Shown in pieces: positions 1-52,726 of a stretch of 52,726 nucleotides of DNA. A program made the translations under genes and the position numbers. The notes under the pieces are model-generated. The model saw only the letters and a list, made by a program, of their open reading frames with translations, made no database searches and had not been told where the DNA came from. Origin of the DNA: a virus; IMG/VR virus record IMGVR_UViG_3300029922_001088, positions 1 through 52,726 of that record; one strand, given 5' to 3'. Each line of letters starts with the position of its first letter. Position 1 is the first letter of the stretch.

Positions 1-127
1 TCATTAAATAAAACACAATGCCACCAACACAAAACATATCACTCGCAGGACTTTCAGCAGAGGAGCTTAATAACCTTCTCGTTCAGGCACAGGCTTCCAA
101 GGCACTTGCTGTAGCAAATGCGGCAGT
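1..127. repeat. Left copy of the exact 127-bp end repeat
   Basis: Bases 1-127 are identical to 52203-52329; the first mismatch is at 128 (a) versus 52330 (c). The repeat covers the leader and the first 36 codons of a small gene. A length of exactly 127 bases starting at base 1 suggests an assembly-graph overlap. That would make this the junction of a circular or permuted genome of about 52,202 bp, and not a biological terminal repeat. A true gene duplication is the alternative. Confidence 0.85.
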
Positions 128-230
128 AGCGGCAGACCGTGCTGTAAAGGCAGAGGCTCAGATGGACTCTAACATCGCGAAGATTCAGGCGGCTATCGCA
201 GCCCTAACGACACCAGCACCTACGGAATAA
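18..230 (+). CDS. Small alanine-rich helical protein (copy 1)
   Basis: A 70-residue protein, predicted almost wholly helical. It has an N-terminal segment with the pattern LSAEELNNLL, then an Ala-rich stretch and a Pro/Thr tail. A second copy at 52220-52426 is identical for the first 36 codons and then diverges. It follows the fibre gene through the presumed circle and sits one base before a small membrane protein gene. Function unknown. A virion or lysis accessory role is only suggested by position. Confidence 0.75.
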   Translation: MPPTQNISLAGLSAEELNNLLVQAQASKALAVANAAVAADRAVKAEAQMDSNIAKIQAAIAALTTPAPTE

Positions 231-231
231 C

Positions 232-534
232 ATGGACACTCCTTTTTCACAAAGAGAACTAGTGGAACACTTTAATGATGTCACTGAAAGGCTTGAGGCG
301 TTGAAAGGAAGCCAAAGCGACATCCTCGTTCAGGTAAAGAGGACGAACGGCCGCGTTACGTTCCTAGAAAAGATTTACTATGGACTCTCGATGTGTGCGG
401 GATTAATGGTTGTAGTCGTTTTACCCCTCATCGCCTACATGTATGTGCATGACCAGGCAAACCTTCAAAGTGAAATATCCACGTTGCAGAACGTGAAAGA
501 CAACTTATCAGCGGTAGTAACTTCAACGAAATGA
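232..534 (+). CDS. Small membrane protein, coiled coil plus C-terminal-half TM segment
   Basis: 100 residues. Residues 8-45 look like a charged amphipathic helix, followed by one hydrophobic segment at about 50-70 and a short exposed helix. This is the layout of haemolysin-XhlA-like or holin-accessory proteins. It overlaps the protease gene by 4 bp (ATGA), so the two are probably translationally coupled. The gene in the same position at 52428 encodes a different protein that also has a C-terminal hydrophobic segment. A lysis role is inferred from topology and neighbours only. Confidence 0.65.
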   Translation: MDTPFSQRELVEHFNDVTERLEALKGSQSDILVQVKRTNGRVTFLEKIYYGLSMCAGLMVVVVLPLIAYMYVHDQANLQSEISTLQNVKDNLSAVVTSTK

Positions 535-1406
535 ACCCCACTAAAGTAGCATTTGGAGGAAAGCCACGAATCAAAGACCCTAGGGACTATAACCTTAAGA
601 AGTTCAATGACCTGAAGACAGGAGGAGCCGTAGCTATCCCTCCTTCATACCAGACGGACATCACGGACATTCCTATCAACATGCAGAACTTCTTAGGCAT
701 TTGCGGAGCTGAAGCTGGAACGAAGCTCCGTGAGGTCATGGGTAAAGTCCAGACTGGGGCTGTGAAGCCCCTTTCGCCACGAGCTACATGGATAAACATA
801 AAGTCTTTTGATGGTGTACCCCTAGATGGTGGCACGACAATGGACGCCATCTTCCAGTCTGGCTCAAAGTTCGGCTATGCACCTCTTACAGACCTCGTGG
901 AAGACACTACGTTGCCCGTAGCGACGTATTCCGAGCAAAGCCTCATCACGCCTCAAATAACCTCTGACGCCCAGCCTAACGTCCTACAGAGCTATGCGTA
1001 CAATGATAACCCAAGCTGGCAACAGGTCTGCGAGGACATCTACGTGAACAAGGCTGTTATTCTTTTGGTTCAGGTTGGAAAAGAGTGGTACACCGCTCCA
1101 GATGGAGTAGAGACTTGGCAAGAGAGTCAGATAGCCCCTATACGACCACCAGCTCAGATTATCGACGGGCATTTCATCTGTGCTTACGGCTATGACGCTA
1201 ACTATATTTATTTCATAAATAGCTGGAGCACTTCTTGGTGTCGTCAAGGTATCGGTTACTTCGCCCAGAACTACGCTCCTTTCTTCGTTGAAGACGGAAC
1301 AGAAGTCATCCCGCCAGTAGGGTTCGTGCCTGCTCTTGTCCAACAGAAGGTCTCGCTATTACAGCGGATAATCGCAAAGCTACAGGCACTTTTGGCAGGG
1401 CAGTAA
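531..1406 (+). CDS. Papain-like (C1A-type) cysteine protease
   Basis: 291 residues. The papain fold is recognisable from three blocks. A nucleophile block (NFLGICGAEAG, about residues 53-63) supplies Cys. A histidine block (DGHFICAYGYD, about 212-222) supplies His. An NSWSTSW block (about 230-236) supplies Asn and matches the NSWGxxWG signature of C1 peptidases. The Trp that usually follows the catalytic Cys is absent. The C-terminus is an amphipathic helix (about 268-291). There is no signal peptide. It overlaps the upstream membrane protein gene by 4 bp and sits before holin and transglycosylase genes. It could cleave host surface proteins at entry or exit, or process virion proteins. Family assignment is firm; role is inferred. 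Confidence 0.8.
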   Translation: MNPTKVAFGGKPRIKDPRDYNLKKFNDLKTGGAVAIPPSYQTDITDIPINMQNFLGICGAEAGTKLREVMGKVQTGAVKPLSPRATWINIKSFDGVPLDGGTTMDAIFQSGSKFGYAPLTDLVEDTTLPVATYSEQSLITPQITSDAQPNVLQSYAYNDNPSWQQVCEDIYVNKAVILLVQVGKEWYTAPDGVETWQESQIAPIRPPAQIIDGHFICAYGYDANYIYFINSWSTSWCRQGIGYFAQNYAPFFVEDGTEVIPPVGFVPALVQQKVSLLQRIIAKLQALLAGQ

Positions 1407-1412
1407 TCTCTC

Positions 1413-1472
1413 AGGCCCTATCTTGCTCCCCAAGCCAAGGTAGGGCTTAAAGAGCTTATTTTGATAAGCGTT
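1413..1472 (+). terminator. Two hairpins after the protease gene
   Basis: GCCCTA...TAGGGC forms a stem with an inner CTTG/CAAG continuation at about 1416-1450. A second small hairpin, GCTTAT-tttg-ATAAGC, follows at about 1454-1469. Neither has a long T-run, so this may be a processing or attenuation site and not a strong terminator. Confidence 0.4.
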
Positions 1473-1545
1473 CATTAAGAAAAACCGCAGCTATCCATAG
1501 ACATAGCCGCAGTAATTCATCCCCAAGACAGACCTAAAGGCCATT

Positions 1546-1689
1546 ATGAAAACCTGTGTCCCTGTCTTGCAGATGATGCCACTTTGGTTGGTCAAACATT
1601 ACAGAAAGGAAAATATGCAGTTGTATCTGTTCACATTGCTTATGAGAAAGGAGAAATGGTATGTCTGGCACTACTACAAAAGTTACTGA
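1546..1689 (+). CDS. Possible 47-residue basic peptide
   Basis: ATG to TGA, rich in aromatic and basic residues, overlapping the start of the next gene by 29 bp in another frame. No clear ribosome site. It fills the only room between the hairpins and the next gene, but coding is weakly supported and it may be spurious. Confidence 0.3.
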   Translation: MKTCVPVLQMMPLWLVKHYRKENMQLYLFTLLMRKEKWYVWHYYKSY

Positions 1690-1831
1690 GCTGTTCTTCT
1701 TCAGCTATGCAAAGCATCTACGTGCGATGCGTAACAAGAAGAAGCGGGCGCGGTTTCAAAAAAGGCTGGATGCAGCCAAGGTCAGGGTAGCGAGGGACGC
1801 TACTGCCGCACAGGAGCTTCATGACGATTGA
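1661..1831 (+). CDS. Small basic hypothetical protein
   Basis: 56 residues. The start is supported by one of the few good Shine-Dalgarno sequences in the window (AAAGGAG, about 9 bases before the ATG). The middle is very basic (about residues 22-45, many Arg/Lys), compatible with RNA or DNA binding. It overlaps the next gene by 11 bp. Not recognised. Confidence 0.6.
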   Translation: MSGTTTKVTELFFFSYAKHLRAMRNKKKRARFQKRLDAAKVRVARDATAAQELHDD

Positions 1832-2042
1832 AGAGAAAGTCCACTATGTCCTTGAAAAGCTCGAAGTGGATACAATCTGGTTTTTCCGACAGGCATACCT
1901 GTATACGGAAACGCCAGAGGAGCGATGGTTTCTTAACTGGAAGGTTAAGGACTTTATCGAGAAAGGCATAGTTCCTGAGCCAGTAGAGCTACTGGCCGAC
2001 AGGATAATGGAAGATTGCCAGGCATTGTTCTGGCGAAAATAA
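1821..2042 (+). CDS. Hypothetical acidic helical protein
   Basis: 73 residues, Trp- and Glu-rich, predicted helical, without membrane segments. The ATG lies inside the end of the preceding gene, so translation is probably coupled. Not recognised; lysis-region position only. Confidence 0.6.
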   Translation: MTIEEKVHYVLEKLEVDTIWFFRQAYLYTETPEERWFLNWKVKDFIEKGIVPEPVELLADRIMEDCQALFWRK

Positions 2043-2075
2043 TAGGGATTATCTGTATGGTAGTCCCTTTTCTCA

Positions 2076-2084
2076 TGGTATAAT
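2076..2084 (+). promoter_or_regulatory. Extended -10 promoter (TGGTATAAT)
   Basis: TG-G-TATAAT directly upstream of the holin-like gene. It is one of a family of identical or near-identical elements in this genome. No convincing -35 is seen, as expected for extended -10 promoters. Confidence 0.6.
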
Positions 2085-2117
2085 TAAACGAGAGATTACT
2101 ACTCTAACCAACTTAAA

Positions 2118-2384
2118 TTGAACTTCATCACTACTTACTGGGCTTCACTTTCGCCAACAACTAAACGCTATATCGTTACAGGAGTCCATGTTTTCTTGGG
2201 TACTTTCGGAGCTACCCTCCTTCTCGACTATAAAAATGTCCTCGCAAGCGGTCAGGTCATAGACTTAAACCTTATCGTTACTTTCACCTCGACAGCCGCC
2301 TCTCTCGCTGTCAAAGCCCTTGGAGAATACGTAGTCGGTAACTACGTCTCTACTGCTCCTACAGGGTCTCAGAAGTCTAACTAA
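2118..2384 (+). CDS. Holin-like membrane protein
   Basis: 88 residues, read from a TTG start just after promoter 2076-2084. Two hydrophobic segments (about 17-36 and 48-70) are separated by a short polar loop, with a polar C-terminal tail. This is the size and topology of class II holins, also resembling Bacillus BhlA/Dp-1-type holins. It lies 5 bp before a secreted transglycosylase, the usual holin-endolysin order. Family is inferred from topology and context, not from a signature. Confidence 0.65.
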   Translation: MNFITTYWASLSPTTKRYIVTGVHVFLGTFGATLLLDYKNVLASGQVIDLNLIVTFTSTAASLAVKALGEYVVGNYVSTAPTGSQKSN

Positions 2385-2389
2385 ACCCT

Positions 2390-2755
2390 ATGAAACACAT
2401 AATCGGGGCGGCTTTATTGCTGCTTCCCTTGTCCTGTTTTGCGAGTACTTTAGATATACCTAATCTTATTGCCGCTGTCTTCGGTAATGATATGGTTCCA
2501 GTAATACGCTGTGAATCGAATTTTCTACAATATAATCCCAATACAGGTAAGCCCTATATTTCTGGCACTGGAGATGTAGGCACGATGCAAATCAATATAT
2601 CTACCTGGGGGAAAATTGCCCAAGATATGGGGCTGGATATATACAATTCTACATACGACAACATCATCATGGGAGAATACATCTTCAGAGTATCTGGTAT
2701 AGGCGCATGGTCTTGTGACCGAATAGTGTATGGAAAGCCCGCTATGGAAACGTAG
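2390..2755 (+). CDS. Exported lytic transglycosylase-like endolysin (SLT fold)
   Basis: 121 residues. A typical signal sequence (basic start, hydrophobic core at 4-15, cleavage near residues 17-19) is followed by a lysozyme-like/SLT domain. The CESNF block (about 41-45) holds the likely catalytic Glu. The GTGDVGTMQIN block (about 60-70) matches the conserved G-x-M-Q-I/L-x motif of soluble lytic transglycosylases. Two Cys (41 and about 108) could form a disulfide. It would cleave peptidoglycan between MurNAc and GlcNAc. Sec export would make lysis timing depend on folding or holin-triggered depolarisation. Confidence 0.8.
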   Translation: MKHIIGAALLLLPLSCFASTLDIPNLIAAVFGNDMVPVIRCESNFLQYNPNTGKPYISGTGDVGTMQINISTWGKIAQDMGLDIYNSTYDNIIMGEYIFRVSGIGAWSCDRIVYGKPAMET

Positions 2756-2786
2756 CGGGTAGGGCTTACCACCCTATAGTTTGAAG

Positions 2787-2826
2787 GAGAAGAACGCTCG
2801 TCGATGGGCGTTCTTTCCTTTTCTGA
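2787..2826 (+). terminator. Rho-independent terminator after the lysis genes
   Basis: AGAACGC/GCGTTCT 7-bp stem with a 10-base loop, followed by a T-rich run (about 2815-2825). It ends the lysis transcript before the next promoter. Confidence 0.75.
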
Positions 2827-2827
2827 G

Positions 2828-2836
2828 TTATCCACA
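2828..2836 (+). promoter_or_regulatory. DnaA box (TTATCCACA)
   Basis: Exact consensus TTATCCACA in the intergenic stretch 2756-3118. Three more exact boxes lie at 28214, 28926 and 29944. Confidence 0.5.
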
Positions 2837-2868
2837 TAGCTTCGTATAAGACATAAAGGACAAATGTC

Positions 2869-2877
2869 TGATATAAT
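2869..2877 (+). promoter_or_regulatory. Extended -10 promoter (TGATATAAT)
   Basis: TG-A-TATAATTAT. Transcription would start near 2884, where a structured and apparently non-coding segment begins. Confidence 0.55.
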
Positions 2878-2883
2878 TATGCG

Positions 2884-3067
2884 TAGTTCTTTCAAAGACT
2901 GAGGCATCCTGTCTACGTCATCTCAGCGAAAGGGTCAGTAAGCCTTCGGGCCGAAATATGCTCTGTACCTTGGATGCCCGTAATTCTTAAACGCAATCAC
3001 CAGAGGAACATCGACTTTTTATATTCATGTCTTATCTTGGTTTTTGTTGCCTCAGTTTTCGACAGAA
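2884..3067 (+). ncRNA. Candidate structured non-coding RNA, about 184 nt
   Basis: Directly behind promoter 2869-2877 with no plausible gene inside. Bases 2887-2906 can pair with 3048-3067 over 20 positions (17 Watson-Crick, one G-U), closing a long terminal helix. An alternative 7-bp helix GGCATCC (2903-2909)/GGATGCC (2972-2978) shares four bases with it, so two folds are possible. A GCC-TTCG-GGC hairpin lies at about 2942-2951. The closed-rod shape resembles 6S-type or packaging RNAs only superficially. It could also be a long structured leader for the connector gene. No known family recognised. Confidence 0.45.
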
Positions 3068-3079
3068 CCACCATCTACG

Positions 3080-3088
3080 TGTTATAAT
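3080..3088 (+). promoter_or_regulatory. Extended -10 promoter (TGTTATAAT)
   Basis: TG-T-TATAATTAT about 30 bases upstream of the presumed non-AUG start of the connector gene. Confidence 0.6.
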
Positions 3089-3118
3089 TATAGGTATATT
3101 CGCCTATAATCCACTATC

Positions 3119-4321
3119 ATCGCTGTCTCTGTAACGCTCCAAAACATCCTCGACCAGATTTCTGACTTCTGTGCCAACTACAGTGTCTCCACAATCGACC
3201 TCGGCAACCAGACAAGGGCGGCCAATCGTGCTATGGAGTTCGTTCAGGAACGTCTAGGCTTGCCTTCTGACCGCAAAATCTTCACCTTCCAGTTCTTCTC
3301 AGACACGAAGTTCTATACCCTGCCAGACGGCTACAGTGATACCATCGGCCTTTTCTACAACACTACGAATGCTGGCGTAGCCAAAGATAGCAACACCCCT
3401 AACCGAGAATGGAATTCGCATGAAGATACCGAAATTCTTGTTGACACAGGTTCCTATGACCGCGATAACCGCTACGCTTTTACCACGATGAACGGCAGTA
3501 ACCAGCTTCTTCTCAAAGGCCGAAACGTCTGTGGCCCGAACGTCATCAACCCTTTTAATACTACAGGCCAGCAGACCTATTCATCTTCAGTCACAGGCTA
3601 CTCCGTAGACAGCAACATCTACGTTAAGAATGGAGCTTCTCTTTTGTTTACCCTCACAAATGCCGAAGGCACTTCAACCATCTCTACCGCAGGCCAGTGG
3701 GACATCCTGAATCTCCTGAACTCTCAGGGCGCGTATCGTGTTTATGTCTACTTCCCTACAGGCGCAGCTGCCCAGATTTCCTCTGTGACGCTTCAGGCTC
3801 TCTCTTCCACAGGGAACTACTACACCATGTCAGCCACGACTGACTACCTAGGCAACGCCTTCAACACGAACGGCTGGTCGCTATTGTCCTTTAACCTCGA
3901 TAACTCTACGACGGTAGGAACACCTGTCGCCCTATCTATCACATCACTCAATCTTGGCTTCGTTCACTCTGGTTCTTTTACAGGCATCTCGAACATGCGC
4001 GTGAACTACCTCTACCAGATTCAGCCTGACCTTCTCGACTTCATCTACTACTCGACCTATAAAGGTACAGACAGCACGGGTACACAGAATAAGATATTGC
4101 TTGACCAGCCTTCAGACATCGCTTCATTCGGTAGTTTCGCTCCGAATCTCATCCTTCCTATTGCCCTTAAAGGAGCACAGATTCTCCTACCCCAGCTTCG
4201 AGGCGACCTGAACTTCACCCAGCTATACGCCACAGGCTTTACCGAGACCATGCTTTTGTATGGAAAGAAATATCCACGTAAGCGTGTAACCAAAGCAAGC
4301 GGGACTAAATTTGAACGCTAA
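3119..4321 (+). CDS. Head-tail connector/adaptor-like structural protein, apparent AUC start
   Basis: The canonical ATG in this frame is at 3233, but the 38 codons before it read as good protein (helical, with segments LQNILDQISDF and QTRAANRAMEF continuous with the downstream helix). An in-frame TAA at 3107-3109 limits the extension. No ATG, GTG or TTG lies between that stop and 3233, so AUC at 3119 (or 3116) is the best start. The protein of about 400 residues has an N-terminal helical region typical of podoviral tail-tubular-A/gp4-like adaptors, then a beta-rich part. It abuts the nozzle-like gene (stop then ATG). The role is inferred from order and size. Confidence 0.6.
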   Translation: MAVSVTLQNILDQISDFCANYSVSTIDLGNQTRAANRAMEFVQERLGLPSDRKIFTFQFFSDTKFYTLPDGYSDTIGLFYNTTNAGVAKDSNTPNREWNSHEDTEILVDTGSYDRDNRYAFTTMNGSNQLLLKGRNVCGPNVINPFNTTGQQTYSSSVTGYSVDSNIYVKNGASLLFTLTNAEGTSTISTAGQWDILNLLNSQGAYRVYVYFPTGAAAQISSVTLQALSSTGNYYTMSATTDYLGNAFNTNGWSLLSFNLDNSTTVGTPVALSITSLNLGFVHSGSFTGISNMRVNYLYQIQPDLLDFIYYSTYKGTDSTGTQNKILLDQPSDIASFGSFAPNLILPIALKGAQILLPQLRGDLNFTQLYATGFTETMLLYGKKYPRKRVTKASGTKFER

Positions 4322-6547
4322 ATGCCTCTACAGACAGAAAGTTCAAAACAGCCGCCAGTTTTCGCAAGCGTAAGAAAGCCTGCCTCTTCGTTAAACTCAT
4401 CTCTCGACCCGCAGGACATCACCGACCAAGAGACTCCAGATTGCGGTAATGTGACTTTCGATACAGGCTATGCCACCCCTCGCCCTGGCTCATTCCTTGC
4501 CTTCACAAAGCCTACAGGCGAGACGAATGCTTTGCTGAACACGATAAACGCCACGACCTCAAACCAAAAGGAATATCTTGTAGCTATCTACGCCCCAAAC
4601 TTCTACCTACGTGACGAGGTAAACAACCAGTGGATTAAGTTGAATGGTGCGTACACCCCTCCTACTGCTAATATCCTTTTGAACTACGGCTCTACCATCT
4701 GGAACAACGGCCTCGGAGATGACCGCCTTTACATGGGCAACGGAACCGACCCTACTATCAAATGGACGATGGGCTTGGCTCATACCACGACGAACAACCT
4801 TGCGACAGATACTACCCTCACGCTCAATGATGGCTATAAGCATTTCCCTACCGCTATCCTACCTTCACCCGCAACAGGCAACAGTATCATCGTACAAGGG
4901 CCTGCTGGCCCCGTCACGCTTATCTACAGTTCCATCGTAGGGAATGTACTAACCCTCACGACTCCCATAGGCGTAGTCCTTGGAGCAGGCACGGCAGTCG
5001 CTATGGCTATCCAGAACATGTCAGTCGGATGGTTGCCAAAAGCTACGGTAACTACCACAGCGAATGTCACAAGCGATACAGTAATCAATGTCGCTTCTAC
5101 CTTGAACTGGGCATCTTCTGGCACGGTTTCGTTCCAAGTCTCGGCATCGAGCATCGTCAATGCCGCATATTCTAGTTACTCAGGAAATGCAGTCACCCTG
5201 TCAGCGGAAATCGGAGTTGCCCTGAATGCGGGTACGCCTGTAGTTGCAAATACTCCTGGGCCACCAATCGTTCCGATAGGAAAACTATTCACCGTCTTCC
5301 AGGGAAAGATGTTCGTAGCCAACGCTGTTGGTGGTGAGACTACGATGTACTACTCGGTCACGAGCAACCCAGAAGACTATACCTTTGGCACAGACCCCGC
5401 CGCTGGTGGCTACTGTGCCTTCATAGACGGTGTAGGACAGATAACAGGCATCTTCGGCTTCGGTCAGTACCTCGGAGTGCTCAAGGGCGATTCGCTCCAG
5501 CGTTTTGAATTCGTCATAGATTCTACGAACTCTACTCAGATAGTCCAAGTCACTCCACTTGTGACTGACGCAACGATGGGTTGCCCTTACCCAACTGCAT
5601 GGGTCAAGAAGAACAACACCTTGTACTACCCTTCTTCATCATCAGGCATCTTTTCTATCTCCCCTTTGGTCACAGGTTTCCAGACGACCATTCAGCTGAA
5701 CATTCTCTCCCAGAAGATTTATAACCTGTACTTGCAAAAGAACTTCAGCACGGGTAAGACGATAGGTTTCAATACTAAAATCTTTATGACCTGTGCTTCA
5801 AATGGAAGTACGGTCAATGATACGGTGCTCGTTTACGACACGATGTTCCAATACTGGACGAAGTTCAACAACTGGGCTGTAGCTGACTGGGTAGTGCATA
5901 CACCTCTCGGCGGTACGGCTCAGAAGCTCTACTACGGCTCGAAGCAGGATAACAATATCTACGTCACCTTTGACCCTTCATACACCGACAACAACCAGCC
6001 ATACACTTCCTATGTCTACACGAAGCGTTTTGACCTTCAGCAACCTTCGATGCCGAAGTATATGTCTAAAGTATTCGTGCAAGGATATATAAACACTTCG
6101 ACGAATCTCATGTGCGATGTCCTTTATAACGAGAACGGCACTTTAGCGACTCAGACTTTCACTATCAAAGGGACAGGGCCGTATGTCTCACAGCCTATGA
6201 CCCTCGCTATGGCACAATTTATCCTTGGTATGCCAGTCATGGGAGATACTGATTTGGCTTCGACTACGGGCAATGTAGGCATCCTGAAAGTCTATCTGAA
6301 CATTCCTGTGAAATATAACTGGTACAATGTCCAGCTCAAGTTCTACTCGACGACGGCAGGAGCGAACTGGTCATTGACGGGTCTAGGCATGAATGCCCAA
6401 GTGAATACTCTTTCGCCTGCGAATCTCGGCATTGACCCCGACGGAGATGTTCCGATTCCAGTCACGCCTGTCGCTCCAGTGGATTATCTGCTTACGGAGA
6501 GTGGAGGTTTCCTTTTACAAGAAGACGGTAGTTTAATTATAATCTAA
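4322..6547 (+). CDS. Tail nozzle/tubular-B-like structural protein
   Basis: 741 residues, beta-rich with few charged clusters. The size and position (straight after the connector, before the tailspike) match podoviral tail tubular protein B/nozzle proteins. A region at about residues 315-480 has the WVKKNNTLYYPSSSSGIFSI pattern of the propeller-like repeats seen in such proteins. The gene starts at the base after the upstream stop codon. No enzymatic motif seen. Confidence 0.6.
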   Translation: MPLQTESSKQPPVFASVRKPASSLNSSLDPQDITDQETPDCGNVTFDTGYATPRPGSFLAFTKPTGETNALLNTINATTSNQKEYLVAIYAPNFYLRDEVNNQWIKLNGAYTPPTANILLNYGSTIWNNGLGDDRLYMGNGTDPTIKWTMGLAHTTTNNLATDTTLTLNDGYKHFPTAILPSPATGNSIIVQGPAGPVTLIYSSIVGNVLTLTTPIGVVLGAGTAVAMAIQNMSVGWLPKATVTTTANVTSDTVINVASTLNWASSGTVSFQVSASSIVNAAYSSYSGNAVTLSAEIGVALNAGTPVVANTPGPPIVPIGKLFTVFQGKMFVANAVGGETTMYYSVTSNPEDYTFGTDPAAGGYCAFIDGVGQITGIFGFGQYLGVLKGDSLQRFEFVIDSTNSTQIVQVTPLVTDATMGCPYPTAWVKKNNTLYYPSSSSGIFSISPLVTGFQTTIQLNILSQKIYNLYLQKNFSTGKTIGFNTKIFMTCASNGSTVNDTVLVYDTMFQYWTKFNNWAVADWVVHTPLGGTAQKLYYGSKQDNNIYVTFDPSYTDNNQPYTSYVYTKRFDLQQPSMPKYMSKVFVQGYINTSTNLMCDVLYNENGTLATQTFTIKGTGPYVSQPMTLAMAQFILGMPVMGDTDLASTTGNVGILKVYLNIPVKYNWYNVQLKFYSTTAGANWSLTGLGMNAQVNTLSPANLGIDPDGDVPIPVTPVAPVDYLLTESGGFLLQEDGSLIII

Positions 6548-6552
6548 AATTT

Positions 6553-8475
6553 ATGAACGATAAAATCAGCCAATTGCCAATCTATACGACCCCTCAGCCC
6601 ACAGACCTCATTCCTATTGTCCCTGCCGCTTCAGGCACAACAAGCGCGATTACCTATTCATCATTGGGTATCGGCGTGAGCGCAGTAGCTTCAGTTACAA
6701 ATTCGGACGGCTCTCTCACAATCTCTCCTACTAGCGGGGCTGTAGTCGCTGCTATCAACACGGCAAAGAAAAACACATGGACTAACGGAGCCACGTTTAC
6801 AAATGCCGCTGAGGTTCAAGTAGCCAACTTGAACACAGTCCTTCTAGCTGATTCATTCCCTGGCTCTGACATTGGAGCGAAGATAAATGCTGCCTATGCT
6901 GCTCTTCCTTCAACGGGGGGGGTCATTGACCTTCAGAACAGCCAGTATAGCTATTCGACTCCTATAGTTATGAATACGCCTCAGAAGTTCCCATTGCTCC
7001 GTGGCGCACCTGGAGGTGGCTCAACTCTTACATATACCGCGCTAATAGGCACAGCATGTACCATCAACGTATCAAAGCAAATCACAACAGGTTACGGTAT
7101 GGAGAATCTTAAGTTCTGCGGAGTAGGGCCAACTAACAACACGACTGGAATCTTTATCGGGGGCTTGGGAGCAGATGACGGTCTAGGGGCGGCAGGCATC
7201 ACCCTACGCAACGTCCATGTTGGAGGGCCGTTCAATGCGTGCTTCGGAACGGGTCTTGAGACTGGAAACAACGTATTCATCATCACGATTGATAACTGCG
7301 TATTCAACTTCAATGCAGTCAACGTATTCTGCAATGGCGGTGCAGGGGCAAGTGGTGGGAATACGATAAACTCTGGCGAGAACATGAGGTTCGTTAACTG
7401 CACATTTGCTGATGCCTATAACCAAACAGGAGGACTGATAGACCTATACGGAGTGAATCTTCAAATCTCTGGCATCTGCGATTACAACTTCATAGGATGT
7501 TCGTTCGATGACTCCCAGCTTTACTGCAACCTTTATGGAGGGACTGCAAACGAAGTGAACATCACGAACTGCCACTTCGAGAATCCGAACGGCCACACAT
7601 ATCCATTCATCATCACGAACCCTGGTTGGACTGCTGGTGGAACTGTAGCTATCAACATCGCCAACACCGCATTCGTTCAGGATGCAAGCCCAGCTCCTAC
7701 TGAGTTCATCAATCTCTCATCTGGCACGTTGAACATGTCTAATGTGACAGCCGTCAACAATGCTTCAGCTACGGCAAGCTACTTCGTGAACTTCGCTACA
7801 GCTACGAATGTCTGCCAGGCTACCTGGACTGGATTCCAGAACGCGAACTCAGCCGTAACTTACATGACGAGCACAAGCGTCTATGCACAGCCTATCGGTG
7901 TTGCTGACGGCGCAGGCAACTCAATGGTCGTCACCGAGGCTGGAAAGATTTACGGTGGTACATTCAACAATGTGACCGTAGCTACTCCTGCAACAGCCGC
8001 TACTTTGGAACTTGCTAACAATTCCACATTCGAGACCACAGGAGCCTACACTACGAACATCACTTCTACCGCCGCCACTGCGGTTACGCTTCCTACCTCT
8101 GGTACTCTTGCTACTCTTGCAGGAACAGAAACATATACGAACAAGCGTATTACCCCTCGTGTACTTTCTGCTGCCGCCTACACTACGAATACAGGGACGT
8201 CCATAAACGGAGATACTATGGATATGTTCATAGTTACGGCTCAGACGGGAGCTTTGAAATTCAACAACCCGACAGGAACTCCGACAGACGGACAGAAGCT
8301 AATCATATCCGTGGCTTCTTCTACAACTTCGGCACGAGCATTGACATGGGATACTGCGTATGGCGCGACCACCGTTGCCCTTCCTACCACTACAGCGGCA
8401 ACAACAGCTACCCTGACAATAGGTTTCATCTGGTCGGCAAGCAAATCGCTTTGGCAATGTGTAGCTTCAGCTTAA
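6553..8475 (+). CDS. Tailspike/fibre with right-handed beta-helix
   Basis: 640 residues. The N-terminus (1-90) starts like many phage tail-attached proteins (short MNDKISQLP-type segment, then Ser/Thr/Ala-rich). A glycine-rich KINAAYAALPSTGGVIDL block (about 108-125) is the usual entry to pectate-lyase-like beta-helices. Repeats with evenly spaced NCxF/GCSF residues (about 230-370) form the helix. The C-terminal part is a small beta domain. Likely receptor binding, possibly with polysaccharide depolymerase activity; no catalytic residues can be assigned by eye. Confidence 0.75.
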   Translation: MNDKISQLPIYTTPQPTDLIPIVPAASGTTSAITYSSLGIGVSAVASVTNSDGSLTISPTSGAVVAAINTAKKNTWTNGATFTNAAEVQVANLNTVLLADSFPGSDIGAKINAAYAALPSTGGVIDLQNSQYSYSTPIVMNTPQKFPLLRGAPGGGSTLTYTALIGTACTINVSKQITTGYGMENLKFCGVGPTNNTTGIFIGGLGADDGLGAAGITLRNVHVGGPFNACFGTGLETGNNVFIITIDNCVFNFNAVNVFCNGGAGASGGNTINSGENMRFVNCTFADAYNQTGGLIDLYGVNLQISGICDYNFIGCSFDDSQLYCNLYGGTANEVNITNCHFENPNGHTYPFIITNPGWTAGGTVAINIANTAFVQDASPAPTEFINLSSGTLNMSNVTAVNNASATASYFVNFATATNVCQATWTGFQNANSAVTYMTSTSVYAQPIGVADGAGNSMVVTEAGKIYGGTFNNVTVATPATAATLELANNSTFETTGAYTTNITSTAATAVTLPTSGTLATLAGTETYTNKRITPRVLSAAAYTTNTGTSINGDTMDMFIVTAQTGALKFNNPTGTPTDGQKLIISVASSTTSARALTWDTAYGATTVALPTTTAATTATLTIGFIWSASKSLWQCVASA

Positions 8476-8479
8476 CTAT

Positions 8480-8560
8480 ATGGATAAAAATTGTATTACA
8501 TGTGGAGAAGAGGCGAGACTTATACCGACTTTCAAAGAATTACTACTAATCGAAAACTAA
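8480..8560 (+). CDS. 26-residue CxxC micro-protein ending LLLIEN
   Basis: ATG GAT AAA to TAA, one base before the next start. It contains CITCGEE (a single CxxC) and ends in LLLIEN, which recalls the LEN tails of small proteins elsewhere in this genome. Coding is suggested by tight spacing between two structural genes; function unknown. Confidence 0.4.
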   Translation: MDKNCITCGEEARLIPTFKELLLIEN

Positions 8561-8561
8561 A

Positions 8562-9215
8562 TTGGCAATCGCTCTCGACACTAGCGTCAATGGAGGACTA
8601 CATACAGGAACATCCCTGACGTATTCTCATACCTGTACAGGCTCGAATCTGATTCTGTTCGTAGGTATCTTCGGAGATATAGATAATGATTACGTCACAG
8701 GCGTGACCTATAACGGAGTCTCGATGACCGCTGTAGACAAGTCCCAGATACCAGGAGACCGCTGGGTGTATCTCTACTACCTCATTGCGCCTGCCACGGG
8801 TGCTAACAACGTAGTCGTCAGCGCAAGCAACTCTATAGCGATAGATGCTCAGTCAGCTTCCTATACAGGGGCAGCTCAAAGCAGTCAGCCTGACAACAGT
8901 ACAGTATCTTCAGACGGTTCAGATACCCTCACAGGAGCCACTGTCACTTTGACCAGCTCTGCCAATAACTGCTGGACGTTCATGGTCTTAAAGACAGAAG
9001 GTAGCGCACCTACTGCTGGCGCAGGAACGACCCGACGACAAACAGGAAACAACATGTCCATCTTTGATAGCAACGGAGCTATTACCCCTGCTGGCTCTAC
9101 GAGCCTTGTAGCTGCATGGGGGGAGGATGACACCTATGCGGCAGTCATGGCATCATTCTCACCTGTAGGTGGAGCGGCGACAGTAAACTCAGGTTTCTTC
9201 GAGATAATGCAGTAG
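8562..9215 (+). CDS. Beta-sandwich tail/fibre accessory protein, TTG start
   Basis: 217 residues, Ser/Thr/Gly/Ala-rich and beta-stranded. The SYTGAAQSSQPDNS-type turn is common in phage and bacterial concanavalin/jelly-roll surface domains. It begins at TTG directly after the 26-codon gene. No catalytic motif. Probably part of the receptor-binding apparatus. Confidence 0.6.
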   Translation: MAIALDTSVNGGLHTGTSLTYSHTCTGSNLILFVGIFGDIDNDYVTGVTYNGVSMTAVDKSQIPGDRWVYLYYLIAPATGANNVVVSASNSIAIDAQSASYTGAAQSSQPDNSTVSSDGSDTLTGATVTLTSSANNCWTFMVLKTEGSAPTAGAGTTRRQTGNNMSIFDSNGAITPAGSTSLVAAWGEDDTYAAVMASFSPVGGAATVNSGFFEIMQ

Positions 9216-9218
9216 ATG

Positions 9219-9227
9219 TGGTATAAT
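9219..9227 (+). promoter_or_regulatory. Extended -10 promoter (TGGTATAAT)
   Basis: TG-G-TATAATTAT about 23 bases upstream of the collar-fibre gene's apparent ACG start. Confidence 0.65.
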
Positions 9228-9249
9228 TATGTGCAAAGTTATTAACTAA

Positions 9250-11301
9250 ACGGCCACTACCATTCCTCCAAGCCTATACCTCGCCTACTTATCTTCCTCT
9301 CTTGCCCAGAACGGAACCGAATCTGAAGTCTTTGTTTCTTCGATTCAGACGCTCACTGGCGAAACCATAACCACCTCACAGTTCAACATCTTTGGGCGCG
9401 GTATCATTACTGTTGACCCTTTGGTAGCAAGCTCTGTAGAGATGATTTCCTTTACGGCAGTAGATGCTACAGGTCTAGGTTTTACCATTCAAAATCGTGG
9501 CCTATCAGCTCTCAATACCAATTCAGTCGCCGCCAACAAGAAGTACCACGCTGTAGGCGCACAGGTCATCATCTCCTTCGGCAATCAGAACATCGCTGAC
9601 CTCATCACCTATATCCAGAATACGGTCTCAGGTTCTCTAGGAACAGCGTCAGATACCGTTGCAGGGTCTACCAAGATTGATAAAAACCTCGGTGCGCTTC
9701 CACGTGCAAAGGCTGTCCTTGTCAGCCAGCAGGTTACTCCAGGTCTTACCCTTGTAGTAAACCCATTCGCCTTGGCTCAGGACAACTCGAATATAATCTA
9801 CGCAGGTGCTTCGTCAGGAACTTTCACCGCTCCCGTTTCAAATCCTCGCATAGACCTATTGGTATATTCAACGGTCACTTCAGCTCTCGCTATTCGTTCA
9901 GGTACGGAAAGTGCAAGCCCCACAGCCCCAGCTCCCACCGATGGTGACATCGTTCTCTGTTCTGTTCAAAACGTCGTCGGCCAGACAGCTATCTATGAAA
10001 GGAATACGGCAGGACAAGGTTATATCATCCAGTGGTATGAGCCAGCAATCTACGGCACAAATACTCCTTCTGGTCTTATCTCTCCTTATGCGGGCAAGTC
10101 AGTCCCTTCAGGCTGGCTTCTAGCAAACGGTCAGTCTGTCGCTTCGGCTACCTATCCAGCTTTGTTTTCAGTCCTCTACAACCCTGTAACCATTTCGAGC
10201 ATCACTATCGCTACGCCAGGAGTCATTACAACTGGTTCAGCGCATGGCCTTGTCGTAGGAGATGCGGTATCTTTCCAAACCACAGGCGGTCTGCCTACGG
10301 GCATTACCGCAGGCGTTGTCTACTACGTTGTCTCCACAGGCTTTACTTCTACCGCTTTTGAGATTGCCACGTACCAAGGTGGCCCGTCTATCAATACCAC
10401 AGGCTCACAGTCAGGAACTCACACTGTCTATTGGTCAAATTACGGAGCTTACAATGGCACGAACTTCTATGTTCCTGACCTTCGTTCTAAATTCGTCATG
10501 GGCAACAGCCAGGGTTCAAATGTCTGGACTTTCGACTCAACACAGATTTCTTATAACCAAGTAGCTACATTCACCAACTCAAGCGCAAACATCACGACTC
10601 CTCTTGCCAACTTCCTTCAGGTGGGAAGCCGTGTTGAATTTACAAACTCAGGAGGTGGGTTGCCGACGAACTTTTCAGCAACTTCTACCTACTTTGTAGT
10701 CACAGTAAACTCCACCACCTCTTTCCAAGTATCAGCAACCCCAGGAGGTTCAGCAATCACAGCAGGTTCATCTGGTACAGGTACGCAGACTCTTGTCGCA
10801 GGTTCTATCTATACAGGCTCTACGGACGGCCCTTACCTTGCTCAACCTGTCCTTTATAGCAAGAATGGAGGAACTGCAATCACTGGCCTCACTGATGCGA
10901 CGACCTACTACGCCATCCCAGGCCAAGCCCCAGGAGAGTTCTTGCTTGCCACTACAGCTGCCAATGCAGCTCTCGCGGTAAACGTCACAGGAGGAAACCA
11001 GATATATCAGCAAGGCAAGTTCATTCCTCTCACCGCTCTTGGCGTCGGCATCCAAACCTTGACCTTCACTTTCGCTTTGCGAAACACGGGCCAGTTCGGA
11101 GGCGAAGCCACCCATCAGCTCAATACGCAGGAACTCGCAACCCACGTTCATGGAATGTCTCAGGCTGTAGCTTCCACGACTAGCTCGACAGACTACTCGA
11201 CTGGAGGAGGCACGAGCCTACAGACCAACCCATCTGGTAGCAACACACCGCATAACAATTTACCCCCGTTCGCCGTTATGGTATACATCCTGAAGATATA
11301 A
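9250..11301 (+). CDS. Tail-collar-domain fibre, apparent ACG start
   Basis: The first usual start codon is a TTG at 9421, but 57 open codons upstream read as convincing protein (LYLAYLSSSLAQNG then beta strands). They end at ACG-GCC-ACT-ACC directly after an in-frame TAA, so ACG at 9250 is the best start (about 683 residues). The C-terminal half carries a phage tail collar domain: SPYAGKSVPSGWLLANGQSV, then VPDLRSKFVMG and a terminal NNLPPFAVMVYILK block. Two repeats related to GSxxTGT-beta modules precede it. Probably a short tail fibre. Confidence 0.75.
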   Translation, partial: TATTIPPSLYLAYLSSSLAQNGTESEVFVSSIQTLTGETITTSQFNIFGRGIITVDPLVASSVEMISFTAVDATGLGFTIQNRGLSALNTNSVAANKKYHAVGAQVIISFGNQNIADLITYIQNTVSGSLGTASDTVAGSTKIDKNLGALPRAKAVLVSQQVTPGLTLVVNPFALAQDNSNIIYAGASSGTFTAPVSNPRIDLLVYSTVTSALAIRSGTESASPTAPAPTDGDIVLCSVQNVVGQTAIYERNTAGQGYIIQWYEPAIYGTNTPSGLISPYAGKSVPSGWLLANGQSVASATYPALFSVLYNPVTISSITIATPGVITTGSAHGLVVGDAVSFQTTGGLPTGITAGVVYYVVSTGFTSTAFEIATYQGGPSINTTGSQSGTHTVYWSNYGAYNGTNFYVPDLRSKFVMGNSQGSNVWTFDSTQISYNQVATFTNSSANITTPLANFLQVGSRVEFTNSGGGLPTNFSATSTYFVVTVNSTTSFQVSATPGGSAITAGSSGTGTQTLVAGSIYTGSTDGPYLAQPVLYSKNGGTAITGLTDATTYYAIPGQAPGEFLLATTAANAALAVNVTGGNQIYQQGKFIPLTALGVGIQTLTFTFALRNTGQFGGEATHQLNTQELATHVHGMSQAVASTTSSTDYSTGGGTSLQTNPSGSNTPHNNLPPFAVMVYILKI
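11070..11084. repeat. Dispersed palindrome TTTCGC-TTT-GCGAAA
   Basis: One of at least ten copies of TTTCGC-(2-3)-GCGAAA. It lies inside the collar-fibre gene. Confidence 0.8.
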
Positions 11302-11305
11302 ATTT

Positions 11306-13462
11306 ATGGCTCCTATTACTTTTACAGTAGGCAACGGTAATGCTTCAGCATCTTCTGCAACAAATGATTCTACGGTTGCAACTCAGAATACTGCCCCTCT
11401 TATTACAGGCATAAACCCTTATGCGGCCACTCCTCAAAGTCCGAATGCTCTCCCTTTACCTGGAGGCACGGCGACTGCTGCCGCTCCTGCTACTACAACA
11501 ACTGCTCCTGCATCAAGCACAACAACCTCTCCAGTTGCCTCTACAACGGCTCCAGCTGTCTCTACAGGAAGTGCTGCACCTGTAGCAAACACAGGTGCAA
11601 GTGCTACTAATACTTCTGTCACGGCTGCGAATGCCAATGTATCGCAAGGAGCAAATGTCCCCTGGTCTTCAAATTTCAATGCGGCTCAGTACCTTACTCA
11701 ATACGGGCCTGACTCTTTAAGCACCAACGATGAAGCACCTTCCAGTTCTGCTTCGGCTGTCACAAGTCATAATGCAAATGTAGCTTCTACGTCTGCTTCA
11801 AATCCTTCTACTACCTCTGCCGATGCGAACTGGGCTAATGCAGCCTCACAATCTTTGAATGCTTCCCAGGGTCTAACTGGGGCAGCGGCTATAAGCGCGT
11901 CCACTTTACAAGGTCTTCTCACTGCCACAAATGGGGATTATAGTGCCGCTATGTCACTTGCCCTTCAGGGTTCCCAGAGCGTTCAGGCTCAGCAGGCAAC
12001 TGACCAACAGGATTCAGAACAAGCATCTCAGTACGCAGCAGCTAATGCTTCCCAGAGTCAGCAGTTCCAGATTGCCTCACAGCAACTTGAGACCGACAGG
12101 GCTAAATCTATATCTACGGCAACGGCACAACTCGGTGCTGTGTCAGGCGGTACTTTGAACTCCGACCAGAATGCCTTTATGGCTGGGATAAACTCTCAGT
12201 ATGATACCGCACAGAATACTTTGATGTCTCAGGACGCAGCAGCTACGGATGCTCTATCGCAAGGAAATGCTCAGGCATATCAAGCTATCCAGGCTCAGAT
12301 GGAACAGACTAAACAGACACTTGCTACGAATGTGGCAAACATTCTAAACTCATCTGCTGCTAACCAACAGCAGGCTTCAGAGTTCGCTACACAGCAGGCT
12401 GATACAGTTGCGAACCAGCAGGCTACTCAGCAGGCAAATCAGATGAAGATTGCAGATACGGAACTTTCTTCTATCCCAGCCGCAACAGGTCAAGCTCTAT
12501 CAGCACTTCCTACGACAGACCCATCAACACCAGCGGGCACAGCGGGGGCATGGACGGCTGCTCAGCTCGCTACTCTTCAAGGTGCTCCTGGCTATCAGAG
12601 TCTTATTAAAGGTGGTCTTAATCCTCAACAGGCTCTCGGCTATATCCAAAGTGCAGCTAATGGGAATGCTGAAACTGCAAAACAGCAGACCATCGCAAAC
12701 CAGGCCGTCACCGCACAGGCTGCCGCTGAGAATGCTCAGGCTAACTATTACTCCAAACTTGGTACTGAAGCCGACAATTCAACATGGCAGTCTCTACCTA
12801 TGGGTGGTGACTTCCAAGCAGCTATAAATACGGTAGCCACAACAAATTCACAAAAGGCGACTCTTAGCTCAAGTATCAGTAGTCTTCTTGCCGCAGGTAA
12901 TACCGATGCAGCTAAAATAGCATTGAGCAATGCGGCTCTAAATCCAAAGGGAGTAACTACTGGTTTCAATTCTGCATTGCAGAACGTAGCTGTCATGGCG
13001 ATGGCAGCCGCTCCTTTGATTGCGGATATAAATGCTCTGCCTGCATCACAGAAGTCTGGCCTATTGAATGGAAGCATCCAGTCTCTTGCATCTAGTCTTG
13101 GTCAGAACCCAGACCCAGCGTTGCAGAAGATTGGTATGGAACTTGCCCACTTTGCTCCTATCTACGCAGCTTCAGTCGTGGGTGTTCGTGGAGCCTCACA
13201 AACGGCACAGGGTAAGGGAACATTCGCAGACCTTATTCCTAACATGAAGGACGGGGCATCTTTATCTATCACCGACCTCCAAGCCCTTGTTAGTACAGCA
13301 ACAGACCTTACGAACTCTGCCCTTCAGGCAAAACTCGACCCAGCTACCTATCAGGCTATTTACGGTAACGGTCTAGGTAATGGTCTTGGCTCTTCAAGTA
13401 GTTCATCATTCATCTCTCCTTCCACAAGTTCACTAGCACAAAGCCTTGGTATTACACTCTAA
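11306..13462 (+). CDS. Large Ala/Gln/Ser-rich virion protein (internal/ejection-like)
   Basis: 718 residues. The first 170 are a low-complexity Ala/Thr/Ser/Pro region. Long Gln/Ala-rich coiled-coil helices follow (about 180-460), then helical domains with one hydrophobic stretch (about 560-580). The composition and the place before another giant protein resemble podoviral internal virion (ejection) proteins, but a tape-measure-like role cannot be excluded. Its stop overlaps the next ATG by one base. Assignment from composition and context. Confidence 0.55.
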   Translation: MAPITFTVGNGNASASSATNDSTVATQNTAPLITGINPYAATPQSPNALPLPGGTATAAAPATTTTAPASSTTTSPVASTTAPAVSTGSAAPVANTGASATNTSVTAANANVSQGANVPWSSNFNAAQYLTQYGPDSLSTNDEAPSSSASAVTSHNANVASTSASNPSTTSADANWANAASQSLNASQGLTGAAAISASTLQGLLTATNGDYSAAMSLALQGSQSVQAQQATDQQDSEQASQYAAANASQSQQFQIASQQLETDRAKSISTATAQLGAVSGGTLNSDQNAFMAGINSQYDTAQNTLMSQDAAATDALSQGNAQAYQAIQAQMEQTKQTLATNVANILNSSAANQQQASEFATQQADTVANQQATQQANQMKIADTELSSIPAATGQALSALPTTDPSTPAGTAGAWTAAQLATLQGAPGYQSLIKGGLNPQQALGYIQSAANGNAETAKQQTIANQAVTAQAAAENAQANYYSKLGTEADNSTWQSLPMGGDFQAAINTVATTNSQKATLSSSISSLLAAGNTDAAKIALSNAALNPKGVTTGFNSALQNVAVMAMAAAPLIADINALPASQKSGLLNGSIQSLASSLGQNPDPALQKIGMELAHFAPIYAASVVGVRGASQTAQGKGTFADLIPNMKDGASLSITDLQALVSTATDLTNSALQAKLDPATYQAIYGNGLGNGLGSSSSSSFISPSTSSLAQSLGITL

Positions 13463-16083
13463 TGAATCAAGACCAATTTAATACACAACTACAGAATGTG
13501 ATGACCCAGGCGCAATCCAAGGGTCTATCTGGTGCTCAAATCCAACCACTTGTGAACTCGATGATGTCTGACTATCAGAGTCAGCAAACTGTAAATAATA
13601 ACTACCAACAGGTTCAAGGCACTGGAGGATTCGCCTCTCAGACGGTTGCGAATGCTCAAAACTATTCAAGTGATACCAATGACGACATACAGCAAGGACT
13701 GATGCAGGGAGCACTCTCCCCTGTAAGCACTACGGGAGACAATAACAACCCGATTGGTGAGCTAGCTTCAGCTGGTGCGAACACCCTCTCAGATGCCTGG
13801 ACGGCTGCTAAGGGCCTTGTGACCCTCCCGTGGCACGCAAGCGATGTCATTGACCAAATAACTCAAGACCCTACTCTTTTACTTGGCCCTGCTGCACAAC
13901 AGTTTGCAGACGGCGTTGAATCTACATTCCAGACTGGAGACCTAAGTCAACTTTGGAAGGGACTCAAAAATGCAGGCGATGCAGCCATAAATCACCCGCT
14001 ACTTTCGATTCTCCCCTTTCTTGGTATAGGTGCAGCAGGAGATGCTGGAGCCGCTGGAGATGCCGCTTCAGCTGGCAGTAAAGGTGGAATCATGGGTACT
14101 CTTAAAGAGCTTGGCACGAATCCTATAGGTAGCACAGGGAAGGCTGTTTATAACGCCGCTCAGAGTGTTGCGAAAGGCGTGACTGCTCCTATAGACCTTC
14201 TACGAAGTTTTGCCAACCCAGCTTCTAATCCTCTATCAGATAGAATAGGAAGTGTAATGACTCCTGGACAACAGATGGGTGTCTTGCAGGAGCAGATGGG
14301 CAAATACAGTGATGTAGGAAGTCAGACAGAGAGTGCCCTTGGTCAAGCTAAGTCAGTCAATGACGCTTTTGAAAATCTATCCGATGCTCCAAAAGAAGCG
14401 ATAGCCTCAAACCAAGCAAACATAGATGGTCTACAAACCCAGTTGGATAACCTATCCAAGTTCAGTGACGCAACTTTGAAAGCTCACCTAGGTTCTTTAG
14501 ACATGCAGACACAAGGAGGACTCTCAGGGGCAACAGCTGACACCGCAGGTTCAGGGATTGCTTCAGGTCTGGATGCCGCTTCTGAGGCTGTAAAGGACGG
14601 CTATAACACGATGTTGCCTAAAACGGGAGCTGCATCATTCCCATCACTTGACCCTGTTGTAGAGGCAATTAAGGACTTCAGAGACCAACTCAAGGGAACA
14701 TTCGCTTCCGACCCACAACTTTTAGATAATATAAACCGAGCTTTGAAAACATACGGAGCACAGGAAGCTGTGCGACCTTTGTACACCGATGGGGCAGATG
14801 CACCTAAACTTCAAGAGCTTTATCGCGCCCTCACAAGCGATGCTAATAGGACGAAGTATGGCAATGACATTTCTGAAGCTGACCCAGCAACGCTTCATCC
14901 TGCGAGTGTGAATGACCTCAAGACAACAATAAAAGGAAACCTAGACCAGCAACTCACAGGAGGAAATACCAAATACGGTACAGTCTTTGCTCGAACTGTA
15001 GGGCCAGCCATAGAAGATGTCATCAAGGGAACTTTGAAAGATAAGGCTTCTGTGAGCCAGTACAGCAGTCTTGATGATAAGTATGCAGCCCTAAACAAAG
15101 GAGCATTGGCTAATAAGTTCCTTGCGGCAAGCCCAACTAAGCTCGCTAACCTTCTTCGTAACCCAGAGATAACGGATGCACTTGATACTGTTCATCCAGG
15201 CTTTAAGAACATCGCACAGAATGCGATTCTGAAAGACCTACTCGATAGCTCAAAAAACAAAGCAGGTGAACTAGACCCACAAAAATTCATAACAAAACTA
15301 GATGATAATAAGGATGTACTCGACCCAGCACAGTACCAGTCTGCACGAGCCATAGGCCAAGAAATGAGGGTGTCTGAGTTGGCTAAAGAGGCAGCACAGC
15401 AGAAGATAGATACTATGGGCGACAGCGCGGAAAATGTCTTTAAGAACATATCTAGTATCAAATCTCTCGACCAGCTAAAAGAGTTTACAAAAGCTACTGG
15501 CCTGAAGTCTTCTGATGTAGGTAAACTTTATATGCGTGCTGTCTTTGAAATACTAGACCCTGCTCTTACGCAAGGTAAGCAGTTCATGGGGACAAAGGAT
15601 TTCGAGAACATTATTGCAGCAAACAAAGAGATTCAGAGTTTCGGTAAAGGGTTCCAGCAGCAAGACCTCCCTGGAGCTGATGGTAAGCCTGTGGCTGGTC
15701 TCCGAACTACGATGTTTGGAAAGAAAGGAGAGAACTTGGCTGACCAACTGAATACAACTGCCACTGTCATACAGAAAGCTCTCGATGCCAAGATTACGAA
15801 TGGAGGTCTCATATCATCTGCAAAGATAGCCGCAGGTGCGCTTCTTGGCGCATTCCATATCTATTGGACGGGTGTGAAACTTGCCCGTGAAGGTATCAAT
15901 GAGCTTCGAGGAGGCCCAGAAGCTCCTGACCTTAATGTCCCAGCCGAAGGTTCTGTAGCTACAGGAAAGACTCAGGGCGCGTTTTCTAAAGGTGTAGGTA
16001 ATATGGCAAAGAAGGTAGCCCCTACAACAAAGAAGGTACAAGTAGGGGTGGCAGCTGCCAATGCTGAAAATCAGGAACAGTAG
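13462..16083 (+). CDS. Giant internal virion/ejection-like protein
   Basis: 873 residues, mostly helical. An apolar Gly/Ala-rich segment (about 170-205) and another near residues 785-805 could enter membranes. The centre is coiled-coil and the C-terminus is basic, Ala/Lys-rich. The pairing with the preceding 718-residue protein parallels the paired ejection proteins of podoviruses. I see no peptidoglycan hydrolase motif. Function inferred. Confidence 0.55.
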   Translation: MNQDQFNTQLQNVMTQAQSKGLSGAQIQPLVNSMMSDYQSQQTVNNNYQQVQGTGGFASQTVANAQNYSSDTNDDIQQGLMQGALSPVSTTGDNNNPIGELASAGANTLSDAWTAAKGLVTLPWHASDVIDQITQDPTLLLGPAAQQFADGVESTFQTGDLSQLWKGLKNAGDAAINHPLLSILPFLGIGAAGDAGAAGDAASAGSKGGIMGTLKELGTNPIGSTGKAVYNAAQSVAKGVTAPIDLLRSFANPASNPLSDRIGSVMTPGQQMGVLQEQMGKYSDVGSQTESALGQAKSVNDAFENLSDAPKEAIASNQANIDGLQTQLDNLSKFSDATLKAHLGSLDMQTQGGLSGATADTAGSGIASGLDAASEAVKDGYNTMLPKTGAASFPSLDPVVEAIKDFRDQLKGTFASDPQLLDNINRALKTYGAQEAVRPLYTDGADAPKLQELYRALTSDANRTKYGNDISEADPATLHPASVNDLKTTIKGNLDQQLTGGNTKYGTVFARTVGPAIEDVIKGTLKDKASVSQYSSLDDKYAALNKGALANKFLAASPTKLANLLRNPEITDALDTVHPGFKNIAQNAILKDLLDSSKNKAGELDPQKFITKLDDNKDVLDPAQYQSARAIGQEMRVSELAKEAAQQKIDTMGDSAENVFKNISSIKSLDQLKEFTKATGLKSSDVGKLYMRAVFEILDPALTQGKQFMGTKDFENIIAANKEIQSFGKGFQQQDLPGADGKPVAGLRTTMFGKKGENLADQLNTTATVIQKALDAKITNGGLISSAKIAAGALLGAFHIYWTGVKLAREGINELRGGPEAPDLNVPAEGSVATGKTQGAFSKGVGNMAKKVAPTTKKVQVGVAAANAENQEQ

Positions 16084-16133
16084 GTGTGGGTAACTCTATT
16101 GCAAAATGAGCGTATCTATGCTACACTCTTGGT

Positions 16134-16277
16134 ATGGAAAACATGAACACACCAGTAGGTTTTATATTACTAATATGGTTTATAGGGGCTGTACTCGGCT
16201 TCGTAGTCGCTGGGCCACTCGGGGCTATACTAGGATTATTTGTGGCCTTCGTAGCATTAAAAGGGTTGGGTAAATAA
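16134..16277 (+). CDS. Small two-TM membrane protein
   Basis: 47 residues, almost wholly hydrophobic with two segments (about 8-25 and 27-43) split by a Gly/Pro turn. A promoter-like TGCTACACT lies just upstream (16119-16127). It could be an additional holin-like or superinfection-exclusion protein; nothing specific identifies it. Confidence 0.5.
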   Translation: MENMNTPVGFILLIWFIGAVLGFVVAGPLGAILGLFVAFVALKGLGK

Positions 16278-16285
16278 TTTAACAA

Positions 16286-16462
16286 ATGAAAATCACAGAA
16301 CCAATTATAGGAAATGAAACGGTAGCTTCATATTTGGATAGGCTAAAGATGATTGTGGAAATTTCTCCTACCTATGAGGGGGCAATGTATCTCATACGTG
16401 CAGAATTTGATAAGAAGGATAAAGAGATTAAAAAGAAGGCTAACACTAAAAAAACCAAATGA
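16286..16462 (+). CDS. Small charged helical protein before groES
   Basis: 58 residues, Lys-rich C-terminus (about 40-58). It overlaps groES by 4 bp (ATGA) and so is probably coupled to it. Its first residues (MKIT) repeat those of GroES, with matching DNA (ATGAAAATCACAG). Not recognised. Confidence 0.55.
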   Translation: MKITEPIIGNETVASYLDRLKMIVEISPTYEGAMYLIRAEFDKKDKEIKKKANTKKTK

Positions 16463-16770
16463 AAATCACAGGAGTTACACCAATAGGGGCGCGATGTGTT
16501 GTGGAGCCTCACAAGGCGGCCACGGAGTCAGCATCAGGGCTTGTCCTTGAGCATAACTCAAACGCCTCAGGGGCGAAGTCGCTAGGGAAGATTATAAAGA
16601 TAGGTACAGACAGCAAGTTCCAGGGCATGGAGGGTAAGAACATCCTCTTCAGGCGGTACGCCCTAGACGAGCAGACATATATAGATAGCACAGGCCGCAA
16701 GGAAGTATATATAATTGACGATTCCGAAGTTCTTGCTTTCTTAGAAGTAGAAACCGATGATAAATCATAA
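16459..16770 (+). CDS. groES: GroES-like co-chaperonin
   Basis: 103 residues, close to the usual 95-100. The order of the Cpn10 fold is clear. The N-terminal strand has PIGARCVVEP (compare PLHDRVIV in E. coli). A mobile loop at about 20-33 ends in SGLVLEHN, corresponding to the GGIVL hydrophobic tripeptide that docks on GroEL. GKIIKIG follows (about 44-50), and a C-terminal strand reads IIDDSEVLAFLEV (compare IMSESDILAIVEA). It would cap the phage GroEL-like chaperonin encoded 24 kb away, or host GroEL. The last 20 or so codons appear again, recoded, at the end of the following HNH gene. This copy has an extra TDDKS tail. Confidence 0.85.
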   Translation: MKITGVTPIGARCVVEPHKAATESASGLVLEHNSNASGAKSLGKIIKIGTDSKFQGMEGKNILFRRYALDEQTYIDSTGRKEVYIIDDSEVLAFLEVETDDKS

Positions 16771-17392
16771 ATGTAGAGATTGTCCGACTATTATTCACGA
16801 AACCAACCCTAACGGCTCATGGTTATGTAAACCATGCTCAAAAGTAGACAAAGCTCGATACAGGGCTAGGTATGTTGAAAAAGCAAAGGCACAAAAGATT
16901 GCATGGCTTAAGGCTCACCCAAATTGGGAAAAGGAATACGCTCCCAGAAGGAGATTACTACAACTTCAAAGGGATATAAACAACCCAGAAATGGTCGCCG
17001 CTAGGCAAAAGAGATATGTTGAATCCCATAAAGACAAAACCAGAGAAGATATAAGGCGACATCAGAAACAGTATAGAATTGCAGGGACTCTCTCAGATGA
17101 TAAAAAGAAAGAGATAATCGCTAGATATGATGGATGTGCTATTTGTGGTCTGAAGGTAAAGTTAGGAGTAGACCATATTACCCCTGTTTCAAAAGGTGGC
17201 AAGAGCACAGACGATAATCTTCAGGCTTTATGCCCCTCATGTAACTCTAGCAAGGGTGACAGGATATTAGATGAAGTATCGAAGGCGGCAATTAAAAAGC
17301 TGAGCCTTCTTAGACATCAGGTAAAAACTGGCAAGAAGGAAGTCTACATCATAGATGACTCAGAGGTACTCGCTTTCCTAGATGTTGAGTAA
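16757..17392 (+). CDS. HNH homing-type endonuclease carrying a recoded groES 3' end
   Basis: 211 residues, overlapping the groES end by 14 bp. Residues 1-30 hold two CxxC pairs (zinc ribbon). A basic linker follows, then an HNH/McrA domain (CAICG, VDHITPVSKGG, DDNLQALCPSCNSSKGD; about 131-172) with all metal-binding positions. The final residues (TGKKEVYIIDDSEVLAFLDVE) copy the GroES C-terminus (TGRKEVYIIDDSEVLAFLEVE), while most codons differ synonymously. The simplest reading is an insertion into groES by an element that brought its own recoded 3' end, leaving the old 3' end fused behind the nuclease. Whether the tail affects the nuclease is unknown. Confidence 0.85.
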   Translation: MINHKCRDCPTIIHETNPNGSWLCKPCSKVDKARYRARYVEKAKAQKIAWLKAHPNWEKEYAPRRRLLQLQRDINNPEMVAARQKRYVESHKDKTREDIRRHQKQYRIAGTLSDDKKKEIIARYDGCAICGLKVKLGVDHITPVSKGGKSTDDNLQALCPSCNSSKGDRILDEVSKAAIKKLSLLRHQVKTGKKEVYIIDDSEVLAFLDVE

Positions 17393-17394
17393 TG

Positions 17395-17403
17395 TGTTAT
17401 AAT
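17395..17403 (+). promoter_or_regulatory. Extended -10 promoter (TGTTATAAT)
   Basis: TG-T-TATAATTAT just after the HNH stop, upstream of the 29-residue basic peptide. Confidence 0.6.
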
Positions 17404-17447
17404 TATACCCACTGGGAAGCGACACTTTATATTTTAACTCACACAAT

Positions 17448-17537
17448 ATGTCACCGATGAAAAAGCAAAGGGTAGCAGGGAAGTCCACTTCTACCCCAGT
17501 AAAGCCACCAAAGAAGGGTGGTAAGAAAATATACTAA
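17448..17537 (+). CDS. 29-residue Lys-rich peptide
   Basis: A very basic peptide (about ten Lys/Arg; Pro and Gly in the rest) with its own promoter and a leader of about 38 bases. It could bind DNA or RNA as a packaging or condensation peptide. Too short to assign; supported by promoter and position. Confidence 0.45.
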   Translation: MSPMKKQRVAGKSTSTPVKPPKKGGKKIY

Positions 17538-17538
17538 G

Positions 17539-17547
17539 TGGTATAAT
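17539..17547 (+). promoter_or_regulatory. Extended -10 promoter (TGGTATAAT)
   Basis: It starts a transcript that would be ended within about 90 bases by hairpin 17601-17641, without a gene in between. Confidence 0.55.
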
Positions 17548-17553
17548 AGAGTG

Positions 17554-17641
17554 ACAGCAAGTTTCCCTTTCATGTTCTTGCTGTAATCATTATATCCTAG
17601 GAGCACTCCCCTCGTCGTTCTCGGCGGGGGGATTCGTGCTT
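17554..17641 (+). ncRNA. Candidate small RNA: two hairpins behind a promoter
   Basis: Directly downstream of promoter 17539-17547. An 8-bp stem ACAGCAAG (17554-17561)/CTTGCTGT (17577-17584), an A/T-rich spacer, then a G+C-rich terminator-like hairpin. It lies in the gap between convergent arms and has no reading frame. It may be a small RNA or merely a terminator pair. Confidence 0.4.
17601..17641. terminator. Bidirectional hairpin between convergent arms
   Basis: GAGCAC-TCCCC...GGGGGA-ttc-GTGCTT forms a strong interrupted stem exactly where plus- and minus-strand transcription meet. No long T-run on the plus side, so efficiency is uncertain. Confidence 0.55.
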
Positions 17642-17642
17642 T

Positions 17643-17861
17643 CTAGTTCTCCAATGTAAACGTCTCCACTATCAGGTAGTGCTTGTTATCGTTAAAGACA
17701 GGGTGGTAGTGGAGTGAATGTCCAACCTTGTAGCCAGTGGCCTTTTTTATACATCGTATCATCGCGCCTTCCCCGCCACCTTTGTCCAAAGACATAACCT
17801 CCCACTCACCCATGTGGGGCTTGTCTATAAAACCTATCTTGTCTCCTATTTTCAGTCTCAT
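17643..17861 (-). CDS. Small SH3/KOW-like protein with FTLEN tail
   Basis: 72 residues, starting MRLKIGDKIGF, the x-VGD-x-V pattern of small SH3-like/KOW barrels. It ends ETFTLEN (codons ACA TTG GAG AAC). It is the last gene of the minus-strand arm and the most distal member of a set of proteins sharing this C-terminal peptide around the AAA+/VWA pair. Function unknown. Confidence 0.65.
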   Translation of the reverse strand: MRLKIGDKIGFIDKPHMGEWEVMSLDKGGGEGAMIRCIKKATGYKVGHSLHYHPVFNDNKHYLIVETFTLEN

Positions 17862-17865
17862 GTTT

Positions 17866-18075
17866 TTAATTTTCTAATGTTATTATCTCTGTCTCGTCGT
17901 AGAAGTCTAAATTGGCGGCATATTCGTGTGCTATGAGGTTACTGTTTGCGACCCACCTCACAAAAATAACTTCTAATGAAATTTTAGTTATAGTTCCGAC
18001 ATCCCCATTAGAAAGACCTACACCGCCGACCCGTGTAACCCTATCCCCCACATGGAATCTTTTTTTAAGTGGCAT
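17866..18075 (-). CDS. Small SH3/KOW-like protein with EIITLEN tail
   Basis: 69 residues. FHVGDRVTRVGG and GDVGTITKI form a typical KOW/SH3-like hairpin (residues 7-35). The C-terminus reads TEIITLEN (codons ATA ATA ACA TTA GAA AAT). The start follows the neighbour's stop after one base. No catalytic residues; probably a binding module. Confidence 0.65.
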   Translation of the reverse strand: MPLKKRFHVGDRVTRVGGVGLSNGDVGTITKISLEVIFVRWVANSNLIAHEYAANLDFYDETEIITLEN

Positions 18076-18076
18076 T

Positions 18077-18214
18077 TTAGTTTTCTAGCGTGATTATTTC
18101 AGGGGGGTCTGGTACTTCAGCTTTTTTCTGAGCTAAGACACTTGCATAATTGTCCGCTATTTTTCTCATAGCTTCGTTATATCTTCTTTGGAAATCTTCG
18201 TATTGATTGTTCAT
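18077..18214 (-). CDS. 45-residue helical protein with EIITLEN tail
   Basis: Short gene starting within the stop of the upstream metallopeptidase-like gene (ATGA overlap). Residues 3-33 are a charged amphipathic helix, followed by a Pro linker and the EIITLEN tail (codons ATA ATC ACG CTA GAA AAC). It has no SH3-like part, which shows that the tail is independent of the fold. Confidence 0.65.
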   Translation of the reverse strand: MNNQYEDFQRRYNEAMRKIADNYASVLAQKKAEVPDPPEIITLEN

Positions 18215-18603
18215 TTCTTTATTACCTTCAAGGCCGCACTGTAGTCAATCATATTTCCGTAAATCTCTGAACTTAAATCTTTCGCAAGGCGAATCCTCTC
18301 TTTAGCTAGCTTGTTCCTATCCTTGATGTTATCTTTCAAAAAGCGGTGCTGGGCTTGATAGGCGGCGACCTCCTGCTCGAACCTGAACTTGTCGTCTGAG
18401 AGATACCTGTCCCACCATATCTCCGTGCCACCGATTTCGATTTGTTGCAGGCTGTGAACGTACTCGTGAACTTGAAGGTCTACCGACAGCTCGTACTTGG
18501 CGTATATGGTATCTCCATAGCAGAACACCGTAGTGTCAGGCAGCGGCCCGAATTTTGCTACACATCTATCGTACACAGGACACTTTTCGTTTGATATTTT
18601 CAT
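18211..18603 (-). CDS. HExxH zincin-like protein
   Basis: 130 residues. VHEYVHSLQQ (about 45-54) has the HExxH zinc-binding motif of metallopeptidases. FEQEVAAYQAQHRF (about 75-88) offers the downstream Glu of gluzincin-like or Wss/SprT-like minimal domains. Three Cys lie near the N-terminus. It lacks the EIITLEN tail although genes on both sides have it. Peptidase activity is plausible but unproven. A second HExxH protein is at 38148-38579. Confidence 0.6.
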   Translation of the reverse strand: MKISNEKCPVYDRCVAKFGPLPDTTVFCYGDTIYAKYELSVDLQVHEYVHSLQQIEIGGTEIWWDRYLSDDKFRFEQEVAAYQAQHRFLKDNIKDRNKLAKERIRLAKDLSSEIYGNMIDYSAALKVIKK

Positions 18604-18607
18604 GTTT

Positions 18608-18799
18608 TTAATTTTCTAGGGTTATCTCCTGTATCTGTTCTTTAATTGACGACTTTGACCATATGGCCTTTTTACCATCCTTAAACTTTATCGTAACAGA
18701 AGCCCACTCCACCCCTTCATTAAAGGTAAGTTCACCGACTTCGGTTTTGCCGCTTCCATCAGGTTTTCTATAGATAAGGCAAAGAGGTTGTTTAGCCAT
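18608..18799 (-). CDS. Small beta-rich protein with EITLEN tail
   Basis: 63 residues, alternating charged and hydrophobic residues typical of a small beta-sheet. It ends QEITLEN (codons ATA ACC CTA GAA AAT). The next start follows after a short A-rich junction. Not recognised. Confidence 0.6.
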   Translation of the reverse strand: MAKQPLCLIYRKPDGSGKTEVGELTFNEGVEWASVTIKFKDGKKAIWSKSSIKEQIQEITLEN

Positions 18800-18802
18800 G
18801 AT

Positions 18803-19057
18803 TTAGTTCTCTAATACGATTATTTCTATTTGAGGCTCGCACAATTCTATATCTTCCCAGTCAGGCCACCAATAAGTACCAGATGCTATGGATTTATAAT
18901 CTTTAGGCAACGCCGATGGTCGGTGTATTGCCGTTTGTTGATGTTTTTCAAGTTCCATTATTGGCCCGTGTTCTGTAACGATGTGGGCGATATATCCCCT
19001 ATCTCCCTTATAGGATATGTAATCGCCTACTTTGAAATTATTATATTTTCTTTTCAT
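18803..19057 (-). CDS. Small SH3/KOW-like protein with EIIVLEN tail
   Basis: 84 residues. FKVGDYISYKGDRGYIAHIV (8-27) is a KOW/SH3-like start; the middle has Trp-rich WWPDWED. The tail is IEIIVLEN (codons ATA ATC GTA TTA GAG AAC), with Val in place of Thr. Its start overlaps the end of the VWA gene by 17 bp, so translation is probably coupled. Confidence 0.65.
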   Translation of the reverse strand: MKRKYNNFKVGDYISYKGDRGYIAHIVTEHGPIMELEKHQQTAIHRPSALPKDYKSIASGTYWWPDWEDIELCEPQIEIIVLEN

Positions 19058-20945
19058 GTGCAGTAGTGACCATACCTGTTAGCATCTCATAAAAGACTTC
19101 AGGCATCATTTCTGGCATATCGACTTTTCGGCCTCCGATGCTTTCTATTTCATCTCCACACTCCAAACCTATAGGCATCAACTTAACCCCTTTGCTTTTG
19201 AACGGCTCCAAGGCCGCTAGCGTGTCGTCTACGTTCACACCGCCATCAGTGAGCATAACCAGTGCTTTGTTCATCTCAGGGCGTTTTAGGAGGTTTGAGG
19301 CCCTAATAGCGACCTCAAGGGAGGTTCCCCCCCCTGATTCCGTAGCGTACTTTGCCATCCCATCTTGAACTTTTTTGTCAGCCTTGGCCTCGAACTTCTT
19401 AGTCATGTAGGTATCGGTATCGAAGTGGATGATTTCATAAGGCATGTCGAGCTTTGAAAAGACCTCTGAGAGCATGACAAGGGCGCGGGTCGTGTGGGTA
19501 TTCCTGTTGTTGTATTCCATCGAGCCTGAATTGTCCACAAGGATAGAGAAGGCGAAGGTACGGATGGTATCTACTGCCTGTTGTTTGTTCTTGAAGAGCG
19601 TCCTGATTCCAGTGGCGTGTTTGTAGAGCGAGCGGGTATTCAACTTCCCCCTTTTCTTATTCATCTCAAATTTTACCGTCTGTTCCGTGCGTCGAATCTT
19701 CGTAAGTTTAGAGGTCAGGCTTCGCACCTCGTCTTTGACCGACTGGCTGAGTTCCTTATAGTTGCCGTCTTTCCATTCTTTAGGCACTGTTTCAGTCCCA
19801 GGCTTCTGACCCCAGGCGGTCACTTGACCATCCTCGGAGTTAGGCTTGCCCGTCTTACCCTGTGATTCAGCTTCCTGCATCTTCTGGTCTGCCATTTCTT
19901 TGATAGCCTTACCCATAGCTTCAGCGGCCATCTGTCCCAAAGCATCTTTCATGCTTTCGGTAGACTCGTGGGTATTCTTCAAGAGGTCTTCAATCTTCGG
20001 GAACACTTCTGTTTCCAAAACAGTTGTAACCTGCTGGGTACTCGCCTTAGAGATAACCATAGGAATGGCCGCTTCAGTCAGCTCGAAGCGACGAAGCATG
20101 TCTTCCCTGAGCTTCATAGGCGTCGGCAGGCCGTATCCTTCATGTACCACTACCGCCTCGTAGTCATAGATGTTCGGATGGGCGATGTAGCCTTCATCCA
20201 TAGCAAACTTCTCAAAGTCCTTTTGGTTTTTTACTTTGCCTGTAGGTTTCTTTCCATACACCTTCTCATACGCCTGCTCGAAGGTCATCTTGGGAGTTCC
20301 TAATACTCCCTGTAATTTAGAGACTTTCTGAGACCCATACATCAGCTCGTTTATCTGGGCAGTCGTAGAGTTGATGACCATAGTTTTCGCCAAGCGAAAG
20401 ATGTCACCCTTTTGTATGTAGGTCTGAGTGAGCTTGTTCAGCACCTCTTCGTTGTAACGATAGATTTCCGAAGCCGAAGGGTATGCCTGTTCCATCATGT
20501 CGTCTACACGGAAGTTATCGAAGACCGTCGCCACGTCGTAGGCCGAGTTCTTGTACTTATCGAACCATTCGCTTTTGAGGCGCGACTCTGGAGTACAGAG
20601 CTTAATCTTTCCTACCTCATGGAGAAGGAGTGCAAGCATCTCGCCTTTGGTCGAGAAAAGAAGCGTGGAAGGATTGTAGATGAGCGTCTTGTTCTCCAAA
20701 TCCACACCCCACTCCTTGCCCACCTTAATCTTCACGCCCTGAGAAGCGGCGATGGACGTTGCCATCTGTGTGATGAAGGCATAGGAAAGAACCTGCGGAC
20801 GATAGGATGAATAGCCAGACCACTTGCCCGTCTTCTGGTAGTCATCTTTCTCGTTCCACTTCCTGTCCCAGCCGAGGTCGTAGTTATCGTATTCATACGC
20901 ATCCTCTTTGGCCTCGACCCCGTTTTCAGTCCAAATGTATTTCAT
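19041..20945 (-). CDS. VWA-domain protein (CobT-like partner of a MoxR ATPase)
   Basis: 634 residues. The N-terminal 330 are a metallopeptidase-like/VWA-associated helical region containing LLLHEVGKI (HExxx-type, incomplete zinc motif). An acidic linker (about 345-400) follows. The C-terminal VWA domain (about 455-630) has a complete MIDAS: DNSGS (D-x-S-x-S), GGGTS (Thr) and TDGG (Asp). This matches CobT-like proteins that work with MoxR/CobS-type AAA+ ATPases. The ATPase gene lies one small gene upstream in the same operon. The target is unknown. Confidence 0.85.
   Translation of the reverse strand: MKYIWTENGVEAKEDAYEYDNYDLGWDRKWNEKDDYQKTGKWSGYSSYRPQVLSYAFITQMATSIAASQGVKIKVGKEWGVDLENKTLIYNPSTLLFSTKGEMLALLLHEVGKIKLCTPESRLKSEWFDKYKNSAYDVATVFDNFRVDDMMEQAYPSASEIYRYNEEVLNKLTQTYIQKGDIFRLAKTMVINSTTAQINELMYGSQKVSKLQGVLGTPKMTFEQAYEKVYGKKPTGKVKNQKDFEKFAMDEGYIAHPNIYDYEAVVVHEGYGLPTPMKLREDMLRRFELTEAAIPMVISKASTQQVTTVLETEVFPKIEDLLKNTHESTESMKDALGQMAAEAMGKAIKEMADQKMQEAESQGKTGKPNSEDGQVTAWGQKPGTETVPKEWKDGNYKELSQSVKDEVRSLTSKLTKIRRTEQTVKFEMNKKRGKLNTRSLYKHATGIRTLFKNKQQAVDTIRTFAFSILVDNSGSMEYNNRNTHTTRALVMLSEVFSKLDMPYEIIHFDTDTYMTKKFEAKADKKVQDGMAKYATESGGGTSLEVAIRASNLLKRPEMNKALVMLTDGGVNVDDTLAALEPFKSKGVKLMPIGLECGDEIESIGGRKVDMPEMMPEVFYEMLTGMVTTAHEKKI
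20386..20400. repeat. Dispersed palindrome TTTCGC-CAA-GCGAAA
   Basis: Copy of the genome-wide palindrome, inside the VWA gene. Confidence 0.8.
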
Positions 20946-20946
20946 G

Positions 20947-21204
20947 TTAATTTTCCAAGGTTATTACTTCGACAGTTGGTAGCAAATTATCTTCAGTATA
21001 TCCAAGTCGCATATTCTCATTTTTTTCACTAACATAGGCTATGATATAGAACTTGTCGTGAATATCGACAATTTCAACTATAGCCTCTTTATCTCTAGCT
21101 GGAAAAGAGCCGTGTCTGAGCATAGTCTTAGGTATCCCCTGGACTTCAGTAGAATATAATCCGTAGTCCTTAACTTTCACTTTGTCTCCAACTTGGAACT
21201 TCAT
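20947..21204 (-). CDS. Small SH3/KOW-like protein with EVITLEN tail
   Basis: 85 residues, placed between the ATPase and VWA genes with only one base on each side. The start MKFQVGDKVKVKDYG is the shared SH3/KOW-like opening. The tail is VEVITLEN (codons GTA ATA ACC TTG GAA AAT). Its central position makes it the best candidate for an adaptor of the ATPase-VWA pair. Confidence 0.7.
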   Translation of the reverse strand: MKFQVGDKVKVKDYGLYSTEVQGIPKTMLRHGSFPARDKEAIVEIVDIHDKFYIIAYVSEKNENMRLGYTEDNLLPTVEVITLEN

Positions 21205-21205
21205 T

Positions 21206-22354
21206 TTAGATTACTTCAATATCTTCATTAGTAACACCGAAGTCAGTCCCAGGGCGGATGTATTCGACCTTGTCGATGACCGTTCCTTTTGAGCCACAGT
21301 CCTTGTCAGCCCGCACGACCCAGCGTAGATTGCCGAACTTGAAGTCTCGGTTGCCTGATGCTTTAACTTTCTTTGCTACCTCTAGGACATCAGCCACAAT
21401 CGTACCTGTCTGGCCTCCCGCCTTTGGAAACTCTGACTTGAACACAACTTTTGTACCGATGCCGATAGCTTTGCCGTCTGCTGTGGTCTTTGAATCTGGC
21501 ACCATAAAGTGTGCGCCGAGAATCGTTTGCACGGCCTGAATGTCATCCTCTCCTGCTTTGTTCACTACCGTCACCTCGGCAGAAGGGATAAACTTGTTGT
21601 ACTTAGGATAGACCGACGCCCACATGATGAGGTCACGAGTCGATAAAGGGAATATCATTTTGTCGTTGGCTCGAATTTCTACAGCGAACTTGACCATGCT
21701 TTTTGCTACATCTAGGGCGATGCCTGTTCGAGTAACCAAGATTTCGGCCTCGACATCTGGTGGACAGAACTCTACCTTGACGATACAGAAGCGGGACTTG
21801 AGTGCAGGGTTCAACTCCTTCGTGCCTGCGTAGTCCTTCATAGGGTTCATAGAGGCGAAGAAGCGATAGCCCTCTGCGGGTACGACGACCTCTTTGCCTT
21901 TCTCTACGAGCACGATACGGGCATCATCATCGAGCAACTGGTGCAAGATGAAGAGAATCTCAGCCGAGGCCGCGTTGATTTCATCAAAAAGAACCCAGTA
22001 CCCCTTCTTCAGGGCGTCGGTCAAAAGACCATCTACCCACTTCGTACCTTTCTCGTCGATGAGCCAGCGGCCTACAAGGTCTTCGACAGTCGTGCCGCCG
22101 TTCAGGTTGATACGTACAAAGGCATTCCCTGTCTTGTGCGCCAAATGACGTACAAGGCTTGTTTTGCCACTGCCAGTCGCTCCTTCAAGCAGAACAGGCC
22201 ATCCTGCGTTCATAGCGATAGCGACCTGCTCCAGAGGCTTCCTGTGGTCAGCGAAGTCGATGTCCTTCGGTATGAACTCCTTATCCGCAATCTTGCCTGT
22301 ATTGATAGCAAGTTTTACCCTTGGCGAAACTGTAAATTCTTCTAATGTTTTCAT
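21206..22354 (-). CDS. MoxR/CobS-type AAA+ ATPase with C-terminal SH3/KOW-like domain
   Basis: About 382 residues from the ATG at 22354 (five codons inside the longest frame), which fits the A-rich junction used by its neighbours. Walker A is LLEGATGSGKTS (about 50-61). Walker B is VLFDEIN (about 113-119). Sensor 1 lies in FFASMNPMKDYAG and an arginine finger in NPALKSRF. Residues 293 to the end hold two strands pairs (IGTKVVFKSEFPKAGGQTGTIV and a later KGTVIDKVEYI) like the SH3/KOW-like small proteins next to it, and the protein ends EDIEVI. It probably remodels a complex together with the VWA protein. Confidence 0.85.
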   Translation of the reverse strand: MKTLEEFTVSPRVKLAINTGKIADKEFIPKDIDFADHRKPLEQVAIAMNAGWPVLLEGATGSGKTSLVRHLAHKTGNAFVRINLNGGTTVEDLVGRWLIDEKGTKWVDGLLTDALKKGYWVLFDEINAASAEILFILHQLLDDDARIVLVEKGKEVVVPAEGYRFFASMNPMKDYAGTKELNPALKSRFCIVKVEFCPPDVEAEILVTRTGIALDVAKSMVKFAVEIRANDKMIFPLSTRDLIMWASVYPKYNKFIPSAEVTVVNKAGEDDIQAVQTILGAHFMVPDSKTTADGKAIGIGTKVVFKSEFPKAGGQTGTIVADVLEVAKKVKASGNRDFKFGNLRWVVRADKDCGSKGTVIDKVEYIRPGTDFGVTNEDIEVI

Positions 22355-22358
22355 GTTT

Positions 22359-22592
22359 TTAATTTTCAAGCGTGATTATCTCGATTGCTAATTCAACCTC
22401 ACTCTCGTATGCCCCTCTTTGATACGCGTCTTCATCTGTCGGGTCTGCTTCGTAATAGATAGGGTTGTTATTGTCTGCGCTGACTTCTGCCACCGTAAAA
22501 ATATGCCCCACAGGGAAGTCTCCTTCATCGAGGTCGCCGTCACTCTCTAGAACCCTGAGCCTATCTCCAATTTTGTACTTTGCTTTCTTCAT
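22359..22592 (-). CDS. Small SH3/KOW-like protein with EIITLEN tail
   Basis: 77 residues from the ATG at 22592, preferred over a longer upstream start because it follows the preceding gene's stop by two bases. KYKIGDRLRVL and GHIFTVAEV give the SH3/KOW-like pattern. The tail is IEIITLEN (codons ATA ATC ACG CTT GAA AAT). It directly precedes the ATPase gene. Confidence 0.65.
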   Translation of the reverse strand: MKKAKYKIGDRLRVLESDGDLDEGDFPVGHIFTVAEVSADNNNPIYYEADPTDEDAYQRGAYESEVELAIEIITLEN

Positions 22593-22594
22593 GT

Positions 22595-22789
22595 TTAATT
22601 TTCGAGGGTTATGATTTCTAAGGCGAGTTTCCATTTTTCAGGACACTGGCAGACTGCAACCTGTTTACCATTAACCATAAGTCTTATATAGGGTTCACTT
22701 TCAGGTCTCTCAAGGACTTCATATCTCTGACCCACCTGTATACGACCACATTTTTCTATAACTTCTATGATGTCTCCTTTCTTAAACAT
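22595..22789 (-). CDS. Small SH3/KOW-like protein with EIITLEN tail
   Basis: 64 residues, MFKKGDIIEVIEKCGRI and GQRYEVLERP opening. It ends LEIITLEN (codons ATC ATA ACC CTC GAA AAT). First tagged gene in the order of transcription of this cassette. Confidence 0.65.
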   Translation of the reverse strand: MFKKGDIIEVIEKCGRIQVGQRYEVLERPESEPYIRLMVNGKQVAVCQCPEKWKLALEIITLEN

Positions 22790-22791
22790 CT

Positions 22792-23022
22792 TTATTCAGT
22801 CCTTAGAATAGCCCACCCTTTGCGAACCTTTCGGGTGATGAACTGGTAGCCCTTTATTGTGTAGGCGATAAAAGTAGGCGCGCTCTTCTGCTTCCACTCC
22901 TTCTTCGGGATGAAGATACCTTCATCGACATTCAGAGCAATCATTTTTGATTTTACTGAATCTGAACTCACTCCTTTGTTAATCATTTTCTCAAACTCAT
23001 CCTTCGATATTTTCTTAATCAT
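22792..23022 (-). CDS. Hypothetical small basic protein
   Basis: 76 residues, Lys-rich, mixed alpha/beta by eye, without the tail shared by the genes downstream. It ends two bases before the next start, so probably belongs to the same operon. Not recognised. Confidence 0.6.
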   Translation of the reverse strand: MIKKISKDEFEKMINKGVSSDSVKSKMIALNVDEGIFIPKKEWKQKSAPTFIAYTIKGYQFITRKVRKGWAILRTE

Positions 23023-23086
23023 TGTTTTTTATTTACTGCTTTACTAATATCAATAAGCTATCATACTTCGTAGCATAATGCAAGCA

Positions 23087-23347
23087 CTAATCTGTGGATA
23101 GCGGAGGTCTGAATACTATCAATCTTTGCCTATTCACATGTTTGAACTCTGCCTTGGTCTGGAAGCCGTCTTGCTCCACGGTATGAGAGCCGTGCATTAA
23201 GGGCGAGAATCTACAGTCATTGCACATGTCATATTTCCAAGGGATTATCCAGCCCAGTCCGTTGTGGCACTCGCAGACCCAGTTTGTAGGCTCACGATAA
23301 GCCATAGGGTTGTATTGATATTTCGATTCGAGCATTTCCTTTGTCAT
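23087..23347 (-). CDS. Small zinc-finger-like protein
   Basis: Up to 86 residues. VCECHNGLG and MCNDC give a CxC/CxxC set like a DnaJ-type or ribbon zinc site. The longest start overlaps the rusA end by 56 bp; an internal ATG at 23305 would reduce this to 14 bp. Exact start uncertain. Confidence 0.5.
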   Translation of the reverse strand: MTKEMLESKYQYNPMAYREPTNWVCECHNGLGWIIPWKYDMCNDCRFSPLMHGSHTVEQDGFQTKAEFKHVNRQRLIVFRPPLSTD

Positions 23348-23669
23348 AAAATTTCTCTGTAGTTACTTTCTGTATTTGGTTATCGTCTACCCAAACTATT
23401 CCAGTAAGGGCATCGTAGAGGAGCTTGTTATAATTGTCCACGTCGTGGAGTCTCTTTGTGGCGAAATATAACCTTACCTCGATTTCAACAGGGCAGTCAA
23501 GGATGGGTTCTTTCCATTGAGATTTGGCCTCCCATTGATAGGATTCCTTTAGGGCTTTGCCTTCGTGGGTCATGTAGGTTCTAGGGAACGGTCTAGTAGC
23601 CGTCTTATAGATTGAGTTGGTCGAAACTGGGTCGCCGCTAAGGATGAGTGGTTTTATCACGGTAGGCAT
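23292..23669 (-). CDS. rusA: RusA-family Holliday junction resolvase
   Basis: 125 residues, the usual RusA length. The signature DVDNYNKLLYDALTGIVWVDDNQI (about 75-98) supplies the conserved acidic residues and lysine that bind Mg2+ and cut four-way junctions. The N-terminal GDPVSTNSIY matches the family's P-x-x-x-N start. It would resolve recombination or replication intermediates before packaging. It lies with other recombination genes. Confidence 0.85.
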   Translation of the reverse strand: MPTVIKPLILSGDPVSTNSIYKTATRPFPRTYMTHEGKALKESYQWEAKSQWKEPILDCPVEIEVRLYFATKRLHDVDNYNKLLYDALTGIVWVDDNQIQKVTTEKFYDKGNARIEISIQPYGLS

Positions 23670-23988
23670 AAGATGAATAATCCCCTATCTTGTCGTTCAG
23701 CGTCTTTCGCAAGCGAACGTAGTCTATTACCTTCGAGACGGCCTTGAGTTCTTTCTCGCTCGCTCTGTTTAGGCACATCCACATCACCTTGTCGTTTATA
23801 TACTTATTGTTTATTACGTTGTGAATCCTCTCGCTCAGGGGGATTATCGCCCACTTCTCGTTCAGCTGCTTTCCCGCGAAGATAATATGATGATGCCACT
23901 GAGGATGCGATTCTCCAGTAATGGAGCACTGTTTGTAGAAAGGGTCGTGGGCTAGTTGCTCTCTTAGTTTTGGTGGTATCTTTCTCAT
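23638..23988 (-). CDS. His-rich HNH-like recombination-region protein
   Basis: About 116 residues from ATG 23988 (the frame is open to 24024). CSITGESHPQWHHHIIFAG and PLSERIHNVI resemble a degenerate HNH/beta-beta-metal site (Cys, three His, later His). It overlaps rusA by 32 bp and runs inside the end of the upstream HNH frame for about 185 bp, which is unusual. Probably a small nuclease or structural zinc protein of the recombination module. Confidence 0.5.
   Translation of the reverse strand: MRKIPPKLREQLAHDPFYKQCSITGESHPQWHHHIIFAGKQLNEKWAIIPLSERIHNVINNKYINDKVMWMCLNRASEKELKAVSKVIDYVRLRKTLNDKIGDYSSYAYRDKTTHP
23705..23717. repeat. Dispersed palindrome TTTCGC-AA-GCGAA
   Basis: Copy of the genome-wide palindrome, inside the 23638-23988 gene. 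Confidence 0.75.
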
Positions 23989-24391
23989 AGTATTTATCTG
24001 CTTTATCAGTATTACATTGGACACAAGCGGTCACTAGATTTTCTAGGGTGTATTCTCCTCCGAGGCTCTTCGGCCTCAAGTGGTCTACAGTTATCCCTAT
24101 CTTCTGCCTATGACCGATGCTCTTCCTCTCAAAGTCTGAGCGTAAATCCAGGCCACAATAGACGCATGTGAATCTATCTCTCTTGTACACCTCCATCTTT
24201 ATCTTCTCTCGACTGATTTTTTCAGTCATTATGGCATCCCATTCCTCCTTCGGCCACCACTTTTTGACCACACTGTAGGGAGGGTTTTTAATCGGTTTCC
24301 AATGAGTTCCGTTGAACCTAACTTTTTCATAAAGACCGAATTTCCCTTTGCGTATTGCCTCTGCTGTTTTTGATGGGCTACTCTTGCTCAT
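23804..24391 (-). CDS. HNH endonuclease, 3' end overlapping the next gene
   Basis: About 195 residues from the ATG at 24391. CVYCGLDL, TVDHLRPKSLGG, LENLVTACVQCNTDKAD (about 68-115) form a complete HNH motif with two CxxC pairs. After KADKYYEKD the sequence loses protein-like character and shares DNA with the next gene. The natural end may therefore lie near 24010, with a stop lost by mutation, frameshift or sequencing error. Free-standing homing nuclease or replication-linked HNH are both possible. Confidence 0.7.
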   Translation of the reverse strand: MSKSSPSKTAEAIRKGKFGLYEKVRFNGTHWKPIKNPPYSVVKKWWPKEEWDAIMTEKISREKIKMEVYKRDRFTCVYCGLDLRSDFERKSIGHRQKIGITVDHLRPKSLGGEYTLENLVTACVQCNTDKADKYYEKDTTKTKRATSPRPFLQTVLHYWRIASSVASSYYLRGKAAEREVGDNPPEREDSQRNKQ

Positions 24392-24866
24392 GGATTTTTG
24401 ACTTAAAACCGCAGGTACGACACACATTCAGTGCATAACTATCTGCATGCTTGCACGCTTCCTGTGGCTTGCCCGTCCTTGCCTCTGTTATCTTTATTCT
24501 CAAGTCACTCCGTGTTAAATGCTCGGCGTCAAAGAGCCACTGTTTTGCATCCTCGGCAGTTTTAATCATCGGCAGTATCTCCGATACAGTACTCCAGCCG
24601 CCCGCATGGACAATCTGCAACGGGGTATACCCAAACTGTAGAATGAACTTCTCATAGATTGAGATGAGCTTGCTGGCCGTCGCCTCTGACATCTTCATCT
24701 CTTGTAGGTAGTCAGCAAAGGTCTCCCAGCTCGGCAGATACTTCTTGTCGTCACGTATAGCCTTTAGGTGTTCACCGAGAGCCACGAACTGTCCTTCAAT
24801 GTTGTCTTTCAGACTGATAGCCTCCTGACACAGCTCGTAATTTCTTTCTGTTGCGGTAAGGCTCAT
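24378..24866 (-). CDS. Helical protein with C-terminal zinc ribbon
   Basis: 162 residues. Residues 1-130 are helical, with an HTH-like pattern around WETFADYLQEMKMSEATASKLI. The end has CKHADSYALNVCRTCGF, a Cys/His zinc site. It resembles phage DUF3102/ParB-related small DNA-binding proteins in outline, but I cannot assign a family. It overlaps the HNH start by 14 bp. Confidence 0.6.
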   Translation of the reverse strand: MSLTATERNYELCQEAISLKDNIEGQFVALGEHLKAIRDDKKYLPSWETFADYLQEMKMSEATASKLISIYEKFILQFGYTPLQIVHAGGWSTVSEILPMIKTAEDAKQWLFDAEHLTRSDLRIKITEARTGKPQEACKHADSYALNVCRTCGFKSKIHEQE

Positions 24867-24870
24867 ATTT

Positions 24871-25035
24871 TTATTTCTTGGCTATTACTTTGTTAATTCT
24901 GAAGGTGACGGTGTTATTTGAGTTGTTGACAACCTCTGCATTTTGGTCGAGACACACCACGAGGTCTAGGTAATCTATCGAATCAATATCTTGCACTGCC
25001 CCTATTTGCTCCTTGATAAACTTTTCTAGTTTCAT
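24871..25035 (-). CDS. 54-residue hypothetical protein
   Basis: ATG at 25035 overlaps the stop of the upstream gene (ATGA). N-terminal helix, then beta strands (TVTFRINKVI). Not recognised; coding supported by coupling on both sides. Confidence 0.55.
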   Translation of the reverse strand: MKLEKFIKEQIGAVQDIDSIDYLDLVVCLDQNAEVVNNSNNTVTFRINKVIAKK

Positions 25036-25226
25036 ATTTTTAGGTTATTTGAATAAATGGCGTTCTCGATAGCTTTCAAACACTCTTCTGGCTTACGCTC
25101 GTAGGGGAAGTATACGACCTCGATGAGTGGCTTTATATTTTTGAACTCATACCGAGTGTCTGCCTTCGTATGTGGAAACTCTGCGAACCCATCTTCTCTT
25201 ATAACCAACTCAGACTTTTTGTTCAT
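25032..25226 (-). CDS. 64-residue hypothetical protein
   Basis: Mixed charged protein, no motifs. It lies 6 bp downstream of the primase-helicase gene and overlaps the 54-residue gene by 4 bp. Confidence 0.55.
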   Translation of the reverse strand: MNKKSELVIREDGFAEFPHTKADTRYEFKNIKPLIEVVYFPYERKPEECLKAIENAIYSNNLKI

Positions 25227-25232
25227 ATTTTT

Positions 25233-26930
25233 TTAGAAGTCGTTAACTGCTTTATCCATTGCTAATTGAAAATCGTTCTTCTGTGTCCCGCCTGCACTCC
25301 AACTTTTCTCTGGTACATACCCGACGCACTCATAGTCATTCGTGTCTGGGTTGTAATCTACTTCAATGCTCGCTTCTCCGTTCGGGTTCCTCGACTTCTG
25401 AATAAATATCTTTGTCTTCAGCCGAGCATCTGTTCCTTCAGTTCTATCTCGCCAAAGGTGGATGATATAGTTTGCATTCTGAGAGATGGAGATACCGTCT
25501 TTGAACGAATCAATCGAAGGTTTTTTACCGTCCAGCTTCTTGTAATGTGCAATCAGTATCATACGTGCCCCCGTTCGATTTATAAGAGTTTTAAGTCTTA
25601 CCATGACATGCTCGATGTAATCGGCCTTCGAGCTATCTGAACGCAGAAGGTCGAAGTAATGGAGATGGTCTACAAGAAAAAGTTTTATGTCTTTGCTTAT
25701 CATATCCTCCACGATGGCTTCGAGCAAATCTATATTCATCTGTTCTTGAACTTCTATGAAATATATGTTGTCATTCTTTATCGCATCCTCCGCATCCTGT
25801 CTCTGCTTCTTGTAGTTCGCATCTCGTATGTCGTTCTTTCGGTAGGCGTTCCAGGGATAGTTCTTCAATCCCATCTTCTTCCTCACGTTTCCCAAAGCAA
25901 AGTAGACTGCTTTGATTCCATAGTCATTCAAACGGTCTTCGAGAGCGAGGATGGCCGACTTATTTTTCACGCTTGCCTTGTAGATGATGTTTGTGGCAAA
26001 AGAAGTTTTGCCCACACCTGTCTCTCCACCGAGAACTACCAGTTCCCCTGGGAATAATCCTGTGAGCTTGTCATCTAGCCAGTCGTATCCAAAGCTCACG
26101 CAGTCTAAGGGATTCGTCGCGTCCAACTCCACCATCGAGCGCGTGACCAATTCGGAGAAAGTTATAAACTTGAAACTATCCTTGTGTATCTCCAACATCT
26201 TTTCTCCCTGCTTCTTCTTCTCCCGATGATAGATGCTCTCGAATGTAGTTTTGAGTTCAGACAAAGACAAAGGGGGGTCATTCTCGTTATTCCATGTCTG
26301 TAAGAGTTCCCATGCTTCATCTGGCCTATCAAACTTCTTGAGTAGGATGAGTCCCGCCATCGAAGCGGCACTCTCATTTCTCTCGCCCTTACCGACCCCA
26401 AGAGCGATAGCATCAAAATCCATTCCTTTTCCCTGAACAGTCCCAAGAATCTCGGAAGGAAAAACCGCCATCGGAACATCTTTGAAAACAGAGTATTTTC
26501 CCCCTACTTTTTTACCGTCCTCTTCGTAGTCTGTAACTGATGGCGGCATGACCACATATCCACCGTCCCCACGGATGTCAATTCCAGGGAAAACTCCTGC
26601 TTTATTTGTGATACCTTTTTGGTACTTGTAGTAGAGATGATACCCACCATTTCCAGTCTTGATAGTTGTCGTGTTCAGAGCACTCTTTGGAAGACTATCC
26701 AAACTCCCTCCATGACGGGGGTCGATGTCAATTACGACGAAGCCTGAAATTGCCCCTGTAAGGCCTCCAATGTTCGCTTCGGGGAAAGTATCGTACCAAC
26801 CCTCTACCGTCGCAGGAAGGGCACGTTTTGCTTGAAATTCGACCCATGTAGGGATGAGAGGACGTTTGTTTTTGCCTATCGGGATGATAGAAACGCCTTT
26901 CGCCAATAATTTGAGAGCTGATTCTTTCAT
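25233..26930 (-). CDS. Primase-polymerase fused to DnaB-like helicase
   Basis: 565 residues. The N-terminal 200 are a bifunctional prim-pol (AEP) domain: GGLTGAISGFVVIDIDPRHGG holds the D-x-D catalytic pair, and TIKTGNGGYHLYY holds the sxH motif. A helical linker follows (about 200-265). The C-terminal RecA-like helicase has Walker A GGETGVGKTSFA (about 300-311), Walker B LFLVDHLHYF (about 405-414) and a DnaB-like H4 region DGISISQNANYIIHLWR. One protein could thus unwind and prime. It overlaps the replisome-organiser-like gene by 4 bp. Confidence 0.88.
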   Translation of the reverse strand: MKESALKLLAKGVSIIPIGKNKRPLIPTWVEFQAKRALPATVEGWYDTFPEANIGGLTGAISGFVVIDIDPRHGGSLDSLPKSALNTTTIKTGNGGYHLYYKYQKGITNKAGVFPGIDIRGDGGYVVMPPSVTDYEEDGKKVGGKYSVFKDVPMAVFPSEILGTVQGKGMDFDAIALGVGKGERNESAASMAGLILLKKFDRPDEAWELLQTWNNENDPPLSLSELKTTFESIYHREKKKQGEKMLEIHKDSFKFITFSELVTRSMVELDATNPLDCVSFGYDWLDDKLTGLFPGELVVLGGETGVGKTSFATNIIYKASVKNKSAILALEDRLNDYGIKAVYFALGNVRKKMGLKNYPWNAYRKNDIRDANYKKQRQDAEDAIKNDNIYFIEVQEQMNIDLLEAIVEDMISKDIKLFLVDHLHYFDLLRSDSSKADYIEHVMVRLKTLINRTGARMILIAHYKKLDGKKPSIDSFKDGISISQNANYIIHLWRDRTEGTDARLKTKIFIQKSRNPNGEASIEVDYNPDTNDYECVGYVPEKSWSAGGTQKNDFQLAMDKAVNDF

Positions 26931-27835
26931 CGGTTTATAAACTTAACCAAACCGTTCGCTTGGAGGACGAAATCGTAGAGCGACATACGATGTCCGTGAT
27001 AGCTCGTTGTGACGTTCGGAGTACGCCCCATGATGTCCTTCGCATAGTTCTTAATCGCCTTCTCCCATTCTTGGACTTCTCCGTAGGTTCGGAGGCGTGT
27101 TTGGATGAGTCTTTTTAGGTCGGCACTCATCCTCGCTTCAGGGAGCAGATTTTTCTGAGGGTTTGCTACGTTTTTATTTCCCGTGGATTCGACGGTTGGA
27201 TAACGATTCCAGATTTCCAAGATTTCAGCTACCCGTCCGTCTTCCTGTCTCACAGGCTTGCCGACCCATGCACGTTCCATTTCTTTTTCTTTCGCAGGCG
27301 TAAGTGCTTTACCGTCCTTTTCCCAAACTGGAAACGGCGCACCGTCGGCGTCAGGCCGCTCGCTCTGCTCGAAACCAAGTGAGTTCATGTGTTCAGAGAA
27401 ACTTTCTTTTTTTTGCGAAGCCAAAACTATACTCTCCTTACCTATACTATACTGTGGAAACATTTTGTCTCCATTTTGGATACATTTTGTATCCGTTATG
27501 GGTACATACTCTTTATTTGGCCCTATTCCTAGTGTTTTTAGATGTTCTACATAGATAGTATCCTTCTTCCTATCACTCTTAATATCATTGTTCATCTTCC
27601 AGTGTGTAATGACGATGACATTTCCGTTGAAACTGATTAAAAATCCTTTCGCCAGTAAAAGTGTGAGATTATCGTCCGAAGAACCTATCATTCTCATCGT
27701 CCCTTTTGGCTGTATAAAACCGTCGTCGTCAGCGTTCATTCCAAGATGAAAATAGAGCTTCTGGGTGGAGTCTGGCATATCCAAAAACTCTTCTGAATTG
27801 GTGATGTCTTTTGAGAACATTCGTTTCTGTGCCAT
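26927..27835 (-). CDS. Replisome organiser/replication initiation-like protein
   Basis: 302 residues. The first 100 match the winged-helix start common in phage replisome organisers (MFSKDITNSEEFLDMP, LYFHLGMNADDDGFI). The middle (150-220) is a variable linker, and the C-terminus is a basic helical domain that could load helicase. It precedes and overlaps the primase-helicase gene. The likely DNA target is an origin in this arm or the repeats at 35.8 kb. Confidence 0.7.
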   Translation of the reverse strand: MAQKRMFSKDITNSEEFLDMPDSTQKLYFHLGMNADDDGFIQPKGTMRMIGSSDDNLTLLLAKGFLISFNGNVIVITHWKMNNDIKSDRKKDTIYVEHLKTLGIGPNKEYVPITDTKCIQNGDKMFPQYSIGKESIVLASQKKESFSEHMNSLGFEQSERPDADGAPFPVWEKDGKALTPAKEKEMERAWVGKPVRQEDGRVAEILEIWNRYPTVESTGNKNVANPQKNLLPEARMSADLKRLIQTRLRTYGEVQEWEKAIKNYAKDIMGRTPNVTTSYHGHRMSLYDFVLQANGLVKFINR

Positions 27836-27836
27836 G

Positions 27837-28049
27837 TTATTCTTTACTGTGAAAGTAGTTAAACATCTCTATTAAATCTTCCTCTATTTCAGGGGTAAAC
27901 CAATTTTTATGCGAGAGATGGTCTAGCCAAAATTGAAGGCTCTTTTCATTATGAAAACCGCTAAAATCTATGTCGTACCCCTCTGGGTAGCATTTGACGC
28001 CTTTGATGACAACCACTTCATTCTTCCAGTCAATCTCCAGTTTTGCCAT
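27837..28049 (-). CDS. 70-residue hypothetical protein
   Basis: Start MAKLEIDW at 28049. Acidic, mixed alpha/beta, no motif. It is the first gene behind the minus-strand promoter 28175-28183 and is followed by the replication genes. Confidence 0.55.
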   Translation of the reverse strand: MAKLEIDWKNEVVVIKGVKCYPEGYDIDFSGFHNEKSLQFWLDHLSHKNWFTPEIEEDLIEMFNYFHSKE

Positions 28050-28174
28050 ATTCAACTGTATTTAGATAATAAAAAATCCCCGCAACAGAGGGATATATTT
28101 CTATATCACGCTCTTGCGGAGAATCTTTAGAACGGTTCTCCTCTGTTGGCGACCCATCAAAGAGTTGCGTAATA

Positions 28175-28183
28175 ATTATACCA
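28175..28183 (-). promoter_or_regulatory. Minus-strand extended -10 promoter (TGGTATAAT)
   Basis: Reverse complement of ATTATACCA. It would drive the replication operon to the left (28049 to about 23 kb). Same motif as the plus-strand promoters. Confidence 0.6.
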
Positions 28184-28213
28184 CTGGTACGTCTTAGGGC
28201 GCAAATTCCTGTA

Positions 28214-28241
28214 TGTGGATAACTTCTTTCGCAATGCGAAA
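28214..28241. promoter_or_regulatory. DnaA box joined to dispersed palindrome
   Basis: TGTGGATAA (28214-28222) followed after four bases by TTTCGC-AAT-GCGAAA (28227-28241). The same composite, identical over about 24 bases, is at 28926-28952. It lies near the minus-strand promoter. Confidence 0.6.
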
Positions 28242-28349
28242 CTACTCCATCTGCTCTCGAAGCATCCTCTTTAGATAACTTCTTATCTCTTTGAAGTCTC
28301 TTTTATTCCAGCCGCCGAATTGTAATTTTTTAACTTGATTGTGTTTCAT
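28242..28349 (-). CDS. Possible 35-residue basic peptide
   Basis: Arg/Lys-rich helix (MKHNQVKKLQFGGW start). No ribosome site. Listed because nothing else fills 28250-28430; coding is uncertain. Confidence 0.3.
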   Translation of the reverse strand: MKHNQVKKLQFGGWNKRDFKEIRSYLKRMLREQME

Positions 28350-28436
28350 TTCACCGAGGGAAGCACTCGTAGGCTGGCTGGTAGCAGGTGAAGCTAGGCC
28401 ATTGTTTTCATCTTCCCGCCTTATGTGCTAGAGGGT

Positions 28437-28592
28437 TTATTCAAAGATTTCTAGTAATATCTCAATATGGTCAATCTGTTCTTGATACCTGACATTATCT
28501 TTATCACCGTAATGTGTAGCAATATATTCAGCTACCTCATTGTATTTTTCATTGAGTATATTCCTTAGTTCTTCTCGTATTACATCTTTCAT
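28437..28592 (-). CDS. 51-residue acidic helical protein
   Basis: MKDVIREELRNIL start; highly charged, fully helical. Not recognised. Coding supported by composition typical of early phage proteins. Confidence 0.5.
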   Translation of the reverse strand: MKDVIREELRNILNEKYNEVAEYIATHYGDKDNVRYQEQIDHIEILLEIFE

Positions 28593-28609
28593 AATTTTTG
28601 TTTACCCTG

Positions 28610-28738
28610 CTAGACGATAGGTATTATTCTTGGATTCCATTTAACATATTCAACCACTGCGCGGCTTTTTGTTGTGGTCTTATCAAATACCTGCTGATGC
28701 GTTGCTGGGCTTTTCTTTTTTGTTTTTGTCATGTTCAT
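28610..28738 (-). CDS. 42-residue basic protein
   Basis: Lys-rich N-terminus (KTKKKSP) and a short hydrophobic C-terminus. Two possible ATG starts (28738, 28732). No assignment. Confidence 0.4.
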   Translation of the reverse strand: MNMTKTKKKSPATHQQVFDKTTTKSRAVVEYVKWNPRIIPIV

Positions 28739-28803
28739 TGTTATCTAAAGGGTGTAGGGGCTTGCACGGGGGGCAGACGGCCTTTATCCTAACTTCCCAT
28801 TTG

Positions 28804-28874
28804 CGGGAAGTGTTGGTATCGAACCAACTCCTCATTGTCCATCCAATTAAGGTGAAGTTATCCTTGCGGCCCCC
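28804..28874 (-). other. tRNA-like sequence with defective arms
   Basis: A canonical T-arm GTTGG-TTCGATA-CCAAC (28812-28828) and a perfect D-stem AAGG/CCTT at the right distance. The anticodon region is three bases short (ATTG/CAAT with a six-base loop) and the 5' end GGGGGCC pairs only partly with 3' ACTTCCC. A perfect partner, GGGAAGT, lies on the wrong side and makes a hairpin instead. Probably a decayed tRNA or tRNA mimic. Confidence 0.35.
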
Positions 28875-28925
28875 TCTGTAAACCTCCAACCCCATATAGT
28901 ATATCTCCTGTGGTGGGAGATGTCA

Positions 28926-28952
28926 TGTGGATAACTTCTTTCGCAATGCGAA
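28926..28952. promoter_or_regulatory. DnaA box joined to dispersed palindrome (second copy)
   Basis: TGTGGATAA (28926-28934) plus TTTCGC-AAT-GCGAA (28939-28952), in a gene-free stretch between small minus-strand genes. Confidence 0.6.
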
Positions 28953-28980
28953 TCTCGCCGCCCTTTTTCATATAATGTAG

Positions 28981-29262
28981 TTATGTGAGGGATTCGTTCT
29001 GGGGGAGGAGGGATTGGAGGCGGTGGGTAATCACTACTTTTAGTCCGTCAACAGCATCTTTCCACCCTGCGTTTTTAGGGTCAATCTTTATGTTCTCAAT
29101 CTCGGCAATCGCCTCCTCAATAGCTTCCTTCCGTGCCTGTTGGAGTTCTTGGGCGAACAGCACTTTCAATTCTTGTTCAAGCCATCCTTGTTGTGCCCAT
29201 GCACTCCTCTTAACAAGGTCATCTATCTTATCCTGCCATGTGGGGGATGTGTTTTGAGTCAT
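28981..29262 (-). CDS. 93-residue helical protein
   Basis: Start MTQNTSPTW at 29262, chosen because the upstream gene stops at 29264. Glu/Lys-rich coiled-coil-like helix. Not recognised. Confidence 0.55.
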   Translation of the reverse strand: MTQNTSPTWQDKIDDLVKRSAWAQQGWLEQELKVLFAQELQQARKEAIEEAIAEIENIKIDPKNAGWKDAVDGLKVVITHRLQSLLPQNESLT

Positions 29263-29263
29263 G

Positions 29264-29410
29264 TTATTTGGATTCTGCATTAATTCTATAAGAGAAAAAT
29301 AAGGTCAAAAGTATCCAGTAATGCCATGAATTTACAAAGATACCGCAATACCATAGATAAAAACCGAATGTCCCTGCTAAAATCATGCTTAGTATATCTT
29401 TTCTGTTCAT
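29264..29410 (-). CDS. 48-residue membrane protein
   Basis: Two short hydrophobic segments (about 7-24 and 28-40), Trp- and aromatic-rich. Too short for firm assignment. Possibly an early membrane-acting or exclusion protein. Confidence 0.5.
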   Translation of the reverse strand: MNRKDILSMILAGTFGFYLWYCGIFVNSWHYWILLTLFFSYRINAESK

Positions 29411-29442
29411 ATATCTTCAGTTACTTAGTGGTTGATAGGGGG

Positions 29443-29688
29443 CTACGCTTTTTTCCATCCAGCTTCTTCTAATTCTTGATGGGTGTATGTAGGTCTGTAT
29501 CCCATCTCGTACACGTTTTTACAATCAAAACACTGACCGAAATGGGTATAATTATCATCATGATTACAACCTGCCGAGGCTATAAATCTTACATCCCCGT
29601 GACAGGATGGGCAGAGCAAAAACTTGAATCCAATCGTTGAGTCATCTTTTCGATAATCTCTGGTTACTGTTTGTAGTTCTGTTTTCAT
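29443..29688 (-). CDS. Zinc-ribbon protein
   Basis: 81 residues from ATG 29688; the longer start would run into the tRNA. CPSC and CFDC with an intervening His-rich region (CNHDDNYTHFGQ) form a four-Cys zinc ribbon. Probably nucleic-acid binding; partner unknown. Confidence 0.6.
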   Translation of the reverse strand: MKTELQTVTRDYRKDDSTIGFKFLLCPSCHGDVRFIASAGCNHDDNYTHFGQCFDCKNVYEMGYRPTYTHQELEEAGWKKA

Positions 29689-29721
29689 ATCGTTGTATTT
29701 AATCCTGTGTGTGGCGGCGTG

Positions 29722-29793
29722 TTGCGCGAGCCAGATTTGCACTGGCGACCTCCAGATTATGAGACTGGCGAGCTACTACTGCTCTATCGCGCT
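29722..29793 (-). tRNA. tRNA-Met-like (anticodon CAT), A1:A72 mismatch
   Basis: 72 nt read on the minus strand. Acceptor stem has six pairs with an unpaired A1/A72. D-stem is GAGC/GCTC with a short loop AGTAGTA. Anticodon stem CCAGT/TCTGG (last pair mismatched) has loop CTCATAA. Variable region is AGGTC, T-stem GCCAG/CTGGC. The T-loop TGCAAAT departs from TTC. CCA is not encoded. An unpaired 1-72 position is a feature of bacterial initiator tRNAs. Weak D- and T-loops make function less certain. Confidence 0.65.
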
Positions 29794-29926
29794 ATGTCTA
29801 GTTTTGCAGACTAGAAACTGTACCAGCTGGCCGCCTTCAAAAGCACCGTAGTCCTTAATAGTAAGGGGTTTAATGCTCTGTCTTTGCGTGCCATTACCAG
29901 TTCATAGAGTGTAACATACTTAGGCT

Positions 29927-29952
29927 CGAAAAGCTAGCGAAACTGTGGATAA
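29927..29952. promoter_or_regulatory. DnaA box with AGCGAAA half-site
   Basis: TGTGGATAA at 29944-29952 directly preceded by GCGAAAC. Read on the minus strand this is GTTATCCACAGTTTCGC, matching GTTATCCCCAGTTTCGC at 35893. The second half of the palindrome is degenerate. Confidence 0.45.
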
Positions 29953-29955
29953 CTT

Positions 29956-30549
29956 TTAGAATACTGGCGCACCCAAGTCTGCGTCAGGATAGGCCGCGCT
30001 GTTCCTGATGTCTTTCGCTTGCGAATTTCCGCCGTTCCTCTGCTTATCTTTCTCACGCTCTATGATGATGTCTACAGGCGTCTTTGACTCCGCTTCTTTG
30101 ACCGCCGACGGGTCTACCGCGCTCGGCGTATTCTCCATGACGACGTAATTTACTTCTTTGGTATGTGCGCCGCTTACTGCAAGCGTGATGTCATAGGGCA
30201 TAGGCAGGTCGCTAAAGGCCGTAGCGGGCTTCTCCTGCAATGCTATGAGCTGTTTCTTGACGCTCCACGGCATCTTGTACAGTTTAACCTGCTTATCTTT
30301 CTGGTCTTGTACCCAAAAATACGTCTTGATGCTTGCCTTGTTCGCCGCTTTGCATGGCACGCACTCGTCGCCGCCCACACACGTCTTATACCCTCCATCA
30401 TGGTAGTGGACAGGTGCGCTTTCGCCGCCATTGAGTATTCTCATTCTGTTCTGTCCGTTCTCTACGTCGAAATACCCGCTAGAGCTTTTGCCCGTTCCCT
30501 GTGCTGGTCGCTGTTTTTCCCCGCCGCTAAAGCTGTATGGTGTTGTCAT
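29956..30549 (-). CDS. Single-stranded DNA-binding-like protein with zinc site
   Basis: About 197 residues from ATG 30549; a TTG at 30597 would add 16. MRILNGGESAPVHYH then CVGGDECVPCKAANKA (about 50-75) gives a zinc-binding pattern. TYFWVQDQKDKQVKLYKMPWSV is like the core strands of phage gp32-type ssDNA-binding proteins. The C-terminus is disordered and charged. It follows a PD-(D/E)XK nuclease gene, a common recombination pair. Assignment moderately confident. Confidence 0.6.
   Translation of the reverse strand: MTTPYSFSGGEKQRPAQGTGKSSSGYFDVENGQNRMRILNGGESAPVHYHDGGYKTCVGGDECVPCKAANKASIKTYFWVQDQKDKQVKLYKMPWSVKKQLIALQEKPATAFSDLPMPYDITLAVSGAHTKEVNYVVMENTPSAVDPSAVKEAESKTPVDIIIEREKDKQRNGGNSQAKDIRNSAAYPDADLGAPVF
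30013..30025. repeat. Dispersed palindrome TTTCGC-TT-GCGAA
   Basis: Copy of the genome-wide palindrome, inside the ssDNA-binding-like gene. Confidence 0.75.
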
Positions 30550-30610
30550 TTGTGTTTGATTAGTGCGTGGATAATTGCTAAAAGGGCATGTAGCCAATGT
30601 TTAAGTTCCA

Positions 30611-31480
30611 TTATTTTTTAGCCGAATAGCCAGCAGTTACGGTCTTGATAATGCCAAGCTCCTCGTCTGTATACCCCTCCTGCACGCCCTGCTGTGCCAA
30701 AATTAGGGCTTTGTAAGGGGAATACGTGATAACCCATGAATCCTTGTCGCCAAGCACCTTTGCGCCATTTCGCGCCTTTGAGATGTCTGTCGTGCTGTAG
30801 TCGGCAATCTTAATGTCCTGCACGGGTACTTTGTACCTCACTTCTACTTTCGGCTCGACGCTCGGCACTACGTTCTCATTCCATATCTTTGCCCATCTCT
30901 TGTACTCGGCGGCTAAGTCCACAATGGTATTGCCACACTGATACTTGCCGCCCTCTAGCTTGTGGCAGGTAAACCAAAAGTAATGCAAGCCGTCTATGCT
31001 TGAAACAAATAGGTAGCCTGTATCTTTGCCCAAGTAATCCATGTATACCGCAAGCTGTAGTACATAGTTACTGCGTGGCTTACCGTCCTCATACTCTTTG
31101 ATGTTCACGCTGTTCTTGTTGTTCACGCTCTTAATTTCAATCGGCGCGCCCTTTTCCAAGTCGTATAGCGTAGCTGTGTCTACAATGGCGTCAATCTTCA
31201 TGCGTACCTTTACGCCCTCTCTTTCCATCTCGAAAGTTTCATCTGTTGACTGGTCAAAGTCCTGTGCCACGATGCCGTTCTCCTTTAGAATATCCACCAT
31301 CGCAAGCTCCACGCCTTTTCCCGCACCAAACTTTAGGGTATCCCACCACATCGTAGGATTAGTCTTGGGCGTGCCTTTGAAAGCGTGGTATATGTCAAAA
31401 GACAATTTCTCGGCGTCTGACGCTCCGAATCCCTTTTTCGGCCTCACTTCCTCTGTATATTTCAGGTTTTTGATGTCCAT
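30611..31480 (-). CDS. PD-(D/E)XK (RecB/Cas4-like) exonuclease
   Basis: 289 residues. Active-site order: GKGVELAMVDIL (about 53-64, conserved Glu), MKIDAIVDTATLYDLEKG (about 93-111, catalytic Asp), IEIKSVN (about 113-119, E-x-K), then YVLQLAVYMDYLG (about 138-150, the Q-x-x-x-Y motif). This is the RecB/lambda-exo/Cas4-type nuclease superfamily. Probably an end-resecting nuclease for recombination, paired with the downstream ssDNA-binding-like protein. No iron-sulfur cysteines seen. Confidence 0.8.
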   Translation of the reverse strand: MDIKNLKYTEEVRPKKGFGASDAEKLSFDIYHAFKGTPKTNPTMWWDTLKFGAGKGVELAMVDILKENGIVAQDFDQSTDETFEMEREGVKVRMKIDAIVDTATLYDLEKGAPIEIKSVNNKNSVNIKEYEDGKPRSNYVLQLAVYMDYLGKDTGYLFVSSIDGLHYFWFTCHKLEGGKYQCGNTIVDLAAEYKRWAKIWNENVVPSVEPKVEVRYKVPVQDIKIADYSTTDISKARNGAKVLGDKDSWVITYSPYKALILAQQGVQEGYTDEELGIIKTVTAGYSAKK

Positions 31481-31481
31481 A

Positions 31482-31655
31482 TTAGCCTTTGATTATCTCC
31501 GTAAGTGCTTCCATGCGACCTTTGAGTATGTTCATCTCGTCTGCTGTCTTTTGCGCCGTTTCTAGGCTCATGGCGCGTGCGTTTATCACGGCCAATGATG
31601 CCATAGTCTTGTCCAATGCCTTTTCTATCCTCGTCTTGTAGTCTATTGTGTTCAT
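31482..31655 (-). CDS. 57-residue helical protein
   Basis: Single amphipathic coiled-coil-like helix (MNTIDYKTRIEKAL start). One base before the nuclease gene. Not recognised. Confidence 0.55.
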   Translation of the reverse strand: MNTIDYKTRIEKALDKTMASLAVINARAMSLETAQKTADEMNILKGRMEALTEIIKG

Positions 31656-31669
31656 GTTTTTATTTGTTA

Positions 31670-31846
31670 TCAGATAATAGGTTGCATGCGTCTTGTACTC
31701 ACTTCATAGCCCGCCTTTTTAAGCCGCTTTTTCCACCTGTTAATCGTGCCTACATGCACACCGAAGTGCGCCGCCATTTCCATATTGTTCTTAGTCTTTG
31801 ACAATTCTGGTATCTCCATAACCTGCTCGTGCGATAGTTTAGTCAT
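31670..31846 (-). CDS. Small helix-turn-helix protein
   Basis: 58 residues from ATG 31846. NNMEMAAHFGVHVGTINRWKKRLKK (about 20-44) is a clear homeodomain-like/transposase-type HTH with a basic recognition helix. Likely a regulator of early genes. It overlaps the preceding gene by 8 bp. Confidence 0.65.
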   Translation of the reverse strand: MTKLSHEQVMEIPELSKTKNNMEMAAHFGVHVGTINRWKKRLKKAGYEVSTRRMQPII

Positions 31847-32021
31847 AAAGTAGTTCGTATACGGGTATAAAGCGTTCTGGTAATGGTATGCCCTCCTCAT
31901 TTTCGTCTGCGATATACACGCCATCGCCCTCTATTACGTATATATCCTTAGGCGTGGCATTTCGCGCCTCTAGCCACTCTTGAAGTTCCTCTAATAGAAT
32001 TGTGTTCTGTGAATTGCTCAT
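31839..32021 (-). CDS. 60-residue acidic protein
   Basis: Strongly acidic (EGDGVYIADENEEG), beta-hairpin-like centre. It overlaps genes on both sides. Acidity is compatible with DNA mimicry, but there is no direct evidence. Confidence 0.5.
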   Translation of the reverse strand: MSNSQNTILLEELQEWLEARNATPKDIYVIEGDGVYIADENEEGIPLPERFIPVYELLYD

Positions 32022-32122
32022 GCTTTTAATAGTTCTCTTATGTCTAATAGTATTTCGACCACTACGCGCTCGACTGTGCTTTTATACGTTATCTCTTTCT
32101 CTATATCCTCTCGTGTTCGCAT
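32018..32122 (-). CDS. 34-residue helical peptide
   Basis: MRTREDIEKEI start, one charged helix, stop overlapping the next ATG (ATGA). Coding supported by this overlap. Confidence 0.45.
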   Translation of the reverse strand: MRTREDIEKEITYKSTVERVVVEILLDIRELLKA

Positions 32123-32282
32123 GATTTTATTTGAAAGATGGGCATGCGCGGGAAAGCAATGTTTTTTATAGATAGTTTCATTTTGTGTACACTCTATGTC
32201 TTTTCTATAAAACTATTTACTTCCCTCCGTCTGCCCACCTTTTGTTATCTAATATGCACTTATGGTAGCATAGTTAGTAACC

Positions 32283-32295
32283 TTTCGCAAGCGAA
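32283..32295. repeat. Dispersed palindrome TTTCGC-AA-GCGAA
   Basis: Intergenic copy immediately after the stop of the 32297 gene in transcription order, where a terminator would be expected. Confidence 0.75.
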
Positions 32296-32296
32296 T

Positions 32297-32542
32297 CTAA
32301 TACTTGTCTTGTGTCTGCTTCTCTAGTAATTCCGTCTGCTCATCATCGTATTCCTGCTTCTCTCGCGCCTGAATAGCCTCTTTTACCTTTATATCTGCGT
32401 ATCTGTCCGCGTACATGCACCATACGTCATAGTCTAGGTTGCCCGACCACTCCTCATAACACTCGCCCATATCATCATCTGTACAAATGCACCTGTCTGC
32501 ATGTACCTCTTTCAAAAAGTCCTCATAGTCTTTATATTTCAT
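32297..32542 (-). CDS. 81-residue acidic Cys-containing protein
   Basis: Start at ATG 32542. CICTDDDMGECYEEW is acidic with three Cys; the C-terminal half is a charged helix. Not recognised; early-region protein. Confidence 0.5.
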   Translation of the reverse strand: MKYKDYEDFLKEVHADRCICTDDDMGECYEEWSGNLDYDVWCMYADRYADIKVKEAIQAREKQEYDDEQTELLEKQTQDKY

Positions 32543-32694
32543 GTTCTTTGTGTAGTTACTGATAAGTCTATATAATCGCAATCCTCTAGGTATTCTATCG
32601 CTTCCTCTAGCTCGCGCCGTCCAAGCTCATCGCTCTGCTCGAAGTATGTCGCGCTCGCCTCTTTGATGATGTCTATAGCTTTGTTTTTGCTCAT
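32539..32694 (-). CDS. 51-residue acidic helical protein
   Basis: MSKNKAIDIIKEAS start; overlaps the next gene by 4 bp (ATGA). Not recognised. Confidence 0.5.
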   Translation of the reverse strand: MSKNKAIDIIKEASATYFEQSDELGRRELEEAIEYLEDCDYIDLSVTTQRT

Positions 32695-32695
32695 A

Positions 32696-32872
32696 TTAGT
32701 TCATAAATGGGTTAAAACCTTCCTTTTTTAATGCGACCACAAGCATTACCTCTACGCCGTGAAACGTGAAGGGTATCTGATATGAGCCGTCTGCCTTTTT
32801 CTTTGTGTCTTTGTCTATTTTTAATTTCATGTTTGTTAGTGTTATCTCGTCGCCCTTGATGTTTATTTCCAT
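32696..32872 (-). CDS. 58-residue hypothetical protein
   Basis: Lys-rich beta/alpha protein (MEINIKGDEITLTNM start) one base upstream of the 51-residue gene. Not recognised. Confidence 0.5.
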   Translation of the reverse strand: MEINIKGDEITLTNMKLKIDKDTKKKADGSYQIPFTFHGVEVMLVVALKKEGFNPFMN

Positions 32873-32883
32873 GTCTGTACGCT

Positions 32884-33042
32884 TTAGCTTATAAACTTGA
32901 TAGCCTCGTCATACTCCACCTGCCGCCCTAGCAAGATGCTTAGCAATTCCTCTGCCGTGAATAGCCCGCCATGCCATGTAATCGTGTAGGTGTGTGACTT
33001 CTTCATGCCTAGCAATAGCTTTGGTATATATTCTCTGGACAT
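32884..33042 (-). CDS. 52-residue hypothetical protein
   Basis: MSREYIPKLLLGM start; TYTITWHGG strand then helix. It ends 11 bases before the next start. Not recognised. Confidence 0.5.
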   Translation of the reverse strand: MSREYIPKLLLGMKKSHTYTITWHGGLFTAEELLSILLGRQVEYDEAIKFIS

Positions 33043-33046
33043 ATAG

Positions 33047-33841
33047 TTATTTGTTTAGCTTCATTTTTAATAGCTTTGCCTTGCGTTCTGCATCGCTCTT
33101 TGCTTGCTGTTCGGCCTTGTAGACTGCCAAGCGTTCACGTTCGGCCTTGCGCTTCTCTTGCTCTGCTTTGTCTTTGTTATAGCGTGCGCTTGATGACTCG
33201 CCTATCTCCCGCAATATGTATGCTTTCAAGTTCTTTGCGTTTAGCTTGCTCTCGTCGTATTGCGCTAGATTTTCTGTCATGTCCTCGTCATTAAACTCTA
33301 GCGTAACTTCCTGCTTCTTTTCATCGTAGCTAATGCCCTCTGCGCTGTAGTATTTCCTTATTTCTCTCAGTACGCCCGACCAGTTTCGATAATCGCCATG
33401 TAGCCATTCTTTGTACATATCGTCGCTATAATCATCACGTGCCTTTTCAAGTTCTGTATTGAATGTCGGGCTTATGCTCTCCGTCTGCTCGCTTTTGAGC
33501 GCATCTGTATAGCTTTCAAGCATGTCTGTCCATAGCTCGGCGTTATTTAATGCCACCCATGCGCCGCATTGTAGCTTTGCTTCCTTTGCAAGCCTTGTGA
33601 TGTTCGCATTGAGGCTAATTTTTAGCTGTTTTGCGATATGGTATAAGTCTTTTTCTGTCTTTGTGTTCGCAAGCAAGTCGGCTTCATAGTCGAAGTTGTA
33701 CGGCTCTTGCGGGCTTCCCTCGTCATATTCATATATATTGCCTGATGTCATCTGTCCTGCGCTATAGGCAAGCTCGTCAATGAGCGTGCCATTATCGCTA
33801 TACGTCTTTGAGATGTCTTTTTCTTTTAGTGTTATTTTCAT
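33047..33841 (-). CDS. 264-residue early protein with basic coiled-coil tail
   Basis: The largest early-block protein. Residues 1-60 are acidic/Tyr-rich, the centre (60-200) is helical, and 205-264 is a continuous Lys/Glu/Arg coiled coil. No catalytic motif seen. Tightly packed between a membrane protein and small genes. Could act in host takeover; function unknown. Confidence 0.6.
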   Translation of the reverse strand: MKITLKEKDISKTYSDNGTLIDELAYSAGQMTSGNIYEYDEGSPQEPYNFDYEADLLANTKTEKDLYHIAKQLKISLNANITRLAKEAKLQCGAWVALNNAELWTDMLESYTDALKSEQTESISPTFNTELEKARDDYSDDMYKEWLHGDYRNWSGVLREIRKYYSAEGISYDEKKQEVTLEFNDEDMTENLAQYDESKLNAKNLKAYILREIGESSSARYNKDKAEQEKRKAERERLAVYKAEQQAKSDAERKAKLLKMKLNK

Positions 33842-33844
33842 GTT

Positions 33845-34087
33845 TTAGTAAGTTAATGGATAAGCTGATGCGCCGCCAAATGTCCCTATCATCGCAAGCT
33901 GTATGTTGGTAGCGTGATAAGGGCTATATGCTAGTAGTGAGAAGTACCAATGTCCGATTATTGCCGCCGATAATACTATCGCCACAAGCCCCAGAATCAC
34001 CGCTACAGCTCGCAATATAGGAATCATGGTATATCTATAGAATCTTGCCGCCCTGTAATTTCTATGGCGTAATGAATAGGTGTTCAT
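33845..34087 (-). CDS. 80-residue membrane protein
   Basis: Start MNTYSL at 34087 (the upstream gene stops at 34092). A basic N-terminus and a strong TM segment (about 24-45), then a second weaker apolar stretch (about 47-75). Follows the ArdA-like gene. An early membrane or exclusion role is speculative. Confidence 0.55.
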   Translation of the reverse strand: MNTYSLRHRNYRAARFYRYTMIPILRAVAVILGLVAIVLSAAIIGHWYFSLLAYSPYHATNIQLAMIGTFGGASAYPLTY

Positions 34088-34091
34088 ATAA

Positions 34092-34403
34092 TTATAGTTG
34101 GCGAAAATAATATCCGTCCTGCTCATTGTAATCCATCATTAAGTCCCTTGCGGCATATTCCCAGTCAATACAATACTGTGGCCAAGGTTGATTTTTGAAG
34201 TCTACGCTTCCTGTATTTTCTGCCATATCCTGTGCAAAGTCCTCATCGCTATCAAATTGTCCTACATACGCCTCGTCAAAGTTCGACAAGTCATCATCTC
34301 CAATTCCGAGAGCGATATATGCGTCTATTGCACCTTCGTCTGCCCCTTCATCAATAAGCCTTTCTCGCGCCTCGATAGTTTCCTTTTTTAGCTTTGTTTC
34401 CAT
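34092..34403 (-). CDS. Truncated ArdA-like antirestriction protein
   Basis: 103 residues, very acidic. IDAYIALGIGDDDLSNFDEAYVGQFDSDEDFAQDMAE followed by CIDWEYAARDLMMDYNEQDGYYFR matches the C-terminal domain of ArdA, the B-DNA mimic that blocks type I restriction enzymes. Full ArdA is about 165 residues with an N-terminal domain that is absent here. The dimer-forming C-terminal domain may still act alone. It sits in the early block, as expected of an anti-restriction gene. Confidence 0.75.
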   Translation of the reverse strand: METKLKKETIEARERLIDEGADEGAIDAYIALGIGDDDLSNFDEAYVGQFDSDEDFAQDMAENTGSVDFKNQPWPQYCIDWEYAARDLMMDYNEQDGYYFRQL

Positions 34404-34409
34404 GTGTTT

Positions 34410-34550
34410 TTAGTTAAATATCTTATTAATGGCCTCTGCTAGTGTTTCGCCAGTTGCGAAAGCTCGCTTATCTGTTCCCACGTGCCGCCTATACATCGCC
34501 ACCCATATACCTGCTATGTTTTGTAATTGCATGTTATATTTCGTTGCCAT
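34410..34550 (-). CDS. 46-residue hypothetical protein
   Basis: Start MATKYNMQLQ at 34550, inside the end of the upstream gene. A short beta/alpha unit (GIWVAMYRRH, GETLAEAINKIF) reminiscent of small AP2/HicB-like folds. Not assigned. Confidence 0.5.
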   Translation of the reverse strand: MATKYNMQLQNIAGIWVAMYRRHVGTDKRAFATGETLAEAINKIFN

Positions 34551-34713
34551 TGACGCCTGAACCCTTGTATAGCCATGCTTTGTACTCCCGCAATTCCTTG
34601 CGTGCCGCTTCTTGTGCCGCATACAATGGTGCGAGTTTATCGCCTTCCTTTGCATACATAAAAGCATTTGACGCTTCCTGCTCTTTTTTTTCTAACATCT
34701 GCAATTTTTCCAT
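34534..34713 (-). CDS. 59-residue helical protein
   Basis: MEKLQMLEKKEQEA start, coiled-coil-like, basic C-terminus. It overlaps the next gene by 17 bp. Not recognised. Confidence 0.5.
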   Translation of the reverse strand: MEKLQMLEKKEQEASNAFMYAKEGDKLAPLYAAQEAARKELREYKAWLYKGSGVNGNEI

Positions 34714-34749
34714 GTTTTTGAAAAAGTTACTTGATAATCAGTGCCTTGC

Positions 34750-34944
34750 CTATTTGCTGTTATACACTTTCTGCTCGATAATTTCGTCTATAGCCTCGAC
34801 CAATTTCGCCACTTCAAACTCTGCCAAAAAGTTATAACCTGCTACTACTTTGTGGCCGTCTACTATTAAATCCTTGCGCTCGCCTGTTATCCTATCCTGC
34901 TCTACAGTTGCAAATGCTCTGCTCAATAGTTCTCGTGTAGTCAT
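34750..34944 (-). CDS. 64-residue hypothetical protein
   Basis: MTTRELLSRAF start; alternating charged and hydrophobic residues. No motif. Confidence 0.5.
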   Translation of the reverse strand: MTTRELLSRAFATVEQDRITGERKDLIVDGHKVVAGYNFLAEFEVAKLVEAIDEIIEQKVYNSK

Positions 34945-35019
34945 GTTTTTATGGTTACTTGGTAATCTAGCTTGCGAGCTAGGATAGAAGCGCGAAGTGT
35001 AAAAACCTCGCGCCGCCGC

Positions 35020-35160
35020 CTACCTAACATGCTTTCTAGCAAAGAGTTCCGCATATCCGCTTGATATAAAGTATTCCAATATATTGCTTGTGATATGATG
35101 TCTTTTTGCTATCCTGCGTGCTACTTTAATCTGTAGCCGATTGTAAAGAGCTATGCTCAT
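35020..35160 (-). CDS. 46-residue basic protein, RHH/HTH-like
   Basis: MSIALYNRLQIKVARRIAKRHH start, strongly basic, strand then two helices as in small ribbon-helix-helix or HTH proteins. It is preceded by one copy of the repeated leader element (35184-35203). Candidate autoregulator; family not certain. Confidence 0.45.
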   Translation of the reverse strand: MSIALYNRLQIKVARRIAKRHHITSNILEYFISSGYAELFARKHVR

Positions 35161-35183
35161 ATTTTCCTTTCATCAGTGCGAGG

Positions 35184-35203
35184 CACTGAAAACTGCATAG
35201 GGG
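35184..35203. repeat. Early-leader element, copy a
   Basis: CACTGAAAACTGCATAGGGG on the plus strand, upstream of the 35160 gene. Adjacent CAGTGC-ctc-GCACTG hairpin on the minus strand. Confidence 0.55.
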
Positions 35204-35215
35204 ATATTGAATAAT

Positions 35216-35440
35216 CTAGCTGTTAGCCTTTATCTGACCGCACCCGTTCGGGTAACTCCATGATACCCGCTCGCCTTTTTCAAACTCTTCAAAACCCACT
35301 TTATTATTTACTATCACGTGATGATAGTATCGGCACATGTCTACAGCGTTGTCGTGAGCCTCGCGCCATGTGCTAAACTGCTCCTTACTTTCCCTGAATG
35401 TATTTCTGCTATCGAATAGCTGAAACGTATATGTTTCCAT
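35216..35440 (-). CDS. 74-residue hypothetical early protein
   Basis: Start METYTFQLF at 35440, chosen because the frame upstream runs through the leader hairpin. Aromatic-rich alpha/beta protein (STWREAHDNAV, CRYYHHVIV) resembling small dsRBD- or host-takeover-like folds only in outline. Not recognised. Confidence 0.5.
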   Translation of the reverse strand: METYTFQLFDSRNTFRESKEQFSTWREAHDNAVDMCRYYHHVIVNNKVGFEEFEKGERVSWSYPNGCGQIKANS

Positions 35441-35455
35441 AGTTTTTTGATTATT

Positions 35456-35507
35456 CCCGTATGCAATTTTCAATGTCCCCTTGCAAGACACTGAAAGCTG
35501 AATAGGG
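35456..35507 (-). promoter_or_regulatory. Leader hairpin from two opposed copies of the early-leader element
   Basis: Copy b' (35456-35478) and copy b (35489-35507) are inverted. On the minus strand they fold into an imperfect hairpin of about 20 bp (CCCTATTCAGCTTTCAGTGTC against GACATTGAAAATTGCATACGGG) just upstream of the 35440 start. Possible attenuator, RNA-protein site or operator. Confidence 0.5.
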
Positions 35508-35519
35508 TATATTTTTAAT

Positions 35520-35741
35520 CTACTTTCCGATTTTGACGTAAATGTTTGCATCTATCGGTGCAAAACGGTCTCTGTCTAGTTCTAGTAAGAAGTCAATCTG
35601 CTCACTTTTGGTATATCGAAAGAAGTCGGAATAGTCGGCGAGTAGCTTCATGAACCCGATAAAGTCGGTCATTCTTTCAAACTCTCCTCCAACGTATACT
35701 GAAAACTTTTTGCCAATAAGATTAGCCAATAGTTTTTTCAT
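35520..35741 (-). CDS. 73-residue hypothetical early protein
   Basis: First minus-strand gene next to the divergent intergenic region. MKKLLANLIGKKFSVY start; Phe/Tyr-rich with a helical C-terminus. It has a leader element copy upstream (35757-35779). Not recognised. Confidence 0.55.
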   Translation of the reverse strand: MKKLLANLIGKKFSVYVGGEFERMTDFIGFMKLLADYSDFFRYTKSEQIDFLLELDRDRFAPIDANIYVKIGK

Positions 35742-35756
35742 TTGTTTTTTTATTTA

Positions 35757-35779
35757 CCCCTATCCAGTTTTCAATGTCC
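35757..35779. repeat. Early-leader element, copy c
   Basis: CCCCTATCCAGTTTTCAATG and following bases, in the leader of the 35741 gene. Related to copies at 35184, 35456 and 35489. Confidence 0.55.
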
Positions 35780-35792
35780 TGCCTGATACAAG

Positions 35793-35824
35793 TATAGCAT
35801 AGTGTATAGCATTGTATATAGCAT
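35793..35824. repeat. Three TATAGCAT repeats at exact 12-bp spacing
   Basis: TATAGCAT at 35793-35800, 35805-35812 and 35817-35824. Each reads as an extended -10-like TGCTATA on the minus strand, so the array could be iterons of an origin/operator or tandem promoters for the minus-strand early genes. Confidence 0.6.
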
Positions 35825-35893
35825 AGATGATAATGATGTGTCATAATATATTTATAAACCCATATTTTGAGCCATATTTTTGCCTAAAAATAG

Positions 35894-35918
35894 TTATCCC
35901 CAGTTTCGCAAAGCGAAA
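35894..35918. promoter_or_regulatory. DnaA-like box joined to palindrome TTTCGC-AAA-GCGAAA
   Basis: TTATCCCCA (one change from TTATCCACA) followed directly by GTTTCGCAAAGCGAAAG. Third composite of this type, in the divergent region. Confidence 0.55.
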
Positions 35919-36276
35919 GCTGTACTATATGAAAAGGCATATCGCCAGAATACCGAAACGGATATAGAAAAATCGCCGCCTAGAATCCTATCACTACCCA
36001 TACATCACAAGCCTTTGAAAGCGATTGAGTATGATATGCCAAAACGTGGCTAACTTAGACCGCGCCGCCAGAATGAGCATATACCTATAGCTGTATCATG
36101 GTGTCATGGTGTAGCAGTAATCGTGGCGTGTTGTAACACCCCTCCCTACATTTTTTCACTGTTTTATGATATTTTTCGCGCTTATAAAAAGATATAATTC
36201 CTATTATATCCATATATAGAGCCATATATCTCCAATGTTGTAGATGTTGACCATGTTTGTGGTTTGTTGTGTTGTG

Positions 36277-36292
36277 GGGGGTATATACCCCC
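36277..36292. repeat. Perfect palindrome GGGGGTATATACCCCC
   Basis: A 16-bp perfect palindrome in an A/T-rich region, upstream of the right-arm genes. Possible operator or cruciform. Confidence 0.6.
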
Positions 36293-36402
36293 ATAACTAT
36301 AATGGTGCCTAAACCGAATATGCCAATATGCCAAAAACGACCCCTCTCAAAAACATATATACGACCTATTCACTCTATCTATTTGCTTTTCAGATATACT
36401 CG

Positions 36403-36411
36403 TGATAGACT
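36403..36411 (+). promoter_or_regulatory. Possible promoter of the right arm (TGATAGACT)
   Basis: TG-A-TAGACT nine bases upstream of ATG 36420, which would make the transcript nearly leaderless. Weaker match than the other promoters. Confidence 0.35.
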
Positions 36412-36419
36412 TATACACA

Positions 36420-36883
36420 TGGAAAAAGTAAAAGTATTGCTCTCTTTCGACAAAGATGACCTTGAATTCGTCGATGCTATCGCAGAAGGTGAAAAGATGA
36501 CCCGCTCGAAGACCATTATGCACATCATAAGGAAGCTAAACCGCGCGAACCCTTTTAAGGACTCCTACGGAACCCTTATCTACGACAAGTATCGACAGGG
36601 TGCGGCGACCTATTCGCTGGAGAACATGGCTGTGATACTCGAAGCCAACCCAGACCTGAAGGACGCCCAGCACTACTTCAATAAGGTGGTGATTAAAGGA
36701 GCCTATGAACAGGCGAACAAGGTGGCGAAACGTGCGTCTACATTAGGAACCACTGTCGATGGCGTGCCTATGTCTGACAACATGGCCGCCTTCATGTCAG
36801 GGCTAAAGAAGAAGCAGGAGCAGAAGATGGAAGAGACGGGGCAGGAATTTGACCAAGACGGTAACATTATCCCTAATGACTAA
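36420..36883 (+). CDS. Ribbon-helix-helix DNA-binding protein
   Basis: 154 residues from ATG 36420. VKVLLSFDKDDLEFVDAIAEGEKMTRSKTIMHIIRKLN (3-40) is a clear RHH (CopG/Arc-like) unit, a strand then two helices. A helical domain and a charged C-terminal tail follow. First gene of the right arm, next to the intergenic repeats. It could repress this region, or act as small terminase-like DNA recogniser given the nearby packaging genes. Confidence 0.65.
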
Positions 36884-36887
36884 AAAT

Positions 36888-37052
36888 ATGAAGAACAAGA
36901 AAGAGAGGTATATAGTGATAGTAGATGCGTCGATATACACCAAGGAGGTTGTGGATATGATTGGAAAGGTAATAGGCGTCGAATCCCTCATACTAGAAGG
37001 TTTCACGAGAAACGAACTACTTGAGATATATAAATTAGAAAGGACTAAATAG
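36888..37052 (+). CDS. 54-residue hypothetical protein
   Basis: Start MKNKKERYIVIVDAS at 36888. Alpha/beta pattern. It ends just before the next gene. Not recognised. Confidence 0.5.
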   Translation: MKNKKERYIVIVDASIYTKEVVDMIGKVIGVESLILEGFTRNELLEIYKLERTK

Positions 37053-37054
37053 AT

Positions 37055-37252
37055 ATGGCTACAGACCCACATAAAGATGACGAGATGAGGAAAAAGGCTT
37101 ACATGGCCAAATTTGGTTCTTTCACATATAAGGTGGACGCCCTGGCTAAGAAGATGGAGAACATAATGTACAAGGCTATCATTGAGTCAGCCATGCAACA
37201 GGTGCAGAAGCCTATAGAGCCTAAAGTAGAGATTATCGAACTAATCAATTAA
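37055..37252 (+). CDS. 65-residue helical protein ending EIIELIN
   Basis: Charged helical protein. The tail KVEIIELIN resembles the EIITLEN tail of the minus-strand cassette (codons GAG ATT ATC GAA CTA ATC AAT). Not otherwise recognised. Confidence 0.5.
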   Translation: MATDPHKDDEMRKKAYMAKFGSFTYKVDALAKKMENIMYKAIIESAMQQVQKPIEPKVEIIELIN

Positions 37253-37255
37253 AAC

Positions 37256-37513
37256 ATGCCACCATATCAAAACACAGGAGGACAGGCGGGGCCACCACTA
37301 GGAGGGTACATAGACTGGAACAATCTACAGAATGTCCCCTATGTGCCACAGCAGCAGAACGCATGGACTCTAGGTAACGGTTCTATCAACCCAGAGCCTG
37401 GAAGCTGGGTACCTGAGTCTAAGGTCTTCACAGACAAAGAAGGCAGGTTGTATAACATCAAGAATGGCGAGTTAGTTGAGATACCACCTGAAGACATTAA
37501 CCTAGAGAACTAG
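37256..37513 (+). CDS. 85-residue Pro/Gly/Asn-rich protein ending DINLEN
   Basis: Low-complexity start (MPPYQNTGGQAGPP) and a short beta unit (GRLYNIKNGELVEI). Tail EDINLEN (codons GAC ATT AAC CTA GAG AAC). Next gene starts at the base after the stop. Confidence 0.55.
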   Translation: MPPYQNTGGQAGPPLGGYIDWNNLQNVPYVPQQQNAWTLGNGSINPEPGSWVPESKVFTDKEGRLYNIKNGELVEIPPEDINLEN

Positions 37514-38158
37514 ATGAAAGGAAAGCAATTCACACTAGATGATGTCCACGACTGGGGGCCAGACAAAGTAATGGCCTTCCTTCACTTCGTAGACTACTTC
37601 CGAGAAGAGAACATCTCAAAGGTCACGCAGGACAAGGTAGATGCTTTGCACAAGCTACCAGAAGACCATCCCTATTACGAGTTCATACAGAGGGCGAACG
37701 AGGAAGTAGCCCGCAAGTTCTACTTCAAGATGATGGTCATGTGCCGCACCTTCGTACTATATATAAGGAACAACCCCGATAAGGTGACAGAGATGATGAA
37801 GCCTATCTTGGCCGAGAACAACTCCTTGAAGAACGCCTTGAACCCGATAAAGAACGTAGCCATCACAGCCCCTGCGGTAGAGCGAAGCCTGACGATGGAT
37901 ACCAACGTAGCTCTTTCGGATATAATGATAAAGAGCATAAACGTCTTCGACCAGATACTCAGCAGTATGACCGAGGAGGAGATAAAGAAGATGAGGACAG
38001 AAAGCAAGTTCCAGGCCCTCTCGAAGCTCGCCTTCGTCTTCACGGAGTCGAGGAAGGTGCGCCCGAATGTCGCCGTCTTCCAGAACATCAAGAACTTTAA
38101 TAACGTAGAGGATGTCGAGAAGGCTTTAACAGATTTCGCTACAGACAATGAAAGCTAA
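37514..38158 (+). CDS. 214-residue helical protein of the packaging region
   Basis: Helical throughout, with charged N- and C-termini. The position two small genes before the terminase large subunit makes it a candidate small terminase or packaging factor, but no HTH is obvious. Overlaps the next gene by 11 bp. Confidence 0.5.
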   Translation: MKGKQFTLDDVHDWGPDKVMAFLHFVDYFREENISKVTQDKVDALHKLPEDHPYYEFIQRANEEVARKFYFKMMVMCRTFVLYIRNNPDKVTEMMKPILAENNSLKNALNPIKNVAITAPAVERSLTMDTNVALSDIMIKSINVFDQILSSMTEEEIKKMRTESKFQALSKLAFVFTESRKVRPNVAVFQNIKNFNNVEDVEKALTDFATDNES

Positions 38159-38579
38159 AAACCCCACGAAAAAGGACAAGGATAGGGTAAAGGAACTGGT
38201 ATGGGGCCTAGATGGGCTTTTCAATACTATCAACTACGACCTCGGATTTATCTGGGCTACCGAGGATTTTAAGGAATGTGCCGCTTCTGTCGATGTGGAC
38301 GAGCCGTATCAGAGACTTGTTATCACGATATACCCTTCATTTTGGAATCATGATAGGGACAACCAGAGAAAGTTTATCCTCCATGAGATGTGTCATGTGT
38401 TGACCGACCCGATGAACAGCGTAATCAAGAACCTGCAAAACGGTATACTTGAAACCGACCATCACAGAAGCAACGCAGTGGAGCGTTCCACTTCTTATCT
38501 CACAGAGATATTGGATGCCTTCTTGCTAGGCTCATACAAGAAAAAGAAACAGGCTTATGCTAAATATATAAAGAAATGA
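38148..38579 (+). CDS. HExxH zincin-like protein
   Basis: 143 residues. FILHEMCHVLTDP (about 76-88) has HExxH in the setting typical of minimal metallopeptidases (SprT/ImmA-like). HHRSNAVERSTSYL (about 104-117) supplies possible third ligands (His/Glu). C-terminus basic. A second, unrelated-looking HExxH protein is at 18211-18603. A role in processing virion or host proteins is possible. Confidence 0.6.
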   Translation: MKAKNPTKKDKDRVKELVWGLDGLFNTINYDLGFIWATEDFKECAASVDVDEPYQRLVITIYPSFWNHDRDNQRKFILHEMCHVLTDPMNSVIKNLQNGILETDHHRSNAVERSTSYLTEILDAFLLGSYKKKKQAYAKYIKK

Positions 38580-38839
38580 GAAAAAGAAAGATGTTTATTG
38601 TAGATATAGAAAAGCTAGGCCAGATACTCTCTGTAGGTTCTGCTTACAAAGTAGTATCAGGGTGGCCGAAAGGTTCTGATGTATATGCAATGGAGTTTAA
38701 CTATTCGACTAGACGATACCATTTATATGTAAGTCACCCCTCTTTCCCTGATGTACCTGAAGGTGAAACTTGCCCTCTGGGGGAAGATACTGTGGTGGAG
38801 TTTCTTACCAAGAAAGAGTTAATTGAACTAGAAAATTGA
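38576..38839 (+). CDS. 87-residue protein ending ELIELEN
   Basis: Beta-rich small protein (YKVVSGWPKGSDVYAMEFNY, RRYHLYVS). The tail KELIELEN (codons ATT GAA CTA GAA AAT) again ends in LEN. Overlaps both neighbours by 4 bp, so the tail codons also overlap the terminase start. Confidence 0.6.
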   Translation: MRKRKMFIVDIEKLGQILSVGSAYKVVSGWPKGSDVYAMEFNYSTRRYHLYVSHPSFPDVPEGETCPLGEDTVVEFLTKKELIELEN

Positions 38840-40428
38840 ACCTGAAACTTGCCCAAAAATGGTATGACTCAAAGGAGTATAGAGACAAGCTCAAACAGCG
38901 TGTCGAGAATTTGATTGAAGCCAAAGCGGACATTCCAAAGGCAAAACTGCTCTATGCCTCAGACCCTATCCGCTTCATAGAGGACTTCGGCTGGCTCAAG
39001 ATTCCAAACTTCGGCAATGCCATCAAGCCTTTTTTTATGTTCGACTACCAGAAGGAAGTGATACACAGGATAAGGGAGGCAGAGGACGACTTCAACCCGC
39101 ATGAAATCCTTTCGGATAAGCCAAGAGAGATGGGCCTGACTTGGCTCATCGTCTACTACATGTATTGGCGGTGGCTGTTCTTCCCTAACTGGTCTGGCTT
39201 CGTCCTCTCGCGAACCGAGACCGAAGTGGATGATGGCTCTACCCTGCCAGACTCAAGCATCTTCGGAAAGCTCCGATGGGTCATGGCAAACACTCCGAGA
39301 TGGCTCATGCCTGATGGCTTCGTGCCAAAAGGAAAGAAAGGAACGAATACTGACATGACGCTTCGCTTGGTCAATCCAGCTTTAGGTTCGTCTATCAATG
39401 GCAGTTCCACGAACAGCAATGCAGGACGTTCCCGCCGCTACTCCTTTACCTTCGTAGACGAATGCTTCTATATAGAGAACTTCCTACAGGTCATAGCTTC
39501 TTTGGAATCAGTATCAAAGACTAAGGTCTTCGTGTCCTCGGCAAAGATGGGTCGCTCGTATAACGACTTCGTGAAGTCTATAGAAAAGAAAGGTGACTAC
39601 ATCTCTCTGACATGGCAAGACCACCCTTGGAAAGACCTTGAGTGGTATCACGACCTTGAGATAAAGGCCGAATTCAACCCAGAGGTCATGCGTGAAGCTG
39701 TCGTCTCTTATGCCCTCGATGCGAAGTCTCAATACTACCCAGAGATAACAAAGAGTCGAATCGACCCTATTGCCTATGACAGAAAGCGTCCGCTCTACGT
39801 CGGCCTCGACGTTGGCCGCTCAGATATGACTGTCCTTATATGGTTTCAGTTCACTGGCCTCGACTACAATATCTTGGAATGCTACGCCAACAAGAACCGA
39901 GACATCGAATGGTACGCACCTTTCCTGAATCCAGCTTTGAGCTATAACCCAGAGAAGTACAGCCCTTACCAGAAAGAGCTGATAAACAAATTAAGGGCAT
40001 GGCAGAAGCCCGTCGCCTACTTCGGAGAAGAGGCCCACAACCACAAGGTCATGCCACTCAATAGAAGTATCGTGCAGGAGTTCTTCAAGTACGGAGTCAA
40101 ACTGCGATGGAACGTGAATGCCATCCAGCATGAGCCTCGCCGCCATGCCACTTCACAGTTGCTTCCAAGAATGGTATTTAATAAAGACTCACCATACGTG
40201 ATGACCCTGTATGACGCGGTATCGAACAGTCGATATGCGAACTCGGTGACATCAAAAGAAGCCGCAAAAAAGCCAGTTCACGATTTAGAAATCTCTGACT
40301 ACCGTTCCGCCCTTGAAAATTTTTGTGTTTGCATTCCTCTGGTTCTCCGTCATCAGCGTACTGAAATTGCTTACCAAGGTGAAGAAAAGTCTGCTATCAG
40401 TGCCCTCATAAAACGAATGAAGATATGA
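38836..40428 (+). CDS. terL: Terminase large subunit, TTG start
   Basis: 530 residues, started at TTG 38836 overlapping the previous stop. ATPase domain: DKPREMGLTWLIV (about 94-106) is a deviant Walker A; FTFVDECFYI (about 207-216) is Walker B with the catalytic Glu. Nuclease domain: YVGLDVGRSDMTVLIWF (about 319-335) gives the first RNase H-like Asp; later acidic residues lie around 480-490. It drives DNA into proheads and cuts concatemers. Portal follows after an HNH and groEL. Confidence 0.85.
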   Translation: MNLKLAQKWYDSKEYRDKLKQRVENLIEAKADIPKAKLLYASDPIRFIEDFGWLKIPNFGNAIKPFFMFDYQKEVIHRIREAEDDFNPHEILSDKPREMGLTWLIVYYMYWRWLFFPNWSGFVLSRTETEVDDGSTLPDSSIFGKLRWVMANTPRWLMPDGFVPKGKKGTNTDMTLRLVNPALGSSINGSSTNSNAGRSRRYSFTFVDECFYIENFLQVIASLESVSKTKVFVSSAKMGRSYNDFVKSIEKKGDYISLTWQDHPWKDLEWYHDLEIKAEFNPEVMREAVVSYALDAKSQYYPEITKSRIDPIAYDRKRPLYVGLDVGRSDMTVLIWFQFTGLDYNILECYANKNRDIEWYAPFLNPALSYNPEKYSPYQKELINKLRAWQKPVAYFGEEAHNHKVMPLNRSIVQEFFKYGVKLRWNVNAIQHEPRRHATSQLLPRMVFNKDSPYVMTLYDAVSNSRYANSVTSKEAAKKPVHDLEISDYRSALENFCVCIPLVLRHQRTEIAYQGEEKSAISALIKRMKI

Positions 40429-41129
40429 GAAAAGGAAAAGAAATCATCTGTATAATATGTGGGAAATCTAAATACTATAACCCTTATAGGATAAAGTATC
40501 TCGCACCCAAATACTGTTCTAACCCATGTAAGCAAAAGGCTTTCGTGAATCCTAATCCGTTTAGCAAGGTTTTGAAGAAGTGTTCTGTCTGTAGCAAAGA
40601 AGTCTATCGGCCTTTAAGTCGGTCTGATACGGAGTATACTGCTTGCTCAAAAGGGTGTCATGGGAAGATTTCTGTGAGGAATTTAGGCAGTAGAATGTCT
40701 GGGAAAAGTCACTCTCAGGAAACAAGGAAGAAGATGTCGAAGTCGATGAGAGGTAAGAAACATAAGTTACCCCATGAATATGTCCAGCCAGTTCATAAGG
40801 TAATCAGGCAATTCTATGAGTATCGGTGTTGGCGTGAAGCTGTCTATAAGAGAGATGACTTTACCTGCCAGAAGTGTGAACAATGGGGTGGAAAATTGCA
40901 GGTTCACCACATCATTCCTTTCTCTGTCATTATAAAATATGTGAAGATGAGCTACGGGGAAGATGATATAGTAACTAAAGTATTTAAGTTTCCTTTAACT
41001 TTCGATGTAAGCAATGGAGTAACGCTCTGTAAGGAATGCCACAAAAATACAGATACTTACTTGAAGGTCATTCCAAAGAAAGTAGTTGAGGAGAATTTTA
41101 TAAAGATAGGTAACTTAATTAAACTATGA
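40425..41129 (+). CDS. HNH endonuclease with zinc fingers and NUMOD3-like repeat
   Basis: 234 residues, overlapping terL and groEL by 4 bp each. N-terminal CxxC fingers (CIICGKS, CSVCSKE), a NUMOD3-like DNA-binding segment GKSHSQETRKKMSKSMRGKKH (about 90-110), then HNH (CQKCEQWGGKLQVHHIIPFS ... NGVTLCKECHKNT, about 147-208). This is the build of phage homing endonucleases. Inserted without breaking either neighbour. Codon use is A/T-richer than that of terL. Confidence 0.8.
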   Translation: MRKGKEIICIICGKSKYYNPYRIKYLAPKYCSNPCKQKAFVNPNPFSKVLKKCSVCSKEVYRPLSRSDTEYTACSKGCHGKISVRNLGSRMSGKSHSQETRKKMSKSMRGKKHKLPHEYVQPVHKVIRQFYEYRCWREAVYKRDDFTCQKCEQWGGKLQVHHIIPFSVIIKYVKMSYGEDDIVTKVFKFPLTFDVSNGVTLCKECHKNTDTYLKVIPKKVVEENFIKIGNLIKL

Positions 41130-42676
41130 AAAACGAAAACTTTGAAGGTATCGAGGCTTTGGATAAGGCGATGGTAGGTGTGGATAGATTAGACCGAGCG
41201 GTATCTTCTACTATGGGAGCCGCTGGAAGGAACGCTGCTTACCGAGAATATGGACGCCCTATCACAACGAATGATGGTATTTCAATAGCAAGGAAGATGA
41301 ACCCTGAAATCGAGATTGAAGCCTTTGGAAAAGATTATGTAGAACAAGCCGCTCAAAAGACTGACGAGGAAGCTGGTGATGGTACATCTACAGCTATTTG
41401 TCTAACGTCCGCCATGATGCGTTTTGGTGTAGAGAAGATTAAAGAAGGGGTCAATCCGATGAAGCTCCGCCGAGAAATGAGTGCTTCTGTCGATAAGATA
41501 ATCCACCAACTTAAAGAAAAATCAATCCCAGTATCTACCGATGAGGAACTTTTCAACATAGCCAATATCTCTATGGAGGATGAGAAGATTGCCACTCTTA
41601 TAAAGGACTCCTTCAAACGTGTAGGTTTGGACGGCAGGGTTATTGTCGATGAATCTTCTGATAGTGATGTCAAAAAAGAGGAATACGATGGTATGCGTTT
41701 CGACAGGGGTATCATGCACGATGAGTTTATAACTGATATACACAAGCAGGAAACAGTACTCGAAGACATCTATATTCTTGTTTCGGACAAGAAGCTCAGT
41801 ATGATTATGGATATTTTCCCTCTATGGGAAAGTCTCATGGCAAAAGGAATCAGGTATCTACTTGTCATGTGTGATACTTTTTCTGGCGAGCTTTTGGCTA
41901 CAGCTGACAAGAATGCTCGGAAAGGCATATTCTTGATGGTTCCAGTCCGCAAACCCCATAGTAAGGAGTTGATGCAAGATGTCGCAACTATAGTAGGGGC
42001 GACTGCTATTACTGAAAGCATGGGTATCAATCAACTCGATGCCTCTCATTTCGAGTTCCTCGGCAAAGCAAAAAGGGTCATTGTCGGCAAAGAGAATACC
42101 CTTATTATTGGCGGTGAAGGTAAAAAGGAGAAGATAGAAGAACGGGTCGCAAGTATCAGGAAGCAGTTGGAGACTGCCGAGAACTATGAAAAGAAGGTCT
42201 TAGACGACAGACTTGCCAAACTCACTAAAGGGGTTGTCATCATAAAGGTTGGTGGCCCTACAACGGCAATGATGAAGTACACCAAGAAGAAGGTAGATGA
42301 TGCAGTCAACGCAACAAAGGCTGCTATGGAGGAAGGTATTGTTATCGGAGGAGGTAAGACTTTATATGAACTGGCTTCGACGCCCGCTGAGAACGAAGGT
42401 GACTCTGTCGTAAAGAGAGCACTTATGGAGCCTATTAAATGGATTATAAAGAACTCAGGAGAGGATGCTGAGTTAATCCTAGAACATCTTGAGACTGGCG
42501 AAGTTTTCGACGTCCGAAAGATGGAGGTGTCTAAAGACCCGATGAAGGATGGAATCATTGACCCTACCAAGGTTGAGAGATGTGCCTTGAAGAATGCTAC
42601 TGAACAAGCGGCTTTGCTTCTTACGACCCAAACAATAATTTGTGATATTCCAGAAAAGAAAGAGGATGTGGTATAA
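41126..42676 (+). CDS. groEL: GroEL-like group I chaperonin
   Basis: 516 residues (E. coli 548). Equatorial/ATP site: MGAAGRN, PITTNDGISIARK, then EEAGDGTSTA with the GDGT nucleotide Asp. Apical region GMRFDRGIMHDEFITD with a shortened loop where cellular GroEL has PGFGDRRK. The intermediate domain has KKKVDDAVNATKAAMEEGIVIGGG with the hydrolytic Asp (D398 equivalent). The C-terminal GGM repeat is missing. Both catalytic Asp are kept, so ATPase function is likely. It sits between terL and portal, suggesting folding of head proteins. The partner GroES is 24 kb away on the same strand. Confidence 0.9.
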   Translation: MKNENFEGIEALDKAMVGVDRLDRAVSSTMGAAGRNAAYREYGRPITTNDGISIARKMNPEIEIEAFGKDYVEQAAQKTDEEAGDGTSTAICLTSAMMRFGVEKIKEGVNPMKLRREMSASVDKIIHQLKEKSIPVSTDEELFNIANISMEDEKIATLIKDSFKRVGLDGRVIVDESSDSDVKKEEYDGMRFDRGIMHDEFITDIHKQETVLEDIYILVSDKKLSMIMDIFPLWESLMAKGIRYLLVMCDTFSGELLATADKNARKGIFLMVPVRKPHSKELMQDVATIVGATAITESMGINQLDASHFEFLGKAKRVIVGKENTLIIGGEGKKEKIEERVASIRKQLETAENYEKKVLDDRLAKLTKGVVIIKVGGPTTAMMKYTKKKVDDAVNATKAAMEEGIVIGGGKTLYELASTPAENEGDSVVKRALMEPIKWIIKNSGEDAELILEHLETGEVFDVRKMEVSKDPMKDGIIDPTKVERCALKNATEQAALLLTTQTIICDIPEKKEDVV

Positions 42677-42677
42677 T
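42669..42677 (+). promoter_or_regulatory. Extended -10 promoter (TGGTATAAT)
   Basis: Overlaps the end of groEL. Transcription would start only a few bases before the GTG start at 42688, giving a nearly leaderless mRNA. Confidence 0.6.
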
Positions 42678-42687
42678 TATAGGATAA

Positions 42688-42969
42688 GTGAGACAGGATA
42701 TTTTGGATTTCCTCAAATTGGCACATAAACGTCTCGGTGTGGAGGCGTACTATATCCCTGACGGGGATATTTATGTAGTGACTAAATGCCAGAAAGCGGT
42801 GCAGAACTTCACCAGCGACAAGTTCTATCAGATACCAAAGTGGCATCGCCTGAACGAATGGTACGGGATGATTAAGCTAGGTTTGAATCAGAATATGGGC
42901 GAAAAGACACTCCACGACCAAATACAGCAAACGATGAGCTTCGGAAAGAAAATATACCTACATGGCTAA
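42688..42969 (+). CDS. 93-residue hypothetical protein, GTG start
   Basis: MRQDILDFLKLAHKRLG start; alpha/beta. Overlaps the portal gene by 8 bp. Not recognised. Possible small packaging or head accessory protein. Confidence 0.55.
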   Translation: MRQDILDFLKLAHKRLGVEAYYIPDGDIYVVTKCQKAVQNFTSDKFYQIPKWHRLNEWYGMIKLGLNQNMGEKTLHDQIQQTMSFGKKIYLHG

Positions 42970-45055
42970 AACACCACCACTCGACCCTACCAAAGTACGA
43001 CCTGAAGACATGCGGGCAGGCTTAATCAGCGAAAAAGAGACAGAGGCTATGGGGGCTTTGTATACTGATTTCTACAAGTGGAAGTCGTATCGTGCAGGAA
43101 CCGTTCGCCAGTTCCAGAACTACTCTTTTGAAGAGATGCTTATAGTCTCACGCGAACTGTTCTGGAATACCATGACCACGGATTCAAAAGACCTTCGTGC
43201 TCTTGGTCTCGACTTCTCCATCCCTTTCGCCAGGAAAGAGACTATGGACTTTCTCAGCCGTATCACGGCTTTGAATATAAAGCCTCGAATGACAGGAGAT
43301 AACCTAGATGCGGTGGGCATGAAAGTTCTCAATGGCCTCTATGCCAAATGGCGTTTTCACTCAAATGACAAAGTAGAGAAGTTCTGGGAAATGCTGTACG
43401 GCCTCGTAAACGGAACGGTCTGTTCTTATGTCGGCTTTGATGACACTGTATACCAGCGACGCTATTTGAAGTCCTATGACCCTGAAACGGGCAAGTTCAA
43501 GCTAGAGACTGGCGAAGAGACTCCCTATAACGATGTCACGAAGGAAATCGTGCCTATCGAGGACATGTACATCCCTAAGATATACGAACGCAATTTCCAG
43601 AAACAAGGGAAGTGTATTTGGAAGACTCAGATGGAGGAAAGCGATTTCCACGCCATGTACGACCAGAAGTACCCAAATGCCAAGTATGTGGTAGCTGGAA
43701 ACCGAATCGCAGAAGACTCACTCTATTACCGACTGCTCGGTGGCTCAGGCACTACTTCATATAATAAGGTGGAGATTTTGAATAAATACGACTGGCTGAC
43801 CGATGAGCACATCATGGGATGTTCAGGCATCCTTTTGAACCGCCTTGGCTCAGAACTTGACCCAACCATCGCGCCAATGCCGTTTGACCACAAGATGGGG
43901 CCTTTCACATGGGGCATCACTTCTCCTTTGGATGAAAAGCTCGCCTACGGTCTACCTACACCTTTCCTAGTAAAAGACCCACATAAGATACTTAACGTCG
44001 GATTTACCATGATGGTTGAGCGCGAATTCCGTGCAGTTGACCCAGTTATCCTTTCATCAGACATCGAAAGTCCAGACCTCATCTACGGCCAGCATCGTGT
44101 CATTCCAGTCAACGATGTCAACGCGTACAAGGAGTTTAAGCTCCAAGAGCCTTCTACTCAGTATTTCAACATGTTGAACTCTATCGAGAGCAATATGACC
44201 GCACAGGCTCAAGGTGGCGATAGTTCAGCCGCTCCTTCAAAGCAACCAAAGAGTTCCCGAGAAGTCATGGAGAATGCCGAGCAACAGCAAGATGCTATGG
44301 CTAATACTATGGTCATGTACTACGACCTTGTTCGCCAAGAGATTCTTTTGACGCTCAAGACCATGTTCCAGTTCTACACAGCTGGGAAGTACGAGGATGC
44401 CGATAAAGGAATCTATCGTTCCCTCATGGTTCCTGATATGCCTTTGACCCTTGGAGGCACGGGCGACTTGAAACTCCGTTTGGTAGACAAGAAACAGCCT
44501 GATGTAGCTATCATGCTTGAGGCTATCAAGGAAAGCGCAAAGAATGGCAAGCAGACTGAAATCATCGAAATCCCTATCAAGTTCATACAAGATTTGGAGT
44601 TTCAGATAACCAAAATAGAGTTCGAGCCTGATTCTTCAGACGAGCTTGAGCTTTCTAACTGGGTAGCAAATGTCCTTGAGCCTATGGTCAACATCTTCGT
44701 GCCACAGGGAATCGCAGACCCAGCTAAGGTTTTCCTCCGATGGCTCGAAAAGATGGGTGAATCTCCTGCTGACTTCTCTTCGGATAAGGTAGCTTCTAGC
44801 CTTTTGAATACAGGTGATTATGCTCCTCCTCCACCTCAACAGCAGGTGCAACCAGGACAGCCACAGCCAGGGACACCTGGAGCTACGCAGTTCCCTGGTG
44901 GCCCACAGCTCATGGGTGCTCAACAGGGTCAGCCAGCTCAGCAAGGAAACATGCGTCAGATAAACGTCGGTTCAGGCAAAGCCAATATGTCTCCAAAGAT
45001 GCCAAAGCCGAAATTCGGGGCTAGAACCAATAAGGGTTTACCTATTCGCAAATAA
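42962..45055 (+). CDS. Portal protein
   Basis: 697 residues, as for podoviral portals. Assigned from position after terminase and before scaffold/capsid, from the N-terminal helical part (FARKETMDFLSRITALNIKPRM), the central beta/helix clip-like part (GTVCSYVGFDD, VPIEDMYIPKIYE) and the long C-terminal region. The last 80 residues are Pro/Gln/Gly-rich (PPPPQQQVQPGQPQPG) and probably disordered in the head interior. Confidence 0.75.
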   Translation: MAKTPPLDPTKVRPEDMRAGLISEKETEAMGALYTDFYKWKSYRAGTVRQFQNYSFEEMLIVSRELFWNTMTTDSKDLRALGLDFSIPFARKETMDFLSRITALNIKPRMTGDNLDAVGMKVLNGLYAKWRFHSNDKVEKFWEMLYGLVNGTVCSYVGFDDTVYQRRYLKSYDPETGKFKLETGEETPYNDVTKEIVPIEDMYIPKIYERNFQKQGKCIWKTQMEESDFHAMYDQKYPNAKYVVAGNRIAEDSLYYRLLGGSGTTSYNKVEILNKYDWLTDEHIMGCSGILLNRLGSELDPTIAPMPFDHKMGPFTWGITSPLDEKLAYGLPTPFLVKDPHKILNVGFTMMVEREFRAVDPVILSSDIESPDLIYGQHRVIPVNDVNAYKEFKLQEPSTQYFNMLNSIESNMTAQAQGGDSSAAPSKQPKSSREVMENAEQQQDAMANTMVMYYDLVRQEILLTLKTMFQFYTAGKYEDADKGIYRSLMVPDMPLTLGGTGDLKLRLVDKKQPDVAIMLEAIKESAKNGKQTEIIEIPIKFIQDLEFQITKIEFEPDSSDELELSNWVANVLEPMVNIFVPQGIADPAKVFLRWLEKMGESPADFSSDKVASSLLNTGDYAPPPPQQQVQPGQPQPGTPGATQFPGGPQLMGAQQGQPAQQGNMRQINVGSGKANMSPKMPKPKFGARTNKGLPIRK

Positions 45056-45058
45056 AAC

Positions 45059-45433
45059 ATGAAAAACAAAATACTTCGCTGGCTATATACCCATTACGAG
45101 CAGGAGTTTAATGACTTCCTTGTAGAGTCCTTTTTCGGTGAAATCCCCTCAGATGTTCGTTTGCCTTCGGTGAACTACCTCGCCGCTGGGAAGGTGACGC
45201 TAGAGCGTTTCTTCACAGTTCAGGCTTACCAGATGACCAAACGCTCGATAGCAGATGGGAAGAACCCTGAATACTACAAAGGGATATTGACTCACATCAG
45301 GGCTATGCTTGTGCTTATTGCAGGCACGACTGCCCAGAAAAGTGTTTCACAGGAAACCAAAAAGCCCGTAGACCCTATAGATGGTGTGCGTTCTTTCGTT
45401 TCGCAAGCGAAAAAGTTGGCCGCTAAAAAGTAG
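45059..45433 (+). CDS. 124-residue hypothetical head-region protein
   Basis: Helical, basic C-terminus (SQAKKLAAKK). Located between portal and scaffold; no motif. Contains a TTTCGC palindrome near its end (45399). Confidence 0.6.
   Translation: MKNKILRWLYTHYEQEFNDFLVESFFGEIPSDVRLPSVNYLAAGKVTLERFFTVQAYQMTKRSIADGKNPEYYKGILTHIRAMLVLIAGTTAQKSVSQETKKPVDPIDGVRSFVSQAKKLAAKK
45399..45412. repeat. Dispersed palindrome TTTCGC-AA-GCGAAA
   Basis: Copy of the genome-wide palindrome near the end of the 45059-45433 gene. Confidence 0.8.
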
Positions 45434-45435
45434 TA

Positions 45436-45444
45436 TGGTATAAT
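45436..45444 (+). promoter_or_regulatory. Extended -10 promoter (TGGTATAAT)
   Basis: Only eight bases before the ATG at 45453; the transcript would be essentially leaderless. Confidence 0.6.
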
Positions 45445-45452
45445 TATTACAC

Positions 45453-45632
45453 ATGGCATCTATTGGTTCAATCAAAGTAGCAACGATGAAGGCCCCTGTT
45501 TTTAAGACGGTGAACTTCAAGGCACCTTCTATCAAAGTCCCCTCTGTTGGTAAAATCAATACCAATATCTCTGCTCCTGTAGCTCGTGCTTCTCAAATCA
45601 AGGTATCAAATAAAGGCCTCGGAATGCCTTGA
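45453..45632 (+). CDS. 59-residue basic Lys/Val/Pro-repeat protein
   Basis: Repeats of the type (F/S)K(A/V)P with Val/Ile alternation (KAPVFKTVNFKAPSIKVPS). Probably extended and nucleic-acid binding or capsid-associated. Directly behind its own promoter. Not recognised. Confidence 0.55.
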   Translation: MASIGSIKVATMKAPVFKTVNFKAPSIKVPSVGKINTNISAPVARASQIKVSNKGLGMP

Positions 45633-45656
45633 TAGTTTGGACATGTCAAAAGGGCA

Positions 45657-45665
45657 TGGTATAAT
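45657..45665 (+). promoter_or_regulatory. Extended -10 promoter (TGGTATAAT)
   Basis: Upstream of the scaffold-like gene with a leader of about 105 bases. Confidence 0.65.
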
Positions 45666-45671
45666 TATCTG

Positions 45672-45778
45672 TAATAGCTTTTTTATAAACGTGTTTATGA
45701 GTGTCGTCTACTCGCCGTAAGGCTTAAAGGACGTTAATTTAGGGCGTAGTCGCTGGGTCGCCAACAGCAAACAACCAC
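45672..45778 (+). promoter_or_regulatory. Structured 5' leader of the scaffold/capsid operon
   Basis: Contains ATAAAC/GTTTAT, a GCC-GTAA-GGC hairpin with a GNRA loop, and CTAC...GTAG plus GGCG...CGCC pairings just before the start codon. Suggests translational control of abundant head proteins. No known riboswitch recognised. Confidence 0.4.
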
Positions 45779-46408
45779 ATGGATTATAAAGAAATTGTTT
45801 CTAAGGCGTTGGCAGGTGAGAATGTAACGGAACTTGTGAAGGAGTTTACTCCTGAACAGAAGGTGGAATACAATCGAGAGTTGGTCAATGCTTCTGACGA
45901 AGCCGCTAGATTAGCCCTCGAAAAGAAAACCGCCATTCAGAAGGAACTCGACAGGAAGGCTGCACAACATGCAGAACCAACCGCAGAACTTTCTGCTTTC
46001 AGAAGTGAGCAACTTCAAAAGGCAAAGAACAAGTTATATTCAAACCCAGACTACCCCCTCACAGATGCTCAGAAGACTCTCCTAGAGCAATCTTTCCCAA
46101 AGTACGATTCAGGCAAGATGGACGCAGACAATATCTATGAAGATTTGACTACGGCCTACGCTGTCATAAATAAGAATCAGCTCATTGCAGACGGTAAGAA
46201 GATTCAGGAATTCTCCAAGAACGCCTCTGGCTTTAACGCTACAGGTGCAAATCAGCAAGGAGGTTCTATAAATCCTGATGCTGCCAAGTTTTCGCCACAG
46301 GCCCAGGACATCTGGAACGCATGGCAGAGAGATGGCATCGTCGGTAAAAACTACTCCCTTGAAGCTGCGGAAAGGATTGCCAAGAACGGCTTTTCAAAAG
46401 ACATCTAA
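45779..46408 (+). CDS. Scaffold-like head assembly protein
   Basis: 209 residues, helical and charged, with a Gly/Asn/Gln-rich hinge (about 160-170) and a basic helical C-terminus. Position between portal and major capsid protein is the usual place for scaffold. No sequence signature, so assignment rests on context and composition. Confidence 0.55.
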   Translation: MDYKEIVSKALAGENVTELVKEFTPEQKVEYNRELVNASDEAARLALEKKTAIQKELDRKAAQHAEPTAELSAFRSEQLQKAKNKLYSNPDYPLTDAQKTLLEQSFPKYDSGKMDADNIYEDLTTAYAVINKNQLIADGKKIQEFSKNASGFNATGANQQGGSINPDAAKFSPQAQDIWNAWQRDGIVGKNYSLEAAERIAKNGFSKDI

Positions 46409-46457
46409 ATTTCAATATAGAACGTGTGGATTACTAAACAGATAATCCTACACATTT

Positions 46458-47027
46458 ATGGCGTTTACACGCACAAAGGGTTATGACGAGGTAGAACTTA
46501 AATCAGTCGTCCTCGCTAACTCAGTTACCGTTTCAGTAGGCGATGTCATCCGTCCTGGAGACACCACGCAGGCTCCCTACGCAATCCCAGCTCAGAATGC
46601 TACCAACTCCTCTCAGTGGACTGGTATCAACCTCGGTGTTGTTCAGTCGATTACGAACACAGGTAAGCCTTCAGAGCTGAACACAGTCACGACAGCTTCA
46701 ACGAACCAGACGACAAAGCTCTACTCTGTTGAGTATATTCCTTGCCGCCTCGATGTTGAATACATCGCTGACCTTTCTGCTGATGCAGGTACGACGACTG
46801 GTTCAGACACTTACATGGCTCAGTTCTACTTGGGTTACACGACGTCAGGCCATTACAACAGCACATTGGGTCAGGCAAACGGCCAGCTCGATGAATCTTC
46901 TGTTGCAGTGTTCTCGACTCAGCTTCACTTCTTCTCGTATGGTCAGTACACGAAAGGCAACATCAATGCGACTACTGGAAAGTATACGCAGGTCGCTGGT
47001 TACTTCGAGTTCACAAAGGTAGTCTAG
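46458..47027 (+). CDS. Beta-rich head decoration/minor capsid-like protein
   Basis: 189 residues, beta-rich, directly upstream of the major capsid gene. SVGDVIRPGDTTQAPYAIPAQNAT resembles decoration-type beta folds (lambda gpD-like size class). Assigned from position. Confidence 0.5.
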   Translation: MAFTRTKGYDEVELKSVVLANSVTVSVGDVIRPGDTTQAPYAIPAQNATNSSQWTGINLGVVQSITNTGKPSELNTVTTASTNQTTKLYSVEYIPCRLDVEYIADLSADAGTTTGSDTYMAQFYLGYTTSGHYNSTLGQANGQLDESSVAVFSTQLHFFSYGQYTKGNINATTGKYTQVAGYFEFTKVV

Positions 47028-47070
47028 TCTTTATCGGAATTATCCACTTATTACTTAACACTAAACATTT

Positions 47071-48186
47071 ATGGCAGAAGTATTTTATCAAGGTGCAAAA
47101 GACGTCTTCCTCACCAAAGTCCGAGCAGATTTCGATGCAGTAGAAGACCAGGCGATGCGAGCGGTCACAGCTCTTGAGGACAACGGTCTTCTTGAGTCAG
47201 AGACCACTCCAAACGGTCTATTCACCGACATCTCAAATATGACGAGTGAAGGAGACCGAGCAGCATGGAGGCATGTTGCAGTCACAGGTCTTCAGGCTCT
47301 TGGAGGCCGAAAAGCTGGTGGCGATTATCCAGAGGGTACGTTCCTTCGCGGATATGAGACTGCTGTCTTTGACCCAGACAACCAGGACGCTATCCAGCAA
47401 ACTGTTCCAGAAGAGCGACAGGACAAGGAAGGCATCAAGTACAAGGCTGTCTTGAACCGAGCGCAGAAGCAGGTTACAGAAATCCGCCGAAAGAACATTG
47501 GAGACCCATTCGATGTCTTCAACCTCGCTTTCACCCTTCCCGCTTCACAGCCAGTTGGTGGACGATTCTTCAACAAAGGCAACCAGGGTTTGGATGGTAA
47601 CTTGACCGCGCTTGCAGAGCCTATGGTATCGACTATCCACGCTCGTGCTGATGGAGGCGTAACTATCTCAAACGCAGTACAGGTTTCAGGCGCATCAGCT
47701 CCTTTCTCAGACACGAACTACTATGCAGGTCTTGAGCAGGCTCAGGGCTTCAAGGACGATGTAGGCAAGCCAATGCCTATGCTCGCAGGTTCAAAGACTA
47801 TTATCGTTCCTCCAAACAACGGACTCGTCCGAGCTGTTCAGGAACTCAATAAGTCAGAGTGGAAGGTTGGCACGGCAAACAACGAAGTGAACGTAATGAA
47901 GGGAGAATTCGCATCTATCGTCTCCTCTCCTTACCTCTCTACTTCTTACAACGCTCCTACGATTTCTAACCAAAAACAGTGGTTCGTTGTTGACACGGAC
48001 AGCCGAGAGCCAGAAGTAGGCACAGGTCTTGTTCGCATCACCTTCATCCCTACGAACGCGCGAGTAGACCGAGATTGGTCACACGATGCTATCGTCTACA
48101 AGGTCAAGCAGTCTTATGTCTACGGATGGACGGATTTTAGAAATCTTATTGGCAGCCGCGGAGATTCTGTCAGCTATTCGTCATAG
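47071..48186 (+). CDS. Major capsid protein
   Basis: 371 residues. N-terminal charged helix (about 1-60), then mixed beta and helices consistent with an HK97-like fold (P-domain-like helix around FDVFNLAFTLPASQPVG; a C-terminal strand block VRITFIPTNARVDRD). Placement after scaffold/decoration and a strong hairpin after the stop fit. Fold inferred by eye. Confidence 0.65.
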   Translation: MAEVFYQGAKDVFLTKVRADFDAVEDQAMRAVTALEDNGLLESETTPNGLFTDISNMTSEGDRAAWRHVAVTGLQALGGRKAGGDYPEGTFLRGYETAVFDPDNQDAIQQTVPEERQDKEGIKYKAVLNRAQKQVTEIRRKNIGDPFDVFNLAFTLPASQPVGGRFFNKGNQGLDGNLTALAEPMVSTIHARADGGVTISNAVQVSGASAPFSDTNYYAGLEQAQGFKDDVGKPMPMLAGSKTIIVPPNNGLVRAVQELNKSEWKVGTANNEVNVMKGEFASIVSSPYLSTSYNAPTISNQKQWFVVDTDSREPEVGTGLVRITFIPTNARVDRDWSHDAIVYKVKQSYVYGWTDFRNLIGSRGDSVSYSS

Positions 48187-48194
48187 TGTCAGTT

Positions 48195-48234
48195 GGAGTC
48201 TCACCCAGGGGGTTCTGCCCCTTGGAATGAGGCT
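48195..48234 (+). terminator. Hairpin after the capsid gene
   Basis: Nested stems GAGTCTCA/TGAGGCTC and CCAGGGG/CCCCTTGG within 9 bases of the capsid stop. No T-run follows, so a partial terminator or mRNA-stabilising hairpin is likely. Confidence 0.5.
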
Positions 48235-48262
48235 CGAACAAATTAAAAATTAAATAACAATA

Positions 48263-48871
48263 ATGAATTCAACTCTTAAATATATAATCGCAATAGTCGT
48301 AGTTGTCCTCGTCCTTGCGGGAGGTTACGACCTCGTTAAAGGAAATGCTGTCACAGGCGGTGCGGCAGGTCAGGGCGAACCTTCAGGTTTCGATAACGTA
48401 TCGCTCACAGGGGGTCTTCAGGTGGGTGTCACATCTCTTCCAGGGGCTATCCCAGTAGGAGGTGTTGGCTCTATCTTGGCAAACGGTGGTATCGTTTCTG
48501 GTGTCGCTGAGACTGTAAACACAGGTTCAGCCGCTACCGAGACTATCCAGCTTGCTGACCTTGTAGCCGCGAACCTATTTCAAGTCACAGGTTCAGGCAC
48601 GGTTGCTACAGTTGTAAACTTCGGTTCTACATCTACTATCATGGCTTTGTTCCCAAACATCGGTAGCTCTGACCAAATCTATATCCAGAACGCTTCCACG
48701 ACCAATCCTATCCTTAGCATCGCTGGTGGTGGATTCACCCTCATCAACGGTACGAACGCTACCTCTGGACTTGCGACTTCTTCTATCCCTGCGGGAGCTA
48801 TCGCATCCTTGAACCTACTTCGTGTTTCGACTAACGTCATTGATGCGATTATCGACTATGTAGCACACTAA
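48263..48871 (+). CDS. Virion-region protein with N-terminal TM anchor
   Basis: 202 residues. Residues 5-22 are a strong hydrophobic segment (YIIAIVVVVLVLAGGY), then a Gly/Ala/Ser-rich beta protein. In a structural operon this layout is unusual. It may be membrane-anchored, or the helix may act during DNA ejection. Not recognised. Confidence 0.55.
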   Translation: MNSTLKYIIAIVVVVLVLAGGYDLVKGNAVTGGAAGQGEPSGFDNVSLTGGLQVGVTSLPGAIPVGGVGSILANGGIVSGVAETVNTGSAATETIQLADLVAANLFQVTGSGTVATVVNFGSTSTIMALFPNIGSSDQIYIQNASTTNPILSIAGGGFTLINGTNATSGLATSSIPAGAIASLNLLRVSTNVIDAIIDYVAH

Positions 48872-48876
48872 TACCT

Positions 48877-49224
48877 ATGAAACTTATCAAATCACTTAGT
48901 GGCGAGACCATATACTTCCAGTTCAATTCGACGACTCTGCTTGAAATCACTCCAGAGGGAGTCGTGGTCACGGACGAGGTAGCGAATAACGCTGTCGCTC
49001 GGTTCAACGTCTCCTCAGAGCCAGCAGAGGTTGTAGAAACTCCTACAGAGCTTCCAGTTGAGGATGTCTTGGCTAGCGTCTCCACCGAGGCTCAGGTAGA
49101 GCCAGTGCCTCCTGCTGACGTTCCTGTAGACACGACTCCTGTCCTTGAGCCTATCGAGACTCCTACGGAGCCAGAAGTTTCGCCAAGCGAAACCGCCCCA
49201 GACGTTACCAGCATAACTGAATAA
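48877..49224 (+). CDS. 115-residue protein with Pro/Glu/Thr-rich tail
   Basis: A short beta-like start (TIYFQFNSTTLLEITPEG) then about 60 acidic, Pro-rich residues (VEPVPPADVPVDTTP). Likely disordered. Structural-region neighbour; function unknown. Confidence 0.55.
   Translation: MKLIKSLSGETIYFQFNSTTLLEITPEGVVVTDEVANNAVARFNVSSEPAEVVETPTELPVEDVLASVSTEAQVEPVPPADVPVDTTPVLEPIETPTEPEVSPSETAPDVTSITE
49178..49192. repeat. Dispersed palindrome TTTCGC-CAA-GCGAAA
   Basis: Copy inside the 48877-49224 gene; identical to the copy at 20386-20400. Confidence 0.8.
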
Positions 49225-49227
49225 AAA

Positions 49228-49650
49228 ATGGCCCACGCTATAGATTACGAACTAGGGACAAAAACGACCTCCACTATTACGACCCCTGCAACACTCTCTA
49301 CTTCTGAGACAGACTTGTATATCGTAAAAGATTTCAAGTATGTTCAGGCTTCACAGCTCTCTATCTATGGAAACGTAACCCTAGGGTCTGTCACTTCCGC
49401 GACCTTCAACTACTACTTCTCTACGGATAGCGGGACTACATGGTTTCCTGTGTGCCTCTACAACACCTCTACAGGAGCCATGACCCAGCGTTCGGTGCTT
49501 GTGAACTCAGGAACGTATGCTGCAAGCTCCGTATCGTACTTCCTAGACAACATTCCTATGAGTTCGTCTACGGCCTTCAAAGTCACAGGACTCCAGACCA
49601 CAGGTACGGCATGTGCATTCAATCTCAGTGTGATGGTTCGTAACAACTAA
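49228..49650 (+). CDS. 140-residue beta-sandwich virion protein
   Basis: Ser/Thr-rich beta strands with a repeated TxSETDLYIVKDF / FNYYFSTDSGTTWFPV pattern typical of small tail or decoration domains. No motif for a function. Starts three bases after the previous stop. Confidence 0.55.
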   Translation: MAHAIDYELGTKTTSTITTPATLSTSETDLYIVKDFKYVQASQLSIYGNVTLGSVTSATFNYYFSTDSGTTWFPVCLYNTSTGAMTQRSVLVNSGTYAASSVSYFLDNIPMSSSTAFKVTGLQTTGTACAFNLSVMVRNN

Positions 49651-49655
49651 AAGAT

Positions 49656-50240
49656 ATGGAAGAGATACTCTCACAGCTCAAAGCGGGAATCGTAACCGAA
49701 AAGGATGCTTTCGTTTCTGCTATCCGTGAGAGAAAAAACACCCTCGATGGCTATCTCGTCAGCCTCGCCTCGGTGCTCTCCAAGATAGACGAGGTATCAT
49801 CGAAGCATAAGACCGATGTAGATGCTTTGCTTTCCCAGAAAGCTGGGCTTGAGAAGACTATCGGGGACTTGAATGAGAAGCATGGATTCACCATGCGGGT
49901 TCATGCCCAGGACATGGCAAAGAAGGACGCGACTATCGCCCAGAAGAACCAGGCTGTTGCCGACCTTGAAGCCAAGCATAAGCGGCTCGACGGGCAGATT
50001 GTCGGCCTTATGACAGAGCACGACCAGCTTGAGGAGCAGACGACCTCTCTTCGCGCCCAGGAGACCCAGCTCACCCGAAGCGTCAGTGGCTTGATGCCTC
50101 AAGAGGCGGAACTCAAAGCAAAGATGGAAGAACATACACAGAAGTCAGCGCAGGCTCTCCAGGATGAAACCGCTACTCGTAAGAGGATAGCCGACCTCAA
50201 TACTGAAGAGGCTATATTACTCGCACGTAAATCTAAATAA
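49656..50240 (+). CDS. Long coiled-coil protein
   Basis: 194 residues, continuous heptad pattern from about 5 to 190, charged. Possibly a fibre stalk or virion rod. Located just upstream of a 37-residue protein and a fibre. Not recognised. Confidence 0.6.
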   Translation: MEEILSQLKAGIVTEKDAFVSAIRERKNTLDGYLVSLASVLSKIDEVSSKHKTDVDALLSQKAGLEKTIGDLNEKHGFTMRVHAQDMAKKDATIAQKNQAVADLEAKHKRLDGQIVGLMTEHDQLEEQTTSLRAQETQLTRSVSGLMPQEAELKAKMEEHTQKSAQALQDETATRKRIADLNTEEAILLARKSK

Positions 50241-50241
50241 A

Positions 50242-50355
50242 ATGGCACACGAAACCCCAACAACAGGCGGCCTTGTCCTCACGACTGAGGAAACACAGAA
50301 GCTCATCAAGCTCCTGAACCACCCAGAGATAGACAAGTTACTCGCTAAATCATAA
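50242..50355 (+). CDS. 37-residue hypothetical protein
   Basis: MAHETPTTGGLVLTTEE start, helical C-terminus. It starts one base after the coiled-coil gene. Coding supported by spacing; function unknown. Confidence 0.5.
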   Translation: MAHETPTTGGLVLTTEETQKLIKLLNHPEIDKLLAKS

Positions 50356-50359
50356 AGAT

Positions 50360-52171
50360 GTGGCTTTTTGGACTCAAAAGGCATGGCTCGCTTACCTTCT
50401 AGGCAAGGTAAAAATATCTTCAACAGATACTACAATAGACTATCTGATAAATAAGCTCGTGGCTGGAACGGGTATTACCATTACACAACAGAATATGGGT
50501 AGTGATGAAGATTTGCTTATATCCTCCACTTCTACAGGCAATCCCCCAGGAGGCTCCACCAACTCTATCCAGTACAACAACTCTGGAGCGTTTGGGGGCT
50601 TCGGAGATTACTTTCCCACAGGCTCGCCCCTTGGCGGCACAGCCTATGTAGACCTATTCGGGAATGGGTATATAGAGATGGACGACAGTGGCGTTATTTC
50701 CATCTCAGACCCTACAGGAGGTGCAGCGGAGATATTCACCGCCAATGTTAACAGCCAGAGCACCCTTGCTCTCCATACGGCTACGGACATTAACCTATCA
50801 ATCCAAGCAGGACAATTTGGAGGCGTAGCCCTTGCTGGTATAAACGACGCGGACACCGCAAACATAAACTTCGAGTTCCGTGGTCTTGTATACCAGTTCT
50901 CAAATCCTTCTGACAGCTCACCCGTGATGTTCATCGAAACGACTGATAGCGGTGCGACACAGAACGCAGTCATTGTAGGGAGTAGCACAGACGACGGCTC
51001 TGGGTTACAGCTCCAGACGCCATCTCTTTCGGTGGCAGGTGGGCAGACTCTGCTTACTTCCGATGGCCAATTCTCATTCCAAGGAGGAGCATATTATTCC
51101 TCCACAGACGGCACAGGAAACTTTCTTACGCTTTCAGCACCAGGCACCTATTATCAGGAGAACTACCATAACTCAAGCACGGGCGAGGAATGGCATGTCG
51201 GGCCTTACTGGCTCGGGCCCACCAGCCCGTTCGGATATTACAACTCGGCGCTCGGCGCGAACGTGCTTGAAATATACAACGATGGCGCCGTAGCTGTCGG
51301 AAATCTTCTTGGAAACGGAGGCGACCTGAATCCTGGTTACACCTTACAGGTCTTCGGGTCTTCATGGCTTGATAGCGGAGATATAACTACGGATGGCTCA
51401 GGGGATATGACTTTTGTTTCAGGTGGAGCAATGATTAGACTCAATCCGACGTACGGTTCTGGTCAAGTCATCGCTGGTCCTTACGGAACTATTTATGATG
51501 CTCCTCTTTCGATAAGTACATCACAAAGTACTATGCTGAATGGAGTACAAGGACCATTTATGGCTGCCTATGCTGATGGTCAAGGATACGGTTTTAATAT
51601 GGGTACTGTTGGTCCTCCTTATTTCGGAGCATGGGGAGGTTCAATTCAATCTACACAATGGGGTGTTACCAATAATACACCTCTATACCTACAACAATTT
51701 GGAGGAGATATTATTATGGCTCTTGGTGGGGGAACTGTTGGAATTGGAATGACCACACCTGCGTATGAAATAGATATTTATGACATAAACTCTACGGGAA
51801 CTGATATAGGAAACTCTACAACAAGTCTGTGGAAAATACTTGCTACTGGAGAAGTAGACGCACTCAAGTTTGTTACATCTGGAGGCGCGTCGTCTGATTT
51901 CGTAAAGGGTGATGGAAGCTTGGATAGCAGTACATATCTATCTTATAAGGCCAAGGGAAGCGCGACCCTCGTATCAGGCACAAAAGCAATAACCATTTCA
52001 GGACTCACTACTTCAAATCAAGCCTTTGTTACGATAGCAGTTACAGGCGGGACACTTGGCGGTGCATACAAGGCAGTCTGTACCACAAACACGCTCACCA
52101 TAACCTCTGTGAGCGCAGCAGGAACGACGGTAACAACCGATACGAGCACGCTCAATTATCTAGTTCTTTAA
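50360..52171 (+). CDS. Large tail fibre, GTG start
   Basis: 603 residues, beta-rich with Gly/Ser/Thr repeats. N-terminus (WTQKAWLAYLLGKVKIS) is a short helix, probably the virion attachment. The central repeats read NLSIQAGQFGG and STDGTGNFLTL. The C-terminal module (SYKAKGSATLVSGTKAITISGL then alternating strands) is like trimeric fibre tips. DNA composition changes near 51420, becoming A/T-rich until about 51900. No collar or depolymerase signature. Confidence 0.65.
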   Translation: MAFWTQKAWLAYLLGKVKISSTDTTIDYLINKLVAGTGITITQQNMGSDEDLLISSTSTGNPPGGSTNSIQYNNSGAFGGFGDYFPTGSPLGGTAYVDLFGNGYIEMDDSGVISISDPTGGAAEIFTANVNSQSTLALHTATDINLSIQAGQFGGVALAGINDADTANINFEFRGLVYQFSNPSDSSPVMFIETTDSGATQNAVIVGSSTDDGSGLQLQTPSLSVAGGQTLLTSDGQFSFQGGAYYSSTDGTGNFLTLSAPGTYYQENYHNSSTGEEWHVGPYWLGPTSPFGYYNSALGANVLEIYNDGAVAVGNLLGNGGDLNPGYTLQVFGSSWLDSGDITTDGSGDMTFVSGGAMIRLNPTYGSGQVIAGPYGTIYDAPLSISTSQSTMLNGVQGPFMAAYADGQGYGFNMGTVGPPYFGAWGGSIQSTQWGVTNNTPLYLQQFGGDIIMALGGGTVGIGMTTPAYEIDIYDINSTGTDIGNSTTSLWKILATGEVDALKFVTSGGASSDFVKGDGSLDSSTYLSYKAKGSATLVSGTKAITISGLTTSNQAFVTIAVTGGTLGGAYKAVCTTNTLTITSVSAAGTTVTTDTSTLNYLVL

Positions 52172-52175
52172 CCTA

Positions 52176-52191
52176 CGGGGTTTCGCCCCTC
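52176..52191 (+). terminator. Hairpin GGGG-TTTCG-CCCC after the fibre gene
   Basis: Short G+C stem between the fibre stop and the next start. Possible weak terminator. Confidence 0.4.
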
Positions 52192-52202
52192 ATAGCGAGT
52201 TA

Positions 52203-52329
52203 TCATTAAATAAAACACAATGCCACCAACACAAAACATATCACTCGCAGGACTTTCAGCAGAGGAGCTTAATAACCTTCTCGTTCAGGCACAGGCTTCC
52301 AAGGCACTTGCTGTAGCAAATGCGGCAGT
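52203..52329. repeat. Right copy of the exact 127-bp end repeat
   Basis: Identical to 1-127, then diverges at 52330. Confidence 0.85.
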
Positions 52330-52426
52330 CGCAGCAGACCGCGCAGTAAAACAAGAGGCGTTGATGGACGCGAACATCGCGAAGATTCAGGCGGCTATTG
52401 CGGCATTGAGCGCACCTACGGAATAA
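52220..52426 (+). CDS. Small alanine-rich helical protein (copy 2)
   Basis: 68 residues, identical to the protein at 18-230 for its first 36 codons and similar after that. The later part differs by both synonymous and amino-acid changes (VKQEALMDANIAK against VKAEAQMDSNIAK), so it is a real variant and not an error. It is either a tandem paralogue or a strain variant on an assembly branch. Confidence 0.75.
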   Translation: MPPTQNISLAGLSAEELNNLLVQAQASKALAVANAAVAADRAVKQEALMDANIAKIQAAIAALSAPTE

Positions 52427-52427
52427 C

Positions 52428-52726
52428 ATGACCCCAGAAGACTTCACAAAGCTTGAAGGAATCATAAATGCCAGCGTAGCAAAAGGCATCGCTATTGGCA
52501 TTGAGAAAAACGTCAACGGAAAGATAAACGGCATGCGTGCAGAGCTTCAGACATATATTGCTGATTCAGCGACATGGCGCGATGGAATTGAAGCCAAGAT
52601 AAATCCTGTCTCTACCGCATTCACTAACGCAACCCTCACTGCTAGAGTTCTCATTGGTACGACAAAGGCTTTAGCATTCGGGGCGGTCGTGACTTTCGGA
52701 GTAATCGTGCTCTCATATTCCATATA
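52428..52726 (+). CDS. Partial membrane-anchored protein, alternative to 232-534
   Basis: About 99 residues visible, cut by the window end. Starts MTPEDFTKLEGIINASVAKG; the last 30 visible residues are hydrophobic (TKALAFGAVVTFGVIVLSY). The sequence is unrelated to the protein encoded at 232-534, but occupies the same position and has a similar topology. Confidence 0.6.
   Translation, partial: MTPEDFTKLEGIINASVAKGIAIGIEKNVNGKINGMRAELQTYIADSATWRDGIEAKINPVSTAFTNATLTARVLIGTTKALAFGAVVTFGVIVLSYSI

Follow-up and report, generated by a model that had tools for sequence, protein, structure and literature searches.

The phage DNA analysed here, a stretch of 52,726 nucleotides (hereafter the window), encodes at least eight and probably eleven miniproteins that end in closely similar peptides of the EIITLEN type. 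Comparison with other phages places them in a recurring pattern, in which several largely non-homologous small proteins near CobS/CobT carry one phage-specific C-terminal motif. We favor, at a probability of roughly 0.55, the interpretation that this tail is a C-terminal docking tag recruiting small, fast-evolving proteins to an AAA+/VWA machine, with the protein bodies most likely serving as adaptors. A search of the literature retrieved no description of such tailed miniproteins.

The conserved tail and the proteins that carry it

Eight of the tailed miniproteins are encoded on the minus strand, and their C-termini, stop positions, and codons were exactly those listed in the preliminary description of this DNA. 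The motif EIITLEN terminates four of them (17866..18075, 69 aa, with an SH3-like start; 18077..18214, 45 aa, helical-looking and with a PDPP linker; 22359..22586, 75 aa; and 22595..22789, 64 aa, with an SH3/KOW-like model of low confidence), and ETFTLEN (17643..17861, 72 aa), QEITLEN (18608..18799, 63 aa), EIIVLEN (18803..19057, 84 aa), and EVITLEN (20947..21204, 85 aa) were found once each. Among 81 small ORFs, we counted 54 similar C-terminal pairs versus 0, 2, and 4 for internal seven-residue stretches of the same ORFs, and 500 column-preserving shuffles yielded a mean of 1.7 and a maximum of 6 such pairs. Three further tail-like ends, missed in the preliminary description, are specified by plus-strand genes lying just upstream of the terminase gene (37055-38839), namely those of a 65-aa helical-looking protein (37055..37252; KVEIIELIN), an 85-aa protein (37256..37513; EDINLEN), and an 87-aa protein whose gene overlaps the start of TerL (38576..38839; ELIELEN). 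The number of such ends expected by chance was 0.14, and the probability of three or more was 4e-4.

The tail had originally been described as conserved at the protein level, and codon usage bears this out. The frequencies at which tails share a codon (observed versus expected from genome codon usage) were 0.11 versus 0.20 for Leu, 0.24 versus 0.25 for Thr, 0.57 versus 0.50 for Glu, and 0.46 versus 0.52 for Asn, that is, close to what free codon choice predicts, which indicates constraint on the peptide rather than on the DNA; by this measure, junction DNA was not conserved above the peptide. It is scarcely plausible that translation signals, or recombined junction DNA, produced the tail as a side effect. 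Seven of the eight minus-strand tails do lie a few bases ahead of a start codon, and in tails of the type found in phage T5S1, described below, the Glu codon partly overlaps the Shine-Dalgarno (SD) sequence of the next gene (GAG in 14/16). However, codon bias in T5S1 is clear at Glu only (GAG), Pro, Phe, and Leu codons being free, as is codon choice in the window tails; Asp codons occur in tails where the SD is not needed; and tails are kept without a close following gene, both in T5S1 (14807) and in the window at 17643, the last gene, which has none downstream, so that the tail is not merely the start signal of the next gene. The free Pro, Phe, and Leu codons, the Asp variants, and the tails lacking a following overlap led us to reject SD coupling, through a GGAG that encodes the T5S1 tail Glu, as the sole cause.

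No significant homology was detected among the bodies of the window's tailed miniproteins (best body E = 0.3), and a Pfam/PHROG search with them gave no confident assignment. A search for homologs of these bodies, with or without the tail, likewise came back empty. Six of the eight minus-strand bodies have in common an SH3/KOW-like, KxGD-like start, and a structure model of an SH3-like body places L-E-I-I within the last strand; together with the paralogy of some T5S1 bodies to one another, this would fit a fast-diverging SH3-like family of which the tail is simply the last beta strand. We regard such a paralogous fold as quite unlikely, since TLEN extends beyond the strand at a pLDDT near 50, the tail also sits on helical or other proteins (those at 18077, 18608, and 37055), and the motif switches from phage to phage yet is always C-terminal, which is unexpected of a strand within a fold.

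Tail arrays around CobS/CobT in other phages

In T5S1 and about ten IMG/VR phages, 3-16 miniproteins each, located around CobS/CobT homologs, share a tail within the phage, and the tails are phage-specific (P.EFL, P.EY, P.EML, P.E[LIV]..W, and LVxW). The 16 tailed miniproteins of T5S1 are interspersed with CobS/CobT and generate 114 tail pairs, versus 2/1/0 in the controls. Clusters of at least four tails were detected in the window, T5S1, L032, L034, L035, L038, L039, and L094, with CobS/CobT nearby, and inspection added L033, L036, L113, and, weakly, L058 (three ends). With one criterion applied to IMG/VR, tail clusters appeared in 7/80 loci selected for CobS versus 0/80 selected for a helicase; among the helicase-selected loci, CobS/CobT was present in L113 alone, which is also tailed on a looser reading. 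Arrays were present in 8/66 loci with CobS and CobT versus 0/85 others (Fisher p = 0.001, an optimistic value, the loci being phylogenetically non-independent and their sampling non-random). Regions of SPO1, T4, N4, and S-H38 contained no tail arrays. Tails are also absent from most CobS/CobT phages, such as ICP2, nickie, RHEph10, and CRP-810, and are therefore not required by the machine.

All T5S1-type tail phages fall into one clade of the CobS tree (support 100/100), with similar tails on sister branches, and the window is an independent case outside this clade. Of the T5S1 early-region genes, only those for CobS and CobT occur in 10/10 tail-clade loci while being missing from 4/4 untailed Cobavirinae, and none of the 16 T5S1 tailed bodies recurs in these ten loci or in the four untailed Cobavirinae. 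Among Pfam families, CobT and CobT_C match the CobT of the tail clade, whose CobS is an AAA_5 protein.

Outside the window, no IMG/VR contig or GTDB genome was found to hold an array of the exact tail, and none of the exact matches (five in IMG/VR and one in GTDB genomes) is a C-terminal tail array. Likewise, IMG/VR yielded no protein closely related to the VWA or the AAA+ protein of the window. Six TerL relatives (L010 and L014-L018) showed no tail array in the parts covered, which for one of them, G001, comprised the full record; G001 has no AAA+/VWA cassette, and no VWA protein was found in the other five records. The window's CobS/CobT proteins are only distantly related to the T5S1 type; with no second window-type phage found, the window's link stands at n = 1.

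The distribution of the tails also bears on a virion dock, one of the partners first proposed, which has nothing in its favor except the three tails adjoining TerL. A tag for virion targeting or packaging, comparable to the capsid-targeting sequences at the N-termini of T4 internal proteins, could explain the position of these three genes immediately upstream of TerL, but T5S1 tails are confined to the replication/early-type half, the structural half being devoid of them, and the untailed relative G001 has the window's virion genes in common; we rate this explanation as very unlikely.

The AAA+/VWA machine as candidate partner

As first noted, the larger minus-strand neighbors, that is, an AAA+ ATPase (21206..22351), a VWA protein (19041..20945), and a zincin-like protein (18211..18603), lack the tail. 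The MoxR/CbbQ/CobS-like ATPase, which ends in DIEVI and has an extra C-terminal region, is assigned by its profile matches (AAA_5, 1.1e-30; CbbQ_C, 1.6e-7) to the MoxR/CbbQ/AAA_5 class. The CobT/NorD-like VWA protein (VWA match, 1.7e-7) retains an intact MIDAS (DxSxS-T-D; here DNSGS, GGTS, and TDGG) and scores 16.4 bits against CobT_C, for which the cut-off is 21; L032 exceeds the cut-offs of both CobT_C (75 bits) and CobT (43 bits). The VWA domain was modeled at a pLDDT mostly above 80, and its best solved-structure match is the NorD VWA in the NorQD complex, with the Rea1/MDN1 MIDAS bound to UBL also among the matches. PADLOC reported nothing beyond weak P-loop-type matches.

The initial proposal of a terminal tag for a common partner is well supported as a prediction from sequence, and the AAA+/VWA complex, then one of several partners considered, is now the favorite: independent arrays with other tags surround CobS/CobT in other phages. 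The phage chaperonin is disfavored. The window's own GroES loop (SGLVLEHN) resembles the tail IIVLEN, as if the tail mimicked the GroES mobile loop to dock on phage GroEL, but a GroEL homolog was found in 0/9 tail-phage records (some of them fragments) by a search that was positive in two controls, and five GroEL-bearing relatives of the window were tailless in the parts covered. We consider this mimicry highly improbable and dropped it on account of the nine records.

CbbQO and NorQD are reported to engage an acidic client residue through the MIDAS of their VWA protein (PMC4660213, PMC9976466). The VWA MIDAS is a candidate reader of the tail, through the tail's acidic residue. This residue is missing in L036 tails and present in only about half of those of L113, so that a universal MIDAS-binding Glu fails as a unifying idea in the former and partly in the latter, and is kept only as a candidate.

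We infer that CobS/CobT may bind the tail and that the bodies may act as adaptors. The short constant tail would dock the miniprotein on a machine of the MoxR-NorD/CobS-CobT type encoded among the tailed genes, the variable body would grip a target, be it a host or a phage complex, and the tail would hand this target to the ATPase for remodeling or dismantling. A bolder version, possible but doubtful, is that CobS/CobT in these phages acts as an AAA+ unfoldase, and perhaps as a metalloprotease, rather than as a cobalamin enzyme, and is programmable: quickly swapped tailed adaptors would aim it at many host targets (e.g., defense or replication complexes) while the tag co-evolves with the machine.

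The linkage to CobS/CobT would also fit a degron, in which the tail marks the miniproteins for removal after use, as a timer, by the AAA+/VWA machine with HExxH or by a host protease. HExxH is present in 63/70 phage CobT; the window's VWA protein has lost the second His (degenerate HEVGK), and two free-standing HExxH proteins adjoin tailed genes, namely the zincin-like protein (HEYVH) and a protein with a weak SprT-like match (HEMCH; 38148..38579, plus strand) that directly precedes a tailed gene. These features make a protease, also listed originally, a possible partner. Nonetheless, proteolysis is predicted from motifs that may be structural, and degradation by a host protease would leave the CobS/CobT link unexplained; we deem the degron unlikely.

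Relation to known systems and implications

Short C-terminal peptides recognized by an AAA+ machine, either directly or through an adaptor, are familiar from ssrA/SspB/ClpXP and other AAA+ protease tags and adaptors; the tags described here, by contrast, are a genetically fixed part of different proteins, the set of which is specific to each phage, and they vary in sequence by phage. T4 internal proteins carry an N-terminal capsid-targeting sequence, constant on several small proteins and cleaved for virion packaging, and are alike in that a constant short peptide marks different small proteins, whereas here it sits at the C-terminus, for the most part on proteins encoded away from the virion module. 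The tail-clade phage proteins resemble aerobic cobaltochelatase CobS-CobT (CobNST) in their Pfam CobT, CobT_C, and AAA_5 matches. The CbbQ-CbbO Rubisco activase and NorQ-NorD likewise combine an AAA+ ring with a VWA protein bearing a MIDAS, but in the portions consulted of their descriptions each has one dedicated client, and a group of small proteins sharing a tail is not mentioned (PMC4660213, PMC9976466).

Viral CobST has been interpreted as hijacking host CobN (PMC8651126), and many phages carry cobS/cobT, annotated as vitamin B12 metabolism genes, whose function has been called uncertain (PMC11288001); the consulted portions of these two articles do not mention tailed miniproteins. The tail offers a sequence-level handle on this puzzle. 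If the docking interpretation is true, phage CobS/CobT would be a general client-recruiting machine, the clients of which could be listed by sequence as every small protein with that phage's tag at its end. Dozens of anonymous phage miniproteins would thereby become one working set, and the tails and their machines would constitute natural tag-receptor pairs that differ between phages.

A shared tail on the window's miniproteins

The preliminary description had reported eight small minus-strand proteins (17643-22789) ending in E-I-I-T-L-E-N or a close variant, and all eight C-termini and their codons are indeed present in the window. Comparison of the last seven residues of the window's small ORFs yielded 54 similar pairs, whereas internal segments of these ORFs gave 0, 2 and 4, and 500 column-preserving shuffles gave 1.7 on average and 6 at most. 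The proposed conservation at the protein level was borne out by the shared-codon frequency between tailed genes, which approximates the expectation from genome codon usage (observed/expected: Leu 0.11/0.20, Thr 0.24/0.25, Glu 0.57/0.50, Asn 0.46/0.52). As no gene follows the final member of the array (17643), the tail is not explained as the start signal of a downstream gene. Without their last eight residues, the proteins, hereafter bodies, showed no significant mutual similarity (best E = 0.3); a KxGD-like start is common to 6/8 of the tailed proteins, being absent from 18077 and 18608. The product of 22595-22789, modelled from six diverged window sequences, is predicted with low confidence to be an SH3/KOW-like barrel, with a tail pLDDT of ~50-59. 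Further tail-like ends occur before TerL on the plus strand, namely EIIELIN (37055-37252), EDINLEN (37256-37513) and ELIELEN (38576-38839), against a chance expectation of 0.14 among ~100 other window ORFs (P of at least three, 4e-4).

The tailed genes are interleaved with those of an AAA+ ATPase (21206-22351; AAA_5 1.1e-30, CbbQ_C 1.6e-7), a VWA protein (19041-20945; VWA 1.7e-7) and an HExxH protein (18211-18603). The VWA protein retains an intact MIDAS metal site (DNSGS, GGTS, TDGG), and its confidently modelled VWA domain (~460-625) best matched, among solved structures, the NorD VWA domain in the NorQD complex, with Rea1/MDN1-MIDAS structures bound to UBL clients as further matches. The AAA+ protein itself ends in DIEVI, resembling a tail cut off before TLEN, a likeness that may be due to chance.

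The exact window tail was not found as an array in other IMG/VR contigs, and GTDB genomes returned a single isolated match outside any array. A collinear relative (G001; TerL 58%) lacks the AAA+ and VWA genes and LEN ends altogether. In other TerL relatives GroEL adjoins TerL; the portions read contained no tails, and these records yielded no VWA protein. Two window bodies retrieved no homologue from the phage collection at E 0.1. A GroEL gene lies beside or near the terminase gene in L010, L015-L018 and the window (38836-42676). An HNH-type gene (16757-17392) comes after GroES (region 16459-17392); its product ends in KKEVYIIDDSEVLAFLDVE, a repeat of the GroES terminus RKEVYIIDDSEVLAFLEVE, which looks like the outcome of an endonuclease gene inserting near that terminus and duplicating it. 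Near-identical small ORFs (MPPTQNISLAGLSAEELNNLL...) at both record ends (18-230 and 52220-52426) are what a gene present twice, or an imperfect terminal repeat, would give.

Phage-specific tails accompany CobS and CobT

A search with the window VWA protein retrieved three phage records, among them T5S1-k141_653015 (T5S1), which encodes CobS, CobT and 16 interspersed miniproteins of ~60-74 residues with a common tail, [ILV]P.E[F][LFM]x. Similar C-terminal pairs numbered 114, versus 2, 1 and 0 in internal controls, and the virion half of T5S1 showed no tails. The tail Glu codon (GAG in 14/16) often overlaps the Shine-Dalgarno of the next gene; tails nonetheless persist where this overlap is absent, and Pro (16/16) uses all four codons, those of Phe and Leu being likewise free. 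Some T5S1 tailed bodies are paralogous to one another. A free-standing 146-residue T5S1 protein (3277-3717) starts like the N-terminus of CobS (5413-7008), EFHS..VWDP.

We then surveyed 80 IMG/VR loci picked by T5S1-type CobS and 80 picked by T5S1-type helicase. Tail clusters of at least three were evident in 7/80 of the former versus 0/80 of the latter, in which the sole locus also carrying CobS/CobT, L113, has tails visible on inspection. Arrays (clusters of at least four) occurred in 8/66 loci with CobS and CobT versus 0/85 without (Fisher p = 0.001, the loci being neither independent nor a random sample). Tail types differ among phages: P.EF[LF]E (L032, L034), P[KRE]EF (L033), VP.EML (L035), P.EY (L038), P.E[LIV]..W (L039), LVxW (L036), IPKEY (L094) and a weak set of three ends (L058). 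No arrays were found in the T4, SPO1, N4 and cyanophage S-H38 regions, nor in CRP-810, ICP2, RHEph10, nickie, pJN2-26 and BUCTxx99, where CobS/CobT are present; CRP-810 has both genes, yet no tails.

A phylogeny of 69 CobS proteins united the tail phages of T5S1 type with L036, L037 and L058 in one clade (support 100/100), and sister phages carry similar tails. Inspection showed tails in L036 and L058; the L037 sequence stops just after CobS. CobS and CobT were the only T5S1 early-region genes tested that occurred in 10/10 tail-clade loci and 0/4 untailed Cobavirinae (CRP-4, CRP-6, ICBM2, CRP-9), whereas 0/16 T5S1 tailed bodies recurred in any other locus tested; the bodies are thus replaced, but the tag and the machine persist. 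A small, cysteine-rich, zinc-ribbon-like untailed T5S1 protein (12859-12999) recurs in 6/10 tail-clade loci and none of the untailed relatives tested.

What may read the tag

A constant, phage-specific peptide is thus carried on changing bodies and linked to CobS/CobT. Of the partners put forward in the preliminary description, the phage chaperonin, on which the tail would dock, is disfavoured, as no GroEL was found in nine tail-phage records, some of them fragments, by a search that detected the positive controls. The AAA+/VWA complex gained support from its co-occurrence with arrays; that this machine reads the tag we infer, and the tailed bodies would, one step further, serve as adaptors. 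In CbbQO the client is bound through an acidic residue at the VWA MIDAS, a mode that the authors predict for similar systems too (PMC4660213), and NorQD behaves likewise (PMC9976466). By analogy, the phage MIDAS could bind the acidic residue found at a fixed place in most tails; this is only a candidate contact because L036 lacks the residue and L113 has it only partly. The main rival to adaptor function is a degron, by which the tail would mark the miniproteins themselves for removal by the machine or a protease. HExxH, present in 63/70 phage CobT proteins, lends it support, as do two free-standing HExxH proteins, HEYVH (18211-18603) and HEMCH (38148-38579), that adjoin the window's two tailed-gene groups, the window VWA protein itself reading HEVGK, with the second His lost.

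We found no description of shared-tail miniproteins in the open-licence literature searched; the component parts are of known kinds, and it is for their arrangement that we found no description there. Viral cobST has been interpreted as hijacking host CobN (PMC8651126), and its function called uncertain (PMC11288001). We give roughly one chance in three to the reading that phage CobS/CobT is not a cobalamin enzyme but a programmable AAA+ unfoldase, perhaps a metalloprotease, which exchangeable tailed adaptors would aim at many host targets, the tag co-evolving with the machine.
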